Assembly (NCBI GenBank): GCA_016841825.1
Contig: JAENYK010000009.1
Coordinates: 62,001 to 126,000, forward strand
From: Halothermothrix sp.
Lineage (GTDB): Bacteria; Bacillota; Halanaerobiia; DY22613
Direction of reading: 5' to 3'
DNA: 64,000 nt
How positions within the stretch are numbered: position 1 is the first letter of the stretch; every line of letters begins with the position of its first letter. Position numbers and translations under genes: made by a program. The notes below the pieces were generated by a model, which worked only from the letters and a program-made list of their open reading frames with translations, did not search any database and was not told the DNA's origin. This document shows, piece after piece, positions 1 to 64,000 of the stretch.

Positions 1-3000
1 TTGAGCAGAAGAGAGAGGATAAGATTCACGTAACTCAACTGGCTCAATTCCCCGGTAAACCTCCTTTTGAGCAGTAGCAATATAATTGGCTAAGCCCAGT
101 ACCGTAGGATGCTCAAAAATCTCCCGCAAAGGTACTTTGACATTCATTTGCTTAAATACCTGACCAATTAGTGAAACAGCTTTTAGCGAGTTACCCCCCA
201 ATTCAAAGAAGTGATCACTGACTCCAATCCTCTCCACTCCCAGAATTTGTGACCAGATCTGCACCAGCTTCTCTTCCTGCAGAGTGGTTGGCGGCAGATA
301 GTCTCGCCCACTGTCCAACAGACTATCTGCTGTCAGTAGTGCACTTCTATCCAGCTTACCACTGGCAGTTAAGGGAAGCTCCGGAAGACGAATAAAGTAA
401 CCGGGGATCATGTAATCGGGCAGAGTGCGAGCCAGATGTGCTCTTAACTCAGTGGCCGAAATCTCTTCAACAGTGACCAGATAGGCAGCCAGCTCATTTT
501 GACCGGCAGCATCTTCTCTAACCAGCACTGCTGTCTCTGCGATCTGGGGATGGGTTAATATCTGACTCTCAATCTCTGCCGGTTCGATTCTAAACCCACG
601 AATCTTCACCTGTTGATCGATCCGCCCCAGATACTCTAATTCTCCCGTCTCTAACAGGCGAACTTTATCTCCGGAACGATACAACCGTTCACCGGGAAGA
701 TAAGGATGCTGAATGAATTTCTCTGCAGTTAGTTCTGGCCTGTTGAGATATCCCCGGGCCAGCCCTGCACCGCCTACGCAGAGTTCCCCGGCGACTCCTC
801 CGGGAACAAGCCGCAGATTATGATCCAAAATCCAGCAGGTTAATGTCGGAATGGGCCTACCAATATTGCTGATCTCCCGCTGAATATCCTCCGCACTCAA
901 CTCCTTAAAGGTCACATGAACGGTGGTCTCAGTGATCCCATACATATTAATTAAGCGGGTCTCAGGGTATCTGACAGCCCACTCCTTCAGCCGACCTGGC
1001 TGTAAAGCCTCACCGCCAAAGATCACATACCGGAGTGCCAAATCCCCTGCACCAAATTGCAGTTCTTCTGTGATCAGATTATAGAAAGCTGTCGGTGTCT
1101 GATTGAGAACTGTTACCCTTTCCCTGACTAACAACTGCCGATATTCTGCTGGACTCTGGGCGATCTGTCTGGGAACAATGATTAGCTTACCACCAAACAG
1201 CAGAGCTCCATACATCTCCCAGACTGAGAAGTCGAAACAGTAGGAGTGGAATAGTGTCCAGATATCCTGCTGACTAAAGTCGAACTGGAACTGATCATTA
1301 AAGAATAATCTAACCAGATTCCGCTGTTCAATCATCACTCCTTTAGGTCTGCCAGTGGTACCTGATGTATAGATAATATATAACAGATCTGTCGGTTGAT
1401 TAAGTTCCGGTAATTCTCCACACTTCTCTGCAACAGCCAAATCGGTTAGCACAATCCACTCACCCGGGAAATTAAGTTCTCTAAATTCATCACTAACCAA
1501 TAGCCCAGTCTTAGAATCGGTTAACATATACTCGATCCTCTCCCGGGGATACTCTGGATCAATTGGCAGATACGCTCCTCCGGCTTTGACGACCGCGATA
1601 ATCCCAATGACCATCTCCAACGAACGCTCAGTCAGAAGACCGACGATCTGGTTTGGACGAACACCTTTTTTGCGTAGAAGCCAGGCCAACTGCTTAGATC
1701 GTTGATTTAACTCAGCATAGGTCAGCTGCTCATCGTTCAAGACCAGAGCGATTCCATCGGGGTTCTGTTCCATCTGTATCTTAAACAGTTGATTGACTGT
1801 TGCTGTTGTCGGATAATTTACTGGCTCTCCAATTAGTCCCTTTAAGAGAAACTCTCGCTCCATCGGGGAGATCATCTCAATCTCTGCCAGTCGTAGATCA
1901 ACATCCTGCACAACTTCTCTGACAATATTCGTAAAATGAACAGCCAATCGACGGATCGTCTCTGGTTTAAATAAATCTGTCCGATACTCAAATCCCAGAC
2001 TGATCTCTTCTGCCACCTCCATCGCCTGTAAAGTCAAATCGAATTTAGCTGTTCTGTTCGCTAAGAGATATGGGCTGATCTGCAGACCACTCTCTGATAA
2101 TTTTACACCCTGTGCACCATCCTGCAGAACCAGCATCGTCTCGAAGAGAGGATTACGGGTTAGATCTCTGGGCAAATCCAGAGAATCAACCAACAGCTCA
2201 AACTGATAATCCTGATTCTCAAAGGCATGCAGGACATTCTCTTTTACAGCCTGCAAAAACTCCACAAAGGTCAATGAACCAATCGGTCGATTACGCAGCG
2301 CCAGAGTGTTAGCAAACATTCCAATCATTCTGGACAGATCTGGATGAGAGCGTCCGGCAATCGGTGAACCGACAACAATGTCTTCCTGACCTGTATATTT
2401 GGCTAAAGTAACATTATATATCGCCAGTAAGCTCATATACAGGGTCACCTGCTGTTCTGCTGCTAACTGCTTTAACCCTCCCGTCAGTTCTGCATCCAGG
2501 TCAAAGTAGAATCGATCACCGACCAGACTGAGGCTTCGCTGCCGCGGATAATCGGTGGGCAGCTCCAATAGTGGGATCTCTCCAGTAAATTTCTCCACCC
2601 AGTACTGCTTCTGTTCTTCTATCTTCGCTGAATTTAGTAGTTGGTTCTGCCAGACTGCAAAATCTCTGTACTGGATCTTAAGCTCGGCTAAATCTCTGCC
2701 CGCATAAATTCGGACGAAATCTTCAATTAAAATTCGATTGGATGCTGCATCGGTAATAATATGATGTAGATCGACAATTAAATAGTGGAGATCTACAACC
2801 CGATACAGTCCCATTCTGATCAGTGGACCCTGTTGTAAATCAAAGGGCTGAACAAACTCTGTCAGTTTACACTGAATCTCCGCTTCCGATAAAACAGCAT
2901 ACTCCAGCCAACCAGTTTCCACAGGATGGATGATCTGAACAGGTTCACCATTCTTAAAACCAAAGGTGGTCCGTAAGATCTCATGGCGTTGAACTAAGGT

Positions 3001-6000
3001 CTGGTACGCCTGTCGGAACTGTTCGACATCCAGTTCACCTTCGATTTTCAGGACAGTTGGAATATTATATCTGGTATCATCACCCTTCAGCTGATTGAGC
3101 ATAAATAACCTCTTTTGAGCCGAAGATAGAGGATAGGCTTCCTGTTCTGCTATCCGCTCAATCTTCTGATAACTCTGCTCTAAATTCTGCAGATATGCTG
3201 CCAACTGAGCAATGGTAGGATTATAAAAGATCTCTCCCAGGGGAATCTCCAGCTGTAGTTGTTGATAGACCTTCATTAGAATCTGGGTTGCTTTCAAGGA
3301 ATGTCCTCCCAGTTCAAAAAAGCTATCATTAATTCCGATTCCCGTCATCCCCAAAACCTCAGTCCAGATAGCAGCCAACTTCTCTTCAAGTGGATTACGG
3401 GGTGCAGTCACTGTTCGATCAATAAGCAGATTGGTATCAATTGCCGGCAATCCCTGATAATCCAGTTTACCATGAACAGTCAGGGGTAGAGCTTCTAGAC
3501 TGATAAAGTAAGATGGGATCATATAATCAGGCAAAGTTCTCGCCAGATGACTTCTCAGTTCAGTCAATGTTAACTCCTGATTTAAATCTTTTCTGATGAC
3601 AACGAAGGCAGAGAGGTACTTATCCCCTGCTTCATCTGCCCGATCAATCACTGCTGCCTCCTGAATTGCCGGATGACTGAGCAGTCGAGCTTCGATCTCA
3701 CCGCACTCAATACGATATCCTCTAATCTTAACTTGAGTATCTCTCCGACCGAGAAACTCAATCTTTCCATCTAAACGCCATCTCACCAGATCACCAGTAC
3801 GATAGACTCTACCCGCACTATTAAAGGGATTAGGAATAAACTGCTCTGTCGTTAGTTCTGGATGATTCAGATAGCCTCTTGCCAGACCAGCACCACCGAT
3901 CCATAACTCTCCCGAAACATTGATTGGAGTCAGCTGCTGCTGAGGGTTGACAATATAGATCTGGGTGTTGGCAATTGGACGTCCAATGCTGATCTCCCCT
4001 TCTCCCGACAATTTCTCCAGTGTAGACCAGACCGTTGTTTCGGTTGGTCCGTATAAATTATAGATCTGAGCAGTGGTTAATGCCTGCAGCTCTCGTAACA
4101 GGCTTTCGGGGAGAGGTTCACCTCCGAGAAGAATCTGTTTCACAGTCTGCAGAGCAGACAACTGATTGCTGGCGCTGATCAATACTTTCATCCGTGATGG
4201 AGTAGTCTGCACTATATCTATCTGGTGTTTCATCAGCAGACTGTTAAAAGCTGTCGGTAAAAGCTGTTCTTGCGGAGTAGCGATCACCACAGTCAATCCG
4301 CTGATTAAGGGCAGTAAAGTCTCCAGAACAAAGATATCAAAGGAGATGGTCGTCAGGGAGACGATCGACTGTTCAGGGTCAAAATTGATCAGGTCAGTCA
4401 TTCCAACGATGAAATTATGAACTGCCCGCTGTTCGATCATCACCCCTTTGGGCTGACCTGTAGAGCCAGATGTGTAGATAACATAAGCCAACTGTTCCCC
4501 ATTCTGGGTCTCTACCAGATTCCCTGTCTCTCCCCGATAGAGCTGATCATTGGTCAGATCAATCGCCAACACTCTTTGCCCAGTACTAATCTGATCTATC
4601 AATCGATTCTGGGTTAAGACCACCTGAACCCCACTGTCTGCCAACACGTATTCCAATCGTTCTATCGGGCCTTCCGGATCAATGGGTAGATAAGCTGCAC
4701 CTGCTTTCAAAATACCTAACATCCCAACCACCATTTCCAGAGAGCGTTCAGGCATCAGTCCAACTATCTCCTCTGGCTGAACCCCTATTTTTAAAAGATG
4801 GCGTGCCAGTTGATCTGCTTTCTTATTCAACTCCTGATAGCTCAGACTCTGATCTGCATAAACCAGGGCAGTCTGTTGACCTCTCGCTCTGACCTGACGC
4901 CCGAACAGCTCACTCAGGGACAGCTCTTCTGGATAACTTACCTGAGTCTGATTCCACTCCTGTAGCAAGCAGTGGCGTTCTTCAGGAGTAAGAATCTCAA
5001 TCTGTCCAATCAGAATCTCCGGATCTCTCACCATCTGAGCTATAATATTTTCCAGATGGTTAGCCAATCGATGAGTCGTCTCAGCTTTGAAGAGTGCTGT
5101 AGAGTAATCCAGATTAAAGAACAGATTCTCCCCTGCCTCCACCGCTGTTAAGTATAGATCAAAACGGGTCGTGCGTTGAGCAAATTGATAAGCCCGAAAG
5201 TCAAGCTCAGAATTTATCGACTCTCCATCTATATTCTGCAGGACAAACATCGTATCAAATAAAGGATTTCTACTCATATCTCGCCTTAAGTCCAGCTTTT
5301 CAACTAACATGTCAAAAGGATAATCCTGATACTCATAGCCATTTAGTGCCTGCTCCCTCACCTCAGCTAAAAACTGACTAACCGAACTGCTGCTTTGAGG
5401 GTGATTGCGCAAGGCGATGGTGTTGACAAACATACCAATCAATGGTTCCAGGTCAGCATGAGGTCGTCCGGCGATGGGTGAACCGACAATGATATCCTCC
5501 TGATGAGTATATTTAGTCAACAGGATATTGTAAGCTGCCAGTAAAGCCATGTACAGAGTAATGCCTGTTTTCTGAACCAGTTGATCTAGCTGTGCGCTTA
5601 ACTCTCTGGACAGTTTAAAGGAATATCGCTCCCCCCGATGACTCATGATCGGCGGACGTGGATAGTCTGTCGGCAGATCCAGTAGCGGCAGCTCTCCAGA
5701 AAAGACTTCCAGCCAATATCTCTCTTGCCGCTGCATCAGTGTAGAATTCATGAACTCCTCCTGCCAGACCGCCACATCTTTATACTGAATCCGCAGCGGC
5801 GGCAGTTCCTCACCCTGATAGAGGCGGATAAACTCCTGCATCAAAATTCCCTGGGAGGTACCATCAGCGATAATATGGTGCAGATCCACCATCAACAGAT
5901 ACTCCTCACCCACCTCTACCAGTCCAACCCTAAATAGGGGTGCAGTCTTTAAATCAAATGGCTGAATAAAATCATCCATCACCTGAGCGAGCATCCCCTT

Positions 6001-9000
6001 ATCAAAAACCTGAAGGGTCTGTAATTGAAACTCTACCCTTTGATGAACCCGCTGCATCAACTCTCCGTCAACCAGTTCAAAAGAAGTTCGCAAAGTTTCG
6101 TGGCGTTGAATCAACCCGATAAATGCCTCTTCTAACCGCTCCCGTTTCAGTTCACCGCTAATCAAAAAGGCTGCTGGCAGATTGTAACTGATCTGCTCAG
6201 TACCCAGTTGACTAACGATAAATAATCTTCTCTGGGCAGCAGATGCGGGATACAACTCCCGGATCGGGCTTACGGGAATGGACTCATACACACTCTTTAT
6301 AATCCCCTGAGCATACTCAGCCAATTCTTCAATGGTCGGGTTAATAAAGATCTGTTTTAGAGGAATCTGGAGATTCATCTCCCTGAAAACCCGGGAGATA
6401 AAAGCAACTGCTTTTAGTGAATGTCCACCCAACTCGAAGAAATTATCCCGAATGCCGATCTTCTCCAGACCCAAAACCTCCTGTAAGATACGTATCAGTC
6501 CAATCTCCAATTGACTGCGAGGTGCTGTATAAACCCGTGAACTCTCTTCTCTACTATCTGCCCCCGGTAAAGCTCTATAATCAACCTTACCACTGACCGT
6601 CCGGGGGATCTCAGTTAACTGGACAATATAGGTCGGAAGCATATAATCAGGTAACCATGCCTGCAGTCCTCCCCGCAGTTCCGCCTCATCAATTTCTGCT
6701 CCTTTATGGGGCAAATAATAAACTGCCAGTTCCTTCTCCCCATCTGCACGATCTACAAGGTGAGCCAGTCCGGTATGCACTTCGGGGTGTTTTTCCAGAA
6801 TTGTCTCGATCTCCCGTAGTTCAATCCGATACCCTCTCAGCTTAGTCTGCAAATCCTTCCGCCCAATAAATTCAATATTACCATCTGCCAGCAGGCGGCC
6901 TAGATCTCCGCTATGATAATAGCGCAATTCTCCAGTCTCTTTAAAAACCTGCTTAGTTAATTCAGGTCGGTTCCAATACCCTAACGCCAGATACGAGCTC
7001 TGAAAGACCAGTTCACCAATACCATAAACCCCGACCTCATTGCCATCCTCATCCACTAGCTTGACTTCTGTCTCGGAAACTGGTTTGCCTACCGGAACGG
7101 CAGCTCTTGTACACTCTGTCTCCTGATCGATCAAATACTGCATAGTTACCGTCGATTCAGTTGGTCCCAGACCATTGATTAGAATAGCCTCAATACTAAA
7201 GAAACGCTTAAACGCCTCCACGTCCTGCCGCCAGACTGCTTCTCCCCCCAGAACAATTAACCGCAAAGCAGAGAAAGTTTCATCTGTCAGGCTATCGATC
7301 AGATAGCGATAGACCGTAGGGATTGAATGATAGATGGTGATCGCTTCATCCTGCAAGAGCTGAACCAATCCCTGAAGATGACCGTTCTCTTTGATGCTAT
7401 AGGGATATAAGGCAGCCCCATTTAAAAGTGCACCAAAGATATCCATGATCGCCGCATCGAAACTGTAGGTAGAGAGCAGGGTTAGCCGATCTGTCTCACT
7501 GATCTGTAAGCTATTAGTATATGTCCGAATAAAGTGCAGCAGATTTCGCTGACTCTGATAGACACCCTTGGGCTGACCCGTAGAACCTGATGTATAGAGA
7601 ATGTATGCTGGTTGGTCTGGTGGAATCTTCAGATTCAGGTCAGGATAAACCCGTTCTGGATTTAAGCTGATACTACTGATATTCAAAAGTTTTAGGTAAC
7701 CTTGCCCCTGTTTGACCAGTTTTTTGGCCAGGGCCAGATTTTGGTCATCGGTCATCAGCACAGAACAACCTGCATCCTCTAACATAAAGAGCAGTCGCTC
7801 TACCGGATACTCCGGATCTAAAGGAACATAGATCTTGCCTGTCTTCAGGGCAGCCAGAATTCCGACGATCATCTCTGCCCCATGCCCGAATAATAAAGCT
7901 ACTGTCTCTTCTGTTAGCTCTGACTGAAAGACCGCTGCTGCCTCCAGAGAAGCTTCCGTTAATTCCGGCCGCACTCTCTGGCTGCAGACCGGGCAGTCCG
8001 GATCAGGCCAGATATCTAACTCCTCCAGGAACTTGCCTCTCCACCCTTCATCCCAATCAAAACCCTGCTCTTTACAGATAGCCCGAAAATGTTGGCTAAA
8101 GGGATAGGTGATCGCTAAATAGCCATCACTATGAACCAGATCGGAAGCTGTCCGTTGATTAAAGAGGAAGTATTTGTTATATGCTGGCTGATCTATCCCT
8201 AAAAGAATCTTAATCGCCTCATTGCAGACAAAACCTGTCGCCAGGAACAGTGCCGGTGAACTCACTGGATTTGCCGACTGCTCACCCTGGCGCAAACGCC
8301 TAATCTCTGCTAACTCCTGCAGTTTACCTCGATCGTATAGACAATGGAAACAAGGAGTATAGGGGGTATGGAAGATAGCGGCATAAGCATTGAGATCGAT
8401 CATCGAAGAGATAATCTGGGCAATCCCCTTAAAGACCGCATATTCCGATAAGACAAATTTGGCCTCCAACTGATCGACATTATCAAAGATAATCGCTGCC
8501 TCACCAACCAACTCAGCTACATTCTCCCGGGTTATCCGCTCCGAAAGAGCAGCTACTTCAACTCCCGGGTTGATTCTTTCCACTGTCAACTTAGCAGAAT
8601 AGGCCTTGTTCATTCCAATTCGTGACTCGTCATGCAAAAACTGTCGATTCAGATTGGAGAGTTCAACCTGATCCGGGTCACAGATAATGATCTTCCCGAT
8701 TCCCAATAGTGCTAACTGAGTGATCAGGGGTGAAGCCGAACCTCCCGCCCCGGCAACAAAGACTGTCGTCTTCTTCAACTTCTCCTGTTCTGCAATTCCC
8801 CAGCCTTCAATCAACATCTGACGGGAATAACGGATCAGTTCCTGCTGACTTAATCTGTACCTCGGGTCTGTCTGCTCTAGTAGCTGAACAGCTACTCCAT
8901 TAGCCAGGTGATTTAGCTCCCGATAGGTAAGTTCTCCTGAATTGGTTTTTACCGCCACCCGCTCTGCATAAAGTTCCACCTGCTCTTCAAACCTCTTGAC

Positions 9001-12000
9001 TACTGTCTGCCCGGCAACCTTCGGAAATTCTCTAAAAGAATTCATCGGTCGGATCTGTCGAACTGAATCGATCAGCCTGGTTTTGTCAAAGAGAGCATAC
9101 TCCCGAAGTTTCAAATTGGGATTAAGTGAGATCTGTTCTAATAGTCCGGCAAACTCCTCCATGATATATTCGATAGTTGATCTCTTAAATAGATCGATTC
9201 GATAATCACACTCGATGAAGATTCCATTCTCGTATTCACAGACGTATAACCCCAGATCATATTTCATAACATTGCCAATCTCCTGATGACGCTCTGCTAG
9301 TTCTGTTAGCTGGCCCTGACCACTGTGTTCAAAATTGAGCATATTGAAAAAGACAGAGGTAATCGTCGGCTGATGAGTATTGCTCTCAATTCCCAGTTCG
9401 TCTAATAACAGCTCATAGGGGTAGCTCTGATACTCAAGATTCTTTAAAGTGTTCTCCCGCACCTGAACAATCAGTCTGTTAAAACTCTCCTGCAAATTGA
9501 CCTGATGTCTAAAGACGACCGTATTCAAAAAGAAACCGATCAACTCTTTAACTGCATCTACTTCCCGCCCAGCCATTGGAACTCCGATCAGGATATCCTG
9601 CTGATTGGTCAGTTTTGTCAACAAAAGATTAAAGGCTGCCAATAAAATCATAAACATACTGGCTTGCTGCCGATAAGCTAACTGATGTAAATCGCTTTGC
9701 ACCTTTTTAGAGATGATTAGTTGATACGAGCTGCCTGCAAGATTATTTCGACGACTATTATATGGATAGTCAAAAGGCAGTTGGAGAGGAATTAACTCTC
9801 CCTGCAGATATTGATGCCAATAATTACGATGCTTTGCCAACAGCTCTCCGGTCAGCAGTTGATTCTGCCAGGCTGCATAGTCAACGTATTCCACCGGCAG
9901 TTCCGGTAATCTGACCTTTTGACCTGACAGTTCTGCGGTATACAGTTGTAAAAATTCCTGTTGGAAGATATCTAACGACCAACCGTCAGCAATAATATGA
10001 TGCATCACCAACAAAATTAAAGAATAGGTCTTAGCCAAACGAATGAAGACTACCCGGTATAAAGGGCCCTCTCCCAGATCAAAAGGAGTGGTAATCTGTT
10101 CGTTAATCTCCTTTCTGGCTGTCTGCTCCGGATCAGCCAATTCCTGCAGATCTATCAATTGATAGACAAATATTGCTTCCCGATCAATCCGCTGCTTAGG
10201 TTCACCATCTATGGCCACAAAAGTTGTCCGCAAACTACTATGCCGCTCAATGATCTGCTGACAGACCCGTTCAAAGGTCTCCAACTCCACTGTCAGTTCA
10301 AAGGGATAGACCTGGGCCAGATTATAGGCGATACTCTCCTCCTCCAGTTGATCTAAAATCCACAACCTTCTCTGGGCAGGCGACAGCTCATAATAGTCCT
10401 GAACAGGTAATCGTTGGATCTCACTCAAACTAGCTCCCTCTGCCCGGGAGATCAACTCTGCCAACTCTGCAATGGTTGAAGTTTCAAAGATAGCCCGCAG
10501 GCTGATCTCCACACCAAAAGTTTTGCGGATTTTGGAGACGATCTTGACCGCCTTTAAAGAATGACCTCCCAATTCAAAGAAATCCTGATCAACTCCAATT
10601 TGTTCAATTCCCAGAATCTCTGACCAGATCACAGCCAGTTCTGCTTCCCGCTGGTTGCGCGGAGGAATGTAGGTTCTATCTGTACTAACCACGTTCACCT
10701 CCGGTAATGCCCGATAATCAATCTTACCGTTGGTGGTCAATGGTAAGGCCGATAATGGGACAAAGTAAGAGGGAATCATGTAATCTGGCAGAGACCGATT
10801 AAGATATGACCGCATCTCGGAGACTGATAACTCCCGCTCAGAGACGATATAGGCACAGAGAAATCTACCATCGACGGCATCTCTGGCAACGACTGCAGTT
10901 TCTTTAATCTCAGGATGACGCATCAGATGGTGTTCGATCTCCCCAAGTTCCACCCGAAAACCTCTGATCTTCACCTGATGATCCCTCCGCCCCAAAAATT
11001 CCAGATTACCATCAGCCAAAAATCTTCCTAAGTCACCAGTTCGATATAGACGTTCTGCTCCACTTAAAAATTTATTGACCACAAAGGATCTGGCAGTCTT
11101 CCCGGGATTATTAATATAACCCAGAGCTACTCCTATTCCACCAATACACAGCTCGCCTGCTACACCCCGGGGAAGAATCTCTAAGTTCTCGTCAAGAACG
11201 TAAAAATAGTTATTATTTAGCGGTCGACCATAGGGAATACTGGTCTGGAACTCACTCACCTCTTCAATAGGATGATAGATCGACCAGACTGTTCCTTCTG
11301 TTGCACCTCCCAGGCTGATCACCTGTGCCCGGGGAAAGAACTGATGTAGTCTTTCAGGTAATTGAACTGGAATCCAGTCTCCACTCAAAAAGACCAGCCG
11401 AAGATCAGTCTGCTGAGAAGTAACATTTAACTCCTCTAACAGGTTAACCAGATGATTCATCGTAGTCGGCACCGAATCCCAGAAGGTGACCTGCTCTTCA
11501 ACCATCAACCGATATAACTCCTCCGGATTTTGTACCTGATGCTTATCTGCCAGAACAATGCTCGCTCCTGCTGCTAAAGTTCCAAAAATATCATAAACCG
11601 ACAGGTCGAAACAGACCGATGTAATAAACAGCAGCCGATCGTTTGAGCCAATCTGATACTCAGTATTCACCCAGTTGATCAGATTAACGGCAGAATGGTG
11701 GGCAATCATTACCCCTTTAGGCTCTCCCGTTGAACCTGATGTATAAATAACGTAAGCAAGGGCAGTCGAATCTTTAACCAACACAGGATTCTCCGTCGAA
11801 TAATGGGCCAGTATTTCTTCTTCCATAAGAATCATTTGAGGAAAATCAGTGACATCTGCTGCATCTACCAGCACTCCTTTAGCTGCAGAATTCTCCAGAA
11901 TATATCTTTTTCGGGCTGTGGGGTATTCTGGGTCTATCGGTAGATAGACTGCCCCGCTCTTTAAGATCCCCAGCAGTCCAATGATCTGCAAAAAACCTCT

Positions 12001-15000
12001 CTCTGCGATCAACCCCAGATGATCACCAGAGCGAACTCCCCGATCCCGCAGAAGATGTGCCAATTGATTGACTCGGGAATTCAACTCCAGATAGGTCATC
12101 CCTTCTCCACCATAGCTGACTGCAATAGCTTCGGGAGTTCTCTCCACCTGTTCTACAAATAATTGATCTATCGTCTTCACAAAGGGATACTCCGCCTGAG
12201 TAGCGTTAAAATCAAAGAGCATCCACCGCTTCTCTTCCTCTGAGATCAGATCAACAGCCCGTAAGCGTTCATCTCCGACCTGGGCAAACTTCTCTAAAGT
12301 TCGGATATACATCTGCAAAGCGGTGGCGATCTCCTGTTCAGCAAAATAATTAGGTGAATATTTGATCCAGGCCATAGCCGCCTGTAAAGTTTTGGAGAAC
12401 TCCAGATCGAATAGGGTATTAGTCATCTCGTTAGACTCCAGATCCAACTGCTCTTCACTCAAAACAATAGAATCTTTGGTAATCGTACTGGCAATATGAA
12501 AATCAGTAAAGTTAAATACTGTATCGAACAACGGATTCTCTGCACCGGCAGTCTCCCCCATCAGCTGAGCAATATCAGCCAGGAAAATCTCATGGTATTT
12601 AGCCTCAATCAGATATCCGGTCACCATTTTTATCAGGTCTGATTTGGTCAGTTCCTGATCAAAGTTCAGATAGATAGGGATCGTATTTAAGAAGCATCCC
12701 AGAATCTTATCTCCATCCTCTACTACCGGGCGATCATGGGTGACCACTCCTGTTAAAAGGTTCTTCTCGGTAGTGATGATACTCATCACGAATAGATAGG
12801 CACTCAGACAGAGATCCTTCAAAGAGCAGCCGTATACTTTTGTCTGGGTTTCTAATCTGTCCAGAAGCTCCTTGCTTAGATAGTGTTTATGCTTTTTCAT
12901 CTTAAAATAATTATTGATCCTCTTACCGCTGTAGTTAAAGGGTAGTTTACTCCTGGAATAGCCAGCCAATGTCCGTTTCCAGAATTCTCTGGTCTCTGTA
13001 GAAGCCTTTCTGCTCAGACCAATGGCCACATAGTCTTTATAATCAGACTGCAACTGCTCTAGCAGAACCTCCTTACCCTCCACCAGATCACTATAAATAT
13101 TGTGAAATTCTGACATTAAAGAGGCAACACTCCAACCATCGAGGATCGCATGATGGACGGTCATGATCAGCACAGCTCTGACCTCATCCAGTTGATAAAC
13201 CCGCATCCGCCACAGAACATCCGTATTCAGCACAAATTTCTCCAGCAGATCTCTCTCCAGATAATCTCTGATATAGGTCTGCTGAGCTTGCTGATCCAGC
13301 TGTCGAAAGTCTTCGATCTCCAGTGCAGGCGGCATTCCCGGCATAACCACCTGAATCGACTCATAAAACCGCTCTACAGGAAAGATTGTTCTAAAGATAG
13401 CGTGTTTTTCAACAATCATCTCCATGGTCTTCTGTAGCAGCCCAGCATCAAAGCGCTTAAAATCTATCTGGAAAACAAACTGATCATGATAGACTGGCTC
13501 ATCAGGACGTAAAGTCGTGTATAATAACATTCCCTGTTGAATTGGACTCAAAGGGAAGAAATCTACGTAATCATCAGGTAATAGTTCTGCTTCTGATGGA
13601 TCGGCGAGCACCCTCTCCTGCAATTCTTCGACCAGTTTTAAACCTCTTTCCAGATCATTCTCCCCTAATTCATCAGTCTGTTCTGAGATGAAGACAGCCA
13701 ATTCTTTAACCGTCTGATGAGTATAAATATCAGCAATCTGCAGGGAAGTCTCCAATCTCTGATTGATCTGATTGGCCAGGCGGACAGCTTTAATCGAATC
13801 CCCACCGATCTCTGAGAATTCATCATTCAGACCAACCTGCTCCAATTCCAGAACAGCAGCCCAGACCTCTGCCAGCCGACTCTCTAATTCTGTGGTCGGA
13901 GCAGCATATTCCCGCTTCTGGGCCAGACTGCTCAATGGATCGGGCAGAGATTTGTAGTTCACCTTTCCATTAGAAGTTAAGGGCATCCTCTCTAATGGAA
14001 CAAAGTATGCCGGCAGCATATAATCTGGAAGATCTGCTGCCAGAAATTCCTTCAATGCTGTAAGTGAAAAGACTTCAGCTGTGACAAAATAAGCACATAA
14101 ACTCTTATCTCCACCAACATCTTCCCGAACTATGACAACCGCTTCTGTGATTCCGGGAAACTTAAGCAGCCGACTCTCGATCTCCCCTAATTCAATCCGA
14201 AAGCCTCTGATCTTAACCTGTTTGTCGATCCGCCCCAGATACTCCATCTCCCCATTGGGCAAGAGTTTTGCCAGATCACCTGAGCGATACAGTCGCTCAC
14301 CTGTATGATATGGATTTTCGATGAATTTGAGGCGGGTTAACTCCGGACGATTGAGATAACCCCGCCCGACTCCCTCTCCGGCAACACACAACTCTCCCGG
14401 CACTCCCCGGGGAAGTAGTTTCAAATCCTGATCGAGAATATAGGTCTTCAATGTCGGAATCGGCGTCCCGATGTTGCTAATGTTCCCTGTAATCTCAGCA
14501 GCAGTAATCTCTTTAAAGGTAACATGAACCGTCGTCTCTGTGATTCCAAACATATTAATCAATCTGGTCTCTGGATATCGTTCTTTCCAGGCTTTGAGCA
14601 TTATTGGTTTTAGAGCCTCTCCCCCAAAGATCACATACTTAAGCTGTAGATCGCTACTCTCAGCCTTTAACTCTTCATGAATGAGGTTAGCAAAAGCAGT
14701 CGGAGTCTGGTTCAAAACCGTGACCTGTTCTGCCCGTAATACATGGAGATAACTTAAAGGATTCTGGGCAACGGCCTTTGAAATGATCACCAGCTTTCCT
14801 CCATAAAGCAATGCCCCATACATCTCCCAGACCGAGAAGTCAAAACAGTATGAATGGAACAGAGTCCAGACATCCTCAGAGGTAAAGTCAAATTGAATCC
14901 GTTCATTAACCAACAGCCTGACAAGATTACGATGTTCGATCAGACAACCCTTGGGACGTCCGGTTGAACCCGACGTATAGATGATATAAGCCAGATTATC

Positions 15001-16224
15001 GGGTGTATTCAGGACTGGTAGGTTCCCCTCATCACCGATGTACAATTCGGGAGTAATCTCTACCAACTGACCGGAAAATTCTACTCCAGTCACCAATCCT
15101 GAACGGGAGATGAGAAACTGAGTACCACTGTCTGCCAGCATATAACTAATCCGCTCTTCAGGATAGTCCGGGTCAATGGGTAAATAGGCTCCACCTGCTT
15201 TTAGAACAGCCAGAATGCTGATAACCATCTCTGGAGAACGTTCTAACAGTAGAGCAACAATTGTCTCTGGCCCGACTCCCAATTCCCGTAATCTCCAGGC
15301 TAACTGATTGGCCCGTATGTTGAGTTGATCATAGGTCAACTCCTGTTCTTCAAAAACTACTGCCGCCCGGGTTCCCTCTTTGATCACCTGTCTCTCAAAT
15401 AACTGCTGAATCGTCAACTCCCGGGGATAGCTGGCATCAGTCTGGTTAAAACTATGTAATAACTCCTTCCTCTCCCCGGCTGAAAGAAGCTCTATCTCCG
15501 TTAACTGAAGATTGGGATCTGCGGTGACTGCTGCAAAAAAACGAATCAGCTGCCCAAAGAAACTCTCGATAGTCTGACTTCTAAAGAGAGTAGGATCGTA
15601 TTCCCAATCTGTAAGAATGGCACTATCCGTTACCCTAAAAACACAGAGTAGAGGTGGAACTACATCTTTAATACACTCCCGATCATGCAAATTCTCCATC
15701 ATCACCAGCAGATCAGACAAAGGAAAACCAGAACTGCTCTGCTCTATCTCCAACAACTCTAACAGCTTAAAGAAGGGGAAACTGGCATTCTCATTAGCCT
15801 GAATAACCGTTTTTCGAACCTTGAGTAAAAATTCTTTAAAACTCTGTCGGGCATCCACATCTATCTTTAGTGTCAGAAGTTGATTGACATAGCTGGCCTG
15901 ATCTTTCTGTCTCGGAACAGGGGTGCCGATAATGACCTGGTCACTTCGGGTATACTTGTAGGTCAGATAAGCCAACCCTGCTACTATGAATAGATAAACT
16001 CCTTCCGCAGAGGCTTTACTCATCTTGATAATTACCGCTGCCAGGTGGTCTGGGAAGATCAGTTTTATCTTCTGATGCTGAGCCTGATCCTTTCCCGATC
16101 GGGGATAATCTGTTGGAAAATTGCAGGTAAGCAGATCAGCAGATAGCTGATTTAACCAGTACTCCTTCTCCCGATCGAACTTACCACTGGCCACAGCAAT
16201 ATTTAATGAATGCTTGTCCATCAT
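1..16224 (-). CDS. NRPS-6: giant five-module nonribosomal peptide synthetase with an E1/ThiF-like domain inside an A domain (3' end outside window)
   Basis: The frame is open from an ATG at 16224 to base 1 (5408 codons, no stop), so the C-terminus is missing. Order by approximate residue: half-C 1-265; A1 270-758 (pocket DFWNIGMVHK, Thr); T1 808 (GGDS); divergent C* 889-1328; A2 1349-1840 (DLYDFSLVWK, Cys-like); T2 1889; C 1942-2405; A3 2409-3221 interrupted by a ThiF-like domain 2455-2750 (pocket DAMHVGGVTK, unassigned); T3 3269; C 3323-3758; A4 3765-4248 (DILQLGLVWK, Gly-like); T4 4306; C 4365-4792 with HHxxxDA; A5 4798-5292 (Thr code); T5 5345; start of another C at the edge. Motifs seen include YTSGSTG-type A3 loops, GG(H/D/N)SLKA carrier sites and HHIIADG condensation sites. 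It is last in the visible operon, 85 nt after NRPS-5. A second ATG at 16221 is equally possible; the ribosome binding site is 6 or 9 nt away. Domain calls are firm; substrates are read by eye. Confidence 0.95.
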   Translation of the reverse strand, partial: MMDKHSLNIAVASGKFDREKEYWLNQLSADLLTCNFPTDYPRSGKDQAQHQKIKLIFPDHLAAVIIKMSKASAEGVYLFIVAGLAYLTYKYTRSDQVIIGTPVPRQKDQASYVNQLLTLKIDVDARQSFKEFLLKVRKTVIQANENASFPFFKLLELLEIEQSSSGFPLSDLLVMMENLHDRECIKDVVPPLLCVFRVTDSAILTDWEYDPTLFRSQTIESFFGQLIRFFAAVTADPNLQLTEIELLSAGERKELLHSFNQTDASYPRELTIQQLFERQVIKEGTRAAVVFEEQELTYDQLNIRANQLAWRLRELGVGPETIVALLLERSPEMVISILAVLKAGGAYLPIDPDYPEERISYMLADSGTQFLISRSGLVTGVEFSGQLVEITPELYIGDEGNLPVLNTPDNLAYIIYTSGSTGRPKGCLIEHRNLVRLLVNERIQFDFTSEDVWTLFHSYCFDFSVWEMYGALLYGGKLVIISKAVAQNPLSYLHVLRAEQVTVLNQTPTAFANLIHEELKAESSDLQLKYVIFGGEALKPIMLKAWKERYPETRLINMFGITETTVHVTFKEITAAEITGNISNIGTPIPTLKTYILDQDLKLLPRGVPGELCVAGEGVGRGYLNRPELTRLKFIENPYHTGERLYRSGDLAKLLPNGEMEYLGRIDKQVKIRGFRIELGEIESRLLKFPGITEAVVIVREDVGGDKSLCAYFVTAEVFSLTALKEFLAADLPDYMLPAYFVPLERMPLTSNGKVNYKSLPDPLSSLAQKREYAAPTTELESRLAEVWAAVLELEQVGLNDEFSEIGGDSIKAVRLANQINQRLETSLQIADIYTHQTVKELAVFISEQTDELGENDLERGLKLVEELQERVLADPSEAELLPDDYVDFFPLSPIQQGMLLYTTLRPDEPVYHDQFVFQIDFKRFDAGLLQKTMEMIVEKHAIFRTIFPVERFYESIQVVMPGMPPALEIEDFRQLDQQAQQTYIRDYLERDLLEKFVLNTDVLWRMRVYQLDEVRAVLIMTVHHAILDGWSVASLMSEFHNIYSDLVEGKEVLLEQLQSDYKDYVAIGLSRKASTETREFWKRTLAGYSRSKLPFNYSGKRINNYFKMKKHKHYLSKELLDRLETQTKVYGCSLKDLCLSAYLFVMSIITTEKNLLTGVVTHDRPVVEDGDKILGCFLNTIPIYLNFDQELTKSDLIKMVTGYLIEAKYHEIFLADIAQLMGETAGAENPLFDTVFNFTDFHIASTITKDSIVLSEEQLDLESNEMTNTLFDLEFSKTLQAAMAWIKYSPNYFAEQEIATALQMYIRTLEKFAQVGDERLRAVDLISEEEKRWMLFDFNATQAEYPFVKTIDQLFVEQVERTPEAIAVSYGGEGMTYLELNSRVNQLAHLLRDRGVRSGDHLGLIAERGFLQIIGLLGILKSGAVYLPIDPEYPTARKRYILENSAAKGVLVDAADVTDFPQMILMEEEILAHYSTENPVLVKDSTALAYVIYTSGSTGEPKGVMIAHHSAVNLINWVNTEYQIGSNDRLLFITSVCFDLSVYDIFGTLAAGASIVLADKHQVQNPEELYRLMVEEQVTFWDSVPTTMNHLVNLLEELNVTSQQTDLRLVFLSGDWIPVQLPERLHQFFPRAQVISLGGATEGTVWSIYHPIEEVSEFQTSIPYGRPLNNNYFYVLDENLEILPRGVAGELCIGGIGVALGYINNPGKTARSFVVNKFLSGAERLYRTGDLGRFLADGNLEFLGRRDHQVKIRGFRVELGEIEHHLMRHPEIKETAVVARDAVDGRFLCAYIVSERELSVSEMRSYLNRSLPDYMIPSYFVPLSALPLTTNGKIDYRALPEVNVVSTDRTYIPPRNQREAELAVIWSEILGIEQIGVDQDFFELGGHSLKAVKIVSKIRKTFGVEISLRAIFETSTIAELAELISRAEGASLSEIQRLPVQDYYELSPAQRRLWILDQLEEESIAYNLAQVYPFELTVELETFERVCQQIIERHSSLRTTFVAIDGEPKQRIDREAIFVYQLIDLQELADPEQTARKEINEQITTPFDLGEGPLYRVVFIRLAKTYSLILLVMHHIIADGWSLDIFQQEFLQLYTAELSGQKVRLPELPVEYVDYAAWQNQLLTGELLAKHRNYWHQYLQGELIPLQLPFDYPYNSRRNNLAGSSYQLIISKKVQSDLHQLAYRQQASMFMILLAAFNLLLTKLTNQQDILIGVPMAGREVDAVKELIGFFLNTVVFRHQVNLQESFNRLIVQVRENTLKNLEYQSYPYELLLDELGIESNTHQPTITSVFFNMLNFEHSGQGQLTELAERHQEIGNVMKYDLGLYVCEYENGIFIECDYRIDLFKRSTIEYIMEEFAGLLEQISLNPNLKLREYALFDKTRLIDSVRQIRPMNSFREFPKVAGQTVVKRFEEQVELYAERVAVKTNSGELTYRELNHLANGVAVQLLEQTDPRYRLSQQELIRYSRQMLIEGWGIAEQEKLKKTTVFVAGAGGSASPLITQLALLGIGKIIICDPDQVELSNLNRQFLHDESRIGMNKAYSAKLTVERINPGVEVAALSERITRENVAELVGEAAIIFDNVDQLEAKFVLSEYAVFKGIAQIISSMIDLNAYAAIFHTPYTPCFHCLYDRGKLQELAEIRRLRQGEQSANPVSSPALFLATGFVCNEAIKILLGIDQPAYNKYFLFNQRTASDLVHSDGYLAITYPFSQHFRAICKEQGFDWDEGWRGKFLEELDIWPDPDCPVCSQRVRPELTEASLEAAAVFQSELTEETVALLFGHGAEMIVGILAALKTGKIYVPLDPEYPVERLLFMLEDAGCSVLMTDDQNLALAKKLVKQGQGYLKLLNISSISLNPERVYPDLNLKIPPDQPAYILYTSGSTGQPKGVYQSQRNLLHFIRTYTNSLQISETDRLTLLSTYSFDAAIMDIFGALLNGAALYPYSIKENGHLQGLVQLLQDEAITIYHSIPTVYRYLIDSLTDETFSALRLIVLGGEAVWRQDVEAFKRFFSIEAILINGLGPTESTVTMQYLIDQETECTRAAVPVGKPVSETEVKLVDEDGNEVGVYGIGELVFQSSYLALGYWNRPELTKQVFKETGELRYYHSGDLGRLLADGNIEFIGRKDLQTKLRGYRIELREIETILEKHPEVHTGLAHLVDRADGEKELAVYYLPHKGAEIDEAELRGGLQAWLPDYMLPTYIVQLTEIPRTVSGKVDYRALPGADSREESSRVYTAPRSQLEIGLIRILQEVLGLEKIGIRDNFFELGGHSLKAVAFISRVFREMNLQIPLKQIFINPTIEELAEYAQGIIKSVYESIPVSPIRELYPASAAQRRLFIVSQLGTEQISYNLPAAFLISGELKRERLEEAFIGLIQRHETLRTSFELVDGELMQRVHQRVEFQLQTLQVFDKGMLAQVMDDFIQPFDLKTAPLFRVGLVEVGEEYLLMVDLHHIIADGTSQGILMQEFIRLYQGEELPPLRIQYKDVAVWQEEFMNSTLMQRQERYWLEVFSGELPLLDLPTDYPRPPIMSHRGERYSFKLSRELSAQLDQLVQKTGITLYMALLAAYNILLTKYTHQEDIIVGSPIAGRPHADLEPLIGMFVNTIALRNHPQSSSSVSQFLAEVREQALNGYEYQDYPFDMLVEKLDLRRDMSRNPLFDTMFVLQNIDGESINSELDFRAYQFAQRTTRFDLYLTAVEAGENLFFNLDYSTALFKAETTHRLANHLENIIAQMVRDPEILIGQIEILTPEERHCLLQEWNQTQVSYPEELSLSELFGRQVRARGQQTALVYADQSLSYQELNKKADQLARHLLKIGVQPEEIVGLMPERSLEMVVGMLGILKAGAAYLPIDPEGPIERLEYVLADSGVQVVLTQNRLIDQISTGQRVLAIDLTNDQLYRGETGNLVETQNGEQLAYVIYTSGSTGQPKGVMIEQRAVHNFIVGMTDLINFDPEQSIVSLTTISFDIFVLETLLPLISGLTVVIATPQEQLLPTAFNSLLMKHQIDIVQTTPSRMKVLISASNQLSALQTVKQILLGGEPLPESLLRELQALTTAQIYNLYGPTETTVWSTLEKLSGEGEISIGRPIANTQIYIVNPQQQLTPINVSGELWIGGAGLARGYLNHPELTTEQFIPNPFNSAGRVYRTGDLVRWRLDGKIEFLGRRDTQVKIRGYRIECGEIEARLLSHPAIQEAAVIDRADEAGDKYLSAFVVIRKDLNQELTLTELRSHLARTLPDYMIPSYFISLEALPLTVHGKLDYQGLPAIDTNLLIDRTVTAPRNPLEEKLAAIWTEVLGMTGIGINDSFFELGGHSLKATQILMKVYQQLQLEIPLGEIFYNPTIAQLAAYLQNLEQSYQKIERIAEQEAYPLSSAQKRLFMLNQLKGDDTRYNIPTVLKIEGELDVEQFRQAYQTLVQRHEILRTTFGFKNGEPVQIIHPVETGWLEYAVLSEAEIQCKLTEFVQPFDLQQGPLIRMGLYRVVDLHYLIVDLHHIITDAASNRILIEDFVRIYAGRDLAELKIQYRDFAVWQNQLLNSAKIEEQKQYWVEKFTGEIPLLELPTDYPRQRSLSLVGDRFYFDLDAELTGGLKQLAAEQQVTLYMSLLAIYNVTLAKYTGQEDIVVGSPIAGRSHPDLSRMIGMFANTLALRNRPIGSLTFVEFLQAVKENVLHAFENQDYQFELLVDSLDLPRDLTRNPLFETMLVLQDGAQGVKLSESGLQISPYLLANRTAKFDLTLQAMEVAEEISLGFEYRTDLFKPETIRRLAVHFTNIVREVVQDVDLRLAEIEMISPMEREFLLKGLIGEPVNYPTTATVNQLFKIQMEQNPDGIALVLNDEQLTYAELNQRSKQLAWLLRKKGVRPNQIVGLLTERSLEMVIGIIAVVKAGGAYLPIDPEYPRERIEYMLTDSKTGLLVSDEFRELNFPGEWIVLTDLAVAEKCGELPELNQPTDLLYIIYTSGTTGRPKGVMIEQRNLVRLFFNDQFQFDFSQQDIWTLFHSYCFDFSVWEMYGALLFGGKLIIVPRQIAQSPAEYRQLLVRERVTVLNQTPTAFYNLITEELQFGAGDLALRYVIFGGEALQPGRLKEWAVRYPETRLINMYGITETTVHVTFKELSAEDIQREISNIGRPIPTLTCWILDHNLRLVPGGVAGELCVGGAGLARGYLNRPELTAEKFIQHPYLPGERLYRSGDKVRLLETGELEYLGRIDQQVKIRGFRIEPAEIESQILTHPQIAETAVLVREDAAGQNELAAYLVTVEEISATELRAHLARTLPDYMIPGYFIRLPELPLTASGKLDRSALLTADSLLDSGRDYLPPTTLQEEKLVQIWSQILGVERIGVSDHFFELGGNSLKAVSLIGQVFKQMNVKVPLREIFEHPTVLGLANYIATAQKEVYRGIEPVELRESYPLSSAQ
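7980..8865 (-). other. E1-like (ThiF/MoeB/HesA family) adenylating domain inserted in an A domain of NRPS-6
   Basis: About 300 in-frame residues (roughly 2455-2750 of NRPS-6) carry the E1 signature set. These are RYSRQ at 2465-2469, the ATP loop GAGGSAS at 2492-2498, a DPDQVELSNLNRQFL stretch with arginine finger Arg2527, Lys2540, an acidic pair Asp2581/Asp2584, and two CxxC zinc pairs (CFHC 2625-2628 and CPVC 2744-2747). Family members adenylate a carboxylate, usually the C-terminus of a ubiquitin-like protein, a peptide (MccB) or tRNA t6A (TcdA). The domain sits between adenylation motif A1 (LTYREL, residue 2432) and A2 (LKTGKIYVPLD, residue 2793). That spacing is about 360 residues, against about 46 in the other A domains here. 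The usual downstream transfer cysteine appears absent. The family call is firm; the role in peptide synthesis is unknown. Confidence 0.9.
12235..13565 (-). other. Divergent condensation domain C* after the first Thr module of NRPS-6
   Basis: Residues ~889-1328 open with a PLSPIQQGMLLY motif instead of the SSAQKRLF wording of most C domains here, have VHHAILDGWS as active site, and carry GDKILGCFLNT and NPLFDTVFNFTDFH stretches. The only close partner in the window is the domain at 33410-34730, also placed after a Thr A domain and a GGDS carrier. The opening motif resembles C domains that take D-residues, yet no E domain lies upstream. Either a dual or a modified-residue (for example Thr dehydration) role is possible. 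Class not settled. Confidence 0.7.
15430..16224 (-). other. N-terminal half condensation domain (C-terminal lobe only) of NRPS-6
   Basis: The first ~265 residues match only the second half of a condensation domain: EYWLNQL, an IIGTPV stretch, the FKEFLLKV region and an NL/Tyr-Asp-Pro-x-Leu-Phe tail before the A domain. No SxAQ opening motif and no HHxxxDG site precede them. The preceding protein, NRPS-5, already ends in a complete C domain, so this half is surplus to catalysis. NRPS-4 starts the same way. It may act as a docking or structural lobe. The alternative is a decayed C domain, but retention in two proteins argues against simple decay. Confidence 0.75.
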
Positions 16225-16230
16225 CTCGAT

Positions 16231-16236
16231 CTCCTT
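16231..16236 (-). promoter_or_regulatory. Ribosome binding site of NRPS-6
   Basis: On the minus strand AAGGAG is followed after 6 nt by an ATG (16224) and after 9 nt by a second, adjacent ATG (16221). Both spacings work, so the two starts cannot be separated by sequence alone; the upstream one is used here. Confidence 0.7.
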
Positions 16237-16267
16237 TCTGTTTGCCTTAAGGTATGTTTGAAAGCTG

Positions 16268-16301
16268 TGCAGAGACCCAGAGCTATTTCGGGGACTCTGC
16301 A
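16268..16301 (-). other. Intergenic stem-loop between NRPS-5 and NRPS-6
   Basis: TGCAGAG at 16268-16274 pairs with CTCTGCA at 16295-16301. After one mismatch a second short stem, CCC 16276-16278 with GGG 16291-16293, extends it. It lies in the only gap longer than 15 nt inside the big operon (85 nt). No run of U follows on the minus strand, so it is not a standard terminator. It could mark an RNA processing or stability site. Confidence 0.45.
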
Positions 16302-16309
16302 GCCTCTTT

Positions 16310-19300
16310 TTAAAAATCGAAATCCACTGCACCAAGTCTGGTATTCTCTAACTTCTGAACATTGGTTCTCAATTCAATCTCACTAAGCTTGCACTGTCTC
16401 TGGTCTACTATTACCCGGAGTATCTGCAGATAATCTGCTGCCAGCTGTTCAATAGTAGCCCGTTTGAACAGGCGAGTTCGATATTCGAAATTAAAATAGA
16501 TACCAGCTGATGTCTCGACAGCATTTAGTGTTAGGTCAAATTTAGCCAGCTTATTCTCAAATTCAATCGAAGTAAAGGTCAGATTGTTCTTACTCACCTG
16601 TGGGTTATCAATATTCTGTAGAACTAAGACAACATCAAAGAGTGGATTGCGACTGAGATTCCAACGTAATCCCAGTCTTTCAATTAATTTTTCAAATTGA
16701 TACTCTTGATTCTCAAAAGCCTGTAAAGAGTTCTCTTTCACTTCATCGATAAATTCTGCAACCGTCTTCCATCCCCGGGGTGCATTCCGCATAGCCAGGG
16801 TGTTGACAAAGATACCAATGATCTCTTCTAGCTCTGGACGCGGTCTGCCGACAATAGGTGAACCAACCACCACATCTTCCTGACCGGAGTATTTAGCCAA
16901 TAAAATATTCAAAGCAGTGAGCAGAATAATATATAAGGTCGCCCCCTGTTCTTTAGCCAGTTGAAGAATCTGATCTTTCAATTCCCGATTGGTCTGGAAA
17001 CGATAATCTGCTCCTTCAAAGCTCATTAATTCAGGACGCGGAAAATCGATCAACTGATCAGCCTTTGGCACAGGGTCAGCAAAACGCGTCAACCAATACT
17101 CCTCCTGTTCAACAGCTCTTTTAGAAGCCAGAAACTGATTTTGCCAGACCGCAAAGTCCCGATACTCAAGGCTCAGTTCAGGTAGGGGTTCTTCTGCATA
17201 TAAGCCGATAAAATCCCGGATCAGCACTGCAAGTGATCGACCATCTGAGATAATATGGTGGATATCCCAGAGGAAGAGATACCTCCCCTCCAGTTCTGCC
17301 AGAGCTGCCCTAAAGAGTGGAGCTTGATTTAAGTTAAAGGGTCTAACAAACTGTGCCATCACCTGATCGATAGAGTCGGTGACTGGTTTAATGTCTTCCA
17401 CAACAAAATCGACTGATTCGTCAATCTGCTGAACCGGTTCGCCATTCACTAGCTGAAAGGATGTTCGCAATGCTCCATGCCGTTTGACCAATCTCTGACA
17501 GGTCTCCGAGAGACGTCTGGGATCCAGATTCCCTTCAATCAAAATCGCTCCCGGCATATTGTAAGCGGTCTGCTCACCTTCCAGTTGGTTCAAGATAAAT
17601 AATCGCTGCTGGGCAGAACTGAGAGGGTAATACTCCCGGGTCTCAACAGGAACAATCTCCGAATAGCTCTGCCGCTGAGATTTTTCAATATGACAGGCCA
17701 ACTCTTCAATCGTGGGAGAGCGAAAGATCTCCCGTAAGGCTAGCTCTACTCCCAACTCCCGATAGACCCGTGAGACCACCTGGGTTGCTTTTAGCGATTG
17801 ACCTCCCAGTTCAAAGAAATTATCTCCGACTCCGATGGGTTCAACCCGTAAAATCTCTGACCAGATCGCTGCTAACTTTGCCTGCAGTTCAGTTGTCGGC
17901 CGCCGATATTCCCGCCCCTGCTTAATCTCTACCGCAAGAGTAGTCAAGAGCTGCCGATCGATCTTACCACTTGTAGTTAAGGGCAGACTGGTTAACTGAA
18001 CAAAATAAGCAGGAATCATATAATCTGGCAGCACCCGTGCCAGATAACCCCGCAGTTCACTAATCTCCAGCTCTCTTTCAGCAGCGTAGTAAGCCGCTAA
18101 GGAGATAGTACCTGTCTGATCAGTCTCTGTAGTTACCGCCACCTCTTTGATCAGACCATGATTTAACAGTTGGCTCTCAATCTCTCCCAGTTCAATCCGA
18201 AAACCTCGTACTTTTACCTGCTGATCCTTCCGTCCCCGAAACTCAAGATTACCGTCGGCTAACCATCTGGCCAGGTCTCCGGTTCGATACATTCGTGCTC
18301 CCGGGACAAATGGATCTTCAGCAAAACTCTCTGCGGTCAACTCAGGACGCTGATAATATCCCCGACCAACGCTTTCTCCAGCGATATACAGCTCACCGAC
18401 AACCCCAATCGGCTGTGGTCTGCCCTGTGGATCGAGAACATAGATCCGTGTATTCTCGATGGGCTTGCCGATGGGGGGCAGCTCCGGAATCGCTCCCCGG
18501 AAGTCAGCTGTCCAGCTTGTCACCACATGGGTCTCAGATGGGCCATAGTGATTGTGTAGATAGACCTGATTTTCCTGTAAATATCTTCTAAAGGCGTCAT
18601 TGACGATTACCTGCTCCCCGGCAGTCACGATATGCTTTACATTCCCGGGAAAGCTGCGTAGATACTCAGTATCGGTAAAGATGAATTTCAGAATTGCCAT
18701 TGGTAAAAAAAGAGTCGTTATCTCCTCGGTTTCAATCAACGAAAACAGTGCCGGCAGATTATCCCTGATCTCCTGAGAGATCAGATAGAGCTGACCGCCA
18801 GTTAGTAAAGTTGAGAAGATCTCCTGAGCAGAGACATCAAAGCTGATGGTTGTAAATTGGAGCACCCGGGAGAAATCAATATTCGTCTGCCGAAACTGAA
18901 AGTTCAGCAGATTTACCAGATTCCGATGTTCGACCATCACGCTCTTCGGTCTGCCTGTAGAACCAGAGGTAGAGATCAGATAGAGTAAGTCATCACAAGT
19001 ATTGCTCTCAGAAGGATTAGATACCACTTCTCCTCTGATCTCATCCGCCTGAAGATCGGTCAACAGCAGTTCTACCGATAGTTCTGTCCAGTCAGTACTA
19101 TTGAGCTTGACTACTTCCTCGTTGGTTAACAGGAGTCCAACCCCCGAATCCTCCAGCATCAGTTTGATTCGGTTTATCGGTAGTTCCGGATCGATGGGTA
19201 AGTAAGCACCACCCGCCTTTAGAACAGCCAAAATATGAATAATCAGCTCTGGTGAACGTCTGAGCATAATGCCAGCTATCTGTCCGACACCAAACCCCTG

Positions 19301-22300
19301 ATGGCGGAGAAAATGGGCCAGTTGGTTTGCCCGTTGATTCACTTCCCGATAACTCAACCTCACTTCTGCAAAAACCAGGGCAGTCTGCCCGGGAGTTTTC
19401 TCTGCCTGTTCAGCAAAAAGCTGATGAATCGTTCTCCTCAGCATCCCATTCCGGGAAGAATCAAAAGTCTGCCCTACACTGACCCGATTGAATCCCCAGA
19501 TCAGTTGTTCTCTTTCCGGCTCTGAGATCATTTGAATCTCCTGCAGTCTACTCTCTGGATTGGCGATCACCTCGTCGATGATCTGCAGAAAATGCTGAAT
19601 CAGCCGCTCAATGGTCTCCCGTCGAAATAGCTCTGTCGAATAATCTAACTCAAAGATAATGCCATTATTGGTCTCAAAGGCATCTAACAATAGATCAAAT
19701 TTAGCTGTCTGATTGGCAAATTCAAAAGGAGTAATTTTCCCCTCCTGATCTGCTTCCAGCACAGATCTGGCTGTATTCTGCAAGGCAAACATGGTATCAA
19801 AGAGTGGATTACGACTGAGATCTCGTTTCAGATCCAGCCGATCCACTAACATCTCAAATTGATAATCCTGATTCTTAAAAGCCTGCAGTGCATTCTCTTT
19901 GACCTGTGCTAAAAACTGCACAAAGGTCTCATCTCCCCTGGGTTGATTGCGCATCGCCAGAGTATTGGCAAACATCCCCATGGTCTGGGCTAACTCCGGA
20001 TGGGGACGACCGGCGATGGGGGTTCCAACAATGATATCTTCCTGAGCAGTATATTTAAATAACAGAAGATTATAGATCGCTAATAAGATCATATACAGGG
20101 TAGCACCCTGCTGAAAAGCCAATTCTCTCAACTGATGGGTCAGCTGTTCACTTAAATTAAAGCTGACCCGTTCTCCGAGAAAACTCATAACCGCCGGTCT
20201 GGCTCTGTCTGTTGGTAGATTGAGTACTGGGAGTTCGCCTTTAAAATGTTCTAGCCAGTATCTCTCCTGACGTTTGATCATCTCAGAAGCAAAGAGCTTA
20301 TTCTGCCAGATGGTAAAGTCCTTGTATTGAACTTTCACCGGTAATAGCTCTTCGCCGACAAAGAGACGACTGAAATCTGCCAGCAGAAGGTCAATCGATG
20401 TTCCATCGGCTATAATATGGTGTAGATCAAAGATCAACAGAAAACGTTTTTCTGCAGCTTTAACCAATCTGGCCCTAAATAATGGTGCCTTGCGGAGATT
20501 AAAGGGCCGAATAAACTCAGCGATCAGTTCTTTAAACTCTTCTTCCTTCCCTTCCAGATATTCCAGTTGGAATTTTAGATCTGGATGAACCCGCTGAACC
20601 GGTTCGCCATTGACAAACTCAAAGGAAGTTCTCAGGGATTCATGACGTTCAATCAACGCCTGTAATACTCCCTCTAAATACTGATGATCCACAGTTTCGG
20701 TTATCAGCATCGCACCGGGAATATTATAAGCTGTTGTCTGTTCTGATTCCAGCTCATTTAAGATGAATAACCGTTTTTGAGCAGAAGAGACAGGATAAAA
20801 CTCCCGGAGCGGGACCAACTCGATTGATGTATAAACTGCTTTCTCCGCTTCCAGAATATATCCGGCCAACTGCTCAATAGTTGAAGATTGGAAGACCTGA
20901 ATTAACGAAATATCAACATTAAACTCTTTATAGATCTGTGCTGCCAGATGGGTTGCACTCAGTGAGTGACCACCCAGGGCAAAGAAGTTATCATAAATTC
21001 CAATATTTTCAGCCTTAAGACCAAGAATCTCTGCCCAAATCCTGGTTAACTTTCTGCCAATCTCATCAGTCGCTGCCACATATTCGGTACCAGTGTTAAT
21101 CCGCCCATCGAGAGCCGGCAATGCCTGACGATTAAGCTTACCATTGACAGTAACCGGCAGTCGATCCAGGGGAATAAAATATGCTGGGATCATGTATTCT
21201 GGAACCTTCTCTCCCAGATATTCCCGCAGCTGCTGAACAGTCAGTTCAGTTTTAGTAACGATATAGGCAGTCAAGGACTTATTGCCAGTAGTATCAATCT
21301 GAGCAATCACAGCAACTTCTTTAATCGCCCAATGGGTTAATAGTTCTGCTTCAATCTCTGCCAATTCGATCCGATAACCGCGAATCTTCACCTGCTGGTC
21401 AATTCGTCCCAAAAATTCAATATTCCCATCAGCTCTCCAGCGTACCAGATCACCGGTCCGATATATCCGTTCACCCGGAATATAAGCTAAAGTGGTATAT
21501 TTTTCTGCCGTTAACTCTGGCCGATGCAGATATCCCCGGGTCAGTCCATCACCGGCGATACACAACTCCCCTGGAACACCAATTGGTGCTAAATTCCCCT
21601 GGCTATCCAGAACATATATCCGATAGTTGGCGATGGGTTTGCCGATGGGAAGCTGTTCCATGAAGGGATTAGTGCATTTGTAGTAGCAGGCACAGACAGT
21701 TGTTTCTGTTGGCCCATAGGTATTATAGACATCACCCCGGCGTAACAGTTTGGTGATATATTCACTTTTTAACACATCTCCACCACTGATATAGGTGTAG
21801 ACCGAATCCAGTTCGGGTAGGTCATTTAACTCATTGAGCAGCAATGGTGAGCAGCTGATTAGGGTCACACTATGGGTTTGAATCGTCTCCACTAATAGCT
21901 CCAGATCAATGGTTTCTGCTCTGGGGAAGATCACTACCCGTCCACCGACTGTTAAAACCGGATAGATCTCTTCAACAGAAGCATCAAAGGAGAAAGATCC
22001 CTGCTGCAAGACCACATCGGAGGAGTTTAGGCGAAACTCTGTGTTAAAGGCATGGATATAGGCGGCCAGGTTACCATGTTCTACCATGACCCCTTTGGGT
22101 TTACCAGTTGATCCGGAAGTATAGATTATATAAGCCAGATGACTACTATCAGCTGCAGTAACCAGATTAGCTCCATCGCCTGAATACAGGGTTGGCTCTG
22201 TGAGATCAAAGATCTCAGCCGGATACTCTAATTCGGGCAGTTCTCCCCGACGGGTAAGGGCGAATCTCACCTGACTGTCGCGCAGAATGTACTCAATCCG

Positions 22301-25300
22301 CTCTCTGGGATATTTAAGGTCGATGGGTAGATAAGCTCCACCCGCTTTTAATACTCCCAACATCCCAATTACCATCTCCAGGGATGGTTTTACGATCAGA
22401 CCAAGCGGTTCATCAACCTGCAGACCCTGTTCTCTTAAATAGATCGCCAGTTGATTGGCTCTGGTATTTAGCTCCCCATAGGTCAACTGCTGATCCCGGT
22501 AAATCAGAGCAACACTATCCGGTGTCTTCAATGCCTGCTCTGCAAAGAGTTGATTGATAGTTTTTGTTTTCTCATATTCACTGGTTGTCTGGTTAAATTG
22601 ATAAAGAATCCGTTCCTTCTCCTGAGTTGAAAGCAGTTGAATCTCTGAAAGTTTGATCCCCGGATTAGCAACCACTTCCCCGATCACCTGTCGAAAGTGC
22701 CGGGCAAAACGCTCTATCGTCTCTTCGGTGAACAGTTGGGTTGCGTACACCAGATTGAAGCCCAACTTTTGATTAAACTCATGTCCGCCGATCATCAGAT
22801 CAACCTGGGCTGTCTTATTTTTTATCGAATATGATCTAAACTCTAGCTCTCCTAATCCAATCTGCAGCTCTTCAGTATTCGGTTGGTCTATGTTCTGAAA
22901 GATCAAGAGTGCGTCAAATAGTGCATTGCGACTCCAATCCTTTGCCACACCCAGTTTGTCAATTAACATCTCATACTGATACCCCTGATAGTCAAACGCC
23001 TGTAAAGTATTCTCTTTGACCTGGGTCAGAAATTCAGCGAAGCTTAAACCGCCCGTAGGTCGATTGCGTAACGCCAGGGTATTGATAAAGACTCCCATAG
23101 TGTTTTGCAGATCGGGATGAACTCTACCCGCCACCGGAGTTCCGATGACAATATCTTCCTGGCCAGAATATCTGGCTAGTAAGATATTATAAATGGTGAG
23201 GATAAAGATAAAGAGAGTTGCCTGCTCTGCTGCGACTAACTCCTCGACCTCTCTTGTCAGTTCTTCATCCAGTTCAAAATGGATCTGCTCTCCCCGATGG
23301 TCAAGGTTAGCAGGACGTTTAAAGTCAGTCGGCAGATTCAGTTGGGGAATCTCATCGGCAAATTGACCCAACCAATACTCTTCTGCCGCTCTAATCTCCC
23401 AACTCTGCAGGTAGTCTTGCTGCCAGAGAGTATAGTCAGGATACTGCACCCCGGGCTCTGCTAACTCTGCTCCTCCGTATATCTCGATCACCTCCCGGGC
23501 CAGAATACCCATGGAGACACCGTCGGAGATAATGTGATCCATATCGTATAAAAAGAGATACTCTTCTGCTGTAAGTTTTACCACCTCCACTTTTAACAGC
23601 GGAGGCTGACTTAAATCAAAGGGCTGCACAAAATCTTCAATAATCTGTTCTTCAGTCCGACCGGCTGCTGCACTATACTTAATCCGAAAACGAACATTCC
23701 GATAAACCCGCTGCAGGATCTGATCATCCTTAATCTCAAAACCGGTTCGCAGGGCTGCATGACGCCCAATCACCTGTTGAAACGCTTTCTCCAATCGCCG
23801 AATATCCAATTTACCAGTGATCCGGATTATCTCCGGCATATTTAAACTGACCTGACCGGCGATCGTCCGCAGCATATAAAAGCGTTTCTGAACGTAAGAG
23901 GCTGGATAATACTCCCGCTCCTCAAAATGTTTGATCTGAGTAAAATCTTTACGTCGGTTCAGATAGATAAAGTGAGCTAATTCTTTGATCGTCGGCCGTT
24001 GGAAGATCTCTTTTAGCGGAAGTTCTACCCCAAACTCCTTAAAGACTTCCAGCACAACCTTAGTCCCTTTTAGTGAGTCACCTCCCAGGGCAAAAAAGTT
24101 GTCATTCAGACTGATCCGTTTCTGATGAAGAAGACTGACCCAAATCTGGGCTAACCCGGCTTCAATCTCATTGGTCGGAGCAATATATCTCCTCTCTTCG
24201 CCAATCTCTTCCGGGATTGGTAAAGCCTGAAGATTTACTTTTCCCGAAGATGAAAGGGGAAACTCTTCCAGTTGAACAAAATAGGCAGGAATCATATAGT
24301 CCGGGAGTTGTTTTGCCAGAAATGTTCGCAACTCACCAGTAACCAGACGTTCTCTGGCGACTATATAGGCACATAGATAAGGTGTACCCAGCTCATCCCG
24401 GGCAATTACCAGGACATCGACAATTGATTGCTGGCTCAACAGGATATTCTCAATCTCCCCAGGTTCAATCCGATATCCGCGGATCTTCACCTGTTGATCT
24501 ATTCGTCCAAGGAATTCGATCTCTCCATTAGCCAACCATCTGGCTCGATCACCTGTCTTATAAATGGTCAGCTCCGGGAAATAAGGGTTGGGAACAAATA
24601 ACTCTGTCGTCAGTTCAGGACGATTAACATAACCCCGGGCCAGCCCTGCTCCTCCGATGTACAACTCTCCGGGAACTCCAATAGCTACCAACTGCTCATA
24701 TTCATCAAGGATGAATACCTGAGTATTGGCGATCGGTTTACCGATGCTAACTCTCCTCTTCGGTTGTAAATCCAACTGAGCTGTGGCCATCACACTGGAT
24801 TCTGTTGGCCCATATTCATTAATTAAGCGTATCTGGGGATGTTTCTGTTTACACAGCTCGACCAGATGAGAACTGACCTGATCACCACCCAGAGCAACCA
24901 CTCGAAGAGTAGCTAACTCTCCCGGTGCTGCAGCTTCCAGAACTCCGACAAAGAGAACAGGAATACAATTAAAATTGGTGATCTTTCTGGAAGCAATAAT
25001 CTTTTTCAGTAACAATACATCCTGAGCTTCCTCCTGAGTTGGAATAACTATCCGTGCTCCGGAGACCAGCGGTGTAAAGAAATTAATCATCGATGCATCA
25101 AAAGAGAAAGAAACTATCTGCAAAACCCGATCCGCCGGGGTGAGTTCAAATGTAGTTTTTCTCCACTGAACTGTATTAACGATGCCCCTATGTTCAGTCA
25201 TCACCCCTTTTGGCTTCCCGGTCGAGCCCGAGGTATAGATGATATAAGCCAGTTGGTCAGGCTGAATCTGTCTTTCAGGCAAGTCTGTTAGTTCAGCTGT

Positions 25301-28300
25301 AGAGAATAGCGGATCATCCAGATCGATAGTCTGAATACCACTCTGCCTACCACTTTTAAATTGATTATTCTGGAATGGATCTGGGTTGAGCACCAACCGC
25401 ACAGCACAGTCTTGTAGAAAATATTCTATCCGTTCCTCTGGATAGGATGGATCGATGGGCAGATAAGTTCCCCCAGATTTCAGGATACCCAAAATACCTA
25501 TTGATAAGTTTAGAGAACGTTGGGTGATTAATCCGACCACCTGCTCAGATACTACCCCCCGTTGACGAAGAACTTTGGCCAATTGATTGACCTTCTGCTC
25601 TAACTCCCGATAGGTCAATTGGCTATCCTGGAACTCCACAGCAATTGCCTCTGGAGTCTGTTCTGCCTGTTCTGTGAAGAGTTGATCCAGCGTCTTCTGG
25701 GGTGAAAATCTCTCTTCTGTCTGATTAAAGGAGATCAACAGCTGGGTCATATCCTCTTTAGACAGCAGTGAGATCTTTCCGATCAACTGCTCAGGTTGTT
25801 CTACAATCTGCACTAAGATCGTCCGGAACTGCCGGGCTAATCTCTGCATAGCTGCCGGAGTAAAAAGAGCGGTACAGTATTCGATCATACAACCTAAACC
25901 CCCCTGATTATTCTCCCAGACTGCCAGGGTCAGATCGAATTTGCTTATCTTCTTGTCAAACTGGACAGGTTTAAACGATAATCCAGACTCCAACTCTTCA
26001 TTAAAAGGCAGATCCATATTTTGTAAGACCAACATCGTATCAAATAGTGGATTACGACTCAGGTCACGCTGTAAGGACAACTCCTCCAATAACAGCTCCA
26101 GAGGGTAATCCTGATGTTCATAGGCCTGTAAAGTTCTTTCCTTAACCTCTGTTAAAAACTCAGTAAAGCTTTTAGTCCCCACAGGTTGATTGCGCAGTGC
26201 CAATGTATTGACAAACAATCCAATGATCGGTTCCAAATCAAGGTGAACTCTCCCGGCAATCGGTGAACCCACAATGATATCATCCTGAGCTGAATATTTG
26301 GCCAGTAGGATGTTATAAGCAGCCAACAGAACCATAAATAGTGTTGCCTTTTTTTCTGTTATCAACTGCTCCAGTTTATCTTTTAACTCACTATTAATCT
26401 GAAAATTATACCTGGCGCCTACAGAACTGCGGATAGCAGGACGCAGAAAATCGGTCGGTAATTCCAGAACCGGAAGTTGACCGGCAAAGATCTCCTGCCA
26501 ATAAGTCTGCTGTCTTTGCATCAATCCAGAGACGAACAGTTCATTCTGCCAGACCGCAAAATCTTTATACTGAATCCGCAGATCTTTCAGAGACTGGCCT
26601 TGATAAAGTTGGATAAACTCTTTAATTAAAATCTCCATCGACATCCCATCAGAGATGATATGATGCAGATCATACAGGAGCAGCCAGTCCCCAGGTCGCT
26701 TCACCAGACTAACTCTTAATAAAGGAGGCTGGCCCAGGTCAAAAGGCTGGATAAAGGACTGTAACAGCTCTTCCAGTTCAGCTTCCCGATCTAACTGTAA
26801 AATCTGAACAGCAAAAGAGACCTCCCGATGAATCCTCTGCATTGGCTCTCCATCCACAAAGGTAAATGACGTCCTTAAAGCTTCATGGCGTTTAATTAGC
26901 TTTAGAAATGCCTCTTCAAGACGATTGAGATCTAAATCTCCCCGGATCTCCATCATCCCCGGCATATTATAAGCCAGATCGACTTCCTTTAACTGATGCA
27001 GAATCAACAACCGTTTCTGAGCCGAGGAGACCGGGTAATACTCCCGTTGATCAGCCTGCTCAATCGGTGGGTAAAGCTGAACTTCACCATGCCCAATCAT
27101 CAACGCCAGCTCCCTGATCGTCGATCGGGCAAAAATTTCCTGCAGTGGTAGTTGAGTATCAAACTCTTTGAAAACCCTTGCTGCAAGACGGGTAGCTTTC
27201 AACGAATGACCTCCCAGAGCAAAAAAATCATCGGTAATCCCGATCTGTTCAATCCCCAGAAGCTGTGACCAGATTTCTACCAGACGTGCTTCCACGTCAT
27301 TGGTCGGAGCCACATATTCACGACTGCGTTCCAGATTGTCTGTCGGTTCTGGCAAAGCTTGCAGATCAACTTTCCCATTATCGGTTAGCGGAAGTTCTTT
27401 TAAACGGACAAAGTAAGCGGGCAGCATATAATCGGGTAACTGATCTGCAAGACTCTTCCTAATCTGATCAATGGGCAATTCCTGCTCTGAGACCAGATAA
27501 GCGGTCAGGAATTTATCTCCTGTCAGATCTTCCCGATCAATTACTACCACATCTTGAATCTCAGGAATCTTTAAGATCTGTTTCTCAATCTCAGCCAGCT
27601 CAATCCTAAATCCTCGAATCTTCACCTGACGGTCTATCCTACCCAGATACTTTAACTCACCTGAAGCCAACATCTGTACCAGATCCCCGGAACGGTAGAG
27701 CCGTTCTCCTGGAATATATGGGTTAAAGACAAACTTCTCTGCAGTCAGTTCCCCACGGTTTAAATAGCCCCGACTAACTCCCAAGCCGCCGACACATAAC
27801 TCTCCGGGAATCCCCCAGGGTAACAGTTCCAGGTTAGCATCCATCACATAAGCACTCAAGGTAGGAATTGCTTTACCAATATTGCTGACGTTCTGTTCAA
27901 TCTCTTCTGTGGTAATCTCTTTATAGGTGACATGAACTGTTGTCTCGGTAATTCCAAACATATTGATCAATCTGGTCGATGGATATTTATTCCGCCACCC
28001 CTTGAGCATCAGTGGTTTTAGTGCTTCTCCGCCAAAGATTACGTATCTAAGCTGAAGATCCTTATCTGCAGTCTGCAGATCTTCCATACTCAGATTATAA
28101 AAAGCGGTGGGAGTTTGATTTAAGACAGTCACTCCCGTCAATTTTAAGAGCTGTAAGAACTCTGTCGGGTTCTGAGCAGTAAGTTTGGGAACAATCACTA
28201 ATGTTCCTCCATAGAGTAGAGCACCATACATCTCCCAGACTGAGAAGTCAAAAGCACAGGAATGAAATAAAGTCCAGACATCAGTTTCACAAAAATCAAA

Positions 28301-30220
28301 AGGATGTTCTGAGTTAACCATCAGCCGAACAACATTACCATGCTCCACCAGGACACCCTTTGGTCTGCCAGTCGAACCTGAAGTATAGATAACATAAGCT
28401 AAGTTATCCGCAGTGGCCAGTTCTTCGAGATTAGAGTCATCTCCAGCGTAAAGCTCTGCGTCAAAAAGATTCAGTCTCTCACCAGTAAAAGTAAGCTGAT
28501 CGTTTAACTCCTGTGAGCTCAAAAGCACCTTAGTCTGACTGTCAGTCAGCATAAACTCAATCCGCTCCGTTGGAAAACTAACATCTATCGGTAAATAACC
28601 ACCGCCAGCTTTCAAAATCGCGATAATCCCGATCATCAATTCACAGCAGCGCTCTACCATAATGCCAACTAACTGCTCCGACTGCACCCCCTTAGACCTC
28701 AATAGACGGGCCAGTTGATTCGCCCGACAATTCACCTCCTGATAGGTCAACTCCTGATCCTGATAGACCAGGGCTATCCTCTCCGGAGTTCTTGCCGCCT
28801 GTTCAGCAAAGAGCTGATTAATCGTTTTCTGTACTGGATAGTCAGCTTGCTGTCCATTCAACCCGGTCAACAGCACCAGTTCTTCTTCTCTGGTAACCAA
28901 CTTCAGTTGATCGACCAACAGATCCGGATTTTTCACCAACTGCTGAATAAGATATAGAAAATGACCAGCCATTCGCTGAACAAAATCCCGCTGATAGCAA
29001 AGGGCATTGTACTTAAAGGTAACACTCAGACCGTCATCAGGCAAAACTAATAGATTAAGGTTATAGTTGGTCTGATCCAGTTTCTCTATCTGAATAATCC
29101 GCAGCGGCAGTTTTTCATCCGCGGCACTGACAACTGTCTTCTCTACAGGGTAATTCTCAAAGACCAGGATATGATCAAAAAGATGCTGCTTTAATTCAGA
29201 CTTAGCCTGAATCTCAGCCAACGGTAGAAAATCACGGTCTGTTGAATTAACTGCCGATTCCTGAACCTGCTGCAATAGTGCCCGACAGGTCATCTGTCGC
29301 CCTGTTCGAATCCGGACAGGAATGGTATTAATGAATAGACCGACCATCCGCTCAATACCTACAATCTCAGCTGGTCGTCCGGAAACAACAGAGCCAAAGA
29401 TCACATCTGAGGTCTGATTATATCGCTGCAAGAGGATTCCCCAGATCGTCTGAAGAATGGTATTGACTGTCACCTGCTGCTCTTCTGCGGTCCTCGTCAA
29501 CTCAGTGAACAGCTCTTCATCAATCAGAAAACTGCTCTCCTGCTGTAGATACCCTCCCTGGTCACCTTCCTGCTGAATGGGTATTCCCGTTAATTCTTCG
29601 TAATCCCGAAGATAGTGCTGCCAATAGTTGACTGCTGCCTGGGTGTCTCGCGTCTCCAACCAATTAATGTATTCCCGATAGGAGACTACCGGCTCTAAAT
29701 TCACAGCCTGTTCTGCTGCCAGGGCGGCATATATTTTTAAGAAATCATTGATCAAAATACCCAGACACCAACCATCCATCAGAATATGATGATAACTCCA
29801 GATCACCTGATAGAGCTCTGTCTCTGTCCGGACAATGGAGAGGCGCATCAGCATATCTTTAGACAGATCATACTTTCTGCCCCGTTCCTGAGCCTTAATC
29901 AGACCAAGATGTTCTTTTCGCTCTGTCAGGGGCATCAGAGAAAGATCTTTAAAGGAAACTTTTCCGCTTCTCTCTGTCAAAACCACCTGAACCGGCTGTT
30001 CCACCTTCTGATAGACGAATATTGTCCGCAAAGGATCATAGCGTTCGATCAGGAGTTGGAAACTTCTCTCAAACAACTCTATGTCCAGCTGTCCGCGAAA
30101 GGTGAGAGTCATCTGTTGTTGATAAGCGATAGAATCTTCAGCTAGCAGCCAATAGGACAGCATCCCTTCCTGCATGGGAGATAGCGGATACATCGCCTGA
30201 ATTTGCGGCTTTTTACTCAT
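16310..30220 (-). CDS. NRPS-5: four-module nonribosomal peptide synthetase ending in a condensation domain
   Basis: 4636 residues: C 1-445 (opens YPLSPMQEGML, the type that accepts a D-residue donor; active site HHILMDG); A1 450-955 (DFWNIGMVHK, Thr); T1 ~1005; C 1060-1495; A2 1500-2005 (pocket DAINAGEVMK, not assigned); T2 ~2050 (GGDS); C 2100-2530 with DHIISDG in place of HHxxxDG; A3 2540-3040 (DAESIGTVCK, close to the bacitracin Lys code); T3 ~3085; C 3135-3560; A4 3570-4095 (DVQFVAHVVK, Pro-like); T4 ~4145 (GGQS); C 4195 to near the end. The protein closes with AVDFDF, like NRPS-3 (AEFNF). The ATG overlaps the TGA of NRPS-4 by 4 nt (ATGA), with AAGGAGG 7 nt upstream. The first C fits the terminal E domain of NRPS-4, so these two probably work in sequence. 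Its terminal C should hand the chain to the Thr module of NRPS-6. Confidence 0.96.
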   Translation of the reverse strand: MSKKPQIQAMYPLSPMQEGMLSYWLLAEDSIAYQQQMTLTFRGQLDIELFERSFQLLIERYDPLRTIFVYQKVEQPVQVVLTERSGKVSFKDLSLMPLTERKEHLGLIKAQERGRKYDLSKDMLMRLSIVRTETELYQVIWSYHHILMDGWCLGILINDFLKIYAALAAEQAVNLEPVVSYREYINWLETRDTQAAVNYWQHYLRDYEELTGIPIQQEGDQGGYLQQESSFLIDEELFTELTRTAEEQQVTVNTILQTIWGILLQRYNQTSDVIFGSVVSGRPAEIVGIERMVGLFINTIPVRIRTGRQMTCRALLQQVQESAVNSTDRDFLPLAEIQAKSELKQHLFDHILVFENYPVEKTVVSAADEKLPLRIIQIEKLDQTNYNLNLLVLPDDGLSVTFKYNALCYQRDFVQRMAGHFLYLIQQLVKNPDLLVDQLKLVTREEELVLLTGLNGQQADYPVQKTINQLFAEQAARTPERIALVYQDQELTYQEVNCRANQLARLLRSKGVQSEQLVGIMVERCCELMIGIIAILKAGGGYLPIDVSFPTERIEFMLTDSQTKVLLSSQELNDQLTFTGERLNLFDAELYAGDDSNLEELATADNLAYVIYTSGSTGRPKGVLVEHGNVVRLMVNSEHPFDFCETDVWTLFHSCAFDFSVWEMYGALLYGGTLVIVPKLTAQNPTEFLQLLKLTGVTVLNQTPTAFYNLSMEDLQTADKDLQLRYVIFGGEALKPLMLKGWRNKYPSTRLINMFGITETTVHVTYKEITTEEIEQNVSNIGKAIPTLSAYVMDANLELLPWGIPGELCVGGLGVSRGYLNRGELTAEKFVFNPYIPGERLYRSGDLVQMLASGELKYLGRIDRQVKIRGFRIELAEIEKQILKIPEIQDVVVIDREDLTGDKFLTAYLVSEQELPIDQIRKSLADQLPDYMLPAYFVRLKELPLTDNGKVDLQALPEPTDNLERSREYVAPTNDVEARLVEIWSQLLGIEQIGITDDFFALGGHSLKATRLAARVFKEFDTQLPLQEIFARSTIRELALMIGHGEVQLYPPIEQADQREYYPVSSAQKRLLILHQLKEVDLAYNMPGMMEIRGDLDLNRLEEAFLKLIKRHEALRTSFTFVDGEPMQRIHREVSFAVQILQLDREAELEELLQSFIQPFDLGQPPLLRVSLVKRPGDWLLLYDLHHIISDGMSMEILIKEFIQLYQGQSLKDLRIQYKDFAVWQNELFVSGLMQRQQTYWQEIFAGQLPVLELPTDFLRPAIRSSVGARYNFQINSELKDKLEQLITEKKATLFMVLLAAYNILLAKYSAQDDIIVGSPIAGRVHLDLEPIIGLFVNTLALRNQPVGTKSFTEFLTEVKERTLQAYEHQDYPLELLLEELSLQRDLSRNPLFDTMLVLQNMDLPFNEELESGLSFKPVQFDKKISKFDLTLAVWENNQGGLGCMIEYCTALFTPAAMQRLARQFRTILVQIVEQPEQLIGKISLLSKEDMTQLLISFNQTEERFSPQKTLDQLFTEQAEQTPEAIAVEFQDSQLTYRELEQKVNQLAKVLRQRGVVSEQVVGLITQRSLNLSIGILGILKSGGTYLPIDPSYPEERIEYFLQDCAVRLVLNPDPFQNNQFKSGRQSGIQTIDLDDPLFSTAELTDLPERQIQPDQLAYIIYTSGSTGKPKGVMTEHRGIVNTVQWRKTTFELTPADRVLQIVSFSFDASMINFFTPLVSGARIVIPTQEEAQDVLLLKKIIASRKITNFNCIPVLFVGVLEAAAPGELATLRVVALGGDQVSSHLVELCKQKHPQIRLINEYGPTESSVMATAQLDLQPKRRVSIGKPIANTQVFILDEYEQLVAIGVPGELYIGGAGLARGYVNRPELTTELFVPNPYFPELTIYKTGDRARWLANGEIEFLGRIDQQVKIRGYRIEPGEIENILLSQQSIVDVLVIARDELGTPYLCAYIVARERLVTGELRTFLAKQLPDYMIPAYFVQLEEFPLSSSGKVNLQALPIPEEIGEERRYIAPTNEIEAGLAQIWVSLLHQKRISLNDNFFALGGDSLKGTKVVLEVFKEFGVELPLKEIFQRPTIKELAHFIYLNRRKDFTQIKHFEEREYYPASYVQKRFYMLRTIAGQVSLNMPEIIRITGKLDIRRLEKAFQQVIGRHAALRTGFEIKDDQILQRVYRNVRFRIKYSAAAGRTEEQIIEDFVQPFDLSQPPLLKVEVVKLTAEEYLFLYDMDHIISDGVSMGILAREVIEIYGGAELAEPGVQYPDYTLWQQDYLQSWEIRAAEEYWLGQFADEIPQLNLPTDFKRPANLDHRGEQIHFELDEELTREVEELVAAEQATLFIFILTIYNILLARYSGQEDIVIGTPVAGRVHPDLQNTMGVFINTLALRNRPTGGLSFAEFLTQVKENTLQAFDYQGYQYEMLIDKLGVAKDWSRNALFDALLIFQNIDQPNTEELQIGLGELEFRSYSIKNKTAQVDLMIGGHEFNQKLGFNLVYATQLFTEETIERFARHFRQVIGEVVANPGIKLSEIQLLSTQEKERILYQFNQTTSEYEKTKTINQLFAEQALKTPDSVALIYRDQQLTYGELNTRANQLAIYLREQGLQVDEPLGLIVKPSLEMVIGMLGVLKAGGAYLPIDLKYPRERIEYILRDSQVRFALTRRGELPELEYPAEIFDLTEPTLYSGDGANLVTAADSSHLAYIIYTSGSTGKPKGVMVEHGNLAAYIHAFNTEFRLNSSDVVLQQGSFSFDASVEEIYPVLTVGGRVVIFPRAETIDLELLVETIQTHSVTLISCSPLLLNELNDLPELDSVYTYISGGDVLKSEYITKLLRRGDVYNTYGPTETTVCACYYKCTNPFMEQLPIGKPIANYRIYVLDSQGNLAPIGVPGELCIAGDGLTRGYLHRPELTAEKYTTLAYIPGERIYRTGDLVRWRADGNIEFLGRIDQQVKIRGYRIELAEIEAELLTHWAIKEVAVIAQIDTTGNKSLTAYIVTKTELTVQQLREYLGEKVPEYMIPAYFIPLDRLPVTVNGKLNRQALPALDGRINTGTEYVAATDEIGRKLTRIWAEILGLKAENIGIYDNFFALGGHSLSATHLAAQIYKEFNVDISLIQVFQSSTIEQLAGYILEAEKAVYTSIELVPLREFYPVSSAQKRLFILNELESEQTTAYNIPGAMLITETVDHQYLEGVLQALIERHESLRTSFEFVNGEPVQRVHPDLKFQLEYLEGKEEEFKELIAEFIRPFNLRKAPLFRARLVKAAEKRFLLIFDLHHIIADGTSIDLLLADFSRLFVGEELLPVKVQYKDFTIWQNKLFASEMIKRQERYWLEHFKGELPVLNLPTDRARPAVMSFLGERVSFNLSEQLTHQLRELAFQQGATLYMILLAIYNLLLFKYTAQEDIIVGTPIAGRPHPELAQTMGMFANTLAMRNQPRGDETFVQFLAQVKENALQAFKNQDYQFEMLVDRLDLKRDLSRNPLFDTMFALQNTARSVLEADQEGKITPFEFANQTAKFDLLLDAFETNNGIIFELDYSTELFRRETIERLIQHFLQIIDEVIANPESRLQEIQMISEPEREQLIWGFNRVSVGQTFDSSRNGMLRRTIHQLFAEQAEKTPGQTALVFAEVRLSYREVNQRANQLAHFLRHQGFGVGQIAGIMLRRSPELIIHILAVLKAGGAYLPIDPELPINRIKLMLEDSGVGLLLTNEEVVKLNSTDWTELSVELLLTDLQADEIRGEVVSNPSESNTCDDLLYLISTSGSTGRPKSVMVEHRNLVNLLNFQFRQTNIDFSRVLQFTTISFDVSAQEIFSTLLTGGQLYLISQEIRDNLPALFSLIETEEITTLFLPMAILKFIFTDTEYLRSFPGNVKHIVTAGEQVIVNDAFRRYLQENQVYLHNHYGPSETHVVTSWTADFRGAIPELPPIGKPIENTRIYVLDPQGRPQPIGVVGELYIAGESVGRGYYQRPELTAESFAEDPFVPGARMYRTGDLARWLADGNLEFRGRKDQQVKVRGFRIELGEIESQLLNHGLIKEVAVTTETDQTGTISLAAYYAAERELEISELRGYLARVLPDYMIPAYFVQLTSLPLTTSGKIDRQLLTTLAVEIKQGREYRRPTTELQAKLAAIWSEILRVEPIGVGDNFFELGGQSLKATQVVSRVYRELGVELALREIFRSPTIEELACHIEKSQRQSYSEIVPVETREYYPLSSAQQRLFILNQLEGEQTAYNMPGAILIEGNLDPRRLSETCQRLVKRHGALRTSFQLVNGEPVQQIDESVDFVVEDIKPVTDSIDQVMAQFVRPFNLNQAPLFRAALAELEGRYLFLWDIHHIISDGRSLAVLIRDFIGLYAEEPLPELSLEYRDFAVWQNQFLASKRAVEQEEYWLTRFADPVPKADQLIDFPRPELMSFEGADYRFQTNRELKDQILQLAKEQGATLYIILLTALNILLAKYSGQEDVVVGSPIVGRPRPELEEIIGIFVNTLAMRNAPRGWKTVAEFIDEVKENSLQAFENQEYQFEKLIERLGLRWNLSRNPLFDVVLVLQNIDNPQVSKNNLTFTSIEFENKLAKFDLTLNAVETSAGIYFNFEYRTRLFKRATIEQLAADYLQILRVIVDQRQCKLSEIELRTNVQKLENTRLGAVDFDF

Positions 30221-31640
30221 TGATCTTCCTCCTTATCTTCATCTAACGAATCCAGAACTGACGATACGTAGGCAAAATCCTCCAGAGACATCTGTTGATA
30301 CCCGACATCACTGGGGGTTAGTTCCTGTTCAGCGGTGCTGCAGTGCCGGATAATCCTCTCCAGATTGTTTTGAAAGCATCCAGCCAATCTGTGAATAGTC
30401 GCTGTTTCATACTGATAGCGATTATATCCAAAAGAGACTGTCAGTTGGTCTTCCCGAATCATTCCAATAATATCCAACAGATATTTCCGTTCAGAACAGA
30501 GACTGCGCGCCTGTCCTGACGGAAAGTTAGAGATGCTAAAGACTGTCGAACTCTCCCGTAATTCCTGATCAAATTGACCCAGATAGTTAAAACAGACCTC
30601 TGGATATAGTCCAAAGTTGATTGCCGGGTTGGCTTCCTTTCCTGTTAGATATTTTAAAACTCCATAGCCGACTCCTTTTCCGGGAATCTGGCGGAGATTC
30701 TCCTTTACTTTTTTAATCTGATAAGCCATATCTGAGGTATGGGAGCTATCCAGAATCACCGGATAGACAGTAGTAAACCAACCAATAGTCCGGGAAATAT
30801 TAATCTCTGCAGAGATCTCTTCCCGACCATGACCCTCTAAAGCCACCGCTATCTTCTCCAATCCACTCCAATCCCGGACAGCGAGACCCAGTGCAGTCAA
30901 GAGAATGTCATTGATCTGGGTATGATAGACCTGATTGGTCTCCTGTAACAATCGTCGGGTATCCTCTACCGACAGAGAGATCTGAATACTCTGAGCGTCA
31001 CTCAGCCGATCCTCGACAATCTGCTGATCTACTGGCAGTGATCTCACCTCTGTCTGTTCAATCCTCTGCCAATATTTTATTTCCCGGAAAATCTCCCCGC
31101 TTTGGGCATAGGATACCAGAGTGTTAGCCCACTCTTTGAAAGAATCTGTCTTCTGCGGAAACTTAATGGCTTCACCCTGCAAGGCCTGTAAGTATCCTGC
31201 GGCAAAATCTTCAAAGAGAATCCGCCAACCGATACCATCCATAACCAGATGGTGAACAATTATCAAAAGATGATCTCCCACAGGGGTTTTGAACAATCCC
31301 AATTTAACTATAGGCCCGTTGAGTAAATCAATACTCTCCTGCAGACGAGTGGCTGTACTATCGACAAACTCCTTATCTGTGGCCTGACACTCGAAGACTT
31401 TTAATTCATAGAGATCCCCTTCTAAACCTCGATTAATCTGTCTGATTCTGTCTCCAGCTTGCTGAAAGACCATCCGTAAGGCGTCATGATGTTCAACAAT
31501 TCGGGTAAAGACCTGTTCAACTATAGCTTGATCAAAGCCTTCTTGACTATAAATCAGTACAGAGTGATTATAATGATGTCGATCTGTTCTCGTCTGTTCA
31601 AAGAAATAGTGTTGAATGGGAGTCAGCTCTACTTCTCCCA
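30217..31640 (-). other. Epimerization (E) domain of NRPS-4
   Basis: The domain has VHHLVMDGIGWRIL (nt ~31234-31254), EGHGRE, RTIGWFTTVYPV, PGKGVGYG and FNYLGQFD, which are E-domain core motifs in order. It follows a GGDS carrier protein, the usual partner of E domains. It would convert the carrier-bound Asp/Asn residue to the D form. It is the only E domain in the window. Confidence 0.93.
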
Positions 31641-34600
31641 TCACCGGACCCTGTTCTGCTCGCCGTGCCTGTTTAACCAGAGGTGCTAGTTCAGCAATGG
31701 TGGGATATGCAAAGAGATCTTTTAAGCTTAACTTGAGCTGATAGCGCAAGGTTCGGGAGATAATCTGAATTGCTTTGATCGAATCACCCCCCAGAAGAAA
31801 GAAGTTATCTCCAATGCCAATCTCACTAATCCCCAGAACCTCACTCCAGACCTGAACCAGAATCTCTTCAATCTCAGTTCTGGGTGGAAGATGTTCTGTA
31901 TTCGTATCCAGATCCTGCTGAATCTCGGGCAGCTGTCGATAATCAATCTTCCCATTGGGAGTCAAAGGCAGCTCTGATAACCGAAACAGATAAGCCGGAA
32001 TCATATACTCAGGCAGTCTTTTGACCAGACTATGACGTAAGTTTAGCAGATCAACCTCCTGTTCAGCGGTGAAATACCCGCACAGATAAGTACCTTTCTG
32101 GAGATCAACTTTTGCCACAACTATCGCCTCTGTAACCTCCTGCTCTGCCAATAACTGTTCTTCGATCTCTGCCAGTTCTACACGATAACCCCGCACCTTT
32201 ACCTGTCGGTCAATCCGTCCACAGAACTCAATACTGCCGTCGGCTAACCGACGGGCCAGATCTCCCGTCCGATACATGCGTTCCTCTAAAAACCAGGGAT
32301 GTCGGACAAATCTGTCATTGGTCAAATCAGGGCGATTGAGATAACCTTTAGCCAGCCCGGCTCCCGCAATCCACAACTCCCCCATCACCCCAATGGGAAG
32401 GAGTCGTTCTCTGGCATCCAGAATATAAGCCCGCAGATTATGATTAGGTGTGCCAATCACTGGACGGGCGGCAAAATCATCCAACTCCCCGGGTTCAATT
32501 ACTCTGCTGATGCAGCCAATAGTACACTCTGTCGGTCCATAATGATTGATGAACTTAATCTCAGGATATTCTTTCTGATAACACTGCAGATCCTGAACCC
32601 TGATCGCCTCCCCACCCAGAACGATCAATCGCAAAGTCTGTAGGACTGGATTTGTAACAAAATCCGAACTGTGAACTAATAAATTAAAAAATGAAGGCGT
32701 TGTCTTGATAAAATTAATCCCATGTTGACCCAGATAAGCAATCAGTCCCTCTGGATCTTTTGCCAGAACATCTGGAATGATATGCAAGCTCCCCCCGGTT
32801 AAGAGAGTGGCCCAGAAGGCTGTATAGCCTAAATCAAAGGCAAAGGATGATAAGAAAACAGATGAATCCGTCGAATCAATCTGATTTGTTCGGGTAAACC
32901 AGTAAACATAATTAAGCAGCGAGGTATGGCTGATTCCAACCCCTTTAGGTTTACCAGTGGAGCCCGAAGTATAAATAACATAGACCAATTCCGGATCAAG
33001 AAATCCCGGGTTAAATAGTTCGATTTCGGTAAACTTCTCTCTCAGAAGAGCTCTTGCTCCCGAGTCTGCCAACATATAGGTTATCCGTTCCGGAGGAAAA
33101 GCAGGGTCAATCGGCAAGAATACCGCTCCTGCTTCCAAAATACCCAGAATTCCCACAACCATCTCCAGAGAGCGTTCCGATATAAAGCCGACAATCTCCC
33201 CTGCCCGAATTCCCTTCTCAGCTAACAACATCGCCAATTCCTTAACCTTCTGCCAGAGCTGCCGATAACTTAGAAAATCTCCCTGATAAACTACCGCAAC
33301 CTCTTCCGGAGTCTCTTCTGCCTGACGCCGGAACAACTGAATCGGTGATAGCTCTCGGGGATAGTCAACCTGTGTTTGATTAAACTGCTGAATCAGCTGC
33401 TGTTTCTCCTCTGCAGAGAAAAGTTGATGCTTGTCAGCCCGACCATCTGGCTCGCAGATAAAAGCATCCAGTACTGCCACAAAATAATCTACCAACTGTT
33501 CAATCTGTGCAGGGACAAACAGTCTCTCCCGATAGTTAAAGCTAATCTTCAATTGATTTAAGGTCGTTGAGACAGTGACATCCAGATAGGTATTGGTATT
33601 GGCGTAATCTTTGACCAGCAGTGAATGCTCTCGATTCATCCGCTGTAACTGTTCAGCTTCACCATAGAGGTGAAAATCCACAAAATTAAAGATGGTATCA
33701 AAGAAGGGATTCTCTCCCTCGATACTCTCACCTAACCAATTAACAATCTCTCTTAAAGGGATTCGCTCATAGAATTTGAGGGTCGTCAGCTTTGCACTGA
33801 CCCACTTCAACAGATCAGCCCAGCTCCCCACAGTTGCCAACCGAACTCGAACCGGAACTGTGTTTAAGAAACACCCCAAAAGCCGATCCCCTTCCAAAAG
33901 CAATGGTCTGGTATGGGTCACCAGCCCAACCACAAAATCTTCTTCATAGGAGATCAGATTTAACATATAGATATATGCTGCAAAACAGAGGTCTTTGATC
34001 GTTATCTGCTCTCTGATGGTCACCTGTTTTAACTGTTCAAAGAGTGGCTCCTCCAGTACTCGATGATAAGCTTGATTTTGATCAGAATTGTTCAGAGTTG
34101 TAGAACTAACGGGTAACTGTAATCGTTTGTACTCAGTCAGCTCATTTTTCCAATAGATTACTGCCTCTGGATTATCCTTCTCCCGCAACTGTTCACTGAC
34201 CATATCTTTGTAGCTGGCCTGCAGAGCTGTTGGCCGATAGGCGGGATTCTCCGCCAGTCGCTGATATGTTTTGAATAACTCAGTCAGAAAAGCTGTCAAA
34301 CTCCAGCCATCCATGATTCCGTGGTGGACAATCCAGACCAGACAGATCGTCTCCCGATCTAATCTACAAAGAACTGTCCGCCAGAGAGGAGCCTGGGTGA
34401 TCTCAAAGGGATTTGCCCGATCCTGAATGAGATAATGCGCCAGATACTGTTCCTGTTCTTTCCGCTTTAACCGGGAGAGATCAATCCAGTTAACAGGAAG
34501 TTGAATCCTGTGATGCACAATCTGAATGGGTTCCGGAAAATCCACCAGGTGAAAGCTGGTGCGCAAGATCTCATGCTTATCGACTAACAGAGTCAGAGCC

Positions 34601-37386
34601 TGCTTTAATCGTTCCAACTCAAAGGATTCATCTTTGAGTTGATAGACAAACTGATCATGATATAAAGCCTGTTCAGGAGTTTTCAGGGTATAGAAGAACA
34701 TCCCCTGCTCAATATCACTCATCGGATAGAAATCCTCATATTCTGCGGGAAGCAGGCTGGCCCAATGATCATCAGCCAGAATCTTCTCCTTCAGGGCAGT
34801 TATCTGTTGATCTGCTCTCTTTCGGGCCTCAGTCTCAGCTATCCCAGCGGGAATTCTCTCGATCAAAGCTGCCAACTCCTCGATAGTCTGATGGATGTAT
34901 AGATCGGTTATCTTCAAAGGACAGTTCAGTCTTGTTCGCAGTTGACTGATCAGTTGGATGGCAACTATCGAATCCCCACCAAGATGGAAGAAATTATCCC
35001 GTATCCCAATCTCTTTGATCTCCAGAGTCTCTGACCAGATCTTAACCATCGACCGCTGCAGTTCTGTCGTCGGTGCCAGGTATTCTACCCCTGTTTTCAG
35101 ATCAACTCTGGCATCCGGTAAAGCTTTGCGATCCACTTTACCATTAGCGGTCAAAGGCAGCTGATCTAAACAGACAAAATATGCCGGAATCATGTACTCA
35201 GGCAAAACTTTGCTCAGACTGGCTCTGAGTTCTAAAATCGACAGTTCCCGATCAGTCACCAGATAGGCCATTAAGTTCTCCTTATCTGCCAGCACAATAA
35301 CCTCTTTAATCTCCGGCTGTCTGAGCAGTTGATTCTCAATCTCTCCCAACTCAATCCGAAATCCACGAATCTTGACCTGCTGATCTAAACGACCCAGATA
35401 CTCTAACTCACCATTGGGTAACCAGCGAGCCAGATCTCCCGAACGATACAATCGTTCTCCTGGCAAGTGAGGATTCTCTACAAACTTCTCTGCTGTCAAC
35501 TCAGGACGATTTAAATATCCCCGTGCTACCCCAGCTCCGCCGACACAGAGTTCTCCCGCAACCCCCACCGGTAGAAAATTTAATCTGGCATCCATGATAT
35601 AGGTGGTCAAAGTCGGAATCGGTCGACCAATATTGCACTGATTGGAGATAATCTCCTTCTCAGTGATCTCTTTATAGGTTACATGGATCGTCGTCTCTGT
35701 TATTCCATACATATTAATCAATCTGGTATTGGGATATTTTTTCAACCAGTCTTGTAATAAAATAGGTTTCAACGCTTCTCCACCAAAAATCACATAGCGA
35801 ATCTGCAATCGCTGATCTGTTGTTTTCAACTCCTCTTCAGCCAGCTGATAGAAGGCAGTCGGAGTCTGATTCAAGACCGTAACCCCTTCTCTTTTCAGTA
35901 GTTCTAAGTAGTCGGCAGGACTCTGGGTCATCTGTTTCGAGATGATCACCAGGCTGCCACCATAGAGTAATGCCCCATACATCTCCCAGACAGAGAAATC
36001 AAAACAGTAGGAGTGAAAAAGAGTCCAGACATCCTCAGAGTTAAAATCAAATTGCATCCGTTGATTAAACAACAGCTGAACCAGATTTCGCTGTTCGACT
36101 AACACTCCCTTGGGCTGTCCCGTTGAACCCGATGTATAGATAACATACAACAGATCAGCAGGTGAGCTAATCAGTTCTACATCAATACCTTCTTCCTGAA
36201 GAAGTTCCTGAGCATCTACATAGAGAATGGTTCCAGCAAAAAGTTCCTCAGCCACTACCTCTCCTGTGGTTAACAGGATCTTGATCTGTGAATCTTGCAG
36301 CAGATAAGTAATCCTCTCTGTTGGATAGCTTCGATCCAGTGGAAGGTAAGCTCCTCCTGCTTTGATCACCCCCAGGATACTGATAACCATCTCTATTGAA
36401 CGTTCCATCAAAAGCCCGATGATCTCTCCGCTCTGTATCCCTGACTGCTTCAATCTTCTGGCCAGCCGATTAGCCCGTTGATTCAACTGACGATATGTCA
36501 CAACATTCTCTCCATAGCTGAGAGCCATCTTTTCCGGTGTTCTGGCTGCCTGTTCGGTGAACAACTGAGGGATGGTTTTCTGGTCCGGATATTCAGCCTG
36601 GGTATGATTAAAGGTATAGATCAACTTCTCTTTATCTCCAGCTGTCAAAATGGGGAGCTCTCCGATCTGCTGATCTAAGTCTGCTGCTCCGGCTTCCAAA
36701 AACAACAGATAGCTCTGGAGTAGTCCTTCAATCGTCTCTTGTTGAAAGAGATCAGCGGCATAGATGAGCTGCCCAGTCAACTCAGTATCTACTCTATTAA
36801 AAACAAAGAGCAATTGGGTCGGATAATCAGTGACCTCGGTTAACGTATGCAAATTTTTCAGAACCAGAATCACTTTACTCAGTTCGGGCAGGCATTCAGC
36901 CGGCACTAATCCCAGGTGTTCCAGGATCATCTCCAGGGGATAGTCCTGATTCTCATAGGCAGCCAACAGTGACTTTTTGGAGCTAATGACTATCTCTTTG
37001 AGAGTCTGGGTAAAGTCCAGCGATTGACGGATGATCACCAGTCGATTATACTGCCTGGCTCCTTTAATCTGATTTAAGAGAGGAGAACCGATCAGGCTAT
37101 CTTCAGCCTGGGTGATTCTGAACAAAAATCCCTGTAACCCTGCCAATAACAATGTATAGAGATTGAGATCCGAGTTTTGACTAATCGCTAACAGACGGGC
37201 TGTTAAGGCTTCGGGAATCTGAATTGTCCGTGATTTTCGCTGTAGATTGAGCAGATCAAAGTTACGCTTATCCACAGGTAGTTCCAGTGGTCTGATCTCA
37301 GCTGCCAACTTATCCAACCAGTACGTCAGTTGAGTTTGCATCTCCTTTTGCGAAAAGATTATCTTTTGCTGAACCGTCTCACTCAT
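30217..37386 (-). CDS. NRPS-4: two-module nonribosomal peptide synthetase with terminal epimerization domain
   Basis: 2389 residues: half-C 1-262; A1 270-758 (DFWNIGMIHK, Thr); T1 ~803 (GGDS); divergent C* 885-1325 (opens with MSDIEQGMFF; active site HHGIMDG); A2 1340-1815 (DLTKVGHIGK, the Asp code; Asn cannot be excluded); T2 ~1868 (GGDS); E 1915-2389. It starts 15 nt after NRPS-3 with AAAGGAGG 9 nt before the ATG, that site overlapping the NRPS-3 stop. It ends in a strongly acidic tail (LDSLDEDKEEDQ). The E domain at the C-terminus and the D-accepting type C at the start of NRPS-5 make this junction collinear, so the product of module 2 is predicted as D-Asp. The incomplete first C domain should rely on the full C at the end of NRPS-3. 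Confidence 0.96.
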   Translation of the reverse strand: MSETVQQKIIFSQKEMQTQLTYWLDKLAAEIRPLELPVDKRNFDLLNLQRKSRTIQIPEALTARLLAISQNSDLNLYTLLLAGLQGFLFRITQAEDSLIGSPLLNQIKGARQYNRLVIIRQSLDFTQTLKEIVISSKKSLLAAYENQDYPLEMILEHLGLVPAECLPELSKVILVLKNLHTLTEVTDYPTQLLFVFNRVDTELTGQLIYAADLFQQETIEGLLQSYLLFLEAGAADLDQQIGELPILTAGDKEKLIYTFNHTQAEYPDQKTIPQLFTEQAARTPEKMALSYGENVVTYRQLNQRANRLARRLKQSGIQSGEIIGLLMERSIEMVISILGVIKAGGAYLPLDRSYPTERITYLLQDSQIKILLTTGEVVAEELFAGTILYVDAQELLQEEGIDVELISSPADLLYVIYTSGSTGQPKGVLVEQRNLVQLLFNQRMQFDFNSEDVWTLFHSYCFDFSVWEMYGALLYGGSLVIISKQMTQSPADYLELLKREGVTVLNQTPTAFYQLAEEELKTTDQRLQIRYVIFGGEALKPILLQDWLKKYPNTRLINMYGITETTIHVTYKEITEKEIISNQCNIGRPIPTLTTYIMDARLNFLPVGVAGELCVGGAGVARGYLNRPELTAEKFVENPHLPGERLYRSGDLARWLPNGELEYLGRLDQQVKIRGFRIELGEIENQLLRQPEIKEVIVLADKENLMAYLVTDRELSILELRASLSKVLPEYMIPAYFVCLDQLPLTANGKVDRKALPDARVDLKTGVEYLAPTTELQRSMVKIWSETLEIKEIGIRDNFFHLGGDSIVAIQLISQLRTRLNCPLKITDLYIHQTIEELAALIERIPAGIAETEARKRADQQITALKEKILADDHWASLLPAEYEDFYPMSDIEQGMFFYTLKTPEQALYHDQFVYQLKDESFELERLKQALTLLVDKHEILRTSFHLVDFPEPIQIVHHRIQLPVNWIDLSRLKRKEQEQYLAHYLIQDRANPFEITQAPLWRTVLCRLDRETICLVWIVHHGIMDGWSLTAFLTELFKTYQRLAENPAYRPTALQASYKDMVSEQLREKDNPEAVIYWKNELTEYKRLQLPVSSTTLNNSDQNQAYHRVLEEPLFEQLKQVTIREQITIKDLCFAAYIYMLNLISYEEDFVVGLVTHTRPLLLEGDRLLGCFLNTVPVRVRLATVGSWADLLKWVSAKLTTLKFYERIPLREIVNWLGESIEGENPFFDTIFNFVDFHLYGEAEQLQRMNREHSLLVKDYANTNTYLDVTVSTTLNQLKISFNYRERLFVPAQIEQLVDYFVAVLDAFICEPDGRADKHQLFSAEEKQQLIQQFNQTQVDYPRELSPIQLFRRQAEETPEEVAVVYQGDFLSYRQLWQKVKELAMLLAEKGIRAGEIVGFISERSLEMVVGILGILEAGAVFLPIDPAFPPERITYMLADSGARALLREKFTEIELFNPGFLDPELVYVIYTSGSTGKPKGVGISHTSLLNYVYWFTRTNQIDSTDSSVFLSSFAFDLGYTAFWATLLTGGSLHIIPDVLAKDPEGLIAYLGQHGINFIKTTPSFFNLLVHSSDFVTNPVLQTLRLIVLGGEAIRVQDLQCYQKEYPEIKFINHYGPTECTIGCISRVIEPGELDDFAARPVIGTPNHNLRAYILDARERLLPIGVMGELWIAGAGLAKGYLNRPDLTNDRFVRHPWFLEERMYRTGDLARRLADGSIEFCGRIDRQVKVRGYRVELAEIEEQLLAEQEVTEAIVVAKVDLQKGTYLCGYFTAEQEVDLLNLRHSLVKRLPEYMIPAYLFRLSELPLTPNGKIDYRQLPEIQQDLDTNTEHLPPRTEIEEILVQVWSEVLGISEIGIGDNFFLLGGDSIKAIQIISRTLRYQLKLSLKDLFAYPTIAELAPLVKQARRAEQGPVMGEVELTPIQHYFFEQTRTDRHHYNHSVLIYSQEGFDQAIVEQVFTRIVEHHDALRMVFQQAGDRIRQINRGLEGDLYELKVFECQATDKEFVDSTATRLQESIDLLNGPIVKLGLFKTPVGDHLLIIVHHLVMDGIGWRILFEDFAAGYLQALQGEAIKFPQKTDSFKEWANTLVSYAQSGEIFREIKYWQRIEQTEVRSLPVDQQIVEDRLSDAQSIQISLSVEDTRRLLQETNQVYHTQINDILLTALGLAVRDWSGLEKIAVALEGHGREEISAEINISRTIGWFTTVYPVILDSSHTSDMAYQIKKVKENLRQIPGKGVGYGVLKYLTGKEANPAINFGLYPEVCFNYLGQFDQELRESSTVFSISNFPSGQARSLCSERKYLLDIIGMIREDQLTVSFGYNRYQYETATIHRLAGCFQNNLERIIRHCSTAEQELTPSDVGYQQMSLEDFAYVSSVLDSLDEDKEEDQ
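33410..34730 (-). other. Divergent condensation domain C* after the Thr module of NRPS-4
   Basis: It opens with YPMSDIEQGMFFY, has IVHHGIMDGWSL as active site, then VVGLVTHTRP, GDRLLGCFLNTVP and NPFFDTIFNFVDFH. These features are shared with the domain at 12235-13565 and not with the other C domains. It follows a Thr A domain and a GGDS carrier and passes to the Asp module. A special treatment of the Thr residue is suggested but not shown. Confidence 0.7.
36600..37386 (-). other. N-terminal half condensation domain (C-terminal lobe only) of NRPS-4
   Basis: Residues 1-262 begin with a QLTYWLDKL stretch, then SLIGSPLLNQ and an ENQDYPLEMILEHLG motif, which lie in the second lobe of condensation domains. 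No HHxxxDG site or opening motif precedes them. NRPS-3 just upstream ends in a complete C domain. It is the counterpart of the NRPS-6 start. Confidence 0.78.
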
Positions 37387-37401
37387 CTACTGCCACCTCC
37401 T

Positions 37402-40400
37402 TTAGAAATTAAACTCTGCATCCAACTCTGAGATCTTTTCAGTACTTGAAGCCACTGCGAACTGGCTCTCCTCTGCCTCTGAGAACATTCTGATCTCAGA
37501 AAGCTGCAAATCCGAATTCTGTGTAACATCGTTTAAGATATTCAGCAGATGCTGACTGAGATTGACAATCGTCTGTTCTTTGAATAAACCTGCCCGATAT
37601 TCGATCTGCAGTTCCAACTGGCCCTGACGCTCCATCCCATTAAAGGTCAGATCAAATTTAGCTGTCCCACTATTCAGTGGATAGGGAACTAGTTGAAAGT
37701 CCAGCTCTCTTTTCTGCAAGACTGAATCTGGATTTTGCATCACAAAGACCACATCGAAGAGAGGATTTCGCCCTAACTCTCTTTTTAACCCTAACCGCTC
37801 AACTAGCCGATCATACTGATAGTCCTGATTTTCATATGCCTGTAGAGCGGCTGTTTTCACTTCCGTCAATAACGTTCTAAATTTTTTATCAGCCGCCGGT
37901 CTACAGTACAAAGCCAGATTGTTGACGAAGACTCCAACCACCTGGGTCAAATCCGGATGATTTCTCCCGGCTATAGGAACTCCGATCACAATCTCTTCCT
38001 GTGCTGTATATTTAAACAGGAGGGTATTCAAAGCTGCCAGCATGGTCATATACAAAGTTGCCCCTGCTTTAGCTGCCAACTGCCTTAACAGCTCAGTCAG
38101 ATGGGAATCGATGGTCAGTCGATAGACTGCTCCCCGATCTAACTCGGCTGTCTGTCGCGGATAATCTACCGCCAACTCCAGAGTAGGTACCCCCTGACTG
38201 AATTGGGCTAACCAGTATTCCTCCTGTCTTGCTATTCCTGCTGTCTGCAGCATTTGATTCTCCCAGACAGCATAGTCCTTATATTGAATCTGAAGTGGAG
38301 TGAGTTTCTCACCGGTATACAATTGCAAAAACTCCTCAAACAGGATCTCCATAGTTCGACCATCGGAGATAAGATGGTGAAGATCACAGATCAATAGTTC
38401 TCCTGCACCTTCTACCTCCACCAGACCCACCCGCATTAGTGGAGCCTGACTTAGCTCAAAGGGCTGGATGAAATCTGCTGTCACCTGCTGAAGTGAATCG
38501 ATGTTAGTCTTCAGTCTCTGGACAGTGAATTCAACCTGCCGATCAATCCGCTGGACTACCTCTTTACCAACCAGATGGAAGGAGGTTCGCAGAGCCTGAT
38601 GCCGTTCAATTAAATCTTCAAAGGCCTTAACTAATCTTGACAAATCAACTTTTCCCACCAACCACATTGCCAGTGGAATATTGTACAACGTACTGATTTC
38701 ATTGAGGCTTTGAACTGCAAACAATCTGCGTTGAGCAGAGGATACCGGATACTCTCTTGCTTCCGCTACAGCTTCGATTCTGAACAGTTCAGTTCTTTTA
38801 GCCCGCTGAATCACTCCCGCCAATTCCTTAATTGTCGGCGTTTGAAAGATCTGACTCAAAGGAATCTGAACCCCCAACTCCCGATATATACTGGTCAGCA
38901 TAGAGGCTGCTTTCAATGAATGACCTCCCAGAACAAAGAAATTATCTTCAGTACTGATCTGAGGCTGATCTAGCAACTCTATCCAGATCTTCAGTAATCT
39001 CTCTTCAGTCAAGTTTACTGGGGCAGCGTATTCTCCGGCCGCTGGTCGCTGACCATCCAGAGCCAGGAGAGCCTCACGGTCTAGTTTGCCGCCTGCGGTT
39101 AGTGGCAAACTCTCCAACTGCACAAAATAAGTTGGCACCAGATACTCAGGTAAGCGTTGACGAAGATACTGTCGTAAACTCAGATTTGAAATCTCTTGAT
39201 TGGTAGTCAGATACGCCCAGAGATCTAAGTTTCCGGCATAATCTTCTTTAGCTAACACCACCCCTTCCCGCACTGCAGAGTGAGCTAATAGGTGAGCTTC
39301 AACCTCGCCCACTTCAACCCGATAGCCCCTGATCTTTACCTGATCGTCAATTCGCCCGATAAACTCCAATCGTCCATCTGATAACCACCGGGCCAGATCT
39401 CCGGTCCGATACATCCTCTGTCCCGACTGAAAAGGATCAAAGACAAAACTTTCCCCTGTCAACTCAGGGCGATTTAGATAACCCCGGGCCAGTCCCAATC
39501 CGCTCAGACAGATCTCTCCTGTCAGACCAATGGGTCGGAGATGATTCTCCTGATCTAACAGATATATTCGCGTGTTGGCGATGGGTTTGCCGATAGTCAC
39601 TACCGCTGTAGGTTCTAACTTTCGGGCAATGGACGAAACAACAGCATTTTCTGTTGGTCCATATTCATTGACCAACTCCAGCTTTGGATACTTCCGATAA
39701 CTTAGCGTCACCAACTGCTGACTAACTTTGTCACCAGCCAGAGTAACAACCTGCAATGATGAGAGTTCTCCAGATCCTGCTGCTTCCAAAATTGCCCAAT
39801 ATAACGTCGGTACACAGAGCAGATAAGTGATCTGCCGCAAAACAATCTCTTCCTTAATCTGTAATGGGTCTTTCCCCACATGCTCATCAACCATCACCAG
39901 CCTGGCTCCGGCAATAAGCGGGGTAAAGAAACTGGTCACAAAGCCGTCAAAAGCAGCAGAGAAGAGCTGCAACGCCCGATCCTGAACAGTAAATTGATAC
40001 TCGCTCTTCCGCCAGATTAATGTATTGGCCAGACTGCCGTGTTCAATCATTACCCCTTTGGGAGTTCCTGTCGAACCCGAGGTATAAATCACATAAGCCA
40101 GCCGGCTAGCTGCAATCCGTTGACCAGGCTTACAGCCAGTTCCAACGAATACACCCTTATCCTCTAAATCTACCAATTCCACCCCGGCAATATTAATTTC
40201 CAGATTTTCTGCTAAAGACTCCTTAGTCAGAAGAAATTTCAACTGACTATTAACCAGCTGATAGTTAATCCGTTCTGGCGGATAGGTTGGGTCAATTGGC
40301 AGATAAGCTCCTCCGGCTTTCAAGATTCCCAGAATCCCTATTGCCAACTCCAGTGATCTGTCAACCATAATCCCAACAATCACTTCCCCCTGCACTCCCC

Positions 40401-43400
40401 GTTCCTGCAAATATCCGGCAAGAGAAGTAGACATTTCATCTAACTCCCGATAGGTCAATTCTCCATCTCCCAGAATTACTGCTAATTGATCCGGAGTCTT
40501 AGCCACCTGTTCGGCAAACAGTTCACAAACTGTCTTCTTGATTACAGTTTGATTCTGAGGTTGATTAAACTCTGCCAGAATCTGCCGTCTCTCACTCCCG
40601 GTGATTAACTCCAGTTCAGCAATTCGTTGAGCTGGGTTAATCGTAAGCTCAGTTAGTATCTGGAGCAGATGACCGGTCATCCGTTCAATAGTAGCTGCGT
40701 TAAAAAGCTGAGTCCTATATTCCAGATTACAGTCAATCCCCTCAACGGTCTCCTGAGCATTCCAGGTAAGATCAAACTTTGCTACATCCAGAGTAAACTC
40801 CACAGGTTTAAAACACAACTCCATCCCCTGAATCTCCGGCTCTGCTGTATTTTGTAGGACAAACATCACATCGAAAAGTGGATTGCGCCCCAGTTCAACC
40901 GGTAGATCCAACTGCTCAACCAGATCGGCAAACTGATAATTCTGATGTTCAAAAGCCTGGATCGTCTGTTCTTTGACAGCGGACAGGAACTCAACAAACT
41001 CCATCTCCTTTCGCGGATAACTACGAATCGCTAAAGTGTTGACAAACATTCCCACAATCGGTTCTAACTCCCGACGGGTTCGCCCGGCTATCGGAGTACC
41101 GACAATGATATCTTCCTGTTCACTATATTTACTTAACAGAACACTGAAGGCTGCCAATAATAACATATATAAAGTCACACCCTGACCGCTGGCCAGATGG
41201 TTCAATTGATCGGTTAACTCAGCATTAATCAAGAAGTGATAGCGGGCTCCCTTAGAGTTTATTCCTCCCGATCGTGGTCCAGTAATCGGAAGCTTAAGTC
41301 CCGGCAGATCACCCTGAAACATCTCCAACCAGAATCTCTCTTCACGAACCATCTCTTTAGACTGCAAAAACTGTCTCTGCCAGACTGCAAAATCTTTATA
41401 CTGAATCCTTAATCGTTCTAAAGGATTTCCCAGATAGAGTTGAACAAAATCTGCAACCAGCAGATCCATAGAGACCCCATCGGCGACAATATGGTGCAGA
41501 TCAATCAGCAGTAACCTTCGTCTCTCTGTCTTCAGCAGACTGGCCCGGATCAAAGGAGCCTGATCTAACGCAAAGGGATAGATCAATTCAGGCAGTCGAC
41601 TCATCAGTTCTTCTTCCTTCAACTCCCAGTAATTAATCTGCCAATCCACCTCCCAATGAATCCGCTGCATCAATTCACCCTGCACCAGTTCAAAGGAAGT
41701 GCGTAATGACTCATGACGGTCGATCAGTTGAAGAAAGGCTTTAGCTAAACCCTCCTGATCCACCTCTTCTGCCAGCTCCAGCAGCCAGCTAATATTATAA
41801 CTCACTCTATTCTGCTCCAGTTGGCTCAAAATAAATAATCTTTTCTGAGCAGAAGATACCGGATACACCACTTCTCCAGTTACAGGCCGAATCTCCAGAT
41901 AATCACCCTTCTGTAACCTATCTATCTTCTGAGCCAATTGGCGAATTGTCGGTGTCCTAAACACCTCCCGCAAAGGAAGATCCACCTGCAGTTCCTGATT
42001 AATCTGAGCAACCATCAGCGTTGCCTTTAAAGAATGTCCTCCATTCTCAAAGAACTGGTCTTCCACTCCGATCTCCTCTCTTCCCAGAACATCTTTCCAG
42101 ATCTGAAGCAGACTCATCTCCGTCGGAGTAGTCGGAGAGACATAGCGAGTACTGATTACCCCTCTACCCGTCGGTTCAGGCAGAGAACGGCGGTCGATCT
42201 TGCCATTAGGTGTTAATGGCAGTTCCGATAAACAGATAAAATAAGTAGGAATCAGATAATCCGGGAGCTGGAGAGCAAGGTATTCTCGCAGCATACCAGA
42301 TGACACCTCTTCTGCTGCCACCAGATAAGCTACCAGATTTTTCTCTCCGGTCGGATCAGCCCAATCAATAACTACTGCTTCCTTCACCTGGGGGCAGCTT
42401 AACAGCCGATTTTCGATCTCACCCAGTTCTATCCGATAACCTCTGATCTTCACCTGATGATCCAGCCGACCCAGAAATTCCATGTTACCATCATTTAGCC
42501 ATCTGACCAGATCTCCGGTCTTATATAACCTCTCCCCTATCCGATAAGGATTGGAAAAGAACTTCTCCCCGGTTAACTTCGAACGCTGCCAATAACCCTG
42601 AGCAACGCTGAGGCCACCAATATATAGCTCACCCATAACTCCGGGGGGCTTTAATTGTAAATTATCATCCAGCACATACAGCTGCATATTGGGTAAAGGT
42701 CGCCCAATGGGAACATTCCCGGACAGTGGAATCTCTTCCAGGCTGGCTTCATAATAACTGGAATCAATTGCTGCCTCAGTCACTCCAAAGCTATTGATGA
42801 TGCGCATCTGCTGCCCAAAGCGGGTTATTAGACGCCGAAAATCTTCTACATGACAGCTATCTGACCCCAGAATCAACAGCTGTAGGGAGCTAAAAGTTAG
42901 CTGATTAAGATACACATATTCCATAAAGGGAATAATCAATCCGGGAGTCGATTCAAAAAGAGTAATCTGATAACTTTCGATCAACTGATAGAGTGCGGGA
43001 TAATCTATCCGTACATCCCGGGGACAGATAATCAGCTGCCCGCCATTTAGCAATCCTCTGGCCAGATCCCCGGCGAAGACATCGAAAGAGATGCTCGCCA
43101 TCTGCAAAAGACATAAATTCTGATCCAGTCGATATTCCTGCCACCAACCCAGAGCTACATTCAGAAACTGCCGATGCTGCACTAAGACCCCTTTCGGATT
43201 ACCTGTTGAGCCTGATGTATAGATTACATAGATCAGATTATCAGGCTGAACCCTGACTGTTAACTCTCCGGAATAGTCTGCCAGATTCAACTGATCAAGC
43301 CAGACCTGTTCTCCGGGGAAATCTAACCCCTCATCCAAACAACGTTGAGTGAGTAACAACTGGGTCTGACTATCTGCCAGCATATATCGAATCCGTCCTT

Positions 43401-46400
43401 TAGGATAATCAGGGTCGATAGGTAAATAGGCAGCACCCGCTTTAATTATCCCCAACACACCCACAATCATCTCTAAAGATCGCTCCACCATTATCCCGAC
43501 AAGCGAACCCTGCTTTACTCCCTTCTCCCGAAAATGTTGTGCCAGTTGATTGCTCTTGTGGTCCAGCTGAGCATAGGTCAGCGAACTATTATTATAAATA
43601 ACCGCTATCTTTTCAGGAACTTTACTTACCTGCCCGGCAAACAGCTCTAACATGGTTTGGTTAAGATCATATTCCGCAGCTGTATCATTAAACTTATCCA
43701 GGAGTAAAGACCGTTCTTCCTCAGACAAGATATCAATCTGGTGGATCAGTATCTCTGGCTTTACAGTCACTGCTTTCAATATCTGTCGATAATGTCCAAT
43801 CATTCCCACTATCCTCTCACGAGTGAAGAGCTCTGTGCTATATTCCAGATCCAACTCTATTCCCTGTGCTATCTCCCAGGCTGTCAAAGTGAGATCAAAC
43901 TTGGCGACCTGATTTTGCAATGCCAGATACTCAAAGTTCAAACCCGGACATTCTAACCTGATATCTCTGCTCAGATTTTGCAGTGCAAACATAGTATCAA
44001 ACAGGGGATTGCGGCTCAGATCACGCTGTAAATTCAACTTTTCCACTAACAGCTCAAAGGGATAATCCTGATGGTCATAAGCCCGCAAAGCATGATCGCT
44101 AACCTCTGCTAAGAACTGAACAAAGCTCTTCGTCCCAATAGGGGCATTTCGTAGAGCCAGAGTATTGGCAAACATTCCAATAATCTGCTCCACTTCAGGA
44201 TAATTTCGCCCGGCAATAGGTGAACCAACGATCAGATCCTCCTGTCCAGTATATTTAGCTAACAGAATATTAAACGCCGCTAATAAAGTCATATATAAAG
44301 TAACTCCCTGACTGGCTGTTAATCGCTTTAACTCTTCTGTCAACCCTGCTTCGATCTCAAATAAGAGATGATCCCCCTGAGACCCCCGTACAGAAGGACG
44401 GGGAAAGTCTGTCGCCAGATTTAATACCGGCAGTTCACCGCTAAACACCTCCAACCAATAGTCTTCCTGATCTAACATTCTCTGCAGACCAAACTGTTGG
44501 CTCTGCCAGACTGCAAAATCTTTATATTGAATTCGAAGTCTTGGCAGTTCTTCACCAACATAGAACTGCAATAAGTCATGGATTAAGATCTCCTGGGATG
44601 TACCGTCGGCAATAATATGGTGCATGTCATAAAGTAATACACTTTGATCAACACCCAGTTTAAGAAGCTTCACCCGAAATAAAGGAGCTGTTTGTAGATC
44701 AAAAGGTTGAATAAACTCTCTGCTCAGTCGGGTCAGATCTCTTTCTTGCCCCAGAATCACCTCTAATTGCAGCTCCACCTTAGCAGCAATCTTCTGGACC
44801 ACCTCTCCTGCAGCTATCTCAAAAGAGGTGCGAAAAGCTTCATGGCGCTGAACTAAGCGTTCTAAAGCATCAACTAATCTTGATTCCTCCAATACCTCTC
44901 CGGTAATCCGAATTGCCCCTGCCAGATTGTAGGAGGTACTCTCCTTCTCCAGTTGGTTGAGGACAAATAATCGCTTCTGAGCTGACGAGAGGGGATAATA
45001 ATCCTGATCAGAGACCTGGGGGATCTCCTGATATATATGCTGTTCTAACCGGTTTAGGTAACTGGCCAGTTCTTTAATTCGGGGCAGTTTAAATAATTCC
45101 CGCAGTGATAGTTCTACTCCCAACTCCTGATAAATTCGGGCAATTACCTGTCCACCCTTCAATGAATGGCCGCCGAGATCAAAAAAGTTGTCTTCTATTC
45201 CCACCCGCTCTACTCCCAGAACCTGTGACCATATTTGAGTTAAGATCGTCTCAGTCTGATCTGTTGGAGCCAGATATGCACTCCTCAGATTATCCTCTAC
45301 AGGAAAAGGCAGAGCCAGGCGATCAACTTTGCCGTTAGGCAAAAGTGGTATCTGGGTTAGCTGCACTAAATAACCGGGAATCATCAACTCCGGCAGTCGT
45401 TCCCGGAGATAAGAGCGGAGTTCTGTTGCGCTAACCTCTCGCGCTGCCGTATAATACGCCATCAGTGATCTCTCTCCCTGTTCACCTTCCCGATCTAAGA
45501 CCACTACATCTCCAATCGCCGGATGATCCAGCAGCTGACTCTCAATATCACCCAGTTCGATACGGACACCTCTGATTTTAACCTGTGAATCCTTACGCCC
45601 GACGAACTCCAGATTTCCATCAAAGAGCAGCCGCCCCAGATCACCGGTTTTATATAACAGATCTCCAGGATTATGGGTTAAAGGGTTGGGAATGAACCGC
45701 TTATCGGTCAATTCTGCATCCAGATAACCATAACTCATGTAGGGGGTCCGAATATAAATCTCACCAATCTCTCCTTCGTCACAGGGCTGCAGCTGATCAT
45801 TTAGAACAATTACCCTGACTCCCCGATAAGGCTTACCGATAGGGATCGTTCTTTTTTCCACATCTGCTGGCTGAATCAGATAATAGGTTTTCGTCAAAGT
45901 GGTCTCTGTCGGACCATAGAGGTTAATCAACTGAATCCGTTCACCAAAGGTCTGATACCAGTTGACCAATGAACGGGGCTGGACCACCTCTCCTGCCAGC
46001 AGGACATATTTCAACTCCCAAAAATCCCCCTTCGCTAATTTGACAGAGTTAAAAAGTTTGAAGACACTGGGTACACAATGAATTAGGGACAACCGGTTCT
46101 CATTAATCCATCTTCTTAAACCCTCTCCATCTAATAAGCTCTCCCGCTCTGCGGGAATACAACAGGTTGCCCCGACAGCCAAAGGAACCAGAATATCTCG
46201 CAGACAGGCATCGAAAGACATGGAAGCCAATTGGCTGATCCGATAACTCTCATCAATCTGCAGGGTCTCAATCTCCCAACGAATGAAGTGCAGCAATCCC
46301 TTATGTTTCCCCAAAATTCCTTTCGGTCTGCCAGTAGAACCAGAAGAGAAAAAGACATATATCGGGTCTTCTCCGTCCAGCTCTACTCCCGGGCGTTCCC

Positions 46401-46878
46401 GATTCAGCTCAGCTGTCAACCATTGCTCAGTCAGTTCAACTAAGGATTTGATCTGAAAAGTCCCCGATGAGCCATTCTTCAATTCCAACACCCATTCCTG
46501 ACTATTTTGATCGACAAAAAAATAAGCAAACTGAATCTGTTCTGCCATCATCGCCAGACGATTTTCCGGATAGGAGGGGTCAAAAGGTACAAAAATACAC
46601 CCTGCTTTTATAATTCCCAGTATTAAAGTAATAAAATTAAGCCGATCGTTAACCATAATTCCAACATATGACCCTCGACTAATTCCCTGTGAGATCAACA
46701 GATTGGCTATTCCATTGGAGAATTGATCAATCTCTTGATATGTAATCTTTCTCTTTCCATATTCAACAGCGGTTTTTGCTGCATACCTGGCTGCCATCTG
46801 ATACAACAAATCCGGTATTACTTCTCTCATCTTCTCCGATTCCCCCTTTTTTAGGTTCATTGGGGATTGCCTATTCAT
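37402..46878 (-). CDS. NRPS-3: three-module nonribosomal peptide synthetase starting with an A domain
   Basis: 3158 residues: A1 17-522 (pocket DARHLALLTK, not assigned; A3 loop reads FFSSGSTGRPKG rather than YTSGSTG); T1 ~565; C 628-1060; A2 1066-1565 (DVGEIGSIDK, an exact Orn code); T2 ~1612 (ENGGHSL); C 1670-2100; A3 2110-2600 (DGTLTAEVVK, one change from a Tyr code); T3 ~2650; C 2708 to near the end; tail AEFNF. The first module has no C domain of its own; NRPS-2 ends with one, so the module is split over two proteins. The listed ATG overlaps the NRPS-2 stop by 8 nt but has GAGG directly against it. In-frame ATGs at 46860 and 46830 are alternatives, and 46830 has GGAG just upstream and still leaves a complete A domain. 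Confidence 0.95.
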   Translation of the reverse strand: MNRQSPMNLKKGESEKMREVIPDLLYQMAARYAAKTAVEYGKRKITYQEIDQFSNGIANLLISQGISRGSYVGIMVNDRLNFITLILGIIKAGCIFVPFDPSYPENRLAMMAEQIQFAYFFVDQNSQEWVLELKNGSSGTFQIKSLVELTEQWLTAELNRERPGVELDGEDPIYVFFSSGSTGRPKGILGKHKGLLHFIRWEIETLQIDESYRISQLASMSFDACLRDILVPLAVGATCCIPAERESLLDGEGLRRWINENRLSLIHCVPSVFKLFNSVKLAKGDFWELKYVLLAGEVVQPRSLVNWYQTFGERIQLINLYGPTETTLTKTYYLIQPADVEKRTIPIGKPYRGVRVIVLNDQLQPCDEGEIGEIYIRTPYMSYGYLDAELTDKRFIPNPLTHNPGDLLYKTGDLGRLLFDGNLEFVGRKDSQVKIRGVRIELGDIESQLLDHPAIGDVVVLDREGEQGERSLMAYYTAAREVSATELRSYLRERLPELMIPGYLVQLTQIPLLPNGKVDRLALPFPVEDNLRSAYLAPTDQTETILTQIWSQVLGVERVGIEDNFFDLGGHSLKGGQVIARIYQELGVELSLRELFKLPRIKELASYLNRLEQHIYQEIPQVSDQDYYPLSSAQKRLFVLNQLEKESTSYNLAGAIRITGEVLEESRLVDALERLVQRHEAFRTSFEIAAGEVVQKIAAKVELQLEVILGQERDLTRLSREFIQPFDLQTAPLFRVKLLKLGVDQSVLLYDMHHIIADGTSQEILIHDLLQFYVGEELPRLRIQYKDFAVWQSQQFGLQRMLDQEDYWLEVFSGELPVLNLATDFPRPSVRGSQGDHLLFEIEAGLTEELKRLTASQGVTLYMTLLAAFNILLAKYTGQEDLIVGSPIAGRNYPEVEQIIGMFANTLALRNAPIGTKSFVQFLAEVSDHALRAYDHQDYPFELLVEKLNLQRDLSRNPLFDTMFALQNLSRDIRLECPGLNFEYLALQNQVAKFDLTLTAWEIAQGIELDLEYSTELFTRERIVGMIGHYRQILKAVTVKPEILIHQIDILSEEERSLLLDKFNDTAAEYDLNQTMLELFAGQVSKVPEKIAVIYNNSSLTYAQLDHKSNQLAQHFREKGVKQGSLVGIMVERSLEMIVGVLGIIKAGAAYLPIDPDYPKGRIRYMLADSQTQLLLTQRCLDEGLDFPGEQVWLDQLNLADYSGELTVRVQPDNLIYVIYTSGSTGNPKGVLVQHRQFLNVALGWWQEYRLDQNLCLLQMASISFDVFAGDLARGLLNGGQLIICPRDVRIDYPALYQLIESYQITLFESTPGLIIPFMEYVYLNQLTFSSLQLLILGSDSCHVEDFRRLITRFGQQMRIINSFGVTEAAIDSSYYEASLEEIPLSGNVPIGRPLPNMQLYVLDDNLQLKPPGVMGELYIGGLSVAQGYWQRSKLTGEKFFSNPYRIGERLYKTGDLVRWLNDGNMEFLGRLDHQVKIRGYRIELGEIENRLLSCPQVKEAVVIDWADPTGEKNLVAYLVAAEEVSSGMLREYLALQLPDYLIPTYFICLSELPLTPNGKIDRRSLPEPTGRGVISTRYVSPTTPTEMSLLQIWKDVLGREEIGVEDQFFENGGHSLKATLMVAQINQELQVDLPLREVFRTPTIRQLAQKIDRLQKGDYLEIRPVTGEVVYPVSSAQKRLFILSQLEQNRVSYNISWLLELAEEVDQEGLAKAFLQLIDRHESLRTSFELVQGELMQRIHWEVDWQINYWELKEEELMSRLPELIYPFALDQAPLIRASLLKTERRRLLLIDLHHIVADGVSMDLLVADFVQLYLGNPLERLRIQYKDFAVWQRQFLQSKEMVREERFWLEMFQGDLPGLKLPITGPRSGGINSKGARYHFLINAELTDQLNHLASGQGVTLYMLLLAAFSVLLSKYSEQEDIIVGTPIAGRTRRELEPIVGMFVNTLAIRSYPRKEMEFVEFLSAVKEQTIQAFEHQNYQFADLVEQLDLPVELGRNPLFDVMFVLQNTAEPEIQGMELCFKPVEFTLDVAKFDLTWNAQETVEGIDCNLEYRTQLFNAATIERMTGHLLQILTELTINPAQRIAELELITGSERRQILAEFNQPQNQTVIKKTVCELFAEQVAKTPDQLAVILGDGELTYRELDEMSTSLAGYLQERGVQGEVIVGIMVDRSLELAIGILGILKAGGAYLPIDPTYPPERINYQLVNSQLKFLLTKESLAENLEINIAGVELVDLEDKGVFVGTGCKPGQRIAASRLAYVIYTSGSTGTPKGVMIEHGSLANTLIWRKSEYQFTVQDRALQLFSAAFDGFVTSFFTPLIAGARLVMVDEHVGKDPLQIKEEIVLRQITYLLCVPTLYWAILEAAGSGELSSLQVVTLAGDKVSQQLVTLSYRKYPKLELVNEYGPTENAVVSSIARKLEPTAVVTIGKPIANTRIYLLDQENHLRPIGLTGEICLSGLGLARGYLNRPELTGESFVFDPFQSGQRMYRTGDLARWLSDGRLEFIGRIDDQVKIRGYRVEVGEVEAHLLAHSAVREGVVLAKEDYAGNLDLWAYLTTNQEISNLSLRQYLRQRLPEYLVPTYFVQLESLPLTAGGKLDREALLALDGQRPAAGEYAAPVNLTEERLLKIWIELLDQPQISTEDNFFVLGGHSLKAASMLTSIYRELGVQIPLSQIFQTPTIKELAGVIQRAKRTELFRIEAVAEAREYPVSSAQRRLFAVQSLNEISTLYNIPLAMWLVGKVDLSRLVKAFEDLIERHQALRTSFHLVGKEVVQRIDRQVEFTVQRLKTNIDSLQQVTADFIQPFELSQAPLMRVGLVEVEGAGELLICDLHHLISDGRTMEILFEEFLQLYTGEKLTPLQIQYKDYAVWENQMLQTAGIARQEEYWLAQFSQGVPTLELAVDYPRQTAELDRGAVYRLTIDSHLTELLRQLAAKAGATLYMTMLAALNTLLFKYTAQEEIVIGVPIAGRNHPDLTQVVGVFVNNLALYCRPAADKKFRTLLTEVKTAALQAYENQDYQYDRLVERLGLKRELGRNPLFDVVFVMQNPDSVLQKRELDFQLVPYPLNSGTAKFDLTFNGMERQGQLELQIEYRAGLFKEQTIVNLSQHLLNILNDVTQNSDLQLSEIRMFSEAEESQFAVASSTEKISELDAEFNF

Positions 46879-49800
46879 CCTCTAAATCATCCAGCAGTCC
46901 TGCCAGTAAGGCCTGTTTTTTCTCGGTTGAAGAGCCCTGAATTTCAGAGATTTTAATCTCTGGATCGTCCACTGCCTTCTGGATAATCTGCACTAACTGG
47001 GCTGCTAAATTAACAATAGTATCCCGGGTAAATAAATCTTTCCGATAGGCAAACTCCAACTCCAATTGACCCGCAGCTTCTTTCCCATACAAGGTCAGAT
47101 CATACTTGACTGCTTCCCGGTCAATCGGATACGGAATAAAACCTAACTTCTCCAACTCTTCTAACTTAGAATCCATATTTTCAAAGACGAACATCACATC
47201 AAAGATTGGATTGCGACTCAGGTCTGGTAAAAGACCCAGTCGTTCTACCAATGATTCAAACTGGTAATCCTGATGCTCAAAAGCCCGCAGAGTATTAACC
47301 TTGACCTCAGATAAGTAGTGATCAAATCTCTTCTCCTCAATGGGATAATTTCTTAAGGCCAGAGTATTTAAAAATATTCCAATCACTCCTTCGAGTTCAT
47401 TATGAAATCTGCCGGCGGTAGAGGTTCCCACAATCACATCCTCCAGATCTGAATATTTCGCCAGAAAGATAGTATAGGCTGCCAACAGGATCATAAACAG
47501 GGTCGTAGTCGTCTCCAGTGCCAATCTTTTCAGACGAGCAGTCAAATCCTGATCCAGTACAAATGAATACACCTCACCCGCATAGCCCTTAACTGAAGGT
47601 CGTGGATAGTCTGTCGGCAGATTTAAAACCGGAAGTTCTCCACTAAAGGCTTCGACCCAATACTCCTCCTGTTTTTTCAACTCTACCGAGAGCTGACGCT
47701 GACTCTGCCAATAAGCATAATCCCTGTATTGAATCGTTAATTCACTCAATAGTTGGCCGCTATAGAGCTGAACAAACTCCTGGATAAGAATCATCATCGA
47801 AACTCCATCAGCGATGATGTGGTGTAAATCAATTAACAGTAAATTTCTCTCCACCCCTTCAATTAAACCTACCCGCAGTAGTGGTCCCTTTTCTAAATCG
47901 AAGGGTTGAATGAAGTCAGCAATTATCTGATCTATCTCAACCTGAGTCACCGCAACAAACCTCTGCAGTTGAAAATTCCCATCCCACTGGATGAACTGCA
48001 CAGGCTGCCCTTCCAAATATCTAAAGGATGTTCTGAGCGATTCGTGGCGCTGGATTAAAGCCTGAAAAACTGTTATTAACCGTTCAACCTTCAACTCTCG
48101 CTGTATTTCCAGAACAGCAGGCATATTAAAGCTGGTAGTTTCCCCCATCAGTTGATCCAGAATAAATAGTCGTTTTTGAGCCGGAGACAGGGGATAATGG
48201 CTCTGTTCAGGCAGCCGCTTAATCTGTTCATAGTCCTGTCGGGTGGTAGACTGAATTTTTGCCGCCAACTCCCGGATTCGGGGTGCTTTAAAAATATCCC
48301 CCACAGTCAGCTGAACCTGACATGCCTGATTGAGTTTCGTAATCAGAGTCACTGCTTTTAATGAATGACCGCCAAGCTCAAAGAAATGATCGGTAATCCC
48401 TATCCGCTCCACCTGTAATACCTCCCGATAGATCTGAGTTAATAATCGCTCCAGTTCTGTGGAAGGGGGAATATACTCTCCCTCAATTTCGGCAGACTCA
48501 ACAAGCTTTCTCAGAGCCTGACGATCAACTTTACCATTGACAGAGACAGGCAGCTCCTCAATCTGGATAAACTTCGCAGGAATCATGTAATTGGGCAGAC
48601 TCTCTGCTAAAGAGACTCGCAGCTGATCGAAGTTCATCTCCCGATCTGCTGCCACAAATCCGCACAGCAGCTGTCCATCCTCTCCCGTAAGATAACTGAG
48701 AACTACAGCCGCTGTTATCTCCGGAATGGCTAACAGAGATTCTTCAATCTCTCCTATCTCAATCCGCAATCCGCGGATTTTCACCTGATAATCCAACCTT
48801 CCCAGAAATTCAATCTTTCCCTCTACTGTCCAGCGCCCACGATCCCCGCTGTGATAGAGTCTTTCTTCCGAATTTAGGGGATTGATCGCAAACTTCTCTC
48901 GCATAAGCTCCGGCTGCCGCAAATATTCTCTGGCCAATCCTACCCCGCCGATACACAGCTCTCCCGGTACACCAACCGGCGACAATCGATTATTTCGATC
49001 CAGAATATAGACTTGAGTATTGGCAATCGGACGCCCAATAGTCACTTTCTCCGCCAACTGCAAATTCCGTTCCCAGGTACTAACCACCGTACATTCAGTC
49101 AGGCCATATTCACTGAACAACTCGATCTGTGGAAGAATTCGTTTGCTCTTCTGTCGTAAATGCTCAGTGATCTGATCTCCGGCAAGACCCACACTGCGCA
49201 AACAATCAGGTTTCCGATTAATCAGATAATCCAGAATTGCCGAATAGAGGAAAGGAACACACATAAAATGCGTAATCTGTTCTGTAAAGAGAACCTGACC
49301 AATCCGTTGGGGATTTTTCATCTCTTCTGTTGGCAATAGTACAACCCTGGCTCCAGAGATCAGAGGAGTAAAGAAGGTTACTACAAAACCATCAAAAGCT
49401 GAAGAGACTAGCTGTAAACAGATATCCTGTTCTGTAAACCGATATTCTTTCCGTCTCCATTGGAGCAGATTGGACACACTCTGATGTTCGATCAATACCC
49501 CTTTCGGCTTACCTGTCGAGCCTGATGTATAGATCACATATGCCGGATCAGTTGGCTCAGTAAACGACTCTAAATCTTCATCATTAGCCTGCCAGAGCGT
49601 AGGTTCAGTAAGATCTAGCCAATCTTCTGTGAACTCCAACTCACTACAGCTTTGACTATCAGTTAACACTACCCTGACCCGACTATCAGCTAAGAGATAC
49701 TTCTTCCGGGTTGTTGGATAGGCAGGATCAATGGGAAGATATGCTGCTCCTGACTTCAAAACAGCTAATATCGCAATCGCCAGATCAAAAGAATGATCAC

Positions 49801-51319
49801 AGCTGATCCCCACAATCTCCTCCCGCTGAATTCCTTTCTTTCGCAAGACCCGGGCCAGCATGTTTGCCCGCCGATTCCATTCTCGATAACCCATCTGCTG
49901 CCCATTCCAGAGTAGAGCAGTCGCCTCTGGAGTCTGTTGAACCTGGTCTTCCACCATCCGCTGTACCGTCAGCTCCAGAGAGAATTCTACAGCTGTCTGA
50001 TTCCATTCTTCCAGAAGCCACCTCTTCTCATCGGTGAGCAGCAGATCAATCTCCTTTAGCTGTACCTCTGGAGCTCTCAGCACCTGACGGACCAGCTGTT
50101 CAAAGTGTCTGATCATCCGCCGAATCGTCTCAACTCGATAAAGTCTGGTTGAATATTGGAGATTAAATTCCATTCGGGTAGTCTGATCATGGGCTTCAAT
50201 GCTTAAATCCAGCGGTAATTGCTTCTGTTCAAACCGATAGGGAGCAAAAGTCAGCCCATCTGCCGTCAACTCCTGCTGCTCCATATTCTGCAGAACAAAG
50301 ATCACATCAAAAAGAGGATTATGCCCTACCTGTCGTTCCAGTTTCAGTTGATCGACTAACATCTCGAACTGATAGTCTTGATTTCGATAAGCCTGCAAAC
50401 AGTTCTCTTTCACTTCGCTCAGAAAATCAATAAACCGCTTCTCGCCATCAGGTTGATTTCGCAGAGCTAAAGTATTGACAAAGAGACCAATAATCTGTAA
50501 CAACTCTTTATGCTGGCGACCGGCTATTGGAGAACCGATTACGATATCCTCCTGATCTGCATAACGGCTTAACAATAAGTTAAGTACTGCCAACAGAAAC
50601 ATAAAGGTCGTCGTCATCGTCTGAGCAGTAAATCGTCGAATCTCAGCTGATAGTTCTTCATCAAAATAATGCCAGAGATTACTTCCCTGTAGATCACGCT
50701 TCTCACTACGGGGAAAATCTGTAGGCAGATCCAATACTGAACCACCATCACAGAACTTCTCCAGCCAATACTCTTCCTGCTTCTTAATTTCACCGCTGGC
50801 TAACAGATCGTTCTGCCACATCACGAAGTCCACGTACTGGAGTTCCGGCTCCGGCAGCTCTATTCCCCCATAAAGGGCGATCAGCTCCCGGGTGAATATC
50901 CCCAGAGAGAATCCGTCAATAATCAGATGATCCATATCTAACAAACAGAAATGTAAATTTGCTTTCACTTTAACCAGTTTGACCCGCAGTAAAGGTGGTT
51001 GACTGAGATCAAACGGTCGAATGAATTCATCAATCAATTGATCTAGCTCAGCTTCAGTGCCAAGAGTATATTCCACGATAAGAGATACCTCTGAGTATAC
51101 GTTCTGAACTACCTCTCCCTCTGTAAACTCAAAGGCAGTCCGTAAAGATTCATGACGCTTAATCAATTGATCGAAAGCTTTTTCAAACCGCTGATAATCA
51201 AGATCCCCCCTGATGATCATCACCCGGGGTATATTATAGGCACAACTCTCGCCAAATAATTTTCGCAGCATGTATAAACGCTTTTGAGCCGATGAAGTTT
51301 CATAACTGTCAAAGTTCAC
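46871..51319 (-). CDS. NRPS-2: nonribosomal peptide synthetase, C-A-T-C
   Basis: 1482 residues: C 1-435 with DHLIIDG (nt 50912-50932) where HHxxxDG is usual; A 440-940 (pocket DGVMGAEVVK, of the Tyr-like family but not assigned); T ~985 (GGHSLKA); C 1040-1477 with HHIIADG; acidic tail LLDDLEDE. The start is GTG at 51317-51319, only 2 nt after the stop of the PKS gene, with AAGGAGG 8 nt upstream inside the last PKS codons, so translation is probably coupled. Its first C domain should accept the acyl chain from the PKS carrier protein, and its last C domain must serve the A-T pair at the start of NRPS-3. Confidence 0.95.
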   Translation of the reverse strand: MNFDSYETSSAQKRLYMLRKLFGESCAYNIPRVMIIRGDLDYQRFEKAFDQLIKRHESLRTAFEFTEGEVVQNVYSEVSLIVEYTLGTEAELDQLIDEFIRPFDLSQPPLLRVKLVKVKANLHFCLLDMDHLIIDGFSLGIFTRELIALYGGIELPEPELQYVDFVMWQNDLLASGEIKKQEEYWLEKFCDGGSVLDLPTDFPRSEKRDLQGSNLWHYFDEELSAEIRRFTAQTMTTTFMFLLAVLNLLLSRYADQEDIVIGSPIAGRQHKELLQIIGLFVNTLALRNQPDGEKRFIDFLSEVKENCLQAYRNQDYQFEMLVDQLKLERQVGHNPLFDVIFVLQNMEQQELTADGLTFAPYRFEQKQLPLDLSIEAHDQTTRMEFNLQYSTRLYRVETIRRMIRHFEQLVRQVLRAPEVQLKEIDLLLTDEKRWLLEEWNQTAVEFSLELTVQRMVEDQVQQTPEATALLWNGQQMGYREWNRRANMLARVLRKKGIQREEIVGISCDHSFDLAIAILAVLKSGAAYLPIDPAYPTTRKKYLLADSRVRVVLTDSQSCSELEFTEDWLDLTEPTLWQANDEDLESFTEPTDPAYVIYTSGSTGKPKGVLIEHQSVSNLLQWRRKEYRFTEQDICLQLVSSAFDGFVVTFFTPLISGARVVLLPTEEMKNPQRIGQVLFTEQITHFMCVPFLYSAILDYLINRKPDCLRSVGLAGDQITEHLRQKSKRILPQIELFSEYGLTECTVVSTWERNLQLAEKVTIGRPIANTQVYILDRNNRLSPVGVPGELCIGGVGLAREYLRQPELMREKFAINPLNSEERLYHSGDRGRWTVEGKIEFLGRLDYQVKIRGLRIEIGEIEESLLAIPEITAAVVLSYLTGEDGQLLCGFVAADREMNFDQLRVSLAESLPNYMIPAKFIQIEELPVSVNGKVDRQALRKLVESAEIEGEYIPPSTELERLLTQIYREVLQVERIGITDHFFELGGHSLKAVTLITKLNQACQVQLTVGDIFKAPRIRELAAKIQSTTRQDYEQIKRLPEQSHYPLSPAQKRLFILDQLMGETTSFNMPAVLEIQRELKVERLITVFQALIQRHESLRTSFRYLEGQPVQFIQWDGNFQLQRFVAVTQVEIDQIIADFIQPFDLEKGPLLRVGLIEGVERNLLLIDLHHIIADGVSMMILIQEFVQLYSGQLLSELTIQYRDYAYWQSQRQLSVELKKQEEYWVEAFSGELPVLNLPTDYPRPSVKGYAGEVYSFVLDQDLTARLKRLALETTTTLFMILLAAYTIFLAKYSDLEDVIVGTSTAGRFHNELEGVIGIFLNTLALRNYPIEEKRFDHYLSEVKVNTLRAFEHQDYQFESLVERLGLLPDLSRNPIFDVMFVFENMDSKLEELEKLGFIPYPIDREAVKYDLTLYGKEAAGQLELEFAYRKDLFTRDTIVNLAAQLVQIIQKAVDDPEIKISEIQGSSTEKKQALLAGLLDDLEDE

Positions 51320-51321
51320 TG

Positions 51322-54300
51322 TTAGTTCCTCCTTCTGCGAGCTACCCTTTTAAAACTAACCTTCGATTGAGCAGAATAATCCGGGATCGCAGTACTCAAT
51401 GCGTGAATGGTCGGGTTGATAAAAATTGCTTCTAAAGGGATTTCCAATTTCAGCATATTTGAAATCTCTGTCATAATGGTAATCCCAATGATTGAATCCC
51501 CACCCAGGCTATAAAAATCATCATAGAGACTAAGTTCCTCAACTCCCAGAGCTCGACCCCAGACCTGGGCAATCTTTCTCTCCAGCTCAGATGAATTATC
51601 CTCACCTTCCTTTATCCGAACCTGAGTTATTCGTTTACGCTGCAGATTTTGCTGACGCCGCACAAGCAGTTCACCCGTCGATGCCAACTCTTGTTGATTA
51701 ACCTTTTTAATCAGATACTTTTCAATCTCGATCAGCAGCCGATTTTTCCGATCAAAGATCTGTACATCAAACGAGCGGGTCTCCCGATTATCAGCGGAGA
51801 TCTCCCGTAAAGTCACATAACTATAAAAAGCGGTTGGTAAAGGATGATAGAGATCAATGCGCTTAAAGGACAGGGGCAGATACTCACTGGCATCCGGAAG
51901 GAGATGATGCCCCACCCAGAGAGAGAGATCCAACAGTGCAGGATGGATAAGATATTGCTGCACATCCCCTGCTAACTCTTCAGATAACTCAATCCAGCCC
52001 AGGGCTTCTCCCTCACCCAGATATACCTTCTCCAGACTTCTCCACCGCGGTCCCATCTCATAGACATCTTTGATATTTAACTCCTCAGCACCGATCACCT
52101 TCTCCAGCGCACACCGTTCCCGAAGTTTAACCAGTTCTATCTGATCGGATTCGGGAAGGTCAATAAGTTGAATCTGACCCAGGGCATGTTTCTCCCAGAT
52201 CTGGTCTTTAAAGTTGTCAGCCAGATTAACCTTACTGGCTGCAGTAAAAGAAAATCCGTCACCATCTTCCTGAATAAAGTTATAAATCTGAACCATCCCC
52301 TGCTCCGGAACAATTAAAGGTGTCACAAAGATGACATTCTCCAGACGAACTATTCCTGTTTTCCGATAGCGTTCACCAATCTCACCCATAATCTCCAGAT
52401 AACCTACCCCGGGCATGATCGGATATCCCAGCAAACGATGTTCTCGAACCACCCAACTTTTCTCAACACTTAACTCACTTATGTAGATTTCACCATCAAG
52501 TGTGCTAAGCGACTCATCTAACAGTGGAGCAATGGGAACCGACTGCAGCTGTTGCAGACTCTTACCTTCCGGAGTTGATTCAATCCAGAACCGTTCTTCG
52601 GCAAACGGATAAATGGGCAAAGAGATTCGCTTCACTCTCTGCTGGCGATACAGCAGTGACCAATCAACCTCAGCCCCCTGAACATAGACCCGGGCCAGCT
52701 CTTCAAGGGCAGATTGATCTTTGCTCTGAACGAGAATCTGTTCAGCTTCAGCAGTCAGTTTACATTTCTGCTCCTCAGTTAACAACCCCTTCTGCGCTAG
52801 ATCCGCATAGCCTACAAGCTTATGATAACCATAATAGATTCCCCGGGATGGATCTGAGACCAATTCTTCGGACTCCAACAAACGCACTAACTTCTCCCGC
52901 AGTTCTGCCAGATCTGTAAACAGAACAGCTAATCGATAACGATAATGCCCTCTACCAACACTGGCTGTATAGGCAAGAGACAGTAGATCAACCTGGCTGT
53001 TCAGCTGCAAAAATTCCTGATATTTGATAATCAACTTCCGCAAGACAGCTAGCTGATATCCTGATAAAGTTAAGATTAGAGGATAATCAGCTATTTCTTT
53101 AAGCATTGATGTATAACCTACTGATTCAGCCTCTTCCTGATACTCTTCCAACACGATATGACTATTAGTTCCATTGAAACCCAGGCAGGTCACTCCCGCC
53201 AATTTAGGAGCGTTTCTCGTCTCCCAGGGAGTTAGTTGATCATTAATCAATAGTGGCGAATTCTCCAGGTCAAAATGAGAATTCACCTTAGTAAAGTTAA
53301 TCGTCGCCGGGAGAAGCCCAGCTTTCATCGCCAGAACTACCTTAAAGATTGATGCAACTCCTGACGCGCCTACCAGATGACTGATATTCGGCTTAACAGA
53401 CCCTACCCGACAAAATTGCCTTTTTGCAGTATAGTTGCGAAAAGCTGCACTCAATCCCTGTAGTTCCAGCGGGTCACCTAACTGAGTTCCAGCCCCATGG
53501 GCTTCTATATAAGATATCTGAGTCGGAACAATTCCCGCATCTCTCCAGGCAGCTGTGATAACTTCACTGATCGCCCGGGGATTGGGAGCAACCAGTCCAG
53601 CCGATCTTCCATTATTACTAATCGCACTTCCTTTGATCACCGCCCAGATCTGATCACCATCCCGTTTTGCCTGGTCTAGAGGTTTTAAGAGCAGAGCACC
53701 AACCCCTTCTCCCCAGATCGTTCCTGCAGCATCCTGATCAAAAGCCCGAATCAGCCCATCGGTTGAGTCAATCCCCAACCCAACTCTCTGAATCGGCAGC
53801 ATTGATAATGAGATTCCACCGGCGATTGCCAATTCACAGGTTCGATTCTGCAAAGCCTGACAGGCAAGATGAATCGCTACCGAAGATGATGAACATGCTG
53901 TGTCGATGGTCAAAGCCGGTCCCTGCAAATCGAGAATATATGAGAGACGACTGGCCAAAATACTCGTCGCTACACCCGTAACCGCTAATGGATTAGGTTC
54001 GGTCATCAACTTCTGATAAAAGTTTCCGTCAGTATAGTTCCGCCCAACATAGATACCTGTCTTCGTTTCTGCCAACTGATTACCTCCATATCCTGCATCT
54101 TCGATGGCTTCCACTGCCGTCAGCAAAAAAAGCCGTTGATAAGGATCCATTAACTCTGCTTCTTTCGGAGGAATCCGGAAGAAAGTCGGATCAAACCGAT
54201 CGATCTGCTCTAAATACCCACCAGGTGAGTATGGATCTGATTTCAGCCTATCGGTTGGTGAAAGTAGAGGATCAATATCTTTTCTCCTCTCTGCAGGAAA

Positions 54301-54510
54301 AGCTCCAATACTGGAAACTCCCCCCTTTAAGTTCTCCCAAAACTCTCCTAAATCTCTGGCGCCAGGTAATCTGCCAGCCATGCCAATAATCGCAATCTCT
54401 ATCCCACTACTAACCTGACCCTGCAGTTCTTTGATCAACTCAAAGGCAAACTCTTTACTGAGCTGGCCCTTAGTCAATCCTTCTATTATCTTTGCCTTGA
54501 CATCTCTCAT
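51322..54510 (-). CDS. AT-less polyketide synthase protein, KS-DH-ACP
   Basis: 1062 residues. After a ~35-residue helical leader comes a ketosynthase with Cys206 (DTACSSSS), His338 (EAHGAGT) and His378 (PNISH, where NIGH is usual). Next is a ~200-residue post-KS linker ending LPIYPFAEERFWI, then a dehydratase-type domain with His691 (HRLLGYPIMP) and Asp861 (HPALLDLSLW, lacking the common Gln). An acyl carrier domain follows with Ser1006 (GGDSIIG), then a basic tail. There is no acyltransferase and no ketoreductase, so extender loading would be in trans, as in trans-AT PKS. It is the first gene of the operon and probably supplies the acyl/ketide start unit to NRPS-2. The ribosome binding site AAAGGAG is 14 nt from the ATG, which is long; no better in-frame start is present. 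Confidence 0.93.
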   Translation of the reverse strand: MRDVKAKIIEGLTKGQLSKEFAFELIKELQGQVSSGIEIAIIGMAGRLPGARDLGEFWENLKGGVSSIGAFPAERRKDIDPLLSPTDRLKSDPYSPGGYLEQIDRFDPTFFRIPPKEAELMDPYQRLFLLTAVEAIEDAGYGGNQLAETKTGIYVGRNYTDGNFYQKLMTEPNPLAVTGVATSILASRLSYILDLQGPALTIDTACSSSSVAIHLACQALQNRTCELAIAGGISLSMLPIQRVGLGIDSTDGLIRAFDQDAAGTIWGEGVGALLLKPLDQAKRDGDQIWAVIKGSAISNNGRSAGLVAPNPRAISEVITAAWRDAGIVPTQISYIEAHGAGTQLGDPLELQGLSAAFRNYTAKRQFCRVGSVKPNISHLVGASGVASIFKVVLAMKAGLLPATINFTKVNSHFDLENSPLLINDQLTPWETRNAPKLAGVTCLGFNGTNSHIVLEEYQEEAESVGYTSMLKEIADYPLILTLSGYQLAVLRKLIIKYQEFLQLNSQVDLLSLAYTASVGRGHYRYRLAVLFTDLAELREKLVRLLESEELVSDPSRGIYYGYHKLVGYADLAQKGLLTEEQKCKLTAEAEQILVQSKDQSALEELARVYVQGAEVDWSLLYRQQRVKRISLPIYPFAEERFWIESTPEGKSLQQLQSVPIAPLLDESLSTLDGEIYISELSVEKSWVVREHRLLGYPIMPGVGYLEIMGEIGERYRKTGIVRLENVIFVTPLIVPEQGMVQIYNFIQEDGDGFSFTAASKVNLADNFKDQIWEKHALGQIQLIDLPESDQIELVKLRERCALEKVIGAEELNIKDVYEMGPRWRSLEKVYLGEGEALGWIELSEELAGDVQQYLIHPALLDLSLWVGHHLLPDASEYLPLSFKRIDLYHPLPTAFYSYVTLREISADNRETRSFDVQIFDRKNRLLIEIEKYLIKKVNQQELASTGELLVRRQQNLQRKRITQVRIKEGEDNSSELERKIAQVWGRALGVEELSLYDDFYSLGGDSIIGITIMTEISNMLKLEIPLEAIFINPTIHALSTAIPDYSAQSKVSFKRVARRRRN
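51328..51334 (-). promoter_or_regulatory. Ribosome binding site deciding the GTG start of NRPS-2
   Basis: AAGGAGG on the minus strand lies 8 nt before GTG 51319 and within the last codons of the PKS gene. It supports the GTG start, which places the SSAQKRL opening motif of the C domain about ten residues in. Confidence 0.8.
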
Positions 54511-54836
54511 TGTTATACTTTCAACTCCTTTAATGACTTCACTCCAGTCAGAAGATATCCACTCTCTCCAGAGGTCTTTAATCTGTGATAGCCTGCAGCC
54601 TAATTACATCCAGAATGCAATTTATAGCTTCTTATTTAACAAAACTGAGAGCATACTATAATTACTTTTAGACTATTTTCTATATTACGTCTCTTTTTAT
54701 AATATTTTATTTTTTACTATATTTTTTCTTTTTTTATTATTTCTACACCATCCGATAAATTCCTTCTAAGCAAATAGGATTTTCCCAAGCAAAATAACAT
54801 AACTGACCCAATAAGACTTATCCAGTGCAGGATATC
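54511..54836 (-). promoter_or_regulatory. Presumed promoter/leader region of the PKS-NRPS operon
   Basis: No gene is seen here. The stretch 54601-54780 is extremely AT-rich and lies between the terminator of the upstream operon and the first ATG of the large operon, so the promoter of the latter most likely falls in it. I found TATAAT-like hexamers on the minus strand but none with a convincing TTGACA partner at 16-18 nt, so no precise promoter is called. Confidence 0.4.
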
Positions 54837-54877
54837 AAAAAAGCTCCAGTCTCCCATAGGAAACTAAAGCTTTTTTT
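54837..54877 (-). terminator. Rho-independent terminator of the NRPS-1/exporter operon
   Basis: A 13-bp stem, 54841-54853 with 54860-54872, closes a 6-nt loop and is followed on the minus strand by a run of T. Three of the pairs are G-U only when read as minus-strand RNA and would be A-C mismatches on the plus strand, which fixes the orientation. It lies about 140 nt after the stop of the exporter gene. The bases between it and that stop (54878-55016) hold nothing I recognise. Confidence 0.85.
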
Positions 54878-55016
54878 ACTGCAAAGCATTTTGTGTCAAT
54901 ACGTTCAATTTAATATTGGATACATCTCTATCCAGTTGACAATTCGAGTAATTCCCTCAAATTTATTATCCTATTGATTAATTTAAGCTCTAATCTTCTT
55001 TAAGACTGTGCTTGCA

Positions 55017-56273
55017 TTAAATCTCCAAAGATTTGCTCTCCAAAATCTCATCACTCTGTGGTTGAAGCAAGAAAGACTCAAGATTCGGAACCCTGACCAA
55101 CAACAAATTACTAAATATGGCCAGGACACCTGCACCGATAAATATCGCAGCGATACTTATATAATCAGCCAATATCCCTGATAGACCATTAGCAACAGGT
55201 TGTAAACCTAAAATCATGGCAAAGATAAAACTCAACACTTTACCCATAAAGGCTGGATCAATCCGCCTTTGTAACGCACTAAAGAAAGATATATTGATCA
55301 CTGAATTCATTAGACCAAAAAGACCATAAATTAATAACTGAATCCCCCAGTATTGAACCGGTACTAAAGGAGCTATCATCAAAGCTATCGCCTGGATAGT
55401 TATCCCCCATTTGATTAACCAGATATTCTTTTTCACAAAACTGGTTAGCGCAATCAACATACCACCTAAAATCAGCCCAACCGTTTGAGCACTAGAGATA
55501 TAACCGAAAACGTCGCTACTCGCACCGAGGTAATCACCGACAAACTTAGGTAACAGTACAAAAAACGGTACAAAAGCAAAATTAATAATTAACATCGTTT
55601 TCATCAGACCGACTAACAGCGTGTCATTCTTGACATACTGAAGCCCACTTTTTAAATCATCTACAAAGACTTTTAAATTAAGCTTGATTTTCTCCTGCAC
55701 TGCCGGAATATAGATAAATAGCTCTGAGAAAGCTGATAGAAGATAAGATATACCATTGATGAAAAGTAGAGCCGGAATTCCCACCAAAGCTAGCATTATT
55801 CCACCCAGACTATAGCCAAAAATATTTGCCAGATTATTGGTTACATTACGGATTGAATTGGCTTTATCCAGAAAATTTTTGGAAACTAACTGAGGAATCG
55901 CTGCTGTAATGGCAGGATTAAAAAACTGTGCACAGGCCGAAGTTATCGCTGAACCTACATAAAGTAATGGTAAGGTTAGTGTATTCGTCCAGACTGCATA
56001 GGCAAAATAACAGTTTATCACCCCACGAATAATATCTGTCACAACTATAATCCATTTTCGACTCAGCCGATCTACCACTACTCCTGCAAATGGACTGAGT
56101 AAAAAGGCAACCAACGTCTGAACCATCGCCAGTGTACCTAAAGCTAAGGCAGATCCCGTCTCTCTTTGAACCCACCATAATGTGGCAATATACCCAACAC
56201 CCGTACCCAGTTGAGATACTGTCTGCCCTAACCATAGTAACACAAAATCTTTGTTAAAAAGTTTCTTTTCCAT
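55017..56273 (-). CDS. MFS exporter (drug/siderophore efflux type), probable peptide export
   Basis: 418 residues, highly hydrophobic with about 12 membrane segments. The start resembles EntS-like and macrolide-efflux MFS proteins: FVLLWLGQTVSQLGTGVG, then the cytoplasmic loop motif GVVVDRLSRKW after the second helix. It would sit in the cytoplasmic membrane and use the proton gradient to export a small molecule, most plausibly the NRPS-1 product. The ATG at 56273 is chosen because AGGAGG lies 6 nt upstream (56280-56285). A longer reading from ATG 56291 would include that site as codons and adds only MTRRGG. The ribosome binding site overlaps the NRPS-1 stop codon, so the two genes are co-transcribed and probably coupled. 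Substrate is inferred from position only. Confidence 0.9.
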   Translation of the reverse strand: MEKKLFNKDFVLLWLGQTVSQLGTGVGYIATLWWVQRETGSALALGTLAMVQTLVAFLLSPFAGVVVDRLSRKWIIVVTDIIRGVINCYFAYAVWTNTLTLPLLYVGSAITSACAQFFNPAITAAIPQLVSKNFLDKANSIRNVTNNLANIFGYSLGGIMLALVGIPALLFINGISYLLSAFSELFIYIPAVQEKIKLNLKVFVDDLKSGLQYVKNDTLLVGLMKTMLIINFAFVPFFVLLPKFVGDYLGASSDVFGYISSAQTVGLILGGMLIALTSFVKKNIWLIKWGITIQAIALMIAPLVPVQYWGIQLLIYGLFGLMNSVINISFFSALQRRIDPAFMGKVLSFIFAMILGLQPVANGLSGILADYISIAAIFIGAGVLAIFSNLLLVRVPNLESFLLQPQSDEILESKSLEI

Positions 56274-56279
56274 ACCACC

Positions 56280-56285
56280 CCTCCT
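56280..56285 (-). promoter_or_regulatory. Ribosome binding site deciding the exporter start
   Basis: AGGAGG on the minus strand is 6 nt before ATG 56273 and overlaps the TAG of NRPS-1 at 56284-56286. It favours this start over the in-frame ATG at 56291. Confidence 0.85.
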
Positions 56286-57110
56286 AGTCATTAAAATTCT
56301 TTAAAGTTACCTTTTCAAAAATATTCCCCAACTCAAAAACTCCCGGAACCTTAAATATCGAAAAATGATCTCCTGTAATCGTATATACCTTAACTGTCTT
56401 AGAAGTATATAAATTCCAGTTCTCTATTCCATCGTCTTTTGATTTACTGGCCTTAAAGAAATTAACTTCAGTCTGTAAAATTCTTTCCGGAAGATACAAA
56501 TCACGGGCGAGATCATAACTTCTGATCAGGTTAACATGATACACCAATTTTTCAATATCACCAAAAGCAAAATCTGGGATAATCCGGAGCATATTTGAGT
56601 TTATAGACTCCCCTATCATCGCTAAATCCAGATTATTTTCTTTAACATAATTCGCAAAGTATTCCCAGGCTTCCTCCATTGTAGTTAATTCTTCTAACTC
56701 TTTGGCAGCCTCCTCAGATAAATACTGCCTGATTAGCCCTTTTTCTTCTGCTAAGTTGAACTCCCTATAATCAGTCTTAACAGGATGATAGGTATCAAAC
56801 ATTGCAAAAAATTCTAATTTATCACCAATCTGTTCTAACTGATTGGCGATTTCAAAGGCAATAGTACCCCCAATGCTCCAACCTGCCAGGTTATAAGGCC
56901 CTTGAGGTTGGACCTTTTTGATCAATCGAATATATTTTTTAGCAATCTCCTTTATCTGAAGATTAATCGGAGCATATCCCGAAATATTATCTGCTTTAAT
57001 CCCCCGATAATGGAATTTATCTGAAAGTGTGTTGCAAAATTCAATGTATCCTTCCACTCCACCACTACCATCATGGATTAAGAAAAAGTTACTGGCTTTT
57101 GTCCTTCCTT
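56284..57110 (-). other. Type I thioesterase (TE) domain of NRPS-1
   Basis: The domain is an alpha/beta hydrolase with nucleophile motif GWSIGG (Ser codon 56875-56877), an Asp in MFDTYHP (56794-56796) and a His in GDHFSIF (56365-56367), in the order expected for NRPS thioesterases. It releases the finished chain by hydrolysis or cyclisation. Which of the two cannot be read from sequence. Confidence 0.92.
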
Positions 57111-60100
57111 TTTTAAGCATCACTAAACCGTCCCCCAGGAGTGGGGTTAACTCCTTAGCTGCTTTTTTAATATACGAAGCCAACTCACCCATTCTTGGCG
57201 TCTTAAAGACCTCCTGCAAAGGTAATTCTACCTGAAATTCCCGATAAACTGCCTGCACCAATTGAGTAGCTTTCATTGAATGTCCTCCCAGAAGAAAGAA
57301 ATCGTCTGTGATTCCCATTCTCTCTACTTCAAGAATATTGGAACAGAGGGTGGTCAGTTTTTCTTCAACCTCATCTCCAGGCGGAATATATTCATTCCCT
57401 AAATCCATTCCCCCCTCCAAAGGAAGCGCCTTATGATCAACTTTACCGTTTTTGGTTAAGGGGAGATGGGTCAATCGGATAAAATATGCAGGAATCATAT
57501 AATCTGGTAGTACTAAAGATAAGTGGTCACGTAATACTCTGACAGATAGCTCATTTTCTGCAACAATATATGCACATAAATATTTGTCGCCCGATTCATG
57601 CTCCCATTCAATTATTAATGCATCCATAACCCCCTGATGAGCTAAAAGCTGTCTTTCAATCTCTCCAAGCTCAATTCTAAATCCGCGAATTTTTACCTGT
57701 CGATCAATCCTTCCAAGATACTTATACTCCCCATCTGATAACATCACTACAAGATCACCGGAGCGATATAATCTCTCATGAGGACGATGCGGATTTCTAA
57801 CAAATTTTTCTTGAGTTAACTCTGGTCTATTTAGATATCCCCTGGCTACACCTTCACCACCGATACAGAGTTCACCAGCAGCACCAGGAGGTAATAGATT
57901 TAGATCTTTATCCATCACATATGTTCTTAATGTAGGTATTGGTTTGCCAATATTACTAATATTTGTTTTAATCTCTTTTTTGGTAATCTCTTTAAAGGTG
58001 ACATGGACTGTTGTCTCGGTGATCCCATACATGTTAACTAACCTTGTCTGGGGAAAACGCGCTGTCCATTCGCCAAGCTTCCCGGGTTTTAATGCTTCGC
58101 CACCAAAGATCACATATCTGACTTTAAGCTCAATATCTGGTTCGCTCATCAACCTATCACTTAAGCTATAAAAAGCTGTCGGTGTCTGGTTAACTATAGT
58201 AACACCTTCTTGACTAATTAGTCTAAGATAAAGAGATGGATCAGGTGCTACTAACTTAGGTACAATCACTAATCTACCTCCATAGAGTAATGCACCATAC
58301 ATCTCCCAGACAGAAAAATCAAAACAGATGGAGTGGAATAATGTCCAGACATCTGAGTCAGTAAAGTCAAACTGAAAACGATCATTAAACATTAAGCGAA
58401 CTACATTCTTCTGTTCAGTCATCACCCCTTTGGGTCGTCCTGTCGAACCAGAAGTATAGATAATATACAAAAGATCGGTTGGTTTATTTATATTATCTAA
58501 AGATTGTACATTCCGTGGTTCTTTCATTTTTCCAATATCAATAACTTCTCCGGAATAATTTAAACCTTTCAAATCATCTATTTTAGCAATCAAAACTGCT
58601 GATTGACTATCTGCTAACATATACTCAATCCGTTCTGGTGGATATTCCGGATCAAGGGGTAAATATGCTCCCCCTGACTTGATGATAGCAATAATACCAA
58701 TAACCATCTCTAAAGACCTTTCCAACATCAAACCGACTATCGTTTCTGGCTTAACTCCATGATCTCTTAAATGCAGTGCTAACCGATCAGAATACTCGTC
58801 TAACTCCCGATAAGTCATCCTCTGATCAAGATAAGAAAGAGCAATCTTGTCAGGAGTTCTCCTGACCTGATCGATAAAAAGCGAATGAATAGTCTTATTC
58901 TCAGGATATGTGACCTGAATATCATTAAACTGATTTAGCAGCATATCTTTCTCTTCATCAGAAATCATCTGGATCTCTTTTATTCTGATATCCGGATTAA
59001 GAATAACTTCATGAATCGTATTAATCACATGTTTTCCGAGAAGTCCGATCCGTTCAGATTTAAATAATGTCGTACTATACTCAATGGCAAAATCGATACC
59101 ATTACGAACCCTGGTCGCATACAGAGTAAAGTCAAATTTTGCTGTTTTATCCCCAAACTCATAAGGAGCAAACATAATCTCTGAATCCTGCAGCTCAGTG
59201 TTTTCTGACTCCTGCATCACGAATACCACATCAAAAATTGGATTTCTACTCATATCCCGGGCCAGATCTAACCGTTCCACTAACTTCTCAAACTGATAAT
59301 CCTGATTCTCATAAGCCAGTAATGAATTCTTTTGTACCTGCCCTAAGAACTCGCCAAATATTTTATCTCTTTCAGGATAATTTCGCAATGCCAATGTATT
59401 AACAAACATGCCGATTACTCTATCCAAATCTGCATGAATACGCCCGGATATCGGTGTTCCTACTATTATATCCTCCTGACCAGACCAGCGGGCTAAAACG
59501 ATGTTGAAAACTGCAAGGATTAACATATGAAGAGTTACTCCTTGAGTACGGGCAAATTGATGCAAACTCTCTACTACCTCACCCCGTAGAGCAAAACTGA
59601 TTAAATCCCCCGCGAAAGTCTTGACTAAAGGACGAGAATAATCTGTCTGTAAACTCAATATTGGAAGTTCACCCGATAACTCCTTTAACCAATAATCTTC
59701 CTGTTTTTTAAACTGTTCAGTAGTAAAAAACTCATTCTGCCAGATTGTAAAATCTGTGTATTGTATGTGCAGTTCAGGAAGTCCTTGACCATTATATAAT
59801 CTTATCAGCTCATTTGATAGTATCTCCATAGAGATCCCATCTGCAATTATATGGTGCATATCAAACATTAAAAGATACTCACCATTAAGAAGAACTAACT
59901 GAACCCTAAGCAGAGGAGCTATTTGCAGATCAAACGGTCGAATAAATCTTTCGATAATTTCTGTTATTTCATTTTCTAATGCCTTAATCACCTCAATCTT
60001 AAACCTGACTTTGTCCTTGACCAATTGAACTAATTCACCATCTGCAAATTTGAAACTGGTTCGCAGAGATTCATGTCTGTAAATTAAAGCAGAAAAAGCC

Positions 60101-63100
60101 TGCTCTAATCTATCAATCTCAAAATTCCCCTTAATTTTGACAATACCTGGCATGTTGTAAAATATATTCTTAGGATCAAACTGATTTAAGATAAAGATTC
60201 GTTTCTGAGCAGATGAAACAGGGTAATAATCTCTCTTTGAAACCTTCTCGATCTGATAATATTCATCACGCTCTTTTTGCTTAATGATCTCAACTATCTC
60301 TTTAATCGTCGGTTGATTAAAAAATTCAGTCAAGGAAAGTTTGACGTTAAACTCCTTAAAGATCTTTGATACTAACTGCATTGCTTTTAAAGAATGACCA
60401 CCCAGAGCAAAGAAATTATCCAAAATCCCAATCCCCTGCACTGCTAACACCTGTTCATAGAGGTTTATCAGTCTAAATTCCAGCTCAGTAGTTGGAGCAG
60501 CATAGCTAATTCCGCTTTCGATTCCTTCTGCACCTATGGGCTCTGGTAAAGCTCTACGATCAATCTTTCCATTAGCAGACAGCGGCATTTTTTCTAGAGA
60601 AACTATCCGCACAGGAACCATATATTCGGGCAATTTTTCTGCCAAATATGCTTTGACTTCCAGTATAGAAATATCCGCTAGAGCCACAATATATCCACAT
60701 AGATACTTCTGCCCACTCTCATCCAGTAAATCCAAAACCACAGCCTCTTTAATCACAGGATGGATTAACAAGCAGTTCTCAATCTCCCCTAACTCAATCC
60801 GATAGCCTCTGATTTTGACCTGAAAATCATCACGACCGACAAATTCGAGATTCCCATCGGCCATCCATCTAACAACATCACCGGTTTTATATAATCTTTC
60901 ACCGGGAACGTACGGATTAGGAATAAACCTTTCATCAGTCAACTCTGGTCGATTAAGATAGCCACGCGCCAGACTATCCCCACCAATATACAGTTCGCCG
61001 TACACTCCGATGGGTTTTAACTCTAAGTCTTGACCCAATACATACATTTTGGTATTAGGTAATGGTTTACCAATAGGCACATTACCACTACCGGGTAGAT
61101 TTTCCACTATCTCTTCATAGTAACTGCTATCTATCGCTACTTCAGTCACCCCATAAACATTAACGATCCTGAGCTTGTCACCATAACGGACAAATAATTT
61201 TCGATAGTTCTCGACACGGCATGCATCTCCACCGATTATTAACAATCGAAGATTATCTATTGGTAACTGTTCATTATAAACATATTCCATAAAAGGGATG
61301 ATCAGTGCTGGTGTGGAGTTGAAAAGGGTTATCCAATGTCTCCTCATCAAAGCATATAACTCTGGATAATCCATTCGAAAATCTTCCGGGCAGATAACTA
61401 GTTTGCCCCCATTAGTCAAGGCCTTTGCCAGATCTGCAGTAAAAACATCAAAAGAAAAACTCGCGACCTGAAGTACATTCACCTCAATCTCATTTAACAG
61501 ATACTCCTGTCTCCAACTCGTAGTCACATTGACAAGATGGCTATGCTGGATCATTACCCCTTTAGGCTTGCCAGTTGAACCAGAGGTATAAACAATATAG
61601 ACTAAGTTATCAGGAGTATTTCTTATGGATAGGTTTGAGCTACCCTCCGGATCTTGAACCGATTCAAAGAAGATTACTTGACCCTGATAGTCATCTCCCT
61701 GAAAGAGATCTTTCTCAGTCAATAAAATTGATGCTCCACTATCCTGAAGCATATAGTTAATTCGCTCTTGAGGATATCTGGGATCTATCGACAAATAAGC
61801 ACCACCAGCTTTTAAAATAGCCAATACACCAATAATCATCTTCTGGGTTCTCCCGGTCATAATTCCCACAATAGTCTCAGGTTTAACCCCATAGGTCTGT
61901 AGGACTCTCGCTAAAATGTTGGCTTTCTTGTTTAAATCAGAATAAGTTAACTCTCTCTCATTAGAAACTACAGCTGTGTTATCAGGAGTTTTTGCGACCT
62001 GTTCTTCAATAAGTTGATGAAATGTTTTATTTTCAGGATAACAGATAATTTTATTATTGAAGTCGAAAAGTAACTTTTGTTTCTCCTCTTTCGAAAGCAT
62101 CTCAATATCCTTGATTTTAATCTCTGGTGAGTTGACAACTTCCTGTAAAATATTAATATAACAATCTGCCATTCTGACAATTGTCTCTCTTTTGAAAAGA
62201 TCTGTTCGATATCCAAAGACAATTCTTAGCCCTTGATTACTTTCAATTACATCGACACTTAAATCAAACTTAGCAATCTCATAACTGTAGGGTAATGGCT
62301 TGAACTGCAGATCTGCAAAACTTCTCTGTCCTGCTCTAACATTTTGATAAGTAAACATCACATCAAATAATGGATTGCTGCTCAGGTCCTGAGTTAAATT
62401 CAATCTCTCGATTAACATGTCAAATTGATAATCCTGATACTGGTAAGCAGTTAACCCATTGTCGATGACCTCAGTCAAAAAATCATTAAAAGACTTATCC
62501 TTACTGGGATAATTACGCAAGGCAAGGGTATTGACAAAAAGTCCGATAATGTTCTCAAATTCTAGCTGGTTTCTTCCCGAGATTGGTGTTCCGACGATAA
62601 TATCCTCATGACCTGTAAACTTATTTAACAAAACATAAAAACCTGCTAATAGAGTCAGGAAGAAGGTCGCCCCTTCAGCAGCTGTAAGATCTCTTAACTT
62701 CTCTAGAAGGGTGTTATCGAGAGATAAATTATAAAGATCACCTGCAAAGCTAATTACAGCAGATCGGGGAAAATCTGTCGGCAGGTTTAAAACAGAGATC
62801 TCTCCTGTAAACTGACTAAGCCAATATTCTTCCTGGATCTGATACTCTTTTGAATGTAAAAGTTTATTCTGCCAGACTGAAAAATCAACATATTGAAATT
62901 CCGGTGGTTCCACTTCAATCCCGGCATAGATTTTCGCCAGGTGATCAATAAAAATCTTTTGAGAGATACTATCGGTAATTATATGGTGGAAATCTACTAA
63001 AAGATAGTATCGCTTACCATCTCTAAGTAACACTGCTCTCATTAATGGAGCCTCTTCCAAATCAAAGGGCTGCACAAAATCATTAGCCAACTCCAATATA

Positions 63101-64000
63101 TCTTTTTTACACTGGTCTATGTAAGGTAATTCAAATTCCACATCATCATTAATCTTCTGCATCAGTTCTCCATCAATCATTTCAAACGAGGTAGAAAACG
63201 CCTGATGAAGCTTAATGATTTGCCGAAAAGCATTCTTAAGTCGTTCTATATCTAAATCCATCTCAATAATCATGGGAATAAAGACATTATATGCAGTTCC
63301 GCCATTTTGAAATTGTTCTAATAGATACATTCTTTTTTGGGCCGATGATCCTTGATAATAAACCCTCTGTCCTACAGACTTGATAGTTAAATCAGCATCA
63401 TTAGTCTGAAAATTAAGCGAATTATCCCTTAAATTCCCTAAAAAATCTTGATCTGAGCTAAGTTCAGTTATACCTTCGATTAACTGGTTAAAAGAAACCG
63501 ATTGATTGTTAATTGTATCAATTAATGACTGAATTTTTTGTTGAGGATCGGTACAGATTAAGAACAAAATTGTCAGGTAATCCTGCAAAAATTTTTCAAT
63601 AGTCTCTTTTCTGTACAGATCAGAATTATACTCAATGGTTCCAATAATTTGTCCCATCTTTCTATTAAGGGCAATAGTTAGATCTTTTTGCAGTGATTTA
63701 ACATTACTTGACCTATTTATATTTTCCAATAAAAGAATAACATTAAAAAGAGGTGTCCGATTATCCTTAATCTCTAAGCCTAGCTTTTTGATGAGTTCTG
63801 CAAAGGGATATTCTTGATATTCATAAGCCTCTGAGATATTCTGTTTTACATCCAATAAAAACTGACCAACCATCAACTCAGGATTTACCCTATCACGAAT
63901 AGCCAGAATCTTGTTACCAGATTCGACTCCCTCATTTAATCGATGAATAGTAGTACCTATCGTAATATCTTTATTTAATGTAGTTTTGTACAATTTAATC
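56284..64000 (-). CDS. NRPS-1: terminal nonribosomal peptide synthetase with thioesterase (5' end outside window)
   Basis: The frame is open to the right edge (about 2572 codons); the first visible TTG at 63993 lies inside a condensation domain and is not a real start. Visible order: C-terminal part of a C domain 1-165; full C ~215-645 with HHIITDS (nt 62968-62988); A1 ~655-1150 (pocket DVANIGVIDK, related to Orn codes but without the acidic residue at 278); T1 ~1200; C ~1255-1685 with HHIIADG; A2 ~1700-2190 (DFWNIGMVHK, Thr); T2 ~2240; thioesterase ~2297 to the end. Two C domains in direct series, with no A-T between, are unusual. The thioesterase shows that this protein ends its own assembly line. 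It is followed by, and overlaps the ribosome binding site of, the exporter gene. Confidence 0.95.
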   Translation of the reverse strand, partial: IKLYKTTLNKDITIGTTIHRLNEGVESGNKILAIRDRVNPELMVGQFLLDVKQNISEAYEYQEYPFAELIKKLGLEIKDNRTPLFNVILLLENINRSSNVKSLQKDLTIALNRKMGQIIGTIEYNSDLYRKETIEKFLQDYLTILFLICTDPQQKIQSLIDTINNQSVSFNQLIEGITELSSDQDFLGNLRDNSLNFQTNDADLTIKSVGQRVYYQGSSAQKRMYLLEQFQNGGTAYNVFIPMIIEMDLDIERLKNAFRQIIKLHQAFSTSFEMIDGELMQKINDDVEFELPYIDQCKKDILELANDFVQPFDLEEAPLMRAVLLRDGKRYYLLVDFHHIITDSISQKIFIDHLAKIYAGIEVEPPEFQYVDFSVWQNKLLHSKEYQIQEEYWLSQFTGEISVLNLPTDFPRSAVISFAGDLYNLSLDNTLLEKLRDLTAAEGATFFLTLLAGFYVLLNKFTGHEDIIVGTPISGRNQLEFENIIGLFVNTLALRNYPSKDKSFNDFLTEVIDNGLTAYQYQDYQFDMLIERLNLTQDLSSNPLFDVMFTYQNVRAGQRSFADLQFKPLPYSYEIAKFDLSVDVIESNQGLRIVFGYRTDLFKRETIVRMADCYINILQEVVNSPEIKIKDIEMLSKEEKQKLLFDFNNKIICYPENKTFHQLIEEQVAKTPDNTAVVSNERELTYSDLNKKANILARVLQTYGVKPETIVGIMTGRTQKMIIGVLAILKAGGAYLSIDPRYPQERINYMLQDSGASILLTEKDLFQGDDYQGQVIFFESVQDPEGSSNLSIRNTPDNLVYIVYTSGSTGKPKGVMIQHSHLVNVTTSWRQEYLLNEIEVNVLQVASFSFDVFTADLAKALTNGGKLVICPEDFRMDYPELYALMRRHWITLFNSTPALIIPFMEYVYNEQLPIDNLRLLIIGGDACRVENYRKLFVRYGDKLRIVNVYGVTEVAIDSSYYEEIVENLPGSGNVPIGKPLPNTKMYVLGQDLELKPIGVYGELYIGGDSLARGYLNRPELTDERFIPNPYVPGERLYKTGDVVRWMADGNLEFVGRDDFQVKIRGYRIELGEIENCLLIHPVIKEAVVLDLLDESGQKYLCGYIVALADISILEVKAYLAEKLPEYMVPVRIVSLEKMPLSANGKIDRRALPEPIGAEGIESGISYAAPTTELEFRLINLYEQVLAVQGIGILDNFFALGGHSLKAMQLVSKIFKEFNVKLSLTEFFNQPTIKEIVEIIKQKERDEYYQIEKVSKRDYYPVSSAQKRIFILNQFDPKNIFYNMPGIVKIKGNFEIDRLEQAFSALIYRHESLRTSFKFADGELVQLVKDKVRFKIEVIKALENEITEIIERFIRPFDLQIAPLLRVQLVLLNGEYLLMFDMHHIIADGISMEILSNELIRLYNGQGLPELHIQYTDFTIWQNEFFTTEQFKKQEDYWLKELSGELPILSLQTDYSRPLVKTFAGDLISFALRGEVVESLHQFARTQGVTLHMLILAVFNIVLARWSGQEDIIVGTPISGRIHADLDRVIGMFVNTLALRNYPERDKIFGEFLGQVQKNSLLAYENQDYQFEKLVERLDLARDMSRNPIFDVVFVMQESENTELQDSEIMFAPYEFGDKTAKFDFTLYATRVRNGIDFAIEYSTTLFKSERIGLLGKHVINTIHEVILNPDIRIKEIQMISDEEKDMLLNQFNDIQVTYPENKTIHSLFIDQVRRTPDKIALSYLDQRMTYRELDEYSDRLALHLRDHGVKPETIVGLMLERSLEMVIGIIAIIKSGGAYLPLDPEYPPERIEYMLADSQSAVLIAKIDDLKGLNYSGEVIDIGKMKEPRNVQSLDNINKPTDLLYIIYTSGSTGRPKGVMTEQKNVVRLMFNDRFQFDFTDSDVWTLFHSICFDFSVWEMYGALLYGGRLVIVPKLVAPDPSLYLRLISQEGVTIVNQTPTAFYSLSDRLMSEPDIELKVRYVIFGGEALKPGKLGEWTARFPQTRLVNMYGITETTVHVTFKEITKKEIKTNISNIGKPIPTLRTYVMDKDLNLLPPGAAGELCIGGEGVARGYLNRPELTQEKFVRNPHRPHERLYRSGDLVVMLSDGEYKYLGRIDRQVKIRGFRIELGEIERQLLAHQGVMDALIIEWEHESGDKYLCAYIVAENELSVRVLRDHLSLVLPDYMIPAYFIRLTHLPLTKNGKVDHKALPLEGGMDLGNEYIPPGDEVEEKLTTLCSNILEVERMGITDDFFLLGGHSMKATQLVQAVYREFQVELPLQEVFKTPRMGELASYIKKAAKELTPLLGDGLVMLKKGRTKASNFFLIHDGSGGVEGYIEFCNTLSDKFHYRGIKADNISGYAPINLQIKEIAKKYIRLIKKVQPQGPYNLAGWSIGGTIAFEIANQLEQIGDKLEFFAMFDTYHPVKTDYREFNLAEEKGLIRQYLSEEAAKELEELTTMEEAWEYFANYVKENNLDLAMIGESINSNMLRIIPDFAFGDIEKLVYHVNLIRSYDLARDLYLPERILQTEVNFFKASKSKDDGIENWNLYTSKTVKVYTITGDHFSIFKVPGVFELGNIFEKVTLKNFND

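Follow-up and report, generated by a model that had tools for sequence, protein, structure and literature searches.

The window, by which we mean the whole 64-kb stretch of DNA that was analysed, carries a cluster of NRPS genes, all on the minus strand. Two of them encode donor subunits that finish with a complete C (condensation) domain and then a putative Phe-x-Phe docking tag. NRPS-5 (16310..30220), of composition (C-A-T)4-C, ends in ...RLGAVDFDF, the tail LGAVDFDF and its stop codon occupying 16310..16336 (stop 16310-16312, F-D-F 16313-16321), with Asp as the middle residue x; NRPS-3 (37402..46878), of composition (A-T-C)3, ends in ...SELDAEFNF, the tail ELDAEFNF and its stop occupying 37402..37428 (stop 37402-37404), with Asn as x. 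The proteins encoded after them would be the acceptors of these tags: NRPS-4 (30217..37386, halfC-A-T-C-A-T-C) for NRPS-3, and the last NRPS of the cluster (1..16224), which extends past the window, for NRPS-5. The latter probably starts at the ATG at 16224, which is preceded by the RBS GAAAGGAGATCGAG, rather than at the listed TTG at 16335, which overlaps the NRPS-5 tail (window 16224-16335). NRPS-2 (46871-51319) and NRPS-4 end instead in acidic tails devoid of Phe-x-Phe, LLDDLEDE and LDSLDEDKEEDQ (DEDKEEDQ), respectively, and are followed by proteins that start with an A domain and with a full C domain. The sequence-only reading had pointed out the Phe-x-Phe ends of NRPS-5 and NRPS-3, the half-C proteins directly downstream of these two genes and the acidic tails at the A and full-C junctions; translations and stop positions bear out the first, matches to the C model the second, and the acidic tails are as described. 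At the start of the cluster, a KS protein (window 51322-54510) has a basic ARRRRN tail and is followed by an NRPS with a full-C start, possibly another charge-based junction.

A half-C consists only of the C-terminal lobe of a condensation domain, without the lobe that carries HHxxxDG. The C model built in this analysis has 434 positions, with HHxxxDG at 129-135; the C-domain matches of the proteins that follow NRPS-5 and NRPS-3 cover about 171-434 and 166-434 of it, and all nine half-C heads of the window's genome begin at position 163 or later, so that the N-lobe HHxxxDG motif of a catalytic condensation domain (PF00668) is absent from all of them. The half-C of the last NRPS (15457..16224 if counted from the probable ATG), a putative receptor made of the C-lobe only, scores 324 bits against its own model and 211 bits in a leave-one-out comparison. 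The half-C of NRPS-4 (36619..37386), likewise a putative receptor, has a predicted C-lobe fold with pLDDT above 90, and the best Foldseek hit of its model is a full C domain (TomBC, 8qnf). AlphaFold models were made for two junctions as single chains comprising the tail, the read-through linker and the half-C, with stop codons replaced by Gly. The half-C folds are confident (pTM 0.84 and 0.88), and the first model has full C domains as its best Foldseek hits; the Phe-x-Phe itself is below pLDDT 50 and unplaced in both tethered models, and in the second, the part of the tail that precedes the motif (residues 1-10) reaches a mean pLDDT of 70. Judged against 155 ordinary C domains of the same genomes, half-Cs have conserved residues of their own: YKQ where the ordinary domains have AGR, the His of an ENIHD motif, and Phe and Arg where they have Ala and Glu. 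A third half-C head touches the window (63262..64000, minus strand) and belongs to a gene that starts beyond it (C18:118284-126263), in which a full C domain comes next. The partner of this head (donor C18:127845-145649) ends in T, not in C, and has the tail EEEFDF; this T-ending donor, together with a half-C followed by a full C, indicates that a half-C can also occur away from a C|A boundary.

In the window's genome, which has 114 C-domain matches, nine proteins start with a half-C, and the proteins upstream of them end in LEFEF, ISFNL, VDFDF, AEFNF, EEFDF, GDFVF, GDFDF, TEFDF and TAFSF. All nine partners thus end in F-x-F or F-x-L, and the strict F.F$ pattern is present on 8/9 of them vs 1/43 other megasynthase ORFs (p=1.1e-7). 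Related tails, KFTF, IFEI and EFIM, are found in the same genome on T-ending NRPSs (C2:342359-348838, C30:133104-145925, C2:128914-141855) that have no half-C partner and precede KS proteins with a short leader.

The pair recurs in seven Candidatus Aminicenantes-family MAGs and in one Clostridia MAG. Since conservation in a profile of the nine half-Cs was nowhere high enough for scanning genome collections, these were searched with a sub-alignment of the region around ENIHD, which detected half-C heads in Ca. Aminicenantes MAGs. Three of these (G399-G401) contain 81 distinct half-C heads, mostly in halfC-A-T-C proteins, and the upstream gene, where there is one, ends in F.F$ for 40/76 heads. 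When the partner of the half-C is an NRPS/PKS, an aromatic-x-hydrophobic end is present in 38/46 cases vs 3/16 other junctions (p=8e-6), with the reservation that many Aminicenantes sequences are paralogous, so that raw p values overstate independence. In the Clostridia MAG (G602), an F-x-F tail precedes 6/11 half-C heads, with a plausible adjacent partner in 6/6; the remaining five are apparent first genes, located after a gene that lacks NRPS domains or after a thioesterase-type end. In a follow-up set, which added four more MAGs of the Aminicenantes family and further loci of G602, the aromatic motif is present on whatever gene lies upstream for 25/34 half-C heads; among the upstream proteins with a C-type domain at their end, 13/13 have a hydrophobic-x-hydrophobic tail and 10/13 an aromatic-x-hydrophobic one. 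In these large searches the score covers the top few candidates per genome; at that depth, 399 genomes of the window's own phylum gave no match except the window's genome itself, the Clostridia MAG was the sole match among 399 genomes of its phylum, and a Sporosarcina-centred set, which shares genome labels with the latter, gave 0/300 matches. A comparison of tails and heads in related clusters had been named beforehand as the test of the proposal; the pairing held in eight other genomes belonging to two other lineages, and the tail/head association is therefore observed in three lineages.

The sequence-only reading had gone further and proposed that Phe-x-Phe tails are docking motifs specific for half-C starts. 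The specificity is strong but not absolute: a DFGF tail precedes a full C domain (L180), A starts are preceded by a QFGF and two YEF tails (L193, L134 and L248), and three exceptions are the KS junctions of the window's genome. The Y-E-F tails before A-start proteins occur in two genomes (L134, gene at 6365, reversed strand; L248, gene at 11976) and are possibly a sub-code for A heads. In some cases (L069, L166, L168 and L172) the half-C protein is the first gene of its cluster and has no tagged neighbour; its partner may be encoded elsewhere.

The comparison of related clusters also revealed covariation of tail and half-C at the level of single residues. Features of the tails were scanned against the columns of the half-C model in about 2,530 tests, from which the top column was chosen; the best signal links an acidic middle residue of the tail to Lys/Arg at column 70 of this model (hN). 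Lys/Arg occupies this column in 25/42 half-Cs facing an acidic x vs 7/58 facing another residue (p=7.7e-7), the corresponding figures being 4/5 vs 0/4 in the window's genome, 14/24 vs 5/36 in the discovery Aminicenantes set and 7/13 vs 2/18 in the follow-up sets combined (p=0.017); the last-added loci alone show only a trend (5/11 vs 2/14, p=0.18). Phylogenetically independent pairs of the discovery set score 6-0 and 7-0 in favour of the covariation. Weaker signals at columns 116, 84, 215, 134 and 68 came out of the same scan, and our conclusions do not rest on them. Within the window, column 70 is a Lys in the half-C of the last NRPS (16015..16017, minus strand), the predicted partner of the acidic x of VDFDF, and a Gln in that of NRPS-4 (37177..37179, minus strand), matching the uncharged x of AEFNF. 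The matched variation of donor tail and acceptor head that characterizes docking domains is thus present, and from these residue patterns a direct contact between tail and half-C is likely.

These observations lead us to propose, with a probability of roughly 80%, that the Phe-x-Phe tail and the half-C form a new class of NRPS docking pair. In the model that we infer, which includes direct binding, a binding groove and an order of events, the last residues of the donor, usually [D/E/G]-[D/E]-Phe-x-Phe-COOH, would bind the half-C at the start of the acceptor, the half-C, a condensation domain of which only the C-terminal lobe is left, acting as a non-catalytic receptor. Since a complete catalytic C domain usually closes the donor and the acceptor reads halfC-A-T, the split in the synthetase falls between C and A. 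The half-C would take the place of the C domain beside A and would bring the C domain of the donor to the loaded carrier of the acceptor. The pair occurs with donors ending in C or in T, and with A or C after the half-C. Reconstitution of a split C domain from a half-C and a free N-lobe was rejected: the C domain that closes most donors is complete (model 1-426), and no free N-lobe turned up, the sole N-lobe fragment (C41:210002) being an ORF truncated where the analysed stretch stops.

Two other explanations would account for the association without docking at the half-C. The half-C might be a structural relic, a cap by which the usual C-A platform of the A domain stays folded after gene fission, and the Phe-x-Phe tails would be leftovers of ancestry that do something else, such as sealing the donor's own C domain. 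This would fit the presence of A after the half-C in every Aminicenantes head with a visible next domain, and a truncated, probably inactive C* domain does exist in the thermoactinoamide synthetase (PMC7253712); however, T-ending NRPSs and radical-SAM enzymes without a C domain are also tagged, one half-C precedes C rather than A, and half-Cs both have conserved residues of their own and covary with the tail, which makes this explanation unlikely. Slightly less likely still is that Phe-x-Phe is a general subunit tail that binds the A domain, the KS or a common scaffold, its correlation with half-Cs resulting from shared operon ancestry. The F-x-F or Y-x-F tails before A or full-C heads (L180, L193, L134 and L248) and the F-x-F/I/M tails before KS heads speak for it; against it, the tail is strongly depleted at other junctions of the same genomes (the 1/43 and 3/16 given above) and covaries with a half-C residue.

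It is highly improbable that the proposed docking pair belongs to a known docking class (COM helix-hand, SLiM/beta-hairpin domain or PAX helices). The closest likeness is with the SLiM/betaHD pairs (TubC, EpoB, Kj12B-C), in which a short linear motif at the C-terminus of the donor, acidic and hydrophobic as here, meets a receptor at the N-terminus of the acceptor (PMC9113145); in Kj12, binding is confined to the last five residues and involves complementary charges (PMC9113145). The donors described here do carry such a short C-terminal linear motif, but with Phe-x-Phe at the extreme C-terminus, and they mostly end in a C domain with the cut between C and A; the receptor is not a small alpha-beta-beta-alpha-alpha domain with a beta-hairpin, nor a helix bundle, but a condensation C-lobe of about 250 residues, as identified by profile, AlphaFold and Foldseek. 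In COM pairs the acceptor surface is also part of a C domain, but it is a hand formed by alpha1, beta1, beta3 and beta4 at the start of that domain (PMC9113145, PMC12402864), elements that are missing from half-Cs, none of which starts before C-model position 163 in the window's genome. The COM donor is an amphipathic helix at E/C junctions, whereas the motif here appears to be a short tail rather than a helix; donors of the present pair end in a C-type domain (the C model built here does not separate E from C-type), end in T, or are radical-SAM enzymes. Another non-catalytic recruiting platform of the C family is the X domain of glycopeptide NRPSs, which recruits P450s, and the structure 4tx3 of an X domain is among the Foldseek hits of a half-C model. 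The X domain, located towards the end of the assembly line, has both lobes in full, and no C-terminal peptide motif is known for it. The C* of the thermoactinoamide synthetase, compared by description only, resembles the half-C in being truncated and probably inactive, but no docking role or tail motif has been described for it (PMC7253712). In literature that takes in few of the subscription journals, searches on C domains that are partial, truncated or halved, and on the NRPSs of Aminicenantes, returned no docking role, and no description of a half-C docking domain was found there.

The tag is not restricted to NRPSs. In Aminicenantes, many genes located between an NRPS and a half-C protein encode B12-binding radical-SAM proteins, with tails such as GDFGF, GDFVF, AEFDF and IDFEL; among those tested, two are PhpK-family proteins above the NCBIfam cut-off and two others best match BchE-like models, below the cut-off. 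Tagged B12-binding radical-SAM proteins and a U32-peptidase-like protein lie at L147:980-2689, L145:599-2302, L106:888-2585, L111:812-2500 and L109:14425-17329. Since radical-SAM proteins have no C domain, a shared C domain cannot explain the tails, and these B12 enzymes could use the same half-C socket as the NRPSs. In the window's genome, four NRPS proteins have a half-C at their C-terminus, after the last T domain (C14:11549-21256, C14:92215-95973, C14:124036-129564 and C30:125072-132868; L012-L017, L027). Profile comparison relates this set to the head half-Cs with 98% probability, and after each C-terminal half-C comes a KS protein whose N-terminal leader is unusual (SLGLKVSL, KFLNFDID, SLNLSEYDL, SLELNNLQL), possibly a mirror image of Phe-x-Phe docking. 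A broader role of half-Cs in tag addressing is a tentative extension that we hold at somewhat less than even odds: Phe-x-Phe would recruit free tailoring enzymes (B12 radical-SAM, U32-like) as well as upstream modules to one socket, and in a mirrored version a C-terminal half-C would take the hydrophobic-x-hydrophobic leader of a KS.

If the Phe-x-Phe tail and the half-C do form a docking pair, they would add one more class to the NRPS docking domains and would explain how synthetases split between C and A keep their order. The order of partners in very NRPS-rich genomes would then be predictable from the tail residues and one receptor residue, and the pair would provide a small tag and receptor for joining modules, or for recruiting radical-SAM enzymes, in engineered lines.
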